Assembly: GCA_022829145.1 (NCBI GenBank)
Contig: CM040750.1
Location: 7,470,755-7,534,754, forward strand
Origin: Albula goreensis
Lineage: Eukaryota; Chordata; Actinopteri; Albuliformes; Albulidae
Reading direction: 5' to 3'
Length of the DNA stretch: 64,000 nucleotides
The translations under genes were made by a program, and so were the position numbers. The notes below the pieces were generated by a model. The model saw only the letters and a program-made list of their open reading frames with translations, did not search any database and had not been told where the DNA came from. Each line of letters begins with the position of its first letter. The stretch's first letter is position 1. Positions 1 to 64,000 of the stretch are shown in pieces.

Positions 1-191
1 CTCCAGCAACAGGCAGTAATGGTGCGACTGGGATTGGAATGCTCAGTCTCAGAGCTCATGAATGAGCATAGTCTGCATAGTCTTTTTGCATTTTTGCAAT
101 TTTATAACATGAGGTCCAATTTTGTTGTACACAGAAATGCAAAAGTGCAGACATTAGTCATTTTAATGTTTGTGTTTACTTCTTCTCCTAG

Positions 192-19856
<19,665 letters not shown>

Positions 19857-20240
19857 GCAGCCCCTCGCTCGCATCTGCATCTGCAGTGATTGGGTGTATA
19901 TTTTCTGTGCAAGTTTTTGTATTTATTATTCTTTCTACTGTTTAATACCATTTATTACTCGAATCCTATGTAACAAAATCTACTTCTGTTTTTGAATAAC
20001 AAGCATGAATGGACTTCTTTTTTATTAATTGTTATAATTGTGTAATATGTCTGTGTTTTGTATTGTGGTTTTTGAGAGGAGTGTCTGGGATGTGGGTGTG
20101 GGAGCTTTGAGTGAGATGTTTGTTTGTCTGTGTATAAAAATGAACCTTTTATATCTGCTTTCATTATATAGCACCAATTTTGTTATTCAGGCCGTATGTT
20201 GATTAATGAACGTGATTCACAAATAAAGAACGTTTTTACA
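19857..20240 (+). other. enpp2: enpp2 3' UTR with polyadenylation signal
   Basis: AT-rich sequence follows the enpp2 stop codon. A canonical AATAAA lies at 20222-20227, so cleavage is expected near 20240. This gives a 3' UTR of about 385 nt. No other polyadenylation hexamer in this stretch looks as good. Confidence 0.75.
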
Positions 20241-21640
20241 TATTTACGTGTTCATCCTCTTTGTAGTGCATGGAGGTCCCTTGTGCACCTTCCCTCTGTG
20301 TTTCCCTAGGTTGCCCCAATGGTTGATTAAGCGTTAGGCAGGCAACGTGCTTCAACTGAATCTCGTATAAAATGCACACAACCTGCTTCCATTATCATAG
20401 TATTCTGGCTACTCATGGCTGCTGTATGGTGGCTGTAGATTTCCCAGCATGCTCTGGAGTGAGACAGTTATGGGTTGTTGATCGTTAATTTAATAACAAT
20501 TGGAATAAATTCATCAAATCAAATGACAAATATTTTATGAATCTTGAATTAAATATTGTTTATTTGATTGCTTTAAATAAATTAATTAATCTAAAACAGA
20601 TTATTTTAAGATAAATGAAATAAACAAAATACTTTTATTTGCAAATACTTTTTCTGCCCAAATAAATGAAATAATATAGTTGAACAGCCATGAAATATTT
20701 GAAAAACGTATTTGACCCCGGTCTGGTGGCCACTGTGAGTGAGTGTGCTTGGGTTTAAAATGTGGTCTGAGGGTGGGACGGCTGACCCCACTATACCCAA
20801 TAAAGCAACTATGGAGTGGCATTTTAGCAAATGGATTGTATAATCAACCGGCAACAGAGGAACTTTGTTCATGTTATTTTAAGTTTCGCTAGTTTTTTGG
20901 TAGCAAGAGGATGATAGTCAAGTAAAGTTATCACGTGGGCAAACGAGCAAGCATCGCCGTGCATTCTGGGCAATATCTCTGCTGGAAGGGATGTTTTTTG
21001 TTGGCTCAGTTGGAGGGAGGAAAGCCGAGGGCTTGAGCAAGTGAAAATCCTCCCTCCACTTGATAAAACTGGAATGGAATCACCCTTCTGGTGGTGGGCA
21101 TCTTACATCCGGGAGTTTTTGGGGATTTCCTCCTCCCTTGGAGGGTGAGTGAGCACGAAGAAGCGAGCATTTTTTTTCGGATTGGAACGCAGCCCTGCTC
21201 TCCTATCATCGGCTCTCCTGTGGAAAACCATTGAAGTAGTAAATAGAGAGAAAATCATGTGTTTTTGATCACATAAGAACAAATAAGATCAACAATTAGC
21301 ACACAATCTGGAAAGAAAATTGAAACAGTTGAAGTAATTTATTTGCTGAGAAACCCACAGATCAAATCCAGAATGAATTGAGGGAAACTACGTTTACATT
21401 CACAAAAGTCTGGAGTCAGCATCTTTGCATACAGCAACAAAAAAAGCAAAGAAACAAGGGAAAATCCACAGTACCATGTACTAACGATTCTAAGGAAAAG
21501 CTGTTACTGCCTCCAGAAAAAATAAAGGCATACATGTGCACAGACAGACCCCAGGTGGTGCTCAAGGACCTGCCCTTTTGGCCTCTCACCAGATAAGTGC
21601 CATTTTTGCAAGACATTTTTTTCCATTTCTTTTTCTAATT
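20241..21640. other. Intergenic, no recognised gene
   Basis: AT-rich intergenic DNA. A higher-GC patch at 20930-21210 has a minus-strand open frame of 67 codons (21006-21209) that looks transposon-derived by composition, but I cannot assign it to a family. Confidence 0.4.
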
Positions 21641-21689
21641 TTATATTTTAGTTTTTAAAAAAACACAGCAAATGGACTCAGCACAACAA

Positions 21690-21960
21690 ATTGGTCTCAT
21701 TTTCTTACTTACAAATCATATCTGACCAGTTTTTCATCTGTGGGTGGAAAATATAGCGCATTCACTGTCATTTAAATTGAAAAAAGCAAATATTTTTCTG
21801 TCAACAAAATTGTTTTCACTTTCGGAGGTAAGACTATAGTCTTATTTCTTTTCTGGATGTTCACCACAACAAGTGGTTCTCATTTTCTCACTTTCAAATC
21901 ATTTCTCAGCACTTTTTCATCAATGATTGGACAATATTGTCAGTAATACCGTCTGATGCT
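21690..21960 (+). repeat. 183-bp satellite, + orientation (diverged monomers)
   Basis: About one and a half monomers of the satellite that dominates 30-36 kb. They share TTTCTCACTTTCAAATCATT, ATTTTTCTGTCAAC and CGGAGGTAAGACTATAGTCT. Diverged, as expected at the edge of an array. Confidence 0.85.
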
Positions 21961-22784
21961 GTGTTTTTGTTTTTGTTCCCTGTCCATGTGCTTTTGTTTT
22001 TATGCCCCCTTGTGTCTGCCCCACCTTCCTTTTTACCTGCCTAGTTGATTGCTCATTTGTTTCACCTGCCCTGTTGTGCACCTGTGTCTCGTTTGCTCGT
22101 TAGTCTGTGTTTTTAAACCCTGCATTGTGTTTGTTCCATGTGAGTTCGTCTCTGTTTTCCTTGTGACCAATTACGCTATGAGCCTTTTCTCTGTTCTGAC
22201 CTGCCTGTTTTTGCCTGTCTACCCGTTTTCTGATTTTTGGATTCTGTCTCTCCCTGATTGCTGTGTTCACCTGGTTCCTACCTTGCCTGTTTTGACCTCG
22301 ACTCTGGTTTCTGTTTTTGCCCTGTTGCTGTGCTCTCCTGGTTTGACTCTGTGCCTGTTTTTGACCTTGTTTTTGGATTTGCCCTTCACAAACAAACTCT
22401 GGTTTATTTCATCTCTGTCTGCTCCTCTGCCTCCACTGCCTCTGACTGACCCTCTGCCGCAGCCCAGTTCCCCAAAGCCCATGCAGATTGACCACACCCA
22501 CCTCACTCCAGTGCAGCACCAGCACCGCATCAGAGCCCGGGCCTGCCTCTACTGTGGAACCCCTGGCCACTTCAACGAGAACTGCCCATTAAAAACTGGT
22601 GCTCAAGCCACAGCCAGGGGATTGCAGGTGAGCGTAACTCCTATCAATCAGCCATCTAATGTTCGCTCTCTGCTCTGCCTCCCTCGTAGTGGAGGGTGTT
22701 CTCCAGTTGTCTTAGTCCTCCTAGACTCTGGCAACTGATGGGAACTTCATGGATGCTGGAGTTTTAGCCATCACGGGGGCTAAT
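21961..22784 (+). mobile_element. Gypsy LTR retrotransposon fragment (Sushi-like), LTR plus gag/protease stub
   Basis: 21961-22430 is T-rich, LTR-like sequence. 22440-22738 encodes a gag tail with a CCHC zinc knuckle (CLYCGTPGHFNENC) and then the start of a protease with a DSG triad (VLLDSG). The frame is broken right after DSG: a stop follows at 22736, while the next expected residues appear in another frame. The fragment ends abruptly in satellite at 22785, so all of pol is missing. Assignment to the Sushi-type group is inference from the knuckle and DSG protease. Confidence 0.7.
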
Positions 22785-23035
22785 CTCATTTTCTCACTTT
22801 CAAATAATTTCTTGGCACTTTTTCATGAATGGTTGGACAATATAGCACATTTACTATCATTTAAAGTGAAAAAATCTAATATTTTTCTGTCAACCCATTT
22901 TTTTCACTTTTGGAGGTAAGGCTATAGTCTCATGTCTTTTCTGGATTTTAACCACAGCAACACTATTTTCTCGCTTTCAAAGCGTTTCTTAGCACTTTTT
23001 CATGAATGGTTGGACAATATATGACGTTTAATGGA
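22785..23035 (+). repeat. 183-bp satellite, + orientation
   Basis: About one and a half monomers with the same landmarks (TCACTTTCAAATAATTTCTT, GGAGGTAAGGCTATAGTCTC). The second monomer is interrupted inside its ACTATCATTTAAAGTG segment by the DIRS block. The rest of that monomer resumes near 30253. Confidence 0.88.
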
Positions 23036-24521
23036 ATTTAACCTTTCAACCATTCTCAGTCTCCCCACAAGTATAAAAGCGCCACATACCTCATTTCCAA
23101 TCGTGCTCTGTATCTCTGGCATTCCAGTTCGTTGCTGTTGCCTGAACTGCTGCACTCCTAGGTATTCGCCTCAATTTTGCGTCATGGAACTACAGCTCCA
23201 TGCGTCTGACCATGACTTGTCCTACGTTCCAGATTCTGGATCATCAGCATCCCCCGAGTCCGGTGGCTTCCCTGGAGAGTCCAATCGCCCCAGCTTCATC
23301 TCCGGTCTGAGGTCGCTCTCCGACTCGCCGGCATAACCTACGCCCGCTGAGATCCCGAGCTCTTTCTTGGCAGTCACCTCCCTCCTCCTCAACTGCCTCC
23401 AGTCTTCCGAGACAGAACCCCCGCGACAGGGCTACTGCTCCTGTCCGCTCCTGGTCGGCTGTTTGCCGCACTGACGCCGATGAACTGAGCCCGGTCCCCC
23501 CTCCTGCTCCTAAATGGACTGTTTTTCGCCTTCAGCAAGCTCTGAAGTAGCGTGGCGTGTATTTCCCTGGTAACGCGAGAAAACCATGTTGTTTCACCTC
23601 TACCATGACTCCCTTAGCTCAGGGGACCTGACTGTTCCTGCTCACGTCCGGGGAGGACTTGATGACGTCGCTCTTCCCCCAGACGACCTGCGCTAGTGCC
23701 TTGGACAGTCCTTAGCAATGCCTGTTGCTAATACCAGCGCCGTGCTAGCTCATGCTAACGCTCCCCCATTCCTCCCCCTCTCCCCACTGCCGGTTTCCGA
23801 GCAGGAGCCGGAGGGCTCTGTCAGATGCCCTTGGCATCGGTCGCCCCTCCCCTGTACGCTTCCAGTGACCCGGCAGTGTTTCCCTCCATCTTCCCTGGTG
23901 TCGCCGTCCCCTCCGGAGTCGGCGAGCTCCAGCTGGCGCCCGACGCACCAGCTGTCTCGCTACTGCATGCTCCGAGGGACCCGGCACCACTCTCCTCTCT
24001 CCCCAATGCCGATGTTGTTCTGTGAGTCGGCGGACTTTACCTTGCACCCATGTCGTCAGCTGTCGTTCCGCCATTGCACGGTCCCAGGGCTTTGGTCCAG
24101 CCCCCTTTCTCCCCCCTCCCAGCTGCCGCCGTTCAAGCTGGAGCCGGTGGGCTCCATCTGCCTTCCGTGCAGCCGGATGTCCTACCCTGGCAAGCTCCCA
24201 TGGACCGGCAACCCCCCAGCCTCTGCCGCTGCCCTAGCTGGAGAAGGCGGTGCCCGCGCCACCAGCTGTTGTGCTGCCCTGGCACACTTCCGTGGACTCT
24301 GTATGTCCCCCTTCCTCATTGCCCTCTGCCACTGTTCCGGCTGGAGTCAGCGGGCTCCACCTGGCGCCCTACGTGCCAGCTGACCTGCTATTGCACCCTC
24401 TCGACGAACGGCCAGAGCACTCCTATTTCTCCACTGCTGCTGTCTATGCAGGAGCCAGCAGGCTTCAACCTGCTCCCGTGTTTGCAACTGCTACTCGGCA
24501 CAAGACCAGCGGTGGCGGGTC

Positions 24522-25305
24522 ATGCAGCATCAATTCCAGCAGCTCCAGGTTTAGGTTGGAGACTTCTGGGAGGGCGGTGAGGCATCCAGGTCCAGTTCAC
24601 CCCGGGCACCAGCAGAGGGAGGCCGGGAGCCAGGCGTTAAAGAGCCCAAGCTTCACCCACTCACCAAGGACGATGATATTGAGCACTTTTTGACCACTTT
24701 TGAAAGAGTGGCGGCAGTGTGCCGATGGCCAGAGTCAACATGGGCCATTAGGCTGGTGCCGTTGCTCACAGGGAAAGCCCGGAGTGTGTTTGTGGCTATG
24801 GAAATTAGTGACACTGAGGACTATGGCAAGGTGAAAGAGGCCATTTTAAAGAAGTACAACATCAGGGCAGACACGCACAGACACGTACACGTCCGCTCTG
24901 CAGACATTTTGCCAGGCGAGACGCCTCGGGAGCTGTATGTCCGCCTTGGGGAACTTTTAACGAAATGGATTAAACCTGACCAACATTCAGTCAAGCAGAT
25001 CTCAGAGATGATCATCCTGGAACAGTTTATGAACATTGTGAGAACAGACATGGCGATTTGGATTAAGGAGCATGATCCAAAGATGGCAGAGGAGGTGGCC
25101 AGATTGGAGGAGGTCTTCCTCTCAGCATGGCAAGGGACCAGAGGCACTAGCTTCGGCCAGTGGAACCAGGCATCCAGGAGTAAGTCTGATGGGGGTGGTG
25201 AGGGTCGTGGTCAAGCCCAAAATAGGACATTTGTTTCTAGTAGGCGGCCAGATAAGCCTTTTAGACAAGAGGTTAGGTGCTACCATTGTGGGGAGATGGG
25301 ACACT
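24522..25305 (+). pseudogene. Gmr1-like Gypsy gag (SCAN-related), broken
   Basis: Reads from ATG at 24522 (MQHQFQQLQ), hits an in-frame TAG at 24552, and then stays open to a stop at 25305. The central region (HFLTTFERVAAVCRWP, LLTGKARSVF, ADILPGETPRELYVRL) resembles vertebrate gag proteins related to the SCAN domain. It ends in the first half of a CCHC knuckle (CYHCGEMGH), where a small deletion breaks the frame. The second half of the knuckle continues in another frame. No 5' LTR was found. Confidence 0.8.
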
Positions 25306-25885
25306 AGGCCACATTGTCAGGCTAGGAAAACTCAAAACACTGCTATCTGCTATGTACCCCGGCCACACGTGTCTCTTACACCAGACAATCTCACACATCA
25401 GGAGGGAAAGAGAGAACATTTGGTGCAGGTTCTGGTGAATGATCAGGCAGTTAAGGCCCTGGTGGATACGGGTAGTACACAGACGCTGGTGCATGACAGT
25501 TTAGTCTCAGAGGAGTGCAGTGGTCAGGCCCCAGTTAAGGTGTGCTGTGTGCATCAGAACCTAACCAACTGCTGAAATATATCTGACAGTGAATGGCCAA
25601 ACCTTCTTTTTGCCAGTAGCCATAGCACCCCAGCTGCCTTATAATGTTGTCTTAGGACAGGATCTGCCTATTTTATGTGACCTGGTCTCACCGGTGCAGG
25701 AATGTAATGTAGTCACCAGAGCTCAGAGTGCCAGGGAGGATGGAGAAGCATTACCTGTTTCTGTTTCGGTAGTTGAGCTGGATGAGGACAGCAAGCCAGG
25801 GAAGAAGTATCTCCCAAGGCAGGAGAAGCGCAGCCAGAAAATCTGGGGTGGATTTGGAGGGGGTGGAAAAGTTGCCAGAGTCTGA
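25306..25885 (+). pseudogene. Gypsy aspartic protease region, frameshifted
   Basis: The segment to 25575 carries the second part of the zinc knuckle (RPHCQARKT) and a protease core with VLVNDQAVKALVDTGSTQTL, the retroviral-type DTG triad. A second break near 25560-25575 moves the frame. The protease C-terminal part (FFLPVAIAPQLPYNVVLGQD) continues at 25589-25885. Not functional as it stands. Confidence 0.78.
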
Positions 25886-27263
25886 GATTACTCTAGATCA
25901 TGACATTCCTGAGGGTATATCTTACCTGCAAAAACAGGATGATTCTCTTCAGTCATGGTTCCAGAAGGTGACAGAGGTGGATGGAGTGAAGCAGGGGGCC
26001 GGGTTGATGTCGGCAGATGAGAAATACATCTTGAAGAATGGTATCTTGTATCAGGTTAAGGGGAAGGTGGAAGCTATGGCTATACCTAAATCCTTAAGAC
26101 AGACAGTAATGAGACTGGCTCACTCTGTTCCATGGGCAGGACATCTAGGCAAGCATAAAACCCTAGGCAGAATTGCTAGCCAGTTTTGTTGGCCACTGTT
26201 ATATGCTGATGTCTCTGAGTTTATTCGCACATGCACTGAGTGCCAGCTGACATCTGGTAGGATAGTACCACATGCACACCTGCAGCCTCTTCCAATCATT
26301 GAGACACCGTTTGTACGCATTGGGATGGATATAGTGGGGCCCTTGGAGAGAAGTAAGATGGGGAATAGATATATTTTGGTCATTTGTGACTATGCCACTA
26401 AATATCCTGAGGCCTTCCCTCTGAAAACGATCAAGGAAGGAAGACAGGTGGCCAATTGCTTAATACAGCTATTCTCGCGTGTGGGCGTGCCAAGAGAGGT
26501 AGTGACTGATCAGGGTACTAACTTTCTGTCATTGCTGTTGAAACAAGTTTACGGTCTTTTTGGTATTAAGGGCATTAGGACCACCCCATATCACCCCCAA
26601 ACAGACGGGCTGGTTAAACGATTCAATCAGACCCTGAAGAATATGCTCCGTCGCTTTGTCTTGCAGACAGGAACAGAGTGGGACCAGTGGTTGCCATATC
26701 TACTGTTTGCCTACCGGGAGGTGCCACAGGCCTCCACAGGCTTTTTACCATTTGAGCTCCTCTATGGTCGCCAGGTGAGGGGGCCGCTGGACCTGCTAAA
26801 GGAGCTGTGGGAGGGCCCCAAGGAGGAAACGACAAATATGGTGAGGTATATCATTCAGATGAGAGAGAGGTTGGAGGAGATGGCGTCACTGGCATCACTG
26901 GCCCAAGAGTACATGAGGAGGGCCCAAAGGAGCCAGAAGACCTGGTACGACAGGGAGGCCAGGGAGAGGTCCTTTGTGCCGGGTCAAAAGGTATTGCTGT
27001 TGCTCCCCACCCAGGACAGCAAGCTCCTGGCCAGGTGGCAAGGGCCTAATGAGATCTTAAAGAAAGTGGGCTCAGTCACATATGACATTTCCATGCCGGA
27101 GAGGACTAAGAAGAGACAGACTTTTCATGTGAATCTGCTGAAGGAGTTCCATCCCAGGGGTGAACAGGTGGAAACACAGTTTTTCTTTTTTTCCCTTTTT
27201 TTCTTTTTGTGTCTCCTAATATTGGAGCCCTATCGGCACCTGCTGGGATTGTTGGCTCAATAA
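25773..27263 (+). pseudogene. Gypsy (Gmr1-like) integrase; catalytic Glu replaced by Lys
   Basis: An uninterrupted frame of 496 codons, with the frame-true part starting near 25850. The zinc-binding N-domain (GHLGKHKTLGRI ... CTECQ) is followed by an rve core with Asp186 (GMDIVGPL) and Asp246 (VTDQGTNF). At residue 282, exactly 36 residues later, the invariant Glu is Lys (DGLVKRFNQ; codon AAA at 26616). The C-terminal part includes VPGQKVLLLLPT and TFHVNLLKEFHP. The end is followed by a T-rich tract. Integrase follows protease directly, with no reverse transcriptase or RNase H between them, matching the gene order known for Gmr1-type elements. RT/RH are then missing downstream. Confidence 0.85.
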
Positions 27264-27633
27264 ATTGCCATCTTTTTTGCACCACTAAAATTCCTGTTTC
27301 CTGTCTTCATCTTCACCGCGAAGCATAACCATCTCACAGGGTATTGGAGTGCGACGGTTTTACTGTATCCCTTAAGGCTGTTAGTTCCTCCTCCTTAAAG
27401 ATTCTCACATTTCCCGAATATTGTTTGGCCTTCGGCCGCTACATGGACGTAATTATCCAGTTTTTCCCAACCGCCGCAGGGAATTAAATGATTATCTGGC
27501 TATTGTTGCGGATTTAGCTGTCTGCTTCGGTGGTTCGCACTTTTATACTTATCACCGCATGTTTTCAGGTAAGTGCGCTGCCAAAATTGCCCAATTTAAT
27601 GTTTGTCAGTCCTGGGGAGTTTTGGACACTGAT

Positions 27634-28530
27634 CAGGGGTGGGTTTCCCGAAAGCCTCTTAACGCTAAGAACCTCTTTAAATGACTCTTACGATCGCTCT
27701 TAAAATAACGTGGGTTTCCAAAACACGTTCGTAACTAAAGCGTCTCTTTAGTTTGTTCTTAACTAACGACAGATCCAGACCACTCGTTCACAGCAAAGAA
27801 CCATTGTAAGTTCCAGCTTGCAGCCATCCGCTCTTGCAGCGCTCACAATATGCATGCTCTTTCGATGTGTGTGTTTATATATATATGATCATAAATGATC
27901 ATGTAATTACTTTTTCTTAATGAGAAATATGGCTACACCTGTGTAATCTTATAAGGACTTGGAAAACAGTAAATCTTTCTTATGTTCAATTTCATCAAGC
28001 AAGATGAGGATTTCTTCCTTTGTGAATGCTGACTTCCGTGTCCTTTTCCCCTCCATGACCGACTGTCAGGCTCCACATTGCCACATGCCAATTTATTGGA
28101 GCAATCTGGCTCTGGATTGAACAACAATGCAATGAGCAGACAAGGTGAAAGGAGTTTTACTTAATTATTTAGCCTTTTCATAATTATTTTTTATTCATGT
28201 AATATTCGTTGTAATATTTCTATAGGCTTATAGACACTCTGAATCAATTTAGTCAGAGTATGATGGTAACACTGTGTCTTCAAAATATTGTATTTCAGTG
28301 TTGATTGGTTAAAACGAGTGACGTATAACCCCACAGAATCGATTTATGAACTACAAATGCTTAAGCGAGGACGCGCTTGTCAAAGAAGCTCTTTGCAAAG
28401 TTCCTCTTAAAGCCCAGTCTAACGATTGTGTTTGGGAAACCCATGTAACGAGAGAACGTTCGTTGCTTAACAATCACTTAAACACACTCATTAATCCTAA
28501 AATGCAACGTTATCGGGAAACCCACCCCTG
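27634..28530. mobile_element. Non-autonomous DNA transposon (MITE, Harbinger-like), 897 bp
   Basis: Bounded by a perfect 18-bp terminal inverted repeat, CAGGGGTGGGTTTCCCGA, at 27634-27651 and inverted at 28513-28530. Subterminal sequence contains repeated CTCTTAAA/AACGTTCGTTGCTTAA-like motifs. No transposase frame. It interrupts DIRS gag; the minus DIRS copy lacks it at the same point. The target-site duplication is not clear. Superfamily is an inference from the termini. Confidence 0.8.
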
Positions 28531-28910
28531 CACTGTAGAGTTTTCCTCAGTGTAAGGGCAGCAGCGTGCCATGTCTGCAACTCCACTGAACATTCAACCC
28601 GTCTGTGTTCCTTGGTTTCCCCCTCCATGCCCACTCCCACCATTACGTTTCCCAACAAGCACCTCGCCTCTACGGCGCCTGCGCCTGAAGTATTTCCCGT
28701 ACCCGGGAAGTCCGACGTGCGGGGCCGTCCCTTTGTTGTAACCGGAGGAAGGGAGCTGTGTAATAATTTTAATGAATCCTTCTGTACATGAAGTGACTGT
28801 AGGCTTCTCCATGCTTGCAGTTCCTGTGCGGGTGCCCATCCACTCATTGCGTGCCCTGGATCCTGCCGTCCCCCACCCTACAATAAAGCATGACTATTAA
28901 AACTGAAAAA

Positions 28911-30215
28911 TCAGTGTTTTTTCTCAGGGAGGAATCAAAAGGGCCTCTCATAAACCCAGATTAGACTCCTTTGGTTGACCAAGAAATCACTACGGTGGGT
29001 TTGGCGTCGGCAGACTGAAGGTTATTACAGATAACAGAATGGGCAGGTAGTGAGACCAAGCTGGGGGAAAAACCGTTCAAAAGAGTGGTCAGGAGGTATG
29101 AAACAACAGAGAGATCAGGGTGAGTACTGCGTTCAAGTTGGAGTCTGGGGACGTTAACCGGTGTGGACAAATGCTTTAATAGTCATGCTTTATTGTAGGA
29201 AGGGGGATGGCGGGAATCAGGGCATGCGATGAGTGGATGGGTGCCCGTACAGGAACTGCAAGCATGGAGAAGCCCACAGTCACTTTGTGTACAGAAGGAT
29301 TCATTAAAATTATTACACAGCTCCATTCCCCCGGTTACAACAACGGGACGGCCCCGCACGTCGGACTTCCCGGGTATGGGAAATACTTATGGCGCAAGCG
29401 CCGTAGAGGCGAGGTGCTTGTTGGGAAACGTAGTTGTGGAAGTGGGCATGGATGGCGAAACCAAGGAACACAGACGGGTTGAATGTTTGGTGGAGTTGCA
29501 GACATGGCACGGTGCTGCCCTTACACCGAGGAAAACTCTACAGTACAGATCAGTGTCCAAAACTCTCCAGTACTGACAAACGTTAAATTGGGCAATTTTG
29601 GCGGCGCACTTAGCTGAAAACATGCGGTGATAAGTATAAAAGTGTGAACCGCCAAAGCCAACGGCAAAATCCGCAATAATAGCCAGATAATCATTTAATT
29701 CCCTGTGGTGGTTGGGAAAAACTGAACAAATTACATCCGTGTAGTGGCTGAAAGCCAAACAAAATTCAGGAAATGTGAGGATCTTTAAGGAGGAGGAACT
29801 ACCAGCCTTAAGGGATACAGTAAAACCGTTACACTCCAATACCCTGTGTTTGGAAGGTGTAGGTGGAGAGAGTAGAGAAGCTAGGCCGACATTTGCACCT
29901 TGGAGAATCTGGGTCCGTATAGTAGCCGAAACAGGAGTAGGCTCATACAAAGCGGAGATGAAGCTGGGGCAAACGGACTCTCCGGGGAAGCCGCCAGACC
30001 CGGGGTTGCCGATGATCCAGAATCTGGAATGTAGGACAGGTCATTGTCAGTCGCGTGGAGCTGTAGTTCCATGACGCAAACTTGAGGGGAATACCTAGGA
30101 ATGCAGCGGTTCAGGCAACAGCAACGAACTGGAATGCCAGAGATACAGAGCACGATGGGAAATGAGGTACATGGTGCTGTTATACTTGTAGGGAGACTGG
30201 GAATGGTTGAAAGGG
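28911..30215 (-). mobile_element. Truncated DIRS-like retrotransposon, - copy (gag plus start of pol)
   Basis: Inverted partner of the + copy. On the minus strand it starts near 30215 (CCCTTTCAACCATTCCCAG), opens gag at 30072 (MELQLHATD), shifts frame near 29945, carries ELNDYLAIIADFAV and GGSHFYTYHRMFS, meets a stop at 29387, and then the Cys-rich gag end. The second frame begins near 29170 (STPVNVPRLQLE, ICNNLQSADAKP, then GFMRGPF), the start of the DIRS reverse-transcriptase ORF. It breaks off at about 28911, exactly where the + copy ends. Confidence 0.82.
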
Positions 30216-30252
30216 GTTATCTGAAAAGGATTCCCCCGAACTTTGTTAAACA

Positions 30253-30895
30253 AAAACTCAATTTTCGGTGAAAAAATCAAGTATTATTCTGTCAACCCAT
30301 TTTTTTTTCTTTTGGAGGTAAGGCTATAGTCTTATGTCTTTTCTGGATTTTCACCACAGCAAATGGATCTTATTTTCTCGCTTTCAAATCATTTCTCAGC
30401 ACTTTTTTATGAATGGTTGGACAACATAGCACTTTTACTATCATTTAAAGTGAAAAAATCAAATATTTTTCTGTCAACCCATTTTTTCACTTTTGCAGGT
30501 AAGGCAATTGTCTTATGTCTTTTCTGGATTTTCACCAAAGCAAATGGATCTCATTTTCTCAGTTTCAAATCATTTCTCAGCACTTTAACATGAATGGTTG
30601 GACAATATAGTACTTTTACTGTCATTAAAAGTGAAAACCTCAAATATTTTTCTGTAAACCGATTCTTTTCATTTTTTGAGGTAAGGCTATAGTCTTATGT
30701 CTTTTCAGGATTTTCATCACAGGAAATGGATCTCATTTTCTCAATCTCAAATCATTTCTCAGCACTTTAACATGAATGGCTGGATAGTATTGCATATTTA
30801 TTGTCATTTAAAGTGAAAAAATCTAATAGTTTTCTGTCAAACCATTATTTTCACTTTTGGAAGAGAGACTATCATCATATATCTTTTCTTGAATA
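30253..30895 (+). repeat. 183-bp satellite, + orientation (about 3.5 monomers)
   Basis: Monomers of about 181 bp with CTTTTGGAGGTAAGGCTATA, TCTTATGTCTTTTCTGGATT and TTTCACCACAGCAAATGGAT. The array ends where the orientation flips at about 30896-30905, within an A/T-rich spacer. Confidence 0.92.
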
Positions 30896-30899
30896 TGGA

Positions 30900-33800
30900 T
30901 TTTTTTTTTTGAAATGATTGTAAATGAGCTGCACTATCCACCCACATGAGAAAAAGTTCTTATAAATGATTTGAAAGTGAGTAAATGTGATACAAGTATG
31001 GTGCAGAAAATCCAAAAAAGACATAAGACTATAGCCTTACCTCCAAAAGTGAAAAAAAATGGGTTGAAAGAAAAATATTTGATTTTTTTTACATTAAATG
31101 ACAGTAAATGAGCTGTACTATCCACCCACATGAGAAAAAGTTGTTGGAAATGATTTCAAAGTGAGTAAAATAGACATATGTGTGGTGCTGAAAATCCAAA
31201 AAAGACATAAGACTATAGCCTTACCTCCAAAAGTGAAAACAATGGGTTGACAGAAAAATATTTGATTTTTTTTTTTACATTAAATGATAGTAAATGAGCT
31301 GAACTATCCACGCACATGAGAAAAAGTTGTTAGAAATGATTTGAAAGTGAGTAAAAGAGACATATGTGTGGTGCAGAAAATGCAAGAAAGACATAAGACT
31401 ATATAGCCTTACCTCTAAAAGTGAAAAAATGGGTTGACAGAAAATATTTGATGTTTTTACATTAAATGATAGTGAATGAGCTGTACTATCCACCCACATG
31501 AGAAAAAATTGTTAGAAATGATGAGAAAGTGAGTAAAAGAGACATATGTGTGGTGCAGAAAATCCAAAAAAGACATGAGACAATAGCCTTACCTCCAAAA
31601 GTGAAAAAAAATGGGTTGACAGAAAAATATTTGATTTTTTTTTTACATTAAATGACAGTAAATAAGCTGTACTATCCACCCACATGAGAAAAAGTTGTTG
31701 GAAATGATTTCAAAGTAAGTAAAACAGACATATGTGTGGTGCAGAAAATCCAAAAAAGACATAAGACTATAGCCTTACCTCCATAAGCGAAGAGAAATGG
31801 GTTGACCGAAAAATATTTTATTTTTTTTTACATTAAATGATCATAAATGAGCTGTACTATCCACCCACATGAGAAAAAGTTGTTGGAAATGATTTGAAAG
31901 TGAGTAAAAGAGACATATGTATGGTGCAGAAAATCCAAAAAAGACATAAGACGATAGCGTTACCTCCAAAAGTGAAAAAAATGGGTTGACAGAAAATTTT
32001 TTTATTTTTTTACATTAAATGATAGTAATTGAGCTGTACTATCCAACCACATGACAAAAAGGTGTTAGAAATGATTTGTAAGTGAGTAAAAGAGACATAT
32101 GTGTGGTGCTGAAGATCCAAAAAAGACATAAGACGATAGCATTACCTCCGAAAGTGAAAAAAAATGGGTTGACAGAAAAATACTTGATTTTTTTACATTA
32201 AATGATAGTAAATGAGCTGTACTATCCACCTACATGAGAAAAAGTTGTTAGAAATGATGAGAAAGTGAGTAAAATAGACATATGTGTGGTGCTGAAAATC
32301 CAAAAAGACATAAGACTATTGCCTTACCTCCAAAAGTGAAAACAATGGGTTGACAGAAAAATATTTGATTTTTTTTTTTACATTAAATGACAGTAAATGA
32401 GCTGTACTATCCACCCACATGAGAAAAAGTTGTTGGAAATGATTTCAAAGTAAGTAAAACAGACATATGTGTGGTGCAGAAAATCCAAAAAGACATAAGA
32501 CTATAGCCTTACCTCCATAAGCGAAGAGAAATGGGTTGACCGAAAAATATTTTATTTTTTTTACATTAAATGATCATAAATGAGCTGTACTATCCACCCA
32601 CATGAGAAAAAGTTGTTGGAAGAGATTTGAAAGTGAGTAAAAGAGACATATGTATGGTGCAGAAAATCAAAAAAAAGACATAAGACGATAGCGTTACCTC
32701 CAAAAGTGAAAAAAATGGGTTGACAGAAAATTTTTTTATTTTTTTACATTAAATGATAGTAATTGAGCTGTACTATCCAACCACATGACAAAAAGGTGTT
32801 AGAAATGATTTGTAAGTGAGTAAAAGAGACATATGTGTGGTGCTGAAAATCCAAAAAAGACATAAGACGATAGCGTTACCTCCGAAAGTGAAAAAATCGG
32901 TTGACAGAAAAATACTTGATTTTTTTACATTAAATGATAGTAAATGAGCTGTACTATCCACCTACATGAGAAAAAGTTGTTAGAAATGATGAGAAAGTGA
33001 GTAAAATAGACATATGTGTGGTGCTGAAAATCCAAAAAAGACATAAGACTATTGCCTTACCTCCAAAAGTGAAAACAATGGGTTGACAGAAAAATATTTG
33101 ATTTTTTTTTACATTAAATGACAGTAAATGAGCTGTACTATCCACCCACATGAGAAAAAGTTGTTGGAAATGATTTCAAAGTAAGTAAAACAGACATATG
33201 TGTGGTGCAGAAAATCCAAAAAAGACATAAGACTATAGCCTTACCTCCATAAGCGAAGAGAAATGGGTTGACCAAAAAAATATTTTATTTTTTTTTACAT
33301 TAAATGATCATAAATGAGCTGTACTATCCACCCACATGAGAAAAAGTTGTTGGAAGAGATTTGAAAGTGAGTAAAAGAGACATATGTATGGTGCAGAAAA
33401 TCCAAAAAAAGACATAAGACGATAGCGTTACCTCCAAAAGTGAAAAAATGGGTTGACAGAAAATTTTTTTATTTTTTTACATTAAATGATAGTAATTGAG
33501 CTGTACTATCCACACACATGACAAAAAGGTGTTAGAAATGATTTGTAAGTGAGTAAAAGAGACATATGTGTGGTGCTGAAAATCCAAAAAAGACATAAGA
33601 CGATAGCGTTACCTCCGAAAGTGAAAACAATCGGTTGACAGAAAAATACTTGATTTTTTTACATTAAATGATAGTAAATGAGCTGTACTATCCACCTACA
33701 TGAGAAAAAGTTGTTAGAAATGATGAGAAAGTGAGTAAAATAGACATATGTGTGGTGCTGAAAATCCAAAAAAGACATAAGACTATTGCCTTACCTCCAA

Positions 33801-36008
33801 AAGTGAAAACAATGGGTTGACAGAAAAATATTTGATTTTTTTTTACATTAAATGATAGTAAATGAGCTGTACTATCCACGCACGTGAGAAAAAGTTGTTA
33901 GAAATGATTTCAAAGTGAGTAGAAGAGACATATGTGTGGTGCTGAAAATCCAAAAAATACATAAGACTATAGTCTTACCTCCAAAAGTGAAAACAATCGG
34001 TTTAAAGAAAAATACTTGATTTTTTTACATTAAATGATAGTAAATGAGCTGTACTATCCACGCACGTGAGAAAAAGTTGTTAGAAATGATTTGAAATTGA
34101 GTAAAATAGACATGTGTGGTGCTGAAAATCCAAAAAAGACATAAGACTATAGCCTTACCTCCAAAAGTGAAAACAATTGGTTGACAGAAAAATACTTGAT
34201 TTTTTTAAATTAAAAGACAGTAAATGAGCTGTACTATCCACACCCGTGACAAAAAGTTGTTAGAATTGATTTCAAAGTTAGTAAAACAGACATATGTGTG
34301 GTGCTGAAAATCCAAAAGACATAAGACTATAGCCTTACCTCCAAAAGTGAAAAAAATGGGTTGACAGAAAAATATTTGATTTTTTTACATTAAATGATAG
34401 TAAATGAGCTGTACTGTCCACCCACATCAGAAAAAGTTGTTAGAAATGATTTGAAAGTGAGTAAAACAGACACATGTGTGGTGCTGAAAATCCAAGAAAG
34501 ACATAAGACTATAGCCTTACCTCCAAAAATGAAAACAATTGGTTGACAGAAAAATACTTGATTTTATTTAATTAAATGATAGTAAATGAGCTGTACTATC
34601 CACGCACGTGAGAAAAAGTTGTTAGAAATGATTTGAAATTGAGTAAAATAGACATTTGTTTGGTGCTGAAAATCCAAAAAGACATAAGACTATAGCCTTA
34701 CCTCCAAAAGTGAAAAAAATGGGTTGACAGAAAAATATTTGATTTTTTTACATTAAATGATAGTGAATGAGCTGTACCATCCACGCACGTGACAAAAAAG
34801 TTGTTAGAAATGGTTAGAAAGTGAGTAAAAGAGACATATGTGTGGTGCAGAAAATCCAAAAAAGACATAAGACTATAGCCTTACCTCCAAAAGTGAAAAA
34901 AATGGGTTGACAGAAAAATATTTGATTTTTTTACATTAAATGATAGTAAATGAGCTGTACCATCCACGCACGTGACAAAAAAGTTGTTAGAAATGATTTG
35001 AAATTGAGTAAAATACACATTTGTTTGGTGCTGAAAATCCAAAAAAGACATAAGACTATAGCCTTACCTCCAAAAGTGAAAAAAATGGGTTGATAGAAAA
35101 ATATTTGATTTTTTTACATTAAATGATAGTAAATGAGCTGTACTATCCACCCGTGAGAAAAAGTTGTTAGAAATGATTTGAAATTGAGTAAAATACACAT
35201 TTGTTTGGTGCTGAAAATCCAAAAAAGACATAAGACTATAGCCCTACCTCCAAAAGTGAAAAAAATGGGTTGACAGAAATATACTAGATTTTTCTTACAT
35301 TAAATGATAGTAAATGAGCTGTATTATCCACCTACATGAGAAAAAGTTTTTGGAAATAATTAGAAAGTGAGTAAAATAGACATATGTGTGGTGCAGAAAA
35401 TCCAAAAAGACATAAGACTATAGCCTTACCTCCAAAAGTGAAAAAAATGGGTTGACAGAAAAATACCCGATTTTTGTACATTAAATGATAGTAAATGAGC
35501 TGTACTATCCACACACGTGAGAAAAAGTTGTTAGAAATGATTAGAAAGTGAGTAAAATAGACATATGTGTGGTGCTGAAAATCCAAAAAAGACATAAGAC
35601 TATAGCCTTACCTCCAAAAGTGAAAAAAATGGGTTGACAGAAAATATTTGATTTTTTTACATTAAAAGACAGTAAATGAGCTGTACTATCCACACCCGTG
35701 AGAAAAAGTTGTTAGAATTGATTTCAAAGTTAGTAAAACAGACATATGTGTGGTGCTGAAAATCCAAAAGACATAAGACTATAGCCTTACCTCCAAAAGT
35801 GAAAAAAATGGGTTGACAGAAAAATATTTGATTTTTTTACATTAAATGATAGTGAATGAGCAGTACCATCCACCCACATCAGAAAAAGTTTTTAGAAATG
35901 ATATGAAAGTGAGTAAAAGAGACATATGTGTGGTGCTGAAAATCCAAAAAAGGTATAAGACTATAGCCTTACCTCCAAAAGTGAAAAAAATGGGTTGAAA
36001 GAAAAATA
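30900..36008 (-). repeat. 183-bp satellite, - orientation (about 28 monomers)
   Basis: Tandem monomers, read on the minus strand, of 179-188 bp. Landmarks on the + strand are TTACCTCCAAAAGTGAAAA, GGGTTGACAGAAAAATA, ACATTAAATGATAGTAAATG and AGCTGTACTATCCACCCACA. Monomers differ from one another by roughly 5-20% and include a higher-order block (see next entry). Each unit leaves an open frame of about 62-65 codons on the minus strand, which is unlikely to be a gene. Confidence 0.96.
31590..33800 (-). repeat. Higher-order satellite repeat: four-monomer unit of 732-734 bp, three copies
   Basis: Four monomer types recur in fixed order. Type A has CCATAAGCGAAGAG (31781, 32515, 33247). Type B has ACGATAGCGTTACC plus CCACATGACAAAAAGG. 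Type C has CCTCCGAAAGTG. Type D has GACTATTGCC plus AAAACAATGGG. The spacing between A monomers is 734 and 732 bp. The same monomer in successive units is nearly identical, whereas adjacent monomers differ clearly. Confidence 0.88.
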
Positions 36009-36460
36009 TGTTATGAAGGTATAGTTAAGGGTACCCCTGCCATGAAAGTTAGTGGCTAACAACTGCCCTTTTGTTGACTCTCCCATCCATTCAGGATGAA
36101 GGGTGAAAGAGTAATATTCCCTCAATTCCTTTTGTGCCTGTTGGGTGGGTCTCATGACAGTAGACTGAGAGAGAAAAGGGTTGTAGAGTGTTTCTGGCAA
36201 AATCCTATTGGATGACTGAAGGGCAATGAGGAGTGGAAGGCGTTTCTCAGGATGGCATTTAAGGGAAGCTCAGTGATACAGTTGGGGAGCATTGCTTAAC
36301 AAGCTCCTGGTGGCCATAGTAATTTCCAGAACAATGGGGGTGCATATTTTGCTGTTTATCCTTGTCTTGTCAATATTTCTGTGTGTAACATCTTGATGGT
36401 ATAATGGTTACTAATCCTGTGCTCTGCAATAAACATGGTTACATTTTCTATTCACAGTAA
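36009..36460 (+). other. Possible solo LTR inside satellite edge
   Basis: Unique-looking 450-bp segment that begins TGTTATGAAGG right where the satellite monomer is cut and ends TCTATTCACA, with AATAAA at 36429-36434. TG...CA ends and a late polyadenylation signal fit a solo LTR, but I found no clear target duplication and no second copy. Confidence 0.35.
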
Positions 36461-36489
36461 TTCTTCCTATTCATCCTATTTCATCTAGG

Positions 36490-36780
36490 TGTGTGAACCA
36501 GGGGCATCCAGTGTGGCTACTGAGGTACGGAGGCTTTCCAGAGGTTTGTCCCCAGATCCTGCAGCCTATCCTGTTCCGCTGAGTGTAGCCAGACACCACA
36601 GCAGGCTGACTTATGTAAGCACAGGCTGTAGGCAGCCAGACACCATAGCAAGCCCCTGGGTGTAAGCTTAGGTTGCAACAAGTCCCTTAGGTTGTAGGAG
36701 CTGTCAGACACCATGGCAGACCATTAGGGTGTAAGCTTAGGCTTTATGCAGCCAGACACCGCAGCACTAAAAGTGGATTC
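36490..36780 (+). repeat. Degenerate tandem repeat, about 60-65 bp, four copies
   Basis: Copies share GCAGCCAGACACCACAGCA and GGTGTAAGCTTAGGCT with many indels. Confidence 0.75.
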
Positions 36781-36904
36781 CAAAATCATATGAGTGGAAA
36801 TCAATTACTAAATGGCAACATGCAGAGGGCTCATCACAACTGAAATAACTGCAATAAAAACACACATTTGTCCCCTAACTTTCTTCCCTCATAAATTAAC
36901 TCCT

Positions 36905-37325
36905 TACAAGCAAATATTTTTCTTTCAACCAATTTTTCACTTTTGGAGGTAAGACTATAGTCTTATGTCTTTTCTGGATATTCGGCACATCAAATGGATC
37001 TCATTTTCACACTTTCAAATAATTTCTGAGCACTTATTCTTGCATCATTGGATAATATAGCATATTTAGTTTTATTTAAAGTCAAAAAATCTAATATTTT
37101 TTTCAACCCATTTTTTCACTTTTGGTGATATGACTATGGTCTTGGTGGTTTTCATGGATTTTCAGCACAACAAACTGCATTGTTGTGCATTTTATTTACT
37201 CATTCATGTAATTCCTGACAACTTTTCCATGCATGCGTGGATGATATAGCTAATTTAGTACAAGTTAAAGTCAGAAAAAAATCAAATATTTTTCTGTCAG
37301 CCCATTTTTTTCACTTTTGGGCATG
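36905..37325 (+). repeat. 183-bp satellite, + orientation (right edge, diverged)
   Basis: Two to two and a half diverged monomers with CTTTTGGAGGTAAGACTATA and TTTCTGTCAGCCCATT. Confidence 0.85.
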
Positions 37326-37765
37326 GAATTGGGAAAAGTGTATTTCACCCAAAATCAAAAATAGACATAAGACTATAGTCTTATCTCCAAACATGAAAAA
37401 ATAGAATGCTACTAAATTTGTTGTTGTTTTCTCTTAAAATAATAGACAATCATGTGCATTACCTGTTTATGATGGAGAAAGTCATCAGAAACGCTTCCAA
37501 GGGATGGAATTGAGAAAGGTGTAGTTCTCTGTAAATCAAGAAAAGACAGAATGTTGTCTTATCTCCAAAAAGTTAAAAAATGGGACGCCACTCGAATTTC
37601 TGGTTTTATTCTCTTAAAACAATACCGTCATGCATATTACCTGTTTAATGGACAAAGTATTAAGAAATGTCTGCAAGGGATGGCAATGGGAAACGTATAC
37701 ATCTCCGAAAATTAAGACATAAGTCTATATAGTCTCGTTTCCAAAAAGTACAAAAAATGCAGTGA
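37326..37765 (-). repeat. 183-bp-related repeat, - orientation, strongly diverged
   Basis: Three weakly related units with ATAGACATAAGACTATAGTC, TTATCTCCAAA and a following AAAATGGG/AAATAGAA, spaced about 185 bp. They look like old monomers in opposite orientation to the preceding pair. Confidence 0.6.
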
Positions 37766-39630
37766 AATTAATTGGTTGACTGCCAATCAAACTCACCTGT
37801 GCTTTAATGAGCCCACTGCTGTCCATGGTCCTGAATAGCTTCTTGTGTTTTTGGCAGCAGTCAAAACATCTGGGTTCAGACAAAGGGTAGGAGTGCTCCG
37901 AGCACATGTCTCAAATGAGATTCAGTATTTGCAGGTCTGAGTGCATATTTTGTGCTTTGTATCATGAATTAGCATTATTTACTTGAATCTTTTAATTTCC
38001 ATGTTTGTGGATAATGCATTAGAAGCCATTACTCTCCACTGTTTAGCTACATTTCAGTAAACAGATTTCTGTGGAATGCAACAACAGCATCTAGAAAAAT
38101 CTATAAAAAAATACACAACTGATTCACTGCACAACAGCGGATATAATTTGTTTTACATTAAATGTATTGAGACATAACATTAAGTGAAGCAAGTATTACG
38201 TATGAACCATGTACTATTTTATTGGCTTTAATTCTGTTCTTAGTAATGTCACCAGACTCTCATTTCAAAGATAAAAAAAAAAACTGAAAATCTTATTTCG
38301 TAGCACAGACCAGTACAGTACAATATTTACTCCTGTGTCACCCTCTAGTGGACACATGTCAAGTTAAAAATCACCAATTTCCAACATAGCTCAGAATTCC
38401 TTCTTATCAAATGATAATTCTAATTGAGGAAACAGGGTATGATTTGGAACTAGTATAACAAAACACTCATTTAAAGTAACCAATGGTAAGACTGAATACT
38501 TCAGCTGATCAAACTGTACTGTTTGAACGTTGATGTGTTTTATTACTGCATAATTTGAGAAGTAACTGATGATGATGAAGATTTTGAAGCGCGCAGCAAA
38601 ACCCAACATTACAAATGACGGATTATGCTACTTTTGGGTTACTTCGCTAATCGTGCAGTGGGGAGAATGCATGGCCTTCAAGATCGCTCTTTTTTATTAT
38701 TATTATTATTATTTCTGTCTCTATATGTTTGCATGAGAACTTTAAGTCAACATGCCTTTTACAGATTGTTAGGGCATTTCCTTACGCAGGTCAACATTGA
38801 CAGGCATGCCATCAAATTTACCAACAACTGGCATTCGTAATCAAATACACCAGGTGTACGCACAAAGTCGAGGAATATGCACTTTTTATGAGCTTTTTCC
38901 AAGAGCGAAAGTAAGAATTCAAGAAAATATTTGTGAATGAGCCTCGATGAGTCTTTCAAACACCTTTCAAAGAAACAAGAAGTGGAGAAACTGAACACCT
39001 GGCACTGATTATCAGATAGGGAGGGCAGGTATGTGACCCAATACTTCAATCACGACAAGTGTTATGGCATTATCCAATTCAGTGGCAGTCCCGTACAATG
39101 GAGTTGGGGAAAATGAGTCCACACTGGCTTCGATTACATGCACCCCAGTTACCAAATCACAATGCAATTAAGGCAGTAATGCCAGCGAGGTGGAGCTTTG
39201 ACTTTAACTGCGCTACATTTTCACTTTAATCACATTTCTTCCATCCTGGCCAAGTTGCGCTGGTGCAAAAGAGGTCATCGGACATCGGAGATTGCAATTG
39301 GCCTATAAAAACAGCAGCAGCAAATCTTAAATGAGAGCAGGATAATTGTTTCCTGTTGTAGTACAGTCTGCTGCTACCATGTGTTTGTTCTACCTGTGCA
39401 CTAAAACAGGTGGTTTGACTACTTATCTTATCTACCTGGATGAAGAGTTGTGCTAATTTGAATGACGGGTTTAGCACATGGTAGTGCTTTTACTTTCGGA
39501 ACCCGGGGTTCTCCCACCTCTGGCAATGTCGAGATGGAGTGTGTGGAGGGCTGTCACGGGAAGGAAAGTGAAAATCTACGTCTTAACTCGGCGTCAAACA
39601 CACAAAACACAAGAGGATGAGGAAATGATT
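37766..39630. other. Intergenic, no recognised gene
   Basis: Moderately AT-rich DNA without a recognisable coding region. Contains a short (ATT)n run at 38694-38712. Open frames here are short and look like nothing known to me. Confidence 0.45.
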
Positions 39631-39634
39631 CAGA

Positions 39635-41620
39635 TTTATTATTCATTATCCCAGTACAGGCTAAAATGTGTACAATCCCAATATGTACTGGCACAAAAGA
39701 AGCATCGACTGCTACACCTTCATTCAGACACTGTAAAACGCAACATCACTGTTGGACAACGTCTACAGGAGCGAGAGAACTGGGAAAACAGTGGGTAAAA
39801 CTGGAACCTTCTCCACAGGGGAGGAACAACCGAGCACATGGTGTATGTCAACCAGGCATGTTTGACTGCAGGCCTATGTTTTTGCCTGGCACTAATGAAA
39901 GACAGTGAAGAGTGACAGGCCTTTTCCATTACAGTTTCAAACATCATTAAGTACAATGAGTTCATTTTCAGTGCACAAAACCTGGCTCTTTTAACCAGGG
40001 GAGCTTAGAACATAAATCCATCCTTCTCACCCTCATGCTTCAAAATTTTAAAACATGCCACCAAGCTGCGCTAGAAGAAAATTGAAATGATAAACTACAG
40101 TACATCAGTTCCTACAATAAGAAAAAAAATTACGTCTTATGAAAAAAGAAAAATACACACGAACAGTGATTTAGCTTAAATCCTCCAACCTCACTGCGTA
40201 ATCTAGTGAACACAGATGGACAGCGTTATCAAAATGAGTCAAAATAACTTCCAGGCTTAAAAAAATGATTTTAAAAAAAGAGCAATGGAGTACAGAAGAG
40301 ATGAATGGTGAAAAGACAGCGGCTTGTCTGTGAGGTCAGAGGTGAATCCACGACTAGGACAGCATCCCACAATTCCTACAAGCTTTTAGGCACGTCGAAA
40401 ACAAACAGCACGTGTCGGTCTTTCACCTGTCCACATTAAATAACATGTACATAAAACGTTTTGGTCCTGTTCAATGAGTTTTTCAGCCAATTTTCCTTTT
40501 TAGCCCAGCATCGTGTCCCTCTGTTGTTAATCGCTCAGGCTTATTCTATGTGCGATTACAGAGCGACGTAAACCCAGCTGGCTTTTACATCGAGTCACTT
40601 TGGCTGGAAGCGGAACCCTTCTCATTTCCTCATGAGTTGGATGACTTACTTGACCCGCAAGAAAAAGTCTGTACAGTGACCGTCTTGAAATACGTACCAA
40701 CGTAGCTGCAAGTTTTGTGTGTGGGTTAAGCTATGGGCATGCAGGTGGTGACTTTACAGTAAACTTGGCACCGAGGCACATTATTTATACAGCCACTTCC
40801 ATAAAATACGAGAAACAACAGAAACAAGGTGGTTTGGGAATCGTTCCCCGGGTCTGCTATCTTTCATGTCTATGCGTTATGCCCTCTGCCTTCCCTCTGC
40901 GATTTGCCTTCTTCTAGAAAGCTGCAGGGTCCTAACGCCCCTCGTGAGGACCGTCCCACCAAAGGCAGGTATGTAGCCGCTATCATCGCACTAGTGGGAC
41001 CTTAAATACGTGTCCGTGCGTGATAAGGTGTCGAAAGGCTAGCAGCGTGTCATTTCAGACTAGCGGTGCTAAGGAAACCCCTTACTGAGGCGCCTTCCAA
41101 AGTCGTGCGCGTTTGTAAAGGGAAATGACTCGAGCACAGTGGGGCCCCCAAACGTCTTTATGTTTTATTCGTCCATGCTGCTAAGAGACAGGTCTTCATG
41201 TGTCACTTCCTGAATTTTTTTTTGCCCAGTTCATACATTTACATTAGAATTCTCCGCGTCTGAGATTTCAAGTTAGGGAGAGGCACAGCCCTGAGCCCTG
41301 TGTGTGTGTGTGTGTGTGTGTGTGCGCACGTGTGTGTGTGCGGAGTACTGGCTTTTAACAGTGTCATAGTGGGAGCCAAGTCACATGTCCACAGTGTCCA
41401 ATCACAGGCATTTTTTCGCCCATCTTTCCCCCTCCCTCAAAAACTACAACACATTCCCCACCCCCCTTCCCTCCCTAATAGTGTTTTCAATATGAAACAA
41501 TGTGTACACTGAAGTCAGATTCCAACATGTACTTTGCCCAGTGCCGCATTCTTCCTGCCATTTTTTGTTTGTTCTTTTTTTCCTTGATTGGGAGGTCTTC
41601 TGAAGATGTACTTCCGCTCA
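39635..41620 (-). other. ubp1: Probable ubp1 3' UTR
   Basis: Downstream of the ubp1 stop. Minus-strand AATAAA hexamers lie at 41164-41169 (about 455 nt after the stop) and at 39635-39640 (about 2 kb after). Which one is used cannot be decided from sequence. A GT/CA microsatellite sits at 41300-41342. Confidence 0.4.
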
Positions 41621-41772
41621 TTACTTCAAAATCACGAGGAATCCCTCTCCGCTCTCGGCTAGAATGGGAAAGAAACACGAGTCACAGCTTGCAACCGTTT
41701 ACTTGGACCTGCAGGTTAAGGTGAAACTACAGAGTACCAGTTTGAGCCACAGCCACCACACTATTGGATGTG

Positions 41773-41860
<88 letters not shown>

Positions 41861-44800
41861 ATGGGAGTAAGACGTAAGACTGACATCACTAATGCTTTAG
41901 AATCTTTTAATAAGAGCTACCAAGGTTCCCTTCAAATGGTAATCCTAGATCACACAGTCCCCTATTTAAATGTTGTAATCAAGCCAGATACATTCCAGCT
42001 ACAATACTAAAAACACACGTGTTGTTTGGTAACCTTGTAGTAGTGATGGTGGAGTGAGGTTTCATTGAAACAAAAATGGGAGGAGCAACATGTATAATAT
42101 GAATGACTATTTTGACCAATGACTGCATTGGGTCTGGAGAGAAATACGTTGGTGATTGGTTCAGACACAAGTCAATGATCCAAGTCTTGCGCCAACGGTT
42201 TCCAAACTGTTGAGGTGGGGCCATGAATGGGTATGACACATGGAAAAAAAAAAAAAGTAAAAAACTTGCTGTATCAAATACACGGTCTATTTACATTCAC
42301 ACCACTCAAACTAAACACGGAACCAGTTACATACACTGCTGTGCACATGTTTTGATGTATGTTATTAAAAAAAAAAAGTAATCTTGTATCAGATCATACC
42401 TGAACACGATTTCTAAAGACTATGACTCAGCTATAAAAGTAAAGTCACAGGGATATCTTGTTGCATTCTTACCTTCTCGAGATAGTAATGTAGCTCAGTT
42501 TCCAGTATAATACAACCTAGTTCATTTCAGCATGTGGTAAACCTCTGGGTGAGTAACAGATGAAAAAAAACAAGCCAAAAATACCTTTTAATGTGCTGAT
42601 CAAAAAACAGCTCTCATCGGGAAGATTGTAAACCATCTGTAAGACAGATACACCATTCAGACAATTAACACCAGCAATATCCAGATATGCATAAATCTAA
42701 CAAACAGCAGCACACTATAAAATGTATTTAACAATATATGTGTGACATACTACAGTACATTCCATTTCTGTAAGAGATGTGCATCGCCACACTACAAGGC
42801 AGGTGTGAAATACAGAACTGGCAATAGGTGCATCCCACAACTTGTTTTTTTTGTTGCATAAACACTTTGCTCTACAGATCCAAGTGCTTCTGTATTTTCA
42901 GATAAGATCTGGGGGTGGAGTATGACAGAAGGTTTCACACCTCAGCAGATACGCCAGTGATGTAAAAGAGAACATGCTTAGAATATGAGCACTAGTTACA
43001 TGATTGAGTGATTGCACTCAGTGGAAAACCTAAAGCTGTAACTTTCTTTGTGATTTTGATCAAAAAGCACGTGCTGAAGTTTGAGCACAAATGAGATGAA
43101 GGCACTAGTCTCTGGTCATTACAGTCAGAACTGTTGGCAGAAATGGACAATATTTGAACTTGTAGTTTACTTTTTGTTTTTATTCCATAATTAAATTAAT
43201 AGTAAGAATGTTGACAACATAAAGATCAATTAATCTGATGTAAACATCATAAGAAAGCTTTCTGGATATCGCTGATTTTATAAAGTTCAACATTGTTCTT
43301 CTCTTTTTTTCTGAATTTACTTTTCTTAAGCCTATATAAAACTGTTGCTGATGATGAATGAGACAGAATAACTTAATTGTCTATCTACAAAATTAATCAG
43401 ATATTTGGAAAATTACTTCAGACAGATGCAAAATTGTCAAAATGGACACAAAATGGCATACCTCAAAGTTCAGCCCTGGGCCCCATAGTTTTTTTTGTAC
43501 TATTTATATAAATTAACTGGGACAGAATGTTGTGTTATGACACGATTTTATCTGCATGTGTGATTTCAGAGAAAAACCATAAGCAGGACCTCAGACTGCT
43601 TTTAATATTATTCAGGGTGACATGTGCAATCGAATTCTTGTGCCAATTAAATCCATTTAATTAAAAAAAACCTTTTCCACAGTCACATACAATGTCTCAC
43701 ATATAAACTGAGACTTTTATGCGAGACAGCATGGGCGTATTTCGATTCAAATGGTCAACTGCCCATAACGTTAAGGAATTCTGATAGGATAAGCTCTGAT
43801 AGGAGCAGGTTGTAGGTTTAGTAGACCATACTGACTGTAAAATGTGTCAGCTGATCAGACTTTCTTTCTAGAGGCAAAAACAGTGAACAGCGATGGCGCT
43901 GACCATCACATGATCCTGTTTAACCAATCGGGTACATTTTAAGATTTCCGATGACCGTTCGATGACACCTCTTCCCTCCTTCGGGCTTGACCTGGTTTGG
44001 TCCTGTTGCAGTGATGAGTGGGAAGGTGACGGGGTGAGCAGAGAGCTCTCAGAGTGAGCAGGAAGAAGACGGAGAGCAGCGACAGAGAAAGAAGTTGATG
44101 GGATTCAGCCGGACGGGAAGTGGAGCTGGAAGCTTACAGGGTGAATACGGGTATAACGGAAAGGGCAAGCAGAGACAGAGCATAAAGCCGACAGAGGAAG
44201 TTAACAGAGTGAGTAGGCTGTCACCTGGTCAGTGAGGATGATATGAAAGCCAGACAGAGAGAGTGGGCTTCACCTGGTCACTGAGGAGGATATAAATGCC
44301 AGTGGGCCCCTGACGGAACACCTGGTTGATCTGGTCCAGGGAGAAGTTGATGACAGACGCGATCTTACGGGTCAGCTCCAACGCTGTCATCTCCTCCAGG
44401 TAGAGGGCATGATAAACTGCAGACACACACGGGTCAGAGTTTCACCCTTCTGGTATCATAAATTCAGCATGTCACTAATAACAGTGATTTACTGCCTGCT
44501 GAAATGAGACGAAGAAACCAAACTGATGTTCTGAGCGCAAGCGAGTGCAACATATACAGCACTACTTTTTGACTCCTCCGATTCACATGACGGCAATCTC
44601 GCTTCTTGTACTCACAGCAGCTGCACCGATTGCACACTGTCTATGACGTTGAGGAAGAGGTAGTCTAAGTCTGTGTTGCCATTGGCGCCCAGAATGACCA
44701 GAGAAGGCGCTGTAGTGATGAGACCAACCAGCTTGGTTGGCTTGCTCCCTGTCATCCCTGGCGAGGCTGGCCAATTTTTGCCTCGCTGATGCAGATCTCA

Positions 44801-47800
44801 AGCTACAGCCATGGCGAGACCGGGATTCAAACCCCTGACCTCAGAACCATCCGGAGGCCCAATTATTTTGTTGTGTCGTGCTGTTGCAAGGTGTCTAGCA
44901 GAAGCACAGTCTATAGCGCAGCATTGCTATGCGCAGTGGACCCACCGTATATTGCGCTGTTGCTGTGATCTCTGCTCTCGCTGTCACAGGAGCCTTTGAG
45001 CAGTTCGGGGCTCTTTGTCTGTGCCGTCTCCTGGCACACATACACAGTTAGACGTGGCCGCACAGACCTGGGCAGAAACACAGAGTGACTCTCCATAAAA
45101 CCACCGTCACAGTCAAATTCATCTATCTTCTACCACCCACAGGGGAAAATCTACCAGCATTTGGTCCTTGAATGGAAACCCACAAAAGTAAAGACCATCT
45201 ACTTTACTGCAAGCCCATTTATGACATAATTTACACTGCCACATGCATAGTTACATTCTGGTGAAGATCAAGTTATTTTTTTAAAAAATCATGTTAATCT
45301 CCTGTCAATATCTGGGCTATTGATGCTCTCCTATTTAGAAGACTTCCCACTGCACTATGCATGAGAGTCTTCACAAAGTATACCATTTTCTTTCCTATAC
45401 TCACTGTAATCACAGATACATTGCCTGATATGTGGGTAACATAAGTTGAACAGGCACAGGTTACCTGGATTTAAGTGCATTAAACAGGCGGATTCCGTCA
45501 GCTGGACCGCATATCTGAACCAAATCATCGCGAGATAATTTCAGTAAATCTGAACCTGAAAGAGAAAACAACCACCAACGCTATTTACACATGTCCGCTG
45601 AAAGCTGGGGTACGTTTTCTCAGGGATATAAAATCACAACACGGCAATTTTAACTTGTTCTACAGTCTCCTGTGTTCCACGTAATTGATTACTTTGATTC
45701 AAGTAAGTTCAAAGTAATTATTTTCCCCTTTCACTCCACCTTGATAACTCAATACTTTGTTTATTGACCGTATTCTCCCTTTAACACTCGAAACCGTTTT
45801 GATTTATGGTTGAGAGGCTGGCGGAGATGCAATACCTGAGAAATGAGAGAAAAGCCGTGCGTATGTGGCAAATCTGTTCTTGTGAAGCCACTGCTGGACC
45901 TCCTGTATGGAGGCCGTAGGGCTGAGTTGCTAAAGGAAAGAACAGATATTAGAAATATAATTACATAAATCAAGGCGTTTAGAGATGCAAATCAAGCAAA
46001 GACAAAATGTAAGACAAATATGTACTTTAATTTTCAGCGGCTTGCAGAAATAATCATATTCACTTTCTACCCGTTTGTTGCCTCAGAGCTTGAGATGATC
46101 TCGATTTTAAATGCTGACACTTCACAATAGGAACGAATATTTCCCATCTTCACAACACACTCCACACTTTGAAAGCAAATGACCCATATACGGTGAATTT
46201 TTGCTTTTCTACAGCGGAAATGTCTTGTGATACAACACAGAACCAGTGAAACATAATCGTTTGAAGATTCTTACAAGTGTAATACACATAATTTTCCCCA
46301 AACACTCTTTCAGTTTCCCTATTAAGATGGAAAAGGTATTTGCTGTAATCGTTCTGGAGTCGTACCTCCGTAGCAATGTGAGCAATCACGTCTCCCTGAT
46401 GATTTGGTGATGAGGAATTACTAGAAATGAAAAACAGGTTTGGATTATTAACAAAACAAACATTGTCAAATATTACACACATCACTCACAGGCTTATGTT
46501 TATACCCTTAATTTGTAAATATGAATCTGCAAGCAAAGCGCTGACATCGTTATCCTGTGTTAATGATAAATGAATCACAACACAGCAGATATCCAAACTG
46601 AAATAACATAAACATATTTTATTTTATTTAATACACTGTGAGACACAATTAAAATATTACAGCTGCACATTCTCCATGAAGTTTTGTGTGACTGAACAAC
46701 AACCATGGAAATGTTCTCATCATAACATTATCTTTTAATACGAAACTCCACGTTGACCAGTGCCTGTTGGGCAGTCGCAGTCTCTGAACTGTGCCTTTTT
46801 TGGAACAGGGTTATCTGCAAGTAAAGGTGCAGTGGAGGTACGGTGAGGTATGGTTACCTGTCGGGTACAGTGCAGGAGGTAAAGGTTGGTGTAGCTGCCG
46901 GGCTGGTGCTAGAGTAGGTGTTGTCCGGCCATGGTGAACACTGGAGTACGGCAAAGAGGTAAAAAAAGATATACATAACTCACTTCCAACTGACATGCAA
47001 CATAAACCCACTTCCAAAGTGAAGGAGCACCAGCATCTATAGGTCTTCACTACAGCTCTGCTCAACCCCAGATTTGACAGGATCAGCCAGCAATAGCTTG
47101 CATATGTCAACGAAATTCCCTTCATGAACATTCACAGTGTAGGAAACCCTTTATTTTGTCCCTTAAGAAGCTCCGTTAGCTGTCAAAGTGTAGCCTATAT
47201 AACACTGAGCTCAGCTCCACCTAACCATGTAATAGTGTGAACCTAGTATGTAACGTCCGTCATGATCAACTCTGCAACATTTATCATTCACGTCTCATAC
47301 AATACTCGAATTACTGAAATACTCTGAATTCTACCATAGCTAAAACGATGAAGTCTGAAATATCGCCCGACCCATCCCACACGGAGCGTGGCAGCGAAGA
47401 TGAAAAGGAAAGCGGAGGTGCTTACGCTGCCGCGCTTCGCCAGAGAATCGCCGCAGTCCGCGGGCAGAGTCCTCTTGCTCGACTTCTTCAGCTCGTGCTC
47501 AGCCGTTTCTTCGATGATGGGCTCTAGCCTCGTCTAGGCACAAATACGTTGTTTACAGACACCGTGAAGACATTCATCACTTAGCCGAGACGGGGATCAG
47601 TGATTTGCAGCTTCTACGAGGTCATTCGTCAAATAGCAGACACTGGGGTCAGTCAATTACAGAGGACATTTATCACATAATCAGTCATTTACAGACACAG
47701 CTATTTGTGAGAACACAAACATTAAACGGGTATCAGTGAATCAACAGAGGGACAATATATTTTCAGAGCATTGACTTTTCCACAGTACTGTACAGAGGAT

Positions 47801-50800
47801 TTCTTGGTTAATATCAAGGATGGTAGTCTCGTGGCTACTGTTGTCTAGTGGCTAACGTGCATGACCGGAACCCCTGAGGTTGGTCTGTTTGGTTGGCACA
47901 AGCCACAGCAAGAACACCATCGCTGTTGGGCCCCTGAGCAAGGCCCTTAACCATGAATTGCTCCCAGCGGGATTGGCCTCACAGCGGGGATTGGCCCTTT
48001 GTTAGCCTAATCAACTGTATGTCGCTGTGGATAAAAAAGCATCGGCTGAATGACTGTGATGTAATGTACTGCCCCCTGGTGGTAACGTCATGCCTAACTA
48101 AGCAACCGCAGTGTAGAGCAGTGGTTGGAAAAACCAACCAGTGCCCATCTGAAGGTGAACTAAGTAGGTGAAAAGTACAAACTATTGCCCTGGATAAGGG
48201 CATCGACTAATAACTTGACAAATGTACAAACATCAGATGATCAGACGAGTGACTTCACTTGTCCCAGTGACATAATTTACTGGATTAAGATGAAAGCGTA
48301 TGAGTAATTATGCGAGATGATGACTGAATTTATAATTTTATAAATGTTAAATCTGTTCATGCTAGAAGATAATGTTGTAGGTTTTCTCTTCTTATCTTCC
48401 CGGCAGAGTAAGCACTGAATAAATTTGATACTTACATAAAGTGATTAATTTAATAAGGAAATCATTGAATAATTAAAGTGATTATAAGTTTAATAAAGTA
48501 ACAGTGAGTTTAAAGTGAGTTTAACAAAATGATTTATCAGTGAAACTACACAGTGGTTCAATGAGTTGATGACTGTCGACAATCTACTGGCTGACAGATC
48601 GGATCGTACCTCAGACAAGATGGTGGTTTCGTATGATGGCTGATATTTTTCCTTCTCTTGAGGTGAACGTTTCTCCATCTTCTCCCGGTCTGTCTTCTGC
48701 TTCCTGTCAGCCCCTTTCGGCTATTGGATGGAACGCATGATCAACAGGCAAGTATGTTAATTTAGGTACCATCAATACAAAAATCTTTGCATGAAACAAT
48801 ACTGCCAGATATTGTCACTTCAAGAATATTGGCAGAGAATAACAAGCCAGGAAGGGACTCCACAACATGAATATAACCTCCGCTACTTTAAATAATAAAA
48901 CTTTTGCCATTGATTTCAGTATGTTTACATTTAAAGAGCTTTCACACTAATTCTTTAGCCTTGTAAACTTGTCAACTGTAATATCCAAGTCTTTTTCATA
49001 AAGCACAAAATTCCAATTTGCAAGCACTCATGAATTTACAGCACATTAAAAATGTACTACCAACATTTTACAATACACTTGCCCCCAGTTTCACATATTG
49101 CACAGGTGTAATGAGACTCCAAATGACTATGTTCAGTTAATTTGTGTAAATGAAGTAGAAAACAGGTCACAAAGCGAAAAACAACACATAATTAGCTCAG
49201 TATCGTGCTCAGATGCCATTTCTGCAAAGTTAGTTTGTAAAGTCAAGTAATCCACTTTGAAATAACTGCTGATACTTTGAATTGATTTAAATTGCATTAA
49301 TTTGGAAAATTCAAACATAAACTTAACATTTGGCAGTGTCCTGAAAACAGTAGGGTTTTTTGGGCATGGTCCCTCTCTGTGGAACCAATATTGATGACAT
49401 CTTATACTAAGCTTTATAAGCAAGCCATTGCCCCTGAATTCATTTTATTTGGGTTTAGGTTGGTAAATGGGGATATAATTGATTTTGTTTGCCTGTAAAT
49501 GTGAATTGTGTGGAACGGGAAAATAAAACAGTGTTAACTGCCAATTGTTAATTGGTTCCGCCCACCTTGAACACCTTGATTTGGCAGCTGGCAGAGTGCA
49601 GGTGGTCGGTGTGCTCTCCGTTCTCGTTCTGCTTGAAAGTGTCGATCTGGATGCGGAAGGGCACGCCCTTCTCCCCGCCGTGCTTGCGGGGGGTGAACTC
49701 CGTGCTGATGCAGTGCACCTGCGTCACAGAAACACAGACGGTCAGGTGCATGGAGGTGTAGCGTGGAAACCGAGGCATTCTTACCAATGACTCTCAACGG
49801 TAAATCTAAAGCTAAATCTACCCTAAATCCAAACATAAATCTGCCCTGTCTATACATGTGGATAGAGTTCCACATTAACTCACATTTATCTGCGCATTAG
49901 CACGAGTCATGCCAGTATAGTGATATACAGCATAAAAAGGGAATACTGAATAGTGATACAGACCATGAACAGATGGGAACGTAGTCCCATCTGATAAATC
50001 GAACATGGAACCCAGCAATAGCATCCTGACAACTATAAATGTTCTAAATCTCTGCAACCACCTCTCCATGGAAACACCAAACGCAACTGTTCACATGGCA
50101 ATACAGAAACGCATTTTTTCTTTTATTACCAACTGACATATATTCATGACACAAATAGAACTAAAAACTATTTCTCTAGATAGTAAATATCCATACTAAC
50201 TTAATGCTGAGTATATTTTTATCATTCTGTAATAGTTTAGTCAGCATTTGCTTACCAAGGTAGCTGGCTAAATATGAGATGGGTAATGCGAAGAGCTGAA
50301 GTACCTGGACGAAGGCAGAGGTTCGTTTGGAAAGGTCCCACAGGAACTCCACAGCGTTGAGTTGTGAGGGGTTGGTCTTGGGGTCAATGATGCCCACAGA
50401 CATGGGGATATCTAAACGGGAGGCAGAACAGAGTCTTTAAGGTGATAATACATAGGGCAGTTTTCCTTTCACTTTCCTCTCCCACAGTCTGCTCACAGCC
50501 AATCTCACTGTCTCACTTAAGCCCCACCCATCTCATACAGCTCCTCCCACTCTCTCATGGACCTTACCCATGTCCAGGAGACGGTCGCCAGGGCGATTCC
50601 ACTTCCATCCCTCCAGCTGCTGGTGCTCCATGTACTGCAGGCGGCGGTCGTGGAACACCACCCGCACAATGCTCTGGGTCGACAGGACCGAACAGAACGG
50701 AAATTACATACAACTTCTTAAAAATTACTTGACATCAGAAAACAGTAAAACACATTTAGGACTGGGCCAAATCAGAACATTAAACATTTAGAACTAGGAT

Positions 50801-53800
50801 ATATCAGACGATAAAATCAAACATCATTGTAAAGGTGTGATGTGTCATACACAAGCTCCGCCCTACAGTCGTAAAATGGCCATACTGATATTGCAGTATA
50901 GCCATACATAGGCTCCACCTTCCAGTTATGTAACAAGATTGATCATCTAATCAATTGTCTCACTATTTTAGCCTGGTGAAACCCAGCCAACTAGACTGTG
51001 TGAGATCGTATTTCCATGCAATTTGCTTTGTTCTTTCAATGGGTAAATTTGCTTTTATCTTGGCACAGATTCTCCTCCATAAATTAGCAGTCAGGACTTT
51101 GAACGGACTGTTAAACACAATACTTAAGTACAGCACACCCACCTTGACTGTTTTATTTGTGAGCTCTTGTAGTTCCCCCATCTTCCTGTTATCCAGCATT
51201 CGTATTTCATAAGACTGACCTGCCCCAGAGACACAATCAATCAACAAAATCAATAACACTCTGGTGTTGGACTACTGTGCGAGCAAATCGCTATGATTAC
51301 CGGTTCTTAATGTGTTCATAAATTATAGCCAGGCAAATTACACAGCTTAGTTTACACAAATTTCAGAATAAGATGTCACAAAATCGATGGATAAATGTTG
51401 GTTAATCAGATAATTTTTTTTGTGAGGACATTCCTGACATGACATAGAATTCACAGTGTCCCATGAATATTCTAAAAACACAGAAATGTAAGTTGAACTT
51501 ACATTTTGCTAGTTATTTTGCTAGCAAAATACTATTACCTTCATGGTAATCCCCCTATCGATACAAAAAAATTGTGTCTGACTGACATAATGACAGTTTT
51601 GTAATGACAGACAGTAATGACAGAATTAAGAGCAAAAGCCAAAAGGTTGCCACCACATTGATACGGACAATGTTAACACAAACAACAGTGCGCTTACACA
51701 CCTGGGGCCCTAAGTCCCCATTGGAGGTTTGCTCAAGTGTGAGATCTACAAATAGCTCACGGCAACTGTTACTACGGTGCTCCCCTCCTGAGGTCAGGCA
51801 CAGCCGAGCTCAAACTGCCTCCCGCAGGTAAGTAACCCCACCTGAACTATATATTTAAGCAGTATGTACATGTTACAATCCCCTTTTAGAATGGAAGAAC
51901 ACTGTCATTTTAACAACATTACTCAAACTGGAAAGGTGAGACTAATTTTAACTTTATTTAATCTACTGTATATACATATGACATAACGTAATGAATTCAT
52001 TTTGTTTCATAACATAACATTCAAAGTGGCAATATATACAGTACAATCTCAAATAAGGCAAATATCGTTCCTCCTTTACCCTCCTTGTTGCCACAGTAAA
52101 TAGGTAAATGGCTGAAGTTTGACTCCCAGCTCCACTGAATATCCAAAAACTTCCAGTCAGTGCATTTTCCACCAACATGATGGCAGTATTAATATAAATT
52201 TTTGCACAAGTATGAGATAACATGTTATCTGCTGAAACATCATAAATAATTAAAATAACAATATCTGTACAACACTAGTCCTAATATTTTGTATCCTAAA
52301 ACATCCAAGTTAGTAATTGCAGACAGTCAATTTCCTTTTTCAAAAGTAATTCAACAGTCAATGCATAGTTTGCCTAAATCATTGTGAAATAACATTGCTA
52401 AAGTCAACAGTGGAATTGAATATAGGACAGTATATGACACTCATATGAGGTCATACAGTACAGTATGTAAGCCCCCGATTTCAGATAAGACACAAAATCA
52501 CATAAGACAGACGCATTCATTTTTACGGTGTATACAGGTATTTTTTCCAGGCACACAGTACACCACCTGATTTCATGAATTAATTCATTCCCTGGACCAA
52601 GGAACTAAAACAGTCAGCAAAATCAGCCGGTGTAGACTAAAACAGTCAGCAAAATCAGCTGGTGTAGTGTGTGGCTGGAGCAAATACCTGCATAAACCCC
52701 AATAAACAAGTAGAGTATCCCTGTTCAAGGGTATAGGAGTCCAGTGTTGAGCACTTTCCCATTAACATCATTCATTAATTCCTGGCACAAGAGGGAGCTA
52801 AAAACCTATGAGCGCACACCTGACCTGAACAACAGAAAACTGACAATATTTCTGACTGACAAATTAGAAACTTAAATGCAGTCTGCTTTCCTTAGAACTG
52901 TGACACAATCATATAACTTTCAAATATCCTGTTACAATATCCAGTACCTACACCATTAAAATGTAAGTACAATAACTCATACTTACACGCAATATAGTGC
53001 ACTTATTTTATTGTTACATAAGCTTACTGCATTCATATTGTTGTAGTCGTAAAACTACTGGCACACATACTAAGTAACTTCTTCCAACTAGCAAATAATG
53101 AATTGCTCAGATCATCTATGAATAACAAATCAAATGAAAAATTGTGTTTAGGGGTTTAAGAAATCATAGCAATAGCATTTAGACTGCTACAGAACTTCTT
53201 TCTGCCCCAGTATAAAAACTGGTTGATTATAATTGTTTTTCTACATAATGACAAGTAACAGCAATTGTTCCATTAAATAATGTATTACCTAGTTTTAAAC
53301 TGAAAGCAACTTTGAAATTGCAGCACAAAAGACGTATCTCACAAACATTTCTCACCAGTCCTCATACTTCTGCCAAAGTTTTAAATGGCCAAGAAGGTGA
53401 TCAGGTGTTGATAGGAGATAGTGGTCTCTTCTATCTTACCAGTCTTTATTTTTCTTTATTCAGACAGTAGGAAGGCTGAGAGGGTTACAGAGAAGAGGGG
53501 GAACAGATAAAGGGGACTTGAATCCCGGTCTCGAGACGGCTGCGCAGCGGAATAAGCCATCATTGGTCTCCCCTTACCAGTCTTTAAAAAACATAATCGC
53601 ATGCATCGGATTGTGGGCTCATGAGTTCCTCAGTCACATAAAAGTTCTTTGCCATGAGTGTAGGCTTTATCACTTAGCACACAGATCACTGGGCTAAGCC
53701 CCGAGATGACTGATTGAGAATTAGCAGTGGAATGACAGAATTACGTTGATTATAACGGATTTATAGTGGCGCTATACTAGCTAAGCTTGCTGGATTACCA

Positions 53801-56800
53801 CCGTGTAACAGCTACTCTCAGCAATGTTAGCAGGTTACCGGTTCTCTTTGGCGGTCCTCTCCAAGAATTAAATCTCTCTCATAGTATGCTGCGTGATTTG
53901 TATTGTGGTGCCACAATGTCAGTTGTGTATCTTACAGAAACCTGAAGGTGGTCTCAAAAAGATCATTCAGAAATGTAATTCAGAAATTTAACCTGTGCAA
54001 CCAGTGACCATGAGACTAGACTGAGAAACATCGCTATACAAACACCAACATTTCCTCAACAGTCCATGACCCTAGCCGCACACCAAAAGCACTCACCTTG
54101 ATTCAGATAAGTGAGGGTTTCGTCGTGGAGTTTGACAGCCGGGGAAGTGGAGGCACATAGCACATACTGGAATGGTGGGTTTTTGGTCTCTATTTCAGGG
54201 GAGAGGTTGGCGTCTTCCTGTTTGAAAATGGGCAGGGCCAGAACGTCGCTGTGGAAGAGGATAGGGAGATGTTTCAGTATTTCGTTAAGGAGCAGGGCTT
54301 CAACAGTCAAAGTTATTGTATAGCTTAATCAGATTTTTTTTTACATGTTGTATTATCATAAATTTGTCCTAAACATGAATACCTACCTGTAACTGGCTAG
54401 GTCTCGAAAATCCAGTGGCAGGGCTCATGCCTACACGGCAAGATGTTCAGTGTTTATTTAACACTAACAGTGTACATATGACTCCATGTTCTCATATGTA
54501 CACTGTTAGTGTTAAATTAACACAGCGCATTTTGCTGTGTACTTCAGAATTAATTTGACAGAATATGAATGATCAGACTGAATTATGTTGCCATAAATAC
54601 TGATCGCTGTCCCCTGAAGGCAGGAGAAGGGTGTGAGAACTAGCACACCTGTCTTATGTGTTTTTGATTCTTGAACATCTTACGCTATGAGCCATCCATA
54701 GGCCCAGATCCTTGTCTTTGATAGAGGCCCTTATAAGGCAACAGGTTCCTAATTTATTAATCCCGCAGAGCTCCACCAATAAACATGGTCTTATGCAGAT
54801 TATGGAAATTCTCATATGCAAAGATAACAAGGTACACACATTGGTTTCAATATTAATTTCGCTTTTTGTCTACGTGTTTATGCATTCTTGTTGAGTTCTG
54901 GAGGAAAGCCGGTCTAATTAGCCACAGATTAGCGTATGCCTCCGGCAATGTGAACAGCAATGCCCTAGCAGGCTAAAGCAAAAGGAATCTGATTAAAGAT
55001 GAAAAGTAAACGTATCAAAGGAACCACATATCTGGTGGTCCTGGGAAACGGCGTGAGAAGTGAGATTAAAAGTAGAATTCTACTGAAAATGACGTTTCTG
55101 TTCTTATATCTAATGGCCTACGAAGAACATTCCTTCGAGGTGGCTCAACGCTGGCTCCCCACCGAGAAGTGAAGCTGGAATAAATACAGCGAGCGCATCT
55201 GAAAAATCAGTTGTCTTCAGTAAATTGTAGATTAAAGCCCAGTGACAGTCAAAAGACATTTTCATTTCTTTTCGTCTGTTTGTAGCTAAATCAGTTGATG
55301 TGGTGAATTTCTCTTCATGGCGCTAAAAAGGGATCAGTCACCTCTTAGGGAGAACCCTGTGTATCATTATCAAAATGAAAAACTGAACATGGGAAAAATT
55401 CTCTTTTATACACAGCAGTGCCATATTTCACATTCATTTCAGTGGAAGACAATTTCGTATATATATATCAGATTGCTTTTTTTCCCCCCCAAATTTAACT
55501 ACTGTTAATTCAGGCCAAACGAGTGATTCTCTCCCATAGACCGGGGGGGAGGAGGAAGCACCTGGCTCCTCCTTGCACAACGCAAATGTGACATCAATCA
55601 CATATCGAGTGCATCCAAAAAGTCTAAAAATACCTCCTCTTTTCCTTCACTCAAACTCCTCTGTGACCTGGAAACAGATCTTTGTGTCATCACGTTACCT
55701 GGCATCCCAATAGTGGAGGAGATGAGAGAAGCGGCTAAAAACTCATTCTGTGGTCTGCCATGGTAGGTGATACTCTGGGTCATCCTAACCTTTAAGTCTT
55801 TTCACATTTCTGGGTGACAACATTGATTCTCATGCCAAGACAGACTACACTGTCTGACACCAACAAAACATTCCAAACCGTGGCGACAACAGAATTTGCC
55901 TGTTTAGTTTCCTGGTTTAAAACAGAAAGTTCTTGTAAAAATAGAAGCTCTTTATGTGGCTGGTTAATCATGAACAAACAAGTCAGAAATGGTGACCACT
56001 CCAAAGCAAACTGGCAAACACTTCAACTGTGTTCTGATACACCACAAATCCAGCTTCAGCTGAATCAACTTAAAACAAAAATAAAAACACAGTGAGGCTG
56101 TGGGATTCTGACTGGCCAACAGGGGTCACTAGTGAGCAATGAGACATGAACAGCTCTGCAGAATGAAACCCTCCTGCACACTGTGATGTATGGGCCACAC
56201 AGAGTTACCTGCTGCAAATGCCAGTTGTAGTTGAAAATGGCACAGAGTTTTATACTGGAAGGCACTGGAATGGCTTTAACAGGATGAACCAAGCAACAGT
56301 CAAGTTTTGTTCCTATTCATTTTGAAGACTGTCTCTTGCTTTTTGTATTTAATTTGACCATCTGTTGCTCAGATCGACACTTTAGTTCAGGGCTCCAAGA
56401 TCAGCTTACATGTAGCACGGCTGCACAACTCTCAAGAGCTGTTTCAGATCCCATTCTCCAATAATTGCAAGCATTTTCAGGATGGTTATAGAGGGTTTCA
56501 CTCTGATCCGTTACAACCCATTTCAAGTGCATTGCACCGTGACGACAATATGCCACGCATACATACACCTCCATCCGTGTACGTGCAACGCTTGCATGTA
56601 TGTTAGCTGCCATTCTTCAAAAACATACAACATTACCGAGGAGAATGCAGGTAATTAGTACACATTTATGCAAGTGTGACAAATGCCTACCACGTTCACC
56701 GTTCATGTGAAGATGAAGTGAGGAGAAAGCTGAACTGAGAATGGACGGAAGAGTTACAAGAACAAGAGCCATTTCAGCTGGTTCATCCTGAAAGCGTTTG

Positions 56801-59800
56801 TTAGCGTTTCACTACGGCAAAGATAATTGCAATCCCTGGACAAGTGTCTCCCATCAGGAGAGGCACCATGGGGGATTTTCTCCCCCCTCCAACCCCACCC
56901 TGCCCCCATTCTCCACATGCATTCTGGCCCAGTTTGGGGTGACTGCCATGGTTACAGCGGCAGCAGAGGCCAGGCAAAAAAAAAAAAAAAAAAAAAAACC
57001 CATGGGTCTGACCTACATGAGACAAAACAATTCCCCAAAGGCAGCAGAAGGGGTGTTATTTCTCTCGACAGCCACAGCAAAACACGAGACAAGGCAAAGA
57101 CTGGGGGACTGATTTTAGGCATTTAGTATGTGCGAAAAGAGAGCGTTTTGCTGGTGCAAAAAGGTTGCTTTGGTTGCAAATCATATCACTGTAATTGCAG
57201 GTGAAAAAACGTTAACATATGCTAAAGGCTTTGATAAATATGGCCTAAGGTGTGTTGCACCGGTGTCTTTCTGCTCTGCATTTCTTACCCTTCTGCTCAA
57301 CCAAGGAAATATTGTTAAAGCAGTAAGGTCACAATCTATATGAATGTTTTGTGTAAATTCCATACTATGGAAGTATGAAGAAGGTTTTCACTGGGCTATC
57401 TGAAAGTCATTCAATGTGGAAGCAGAACAGAAATGGCTATAGCCGTTTGGAGTTTTCTTGAAATTAAACTAGGTAGGTTGTCCTCTTGACGCACAAACAA
57501 CTTGGGAATGGGGTGGTTCAAAACTCTGAAATTTACATAACTCTGAAAGAGATAAAAATGAATACAAAATAAATCTAGCGGAAAAGTTTGTGATTTGCAA
57601 AATTAAGCCAAACATAGAAGTTTGTCTATTCCAAAACTTTCTTTATTATCCTCCACCTGTGGGAAACACCCACTTTATCTATGGATATGCTAATCTGTGA
57701 AACGTCACAATTCAACATCACATTTCTTCTCTTCATATGCACTGGGCATTCAATCAGTTCTTTTCTATGCACAATACAATACATTCAACAACATATAACT
57801 ATTTCATGGCCATACAATTAATGGACATTGCTGTTTAAAATCAAATTGTGGCCCATTTCTTAGAGAATACAATGAGGTTTCAAATGACATTCAAGACTGT
57901 ATTTTGTTGTATTTTTGTAATGTTATTTGAGACTGACATTTTGTGACATTCTGTGACAGACGAACACTGGAGCTGACACAGCCAAGTTTTGTGACACACT
58001 GACACTGGAGCTGATACAGTCAAGTTTCGTGATAGACTGACACAAGAGTTGATACAGGCAAGTATTATGAGAGACTGACACTGGAGCTGATACAGGCAAG
58101 TAGGCCAAGCATCGATTCCCCAGCCTTGGGCCTCTATCTTTGCTAGTATGTTCTGTTCTGCTTACCACAGTTGAAAATGCAGCTTTTTTTTATTCCATGT
58201 TGACCCTGAGCTGTATGTTGTTTGGTTCCAATGGATAGAGCATTTTCATGTAACTGAAGTCAGTGTTGCTAGGCGATTCACATCATCCATGGGCAGAGTG
58301 ACAAAGCAATGCATATTAGCGTACGTTCGATGATGTCGGTCACAGATGTGTTGAAGTGTGGAAGAACAAAAAAGAATTTTAAAAATCACATAGAGGTACA
58401 TCCACAGGGTCTGCACAGTCATTAAAGGAGCTGACTCAAAGTGAACCAGTGGACATCTTCTTAGGGGGTCTGTGCAGCAGTCTGCTTTCTAAAAAATGTT
58501 TTTATGACCTGTCATTTTGCCTAAAAGCATACCATGTGTCACATGCCCATGAGTGACACCACCGTTGTTTGCAATTTGCAGGCAAGAATAATGGGAAATG
58601 TAGTCTATTACAATTGGGTAAGTACATTTCGACACACAGAGTATGCTTGTCCACAAAAGGCAAAAATTTTCATCCAAGTATGTGTCTGCTCCCTGTTTTC
58701 AATACTCTGTCAGCACTTTAAGAGTGAGCTTGAACACCAATGTAAGTGCATTAATAGCCACGTCTCACCAACCAATGACCAGTGGGATCAGGCTAGTAAA
58801 CAACAACTGTAAACATTTACAGTTAGGGATTTAGCAGATGCTCTTTTCCAGGGCAACTTATATAGTTTACATCTATACACACTATCCATTCATACAGCTG
58901 GATATTTAGTGACACAATTTAGGTTAAGTACTTTGCTCAAGGGTACTACAGCAGTGACCTACCTGGGAATCAATACCTCTACCTCCTAATTTGGAAGACA
59001 AGCTTCATAAGTGTAATACCACAAGTACTGCTGCAATGAAACTAAAAAAAAACCTAGCATATGCAAAACAGAGACAAACCACAAAGGTGAGGCATTTATT
59101 AACTCGTCAAGGAGCATCCCAGAATGCATAGGGGCCTGGTTGCCAGTGATTACATCTGGCAAGCCTGCAACAGCAGAGCTGATTGAGTTTGAAGAGGGGG
59201 TGATTTTTTGGGTGCATTCACTGGGAGACAGTGACCCAGACAGCTCAACTTGTTGATGCCTCACAAATGCAATAGATACGAATCGTCAAAATGAATTTGA
59301 AGCCCAATGTGAAGGGGCTAGGGACCCAAAAATGAATTCAGCCTAGTCCAAGACCAAAAGAAAATTCCAGTGTAGTTCTCCCTTTAAAATGTTTTCAGTC
59401 TAGGACCAGACGTACTCCATGTCCTGGACACTACCTTTAGATGTTCCCAGAATGAAGATGGCTCTGACTGAAATTAATCCATCCTCCTGTGCACAGAATC
59501 CCTAAATTTAAGAAGGGACAAACAGAGTATACAGCTTTTCAAATGAATCTTCACAACTTCCTTAAGAATAAATCGAACATTCAATAAACGCTAAGGCCAA
59601 AGTTTCCTTAAAAGATGAGCAGTGGCAAAACAATTAACAAATAAAGGTATATGGGAGGTATAAATGAGAGGGCATGTAAGCATGATATTTTTTTTGGCTT
59701 CTGTCCTTTATTCTTCTTAAATTCTTTCAACTCTCTCTTTCTCAGTCACCTGCACTGCCATTTTCAACTATGGTGTTTCCCTTAACACGATGCTGTCAGA

Positions 59801-61954
59801 ATTTTATCCACCTAACCAATAAAAATGTTTCATAAGCATGGACCAAGTCCTGACCATCACCAGCCTGTTAAGCTCATTTAGTCAGCCAAAGCTGCCACAC
59901 TGACCTGTACCAGACAAAAAGACCGAAAGTGGTCTCTTGGTCTAGTAACAATCCCGCAATTAATTAGACACTGTTTCAGGAACAGAGTAGGAAAACTACA
60001 AAATGCCATCACTTTCATGTTAGCTGAAGCCCTGTGCAGATATGTTACCGTGGATAGTGGGGTAACCTGTGCAGCTGTGACATCACTACTGCAACAAAGA
60101 GGGACCACCTGTACAGCTGTGACATTGCTGCAACAGAGTGGGATCACCTGTACAGCTGTGACATCATTACTGCAACAAAGAGGATCACATGTACAGCTGT
60201 GACATCATTACTGCAACAGAATGGGATCATCTGCACAGCTGTGACATCATTGCTGCAACAGAGTGGGATCACCTATACAGCTGTGACATCATTACTGCAA
60301 CAGAGTGGGATCACATGTACAGCTGTGACATCATTACTGCAACAGAATGGGATCATCTGCACAGCTGTGACATCATTACTGCAACAGAGTGGGATCACCT
60401 GTACAGCTGTGACATCATTGCTGCAACAGAGTGAGATCATCTGCACAGCTGTGACATCATTACTGCAACAGAGTGGGATCACCTGTACACCTGTGACATC
60501 ATTGCTGCAACAGAGTGAGATCACCTGTACAGCTGTGACATCATTGCTGCAACACAGTGAGATCACCTGTACAGCTGTGACATCATTGCTGCAACAGAGT
60601 GAGATCACCTGCCTAATGCTTCTGCAATTGTTGGACTTTCCAGATCTCTGGACTGTAAGTCATAACTAGAATGTGCTTCCAATGAATAACAAGTATGGGT
60701 TCCTTACAATTCAAACCTATCCTTAACCACATGTGTAAGATGATAGACCAAACAAGATTTACCTTTCCACATAAGCTTTGACAAGCAAACTATAGAGATG
60801 ACTTAATCCATTTTTGTCCCTCTGCAATATGCACTGCTTAATATAACTTGTATATAACTGTATTTCATTACTGCTCTAAGAGAGCACAAAAGCATAACTG
60901 TGTTTTGGGGGTGGGGGTGGGGTTTGGTGGTCGACTGTGTTTACAATTTACATACATCTGTCATCAATGAACAAAGTGGCATTTACGTTACAACTCACTG
61001 ACTAGTGTGTTCTGTATACTCGAGTAAATGGTGCCCATATTGTTATACCAAGATGTGCCATTGTGATGTAATAACCATGTTCTGGGCATGCTGAATATTT
61101 TTGGAATATTTTTCTTTAGAGTATTTTTGGATAGAAGAATATTATGTTATTATACAGTGTGGTCGAATAAAACAAAGTACAATGTACTTCAGGTTCAGTA
61201 GAGGTTCCAGAGAACAAGTGCTGGTACATTGCGCCAGATAAGTTAGCATATTGCTAACCAAGTAGCTTCATATCTTGGCCAGCAAGCTACCCTCCATATA
61301 TGCTGTACCAGGAAACTGACAGATATCTGATTTTTAGATTTGACGTAAAAATAATGCGACTTAGAATACATCTGAATTGAACTAACTGAAAGAGCTGAAA
61401 AACAACCGAGGCAAAAAATTATGTCACTGAATGTCGTGCAGCACTGAATCCACCGCGAGACATCTTCGATGAAAGAACTGCTCACAGTACGAATTAAATA
61501 TTCATTACACATTAAATTGTTATGGCCATGCGTTAGACTTGATGATACATCGCGTTCCTGTAAAATGAAGAAACTCCGCAGTGAAGGAATTCCTTCAGCC
61601 CTTATATCATCATCACACTCAGGAAGTCTTGATTGGTCACTATTTGGCTGTGGCTGGCTAGTTTAGCAAATGTACTTCACAACACTACCTATAAGCCAGC
61701 TAGCAAGCTCCGCAACTATCTGTACTTGAGGAAGACAGCAAGCTCTATTACGTGGTCGAAATACACACCATAACATATCGCACATGAAGGGATACACAGA
61801 CGATGCACATACAGTTTAAATGACAGGATTTCTCTGACCTCATGCTGTAGGCACCAGCACCAAGCTCCTGCCCAATTCCAGACAGACTGGCATCGAAGTC
61901 GTGCACCAGCCCAGACTCGATGGCCGCGTCATCCATCTTCAGTACCCATGCCAT
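41621..61954 (-). CDS. ubp1: Upstream-binding protein 1 (LBP-1a), CP2/Grainyhead-family transcription factor, complete
   Basis: Nuclear DNA-binding protein that forms oligomers with CP2-family partners (family knowledge). Sixteen coding exons, in transcript order: 61839-61954, 54097-54248, 51143-51219, 50568-50673, 50305-50411, 49566-49718, 48610-48720, 47426-47533, 46858-46940, 46366-46420, 45836-45929, 45465-45555, 44946-45067, 44274-44416, 42585-42636, 41621-41658. Total 1608 nt, 535 residues; the vertebrate protein is about 540. All borders are GT-AG with matching phases. The N-terminus [17 protein letters not shown] separates it from TFCP2 and TFCP2L1, and the ATG has a strong context (GCCATGG). 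CP2 DNA-binding domain in exons 2-7 ([62 protein letters not shown]). SAM-like domain in exons 11-13 ([23 protein letters not shown]). C-terminal oligomerisation region in exons 14-16, ending GEGFLVILK. Convergent with enpp2. Confidence 0.95.
41774..41857. repeat. (GT)n / (CA)n microsatellite in last ubp1 intron
   Basis: About 42 GT units on the + strand, hence CA on the ubp1 sense strand, 116 nt upstream of the acceptor of the 38-nt terminal coding exon. The rest of this intron shows nothing recognisable. Confidence 0.97.
43380..43640 (+). pseudogene. Non-LTR retrotransposon (LINE) reverse-transcriptase fragment
   Basis: The plus strand encodes [17 protein letters not shown], matching the conserved G-PQGS-LGP-LF block of LINE reverse transcriptases. 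About 20 codons later comes CYDTILSA, matching the Y-DDT-L catalytic block with one Asp missing. In-frame stops are present. It is antisense to ubp1 in the intron between 42636 and 44274. Confidence 0.65.
44210..44258 (-). other. Tandem duplicate of the ubp1 exon-14 3' end and donor
   Basis: A roughly 49-bp direct duplication of 44259-44305. The copy repeats the exon-14 tail and splice donor on the minus strand (GACCAG followed by GTGACAG), 49 nt downstream of the true donor. Confidence 0.75.
44640..44870 (-). mobile_element. Possible tRNA-derived SINE
   Basis: On the minus strand it has a B-box-like GGGGTTTGAATCCCGGTC near 44815-44835, preceded by tRNA-like sequence. Family not recognised. 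It lies in the ubp1 intron between 44416 and 44946. Confidence 0.4.
47826..48200 (+). mobile_element. tRNA-derived SINE (V-SINE-like), with a second tail
   Basis: Contains TGTCTAGTGGCTAACGTGC (A box), GGCCCCTGAGCAAGGCCC-type body sequence and the tail TGGATAAAAAAGCATCGGCT. A second tail-like CTGGATAAGGGCATCGACTA at 48191 suggests a compound or partial second copy. Same family as 18530-18735. It lies in the ubp1 intron between 47533 and 48610. Confidence 0.75.
51220..54096 (-). other. ubp1 intron 2, mostly unrecognised; possible SINE at 53440-53580
   Basis: AT-rich intron. 53440-53580 holds a B-box-like GGGATTCAAGTCCCC on the minus strand with a TTATTC/AAATAAAG-rich end, possibly a SINE. Nothing else recognised. 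Confidence 0.4.
54456..54517. repeat. Perfect 26-bp inverted repeat (hairpin)
   Basis: The left arm 54456-54481 (starting ATTTAACACTAACAGTG) is the exact reverse complement of the right arm 54492-54517, with a 10-nt loop. It lies in ubp1 intron 1. It may be a tiny MITE. Confidence 0.9.
54518..58800 (-). other. ubp1 intron 1 (part), few recognisable elements
   Basis: Mostly unique-looking AT-rich intron. An A-homopolymer of about 23 nt ends at 56998. A degenerate tandem repeat of about 45-55 bp with GACACTGGAGCTGATACAG lies at 57950-58100. No gene seen. Confidence 0.5.
58806..58992 (-). mobile_element. tRNA-derived SINE, reverse orientation
   Basis: The minus strand shows GGTATTGATTCCCAGGTAGG (B-box region), CCCTTGAGCAAAGTACTTAA and the fish SINE tail GAGCATCTGCTAAATCCCTA near 58825. 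It lies in ubp1 intron 1. Confidence 0.75.
60065..60612. repeat. 42-bp minisatellite in ubp1 intron 1 (about 13 copies)
   Basis: Unit CAGCTGTGACATCATTACTG followed by CAACAGAGTGGGATCACCTG and TA. Because 42 is divisible by three, it opens several frames on both strands. Nearly every unit carries TGACATCA. Confidence 0.95.
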
Positions 61955-62800
61955 GGCTCCTAGCTCCTTCTCCTCCTGGTCTAAAGTTATGGTCGCCAGG
62001 GTTCCTCTTCAGTTAGAATGTTTAGCTAACGTTAACTAGGTTAAGTGGGAGATGTTACGTAAACCTAATCAAGCAAATAAATAGCACGGATCTGCAACAC
62101 AGCCCACCAGCTACCGATTTAGTCACAATCATAATTCTATAGAAAAAAATGGTAATCAGAAAAGTATTCATACATATATTCCGTCGGCATTGCTAGCTTG
62201 CTAATGCAGATGATGCACTACATGAATTACAGCTACATAACTTAAAATACCCTGATTTCAGCCGCAGGACAGGAGGTATCACGTCATTGACAATTCTGGT
62301 CAATTAATAAGCTGACTGACTAGTTAGCTATGTGGTTCACAAGTTTGTTCAGCTACTGTTAGCTCACAACCTGACAATGTTGACAGGTGACACTCTATGC
62401 ACACACGCAAGGATCTACTATGCCTGAACTAGCTAGCAAGTTTTCACGCTATTCATCATCCGCTCCGTCTCTCCTCCGAAACCTCTCTCCCCTTTTCATC
62501 GCGAAGTCGCGCAATGGGATCATCAGCCCCGACAGTTTCTCAGCGAAATCGAAAAGATTCCCCCGATAAACCGAGTCTCTATTACCCTTTCGAGGATCGT
62601 ACTTCCCACGGCTTTAAAACTAGCCACAACATGGCTTCCCGAAACTACCAACACAAACCTTCTATCTATATCCGCAGGGCGGAGATGATAGCTAAAAACT
62701 GGAGCATCCATTCAGCGAAATCTTCTACTGCGCAGAGCAACAATCTTTAGCCAATAGACCTTTTCTATAAGGTATACCTTTACAGTCATTGGTTCTGAGC
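61955..62800 (-). promoter_or_regulatory. ubp1: ubp1 5' flank and probable promoter
   Basis: Sequence upstream of the ubp1 ATG. The 62440-62660 part is richer in C, G and CpG than its surroundings, and a CCAAT box is present near 62836 on the + strand. The transcription start cannot be fixed, and untranslated first exons upstream are possible. Open frames on the + strand at 62387-62750 have no recognisable similarity. Confidence 0.35.
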
Positions 62801-64000
62801 GAAATGCAGACATTTTAGAGTGACACGACGTAGAGCCAATCGTAGCAATTTATTGCATAAAACAACACGTTTTGTATTGGACACAGTTTTAAAATAGTCA
62901 TTTGTGTTTAACCTTATTTGTTGCAGGGGTAGGAAGTAATATTAATCTTGTGATCCTGAGATGAGTTTTGACCGTGTTTTCAGGTTATGGTAGTTCAGAT
63001 ATTATAAAAATCATATCTGAAATCCCAACACCAAAGGACTCCAAACATGTCTCGGGTTTCTCTTTAGTTGAGAAGCCCATATGGTGACTTTATTTCTCAT
63101 ATAGAAAATACCAAGAGTTACTGTAGCCCTGTGGGTTGTGAATGTAGACACTTTAAGTAACTGCAGCCAAGTATTACATTATTGGAGGGACACAGGTAAA
63201 ACCTAATGGAAAATTCACTGAACAGAAGCAAGAAATGAATGAAACTCAATACATTACATATATTTTATGAAGAAGATACTGCATGGTGGGAATAATCTAT
63301 CATGTTACAACTGTTAACCCTCAAAGGATTTGGTTTCTGTATCAACAAGGAATTTGAAGTATTCTCACTCATGTCAAGGATAAACTAAAAACATGAATAA
63401 AATGTTTCATTTACATGGAGCTTTTGAGGTGAGATTCTAGGCTTCATTAGGCACATTCCCTAAAATAGAACTTAAACAACAACTCAATAACTTGCTTCTT
63501 TTTCACATTTAATTGGCTCAGGTCCTTTTATGGGGTTAAGTAATATATTGAGAGAGTCTAGAGGGATGGAAATATGACACCAAAATTTGGTACCATCGTC
63601 ATTATTTTGTGTTTGAAGTAGGGTTGGGAAAATTGGAACTAATTCTATTGTTTTTATTGTCCCCTCAAATTATCACTGATACCCAAACACATGGCGGAAG
63701 AAGGGTAGGTGGATTTTGGAAGTTATATTAGGTAAGAATAAGCTTTTAATTTGTAATGATTGGGAACATATTTCATATATCGTAACAAGTCTGTGAATAA
63801 CCAAACAACCCATCTTTAATCAAATTAACTTTAAGTAAGATTGAGAGGATTGTACAAAGGAATATCAAACCATCAAGGTTTTGGGGATGGACCAATGGAA
63901 GCACCCCCCTGCCCCTACACCACCAACCAACACACACTCACACACACGTAAAATGGGGATGGCAGGTTAACAAGGGGGATGCATTTTGATCATTTTGCTA
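62801..64000. other. Intergenic, nothing recognised
   Basis: AT-rich DNA with no recognisable coding region, transposon or RNA gene. A short CA run sits near 63930-63950. Confidence 0.45.

Follow-up and report, generated by a model that had tools for sequence, protein, structure and literature searches.

A three-copy tetrameric higher-order repeat in a dispersed short-array satellite family of the fish Albula goreensis

Higher-order repeats (HORs) have been described as the simultaneous amplification of adjacent satellite monomers (PMC5615363) and are widespread in animals and plants (PMC4053949). Short satellite arrays in euchromatin have been reviewed in PMC10048060, and TCAST of Tribolium is one such system (PMC3411249). 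The window analysed here, a stretch of 64,000 nucleotides of Albula goreensis DNA (C10:7470755-7534754), holds a satellite array of 28 monomers in which one block of four monomers stands in three near-identical copies. This one small array shows an intermediate stage on the way from a simple satellite to a higher-order array, and its surroundings point to a staged history, comprising an old inverted subfamily, an in-register transposable element (TE) insertion, ~9% drift among monomers and a tetramer tripled at 0.5-1.4% divergence.

The main array and its tetrameric block

The main (P-type) array occupies positions 30898-36009 of the window on the forward strand and consists of 28 head-to-tail monomers of ~182 bp, as established from a monomer table and by TRF (period 182, 28.0 copies). 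When TRF was run with a longer period limit, a period of 734 bp outscored that of 182 bp (8137 vs 7961). Four monomer types, A, B, C and D, follow one another in this order in exactly three copies in a row (31642-33841, forward strand), copy 1 spanning 31642-32376, copy 2 32377-33107 and copy 3 33108-33841. The anchors of the four types (A at 31658, 32393 and 33124; B at 31843, 32576 and 33310; C at 32025, 32759 and 33492; D at 32208, 32940 and 33674) are spaced 731-735 bp apart within every type, in agreement with the A-to-A spacing given in an earlier note on this DNA.

Monomers of the same type are 96.7-100% identical (mean 98.9%), vs 86.8-91.8% (mean 89.9%) for monomers of different types, the mean over all 28 monomers being 91.1%. 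The same holds for whole tetramers, which share 98.6-99.5% of their sites, vs the 86.8-91.8% between types. Copies 1 and 2 differ at 7 of 729 aligned sites (0.96%), copies 1 and 3 at 10 of 731 (1.37%) and copies 2 and 3, the least diverged pair, at 4 of 730 (0.55%). None of 20,000 permutations of the monomer order matched the observed mean lag-4 identity or the longest lag-match run, and in a tree of the 28 monomers A, B, C and D each formed one clade (support 100/99, 100/98, 100/99 and 98/97, respectively). The earlier note had described four types in fixed order, with same-type monomers near-identical and neighbours distinct, and had named a monomer tree beforehand as the refutation test; anchors, identities, permutations and the four separate clades of that tree (support 98-100) all speak for its description.

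The ABCD order is absent from the four monomers that precede the tetramer block and from the 12 that follow it. The HOR thus amounts to a triplication and not to a long higher-order array, its unit being repeated three times rather than many times in a homogeneous array. A reading as local expansion, one of those offered in the earlier note, fits the HOR itself. Recent exchange has left two further signs in the main array, namely a pair of 99% identical monomers eight monomers apart (m19 and m27) and a trio formed by m21, m23 and m24. As a separate observation, the hexamer CACGTG is present in 6 of the 28 monomers (m17, m18, m21, m22, m23 and m26; all within 33842-35475) and CACATG-like forms are present in many of the others, which suggests CpG decay; the observed/expected ratio of CpG is 0.32 in the array and 0.39 in the window.

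Older relatives, inserted elements and neighbouring genes

Older diverged relatives, mostly inverted, surround the main array over 21.7-37.8 kb of the window, the outlying ones having been found by masked self-comparison. Closest to the main array on its left lies an S-type array of 3.4 monomers, inverted with respect to it (30268-30892, reverse strand; TRF 30268-30889, inverted repeats, strand map). Further to the left are two diverged S fragments of ~1.4 monomers each, also on the reverse strand, one at 21678-21940 (82% identical to 30351-30611; 0.81 to the P consensus) and the other at 22783-23041 (86% identical to 30367-30629), which is the left part of an interrupted monomer. To the right stand an S-type fragment of slightly more than two monomers (36908-37320, reverse strand) and the most diverged relatives, P' (37320-37790, forward strand), with a period of ~181 bp and 73% identity to each other. 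The S and P arms are ~75-80% alike. In a tree of the window's monomers P formed one group (95/94), P' another (100/100) and S one group weakly (73/0), and in the rest of the window, outside ~21.66-37.8 kb, the best match to the family was 25 bases long (E 0.007).

The interrupted S monomer is split by a TE block (23042-30267) with inverted ends (23042-23304 vs 30214-29953, ~90% alike), open reading frames (ORFs) with SCAN (E 2.8e-19) and integrase-type domains (H2C2, 3.3e-18; rve, 9.3e-9), and a MITE-like insert (27634-28530) with perfect 18-bp terminal inverted repeats. Deletion of 23042-30267 fuses position 23041 to 30268 and yields a continuous S monomer, and when 182 offsets were tried for this join, the 12 that scored best were all within 6 bases of exact phase. 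Since removal of the block restores the S monomer in register, the satellite is older than at least one TE insertion at this locus. The right inverted arm of the block measures ~1.04 kb, and the left one is broken by the SCAN and integrase ORFs and the MITE-like insert. An in-register insertion of the same kind at 21941-22782 was considered and rejected, the joined ends (21940/22783) being out of phase. Between the P array and the right S fragment lies a non-satellite insert (36010-36907), at whose borders there is a 17-bp exact mirror of satellite sequence (35993-36009 / 36914-36930); a part of it (36088-36767) recurs beside the family's array on C14 (L025:1639-2401) in pieces of 82% and 92%, in the same orientation relative to the array.

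Two genes flank this region, which we take to be enpp2 and ubp1 on the basis of short protein words present in their translations rather than of a database match. The stop codon of enpp2 lies at ~19.85 kb on the forward strand and exons of ubp1 are seen at ~48.7-50.4 kb on the reverse strand; as enpp2 ends on the forward strand and ubp1 is on the reverse, the satellite lies between the 3' sides of the two genes. The distance of ~11 kb to enpp2 given in the earlier note is right for the main array but not for the family, whose nearest fragment comes as close to this gene as 1.8 kb from its stop codon.

Minisatellites with periods of 28-56 bp are unusually many in and around the genes (2042-2566, 5415-6213, 7702-8393 and 12245-13526, with further ones at 14921-15325, 15740-16258 and 60056-60611), and two LINE tails that are 74% alike are found at 18536-18736 and 47838-48057, the first of which matches Rfam UnaL2 (RF00436). 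A coding function of the monomer was rejected because its 182 bp do not divide into whole codons, and so was an RNA function, as Rfam gives for the whole window only UnaL2 at 18683-18736, outside the arrays, and a tRNA search gave none.

A dispersed family with a conserved part

The assembly (931.9 Mb, 208 contigs) was searched for relatives by similarity, which may favour shared monomer parts, and at least 22 arrays were found on at least 10 chromosomes (C5, C6, C9, C10, C12, C14, C15, C18, C22 and C24), both counts being lower bounds, as each search scored 7-16 of its 282-513 candidates. The P query found arrays on C12 (three sites), C24 and C5 (two sites), and among the first-look candidates that were scored (7 of 502) no match of at least 500 bases outside the window exceeded 89%. 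The S query (16 of 513 scored) added C10 (6.36, 7.19 and 7.71 Mb), C5 (35.16 and 37.66 Mb), C6, C14, C15, C18 and C22 (two); its closest relatives among the matches scored lay on the same chromosome as the window, at 6.36 Mb (87%) and 7.19 Mb (85%) of C10. A query from C22 (9 of 282 scored) added C9, C6 at 2.83 Mb, C15 at 29.83 Mb and C22 at 22.19 Mb. The earlier note had proposed such a search, with a single locus pointing to local origin; the single-locus reading is rejected, as the three queries together find the family on at least ten chromosomes.

Dispersal in short arrays was evident from the stretches fetched around matches, 17 of 18 of which held the family (the other, L015, a continuation of L014, held no family member). 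All 17 showed TRF periods of 178-182 bp and their arrays were ~0.6-8.6 kb long, the longest whole array measuring 8.6 kb and those in L019 and L022 running past the ends of the stretch. Some arrays have multi-monomer periods of their own, with 545 bp scoring 11421 vs 3979 for 182 bp in L010 and 363 bp scoring 4273 vs 4129 for 182 bp in L022. Lag runs of at least two HOR copies were present in 6 of the 17 arrays, and four types in the window's array only. In a tree of 66 monomers from across the genome, the locus labels need 17 changes (minimum 15, shuffled mean 53), and subfamilies are shared within the chromosome sets {C10, C12}, {C5, C22, C6} and {C14, C18}. The window's P monomers do not form one group genome-wide and are mixed, with weak support, with those of C10 at 7.19 Mb and C12 at 3.23 Mb; some inter-locus exchange or shared descent is therefore possible.

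All 22 scored arrays lie 1.74-7.71 Mb from a chromosome end, corresponding to 4.6-19.6% of the contig, on 10 of 10 chromosomes, and where a chromosome has more than one array (6 of 10) these are always on one side. Under one uniform zone per chromosome the probability of this placement is ~9e-5, a post hoc value for scored arrays only, and independent uniform arrays reproduced it in none of 200,000 trials. Nineteen samples of 1.2 kb taken from C10 between 6.0 and 8.4 Mb contained short-period repeats only and no family member, gap or long satellite. Of 20 chromosome ends read, three (those of C6, C10 and C12; L030:1-2000 being the C12 end) carry a different, homogeneous satellite of 172 bp with telomere-like CCCTAA motifs, in all three cases opposite the 182-bp-family arrays. 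This 172-bp satellite was also found at 49.8-50.1 Mb of C2 and on C28, C46 and C143 (10 of 201 scored) and is a candidate for a satellite associated with telomeres or centromeres here.

A 75-bp part of the monomer stands out by its constancy (in monomer A of copy 1, for example, 31758-31832 on the forward strand; pattern GACATAAGACTATAGNCTTA with 2 mismatches). Within the window, 14 fixed sites separate P from S over 100 columns, vs a single one over the remaining 81 (Fisher test, 0.0019; permutation with scan correction, 0.033). Among the 17 array consensuses, for which monomers were cut by a fuzzy match to the first 25 bases of this part that favours columns 0-24, the mean minor-state fraction falls to 0.026 over the best 75 columns in a row, vs 0.142 elsewhere, a value that none of 5000 permutations reached, and all 17 agree in 106 of 181 columns. 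When monomers were cut again without the core, columns 0-74 differed at 2-6 sites and columns 75-180 (106 bp) at 23-30 sites in seven between-clade comparisons, and a within-clade pair (the window and L010) gave 1 and 8, respectively. The mean mismatch within arrays is 0.054 in columns 0-24, 0.065 in columns 25-74 and 0.110 in columns 75-180, columns 25-74 being more variable than the rest in 3 of 17 arrays (the first array of L016, L017 and L019). Comparison of fixed with polymorphic columns in three clade pairs gave p values of 0.10, 0.40 and 0.015, so that selection on the 75-bp part is suggested and not shown; reduced mutation, inter-locus gene conversion and detection bias are the alternatives. 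The part starts with a near-palindrome, and the window contains 26 matches to ATAAGACTATAGTCTTAT (at most 3 mismatches) vs 0.04 expected, an excess to be expected for any repeated sequence. A perfect 18-bp palindrome, ATAAGACTATAGTCTTAT, is found at 37367-37384, in the most diverged monomer, and nearly all monomers of the main array have at least 2 mismatches to it.

Origin of the tetramer and comparison with known systems

A centromere at this locus is unsupported: the family's arrays extend over a few kb, and it is another satellite, that of 172 bp, that is found at chromosome ends and on high-numbered contigs. In place of the long arrays of a centromeric satellite (tens of kb to Mb), no whole array exceeded 8.6 kb, with two running past the fetched stretch. 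The strict CENP-B box was found on neither strand of the window, nor was a version with up to 2 substitutions found on the forward strand of 30268-36009; the box is not universal in centromeric satellites. The Sparidae centromere motif, (A/T)CTGAAA(A/C)(G/C), is absent from 30268-36009 and occurs 10 times elsewhere in the window, vs 7.04 expected by chance. A centromere code of non-B DNA or hairpins was rejected as well, as five monomer stretches folded as DNA gave z values of -0.09 to 1.40, with no excess. The earlier note's suggestions of a seed or a neocentromere-like patch are without support, given arrays of a few kb, scored matches confined to C5-C24 and none of the 19 C10 samples in long satellite. 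What is seen in the window's array fits the usual evolution of repeats better than a centromere, and an HOR alone is no marker of one.

Our preferred explanation, which we regard as quite probable, is that the locus belongs to a dispersed AT-rich satellite family of short arrays (monomer ~181 bp), and that a young three-copy HOR arose here by local unequal exchange, with no need of centromere function. We infer unequal exchange as the mechanism, together with the order of events and the absence of centromere activity. An older S stretch at the locus would have diverged and then been split by TEs, and the P subfamily, in opposite orientation, would have formed an array of 28 monomers, exchange being too slow to keep these from drifting ~9% apart. 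A recent out-of-register exchange may then have tandemly duplicated one four-monomer block, and a second exchange, made easier because the two new copies were nearly identical, may have given the third, such that a long quiet drift was followed by a short burst of exchange. In simulations scored for a three-copy HOR of at least 3 monomers, one appeared under steady-state neutral evolution in 2 of 831 in-band snapshots when exchange was uniform, in 0 of 369 when it preferred homology and in 1 of 215 in a first version. When the real array minus copies 2 and 3 was subjected to a few homology-preferring exchanges, up to 100 of 1500 runs produced such an HOR, which had period four in 90 of them. 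A slow phase followed by a burst is favoured because the steady neutral simulations seldom give a three-copy HOR, though even the favourable runs do so in at most ~7%. If neutral substitution is taken to proceed at a few per billion sites per year, the copy divergence of 0.5-1.4% would place the HOR, very roughly, at a million years of age. Free local drift does not explain the placement in one zone or the conserved 75-bp part.

Alternatively, the family may consist of pericentromeric relics or outposts that flank, or once formed, centromeres near one chromosome end, its HOR stemming from centromere-type homogenisation. The confinement of 22 scored arrays to one end zone on 10 of 10 chromosomes (~9e-5, post hoc), the sharing of subfamilies within chromosome sets, as interacting centromeres can do according to a medaka study (PMC5705604), and the 172-bp satellite at the opposite ends of C6, C10 and C12 (1 in 8 by chance) would all suit such a history; we nevertheless give it a small chance, considering how short the arrays are (longest whole 8.6 kb), the absence of long satellite from all 19 samples of C10 6.0-8.4 Mb, the occurrence of scored matches only on C5-C24 while the 172-bp satellite is also on C28, C46 and C143, and the array's lack of a CENP-B box, Sparidae-type motif or folding excess. 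The earlier note's suggestion of a relic fits in part, as the S-type flanks are old, diverged and TE-interrupted. An improbable reading would have the family be a functional chromosomal element, a putative protein-binding platform (pericentromeric, or related to pairing or replication) in which the 75-bp box is kept, arrays are zoned and HORs are by-products of upkeep; if the 75-bp constancy and one-zone placement hold genome-wide, they would make the family a candidate, open to testing, for a sequence-specific chromosome element in a fish.

Carriage by a mobile element, with the satellite as the tandem-repeat or inverted-arm part of a foldback- or Helitron-like transposon, would account for the inversion of the P array and the S fragment around the 0.9-kb insert with its 17-bp exact mirror, for the recurrence of insert sequence beside the C14 array and for the inverted neighbours also seen at C10 7.19 Mb (L022: +, +, -, +), and transposon-like elements with inverted TCAST monomers are described in Tribolium (PMC3411249). 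We judge it very unlikely, since among 19 stretches (the window part and L009-L026) flanks of at least 150 bp at E 1e-10 were common to two pairs (window-L025 and L009-L025), far from shared termini or flanks at many copies, and since the S arm is not closest to the adjacent P monomers (74.5% vs 76.8% for the best match elsewhere). Least credible of all is that an assembler inflated a shorter array into the tetramer triplication: three near-identical copies of 0.73 kb are a known hazard, but every copy is marked by substitutions and poly-T lengths private to it, and other arrays of the family have their own multi-monomer periods. Three copies with private differences likewise disfavour a simple false haplotype duplication.

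Six monomer words of 15-16 bases had no occurrence in the open literature (5.39 million papers), no match was recognised among the papers listed on eel satellites, 182-186 bp satellites and conserved boxes, and nothing matching the satellite was found in plasmid, viral-contig and prokaryote-genome collections, as expected for animal DNA. The EcoRI centromeric satellite of Sparidae (187 bp, PMC12731029) is a fish satellite of similar monomer length, but its consensus motif is missing from 30268-36009. Alpha satellite and other HORs (PMC4053949, PMC5615363) resemble the window's array in having multimers far more alike than neighbouring monomers and types that fall into separate clades, whereas they form long homogeneous arrays and the block seen here has three copies in a 5-kb array and no centromere evidence. 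The macro-dyad satellites of Tribolium (PMC13081366) likewise comprise adjoining subarrays of one family in opposite orientation; here, however, the structure spans a few kb, its arms come from different subfamilies that are ~75-80% alike, and it lies outside any known centromere. A large heterochromatic source array was not seen in our non-exhaustive search. Like short euchromatic arrays such as TCAST (PMC10048060, PMC3411249), the family has arrays of a few to tens of monomers that are dispersed over chromosomes, near genes and TEs, and, unlike them, the arrays found here keep to one zone per chromosome and include a three-copy tetrameric HOR.
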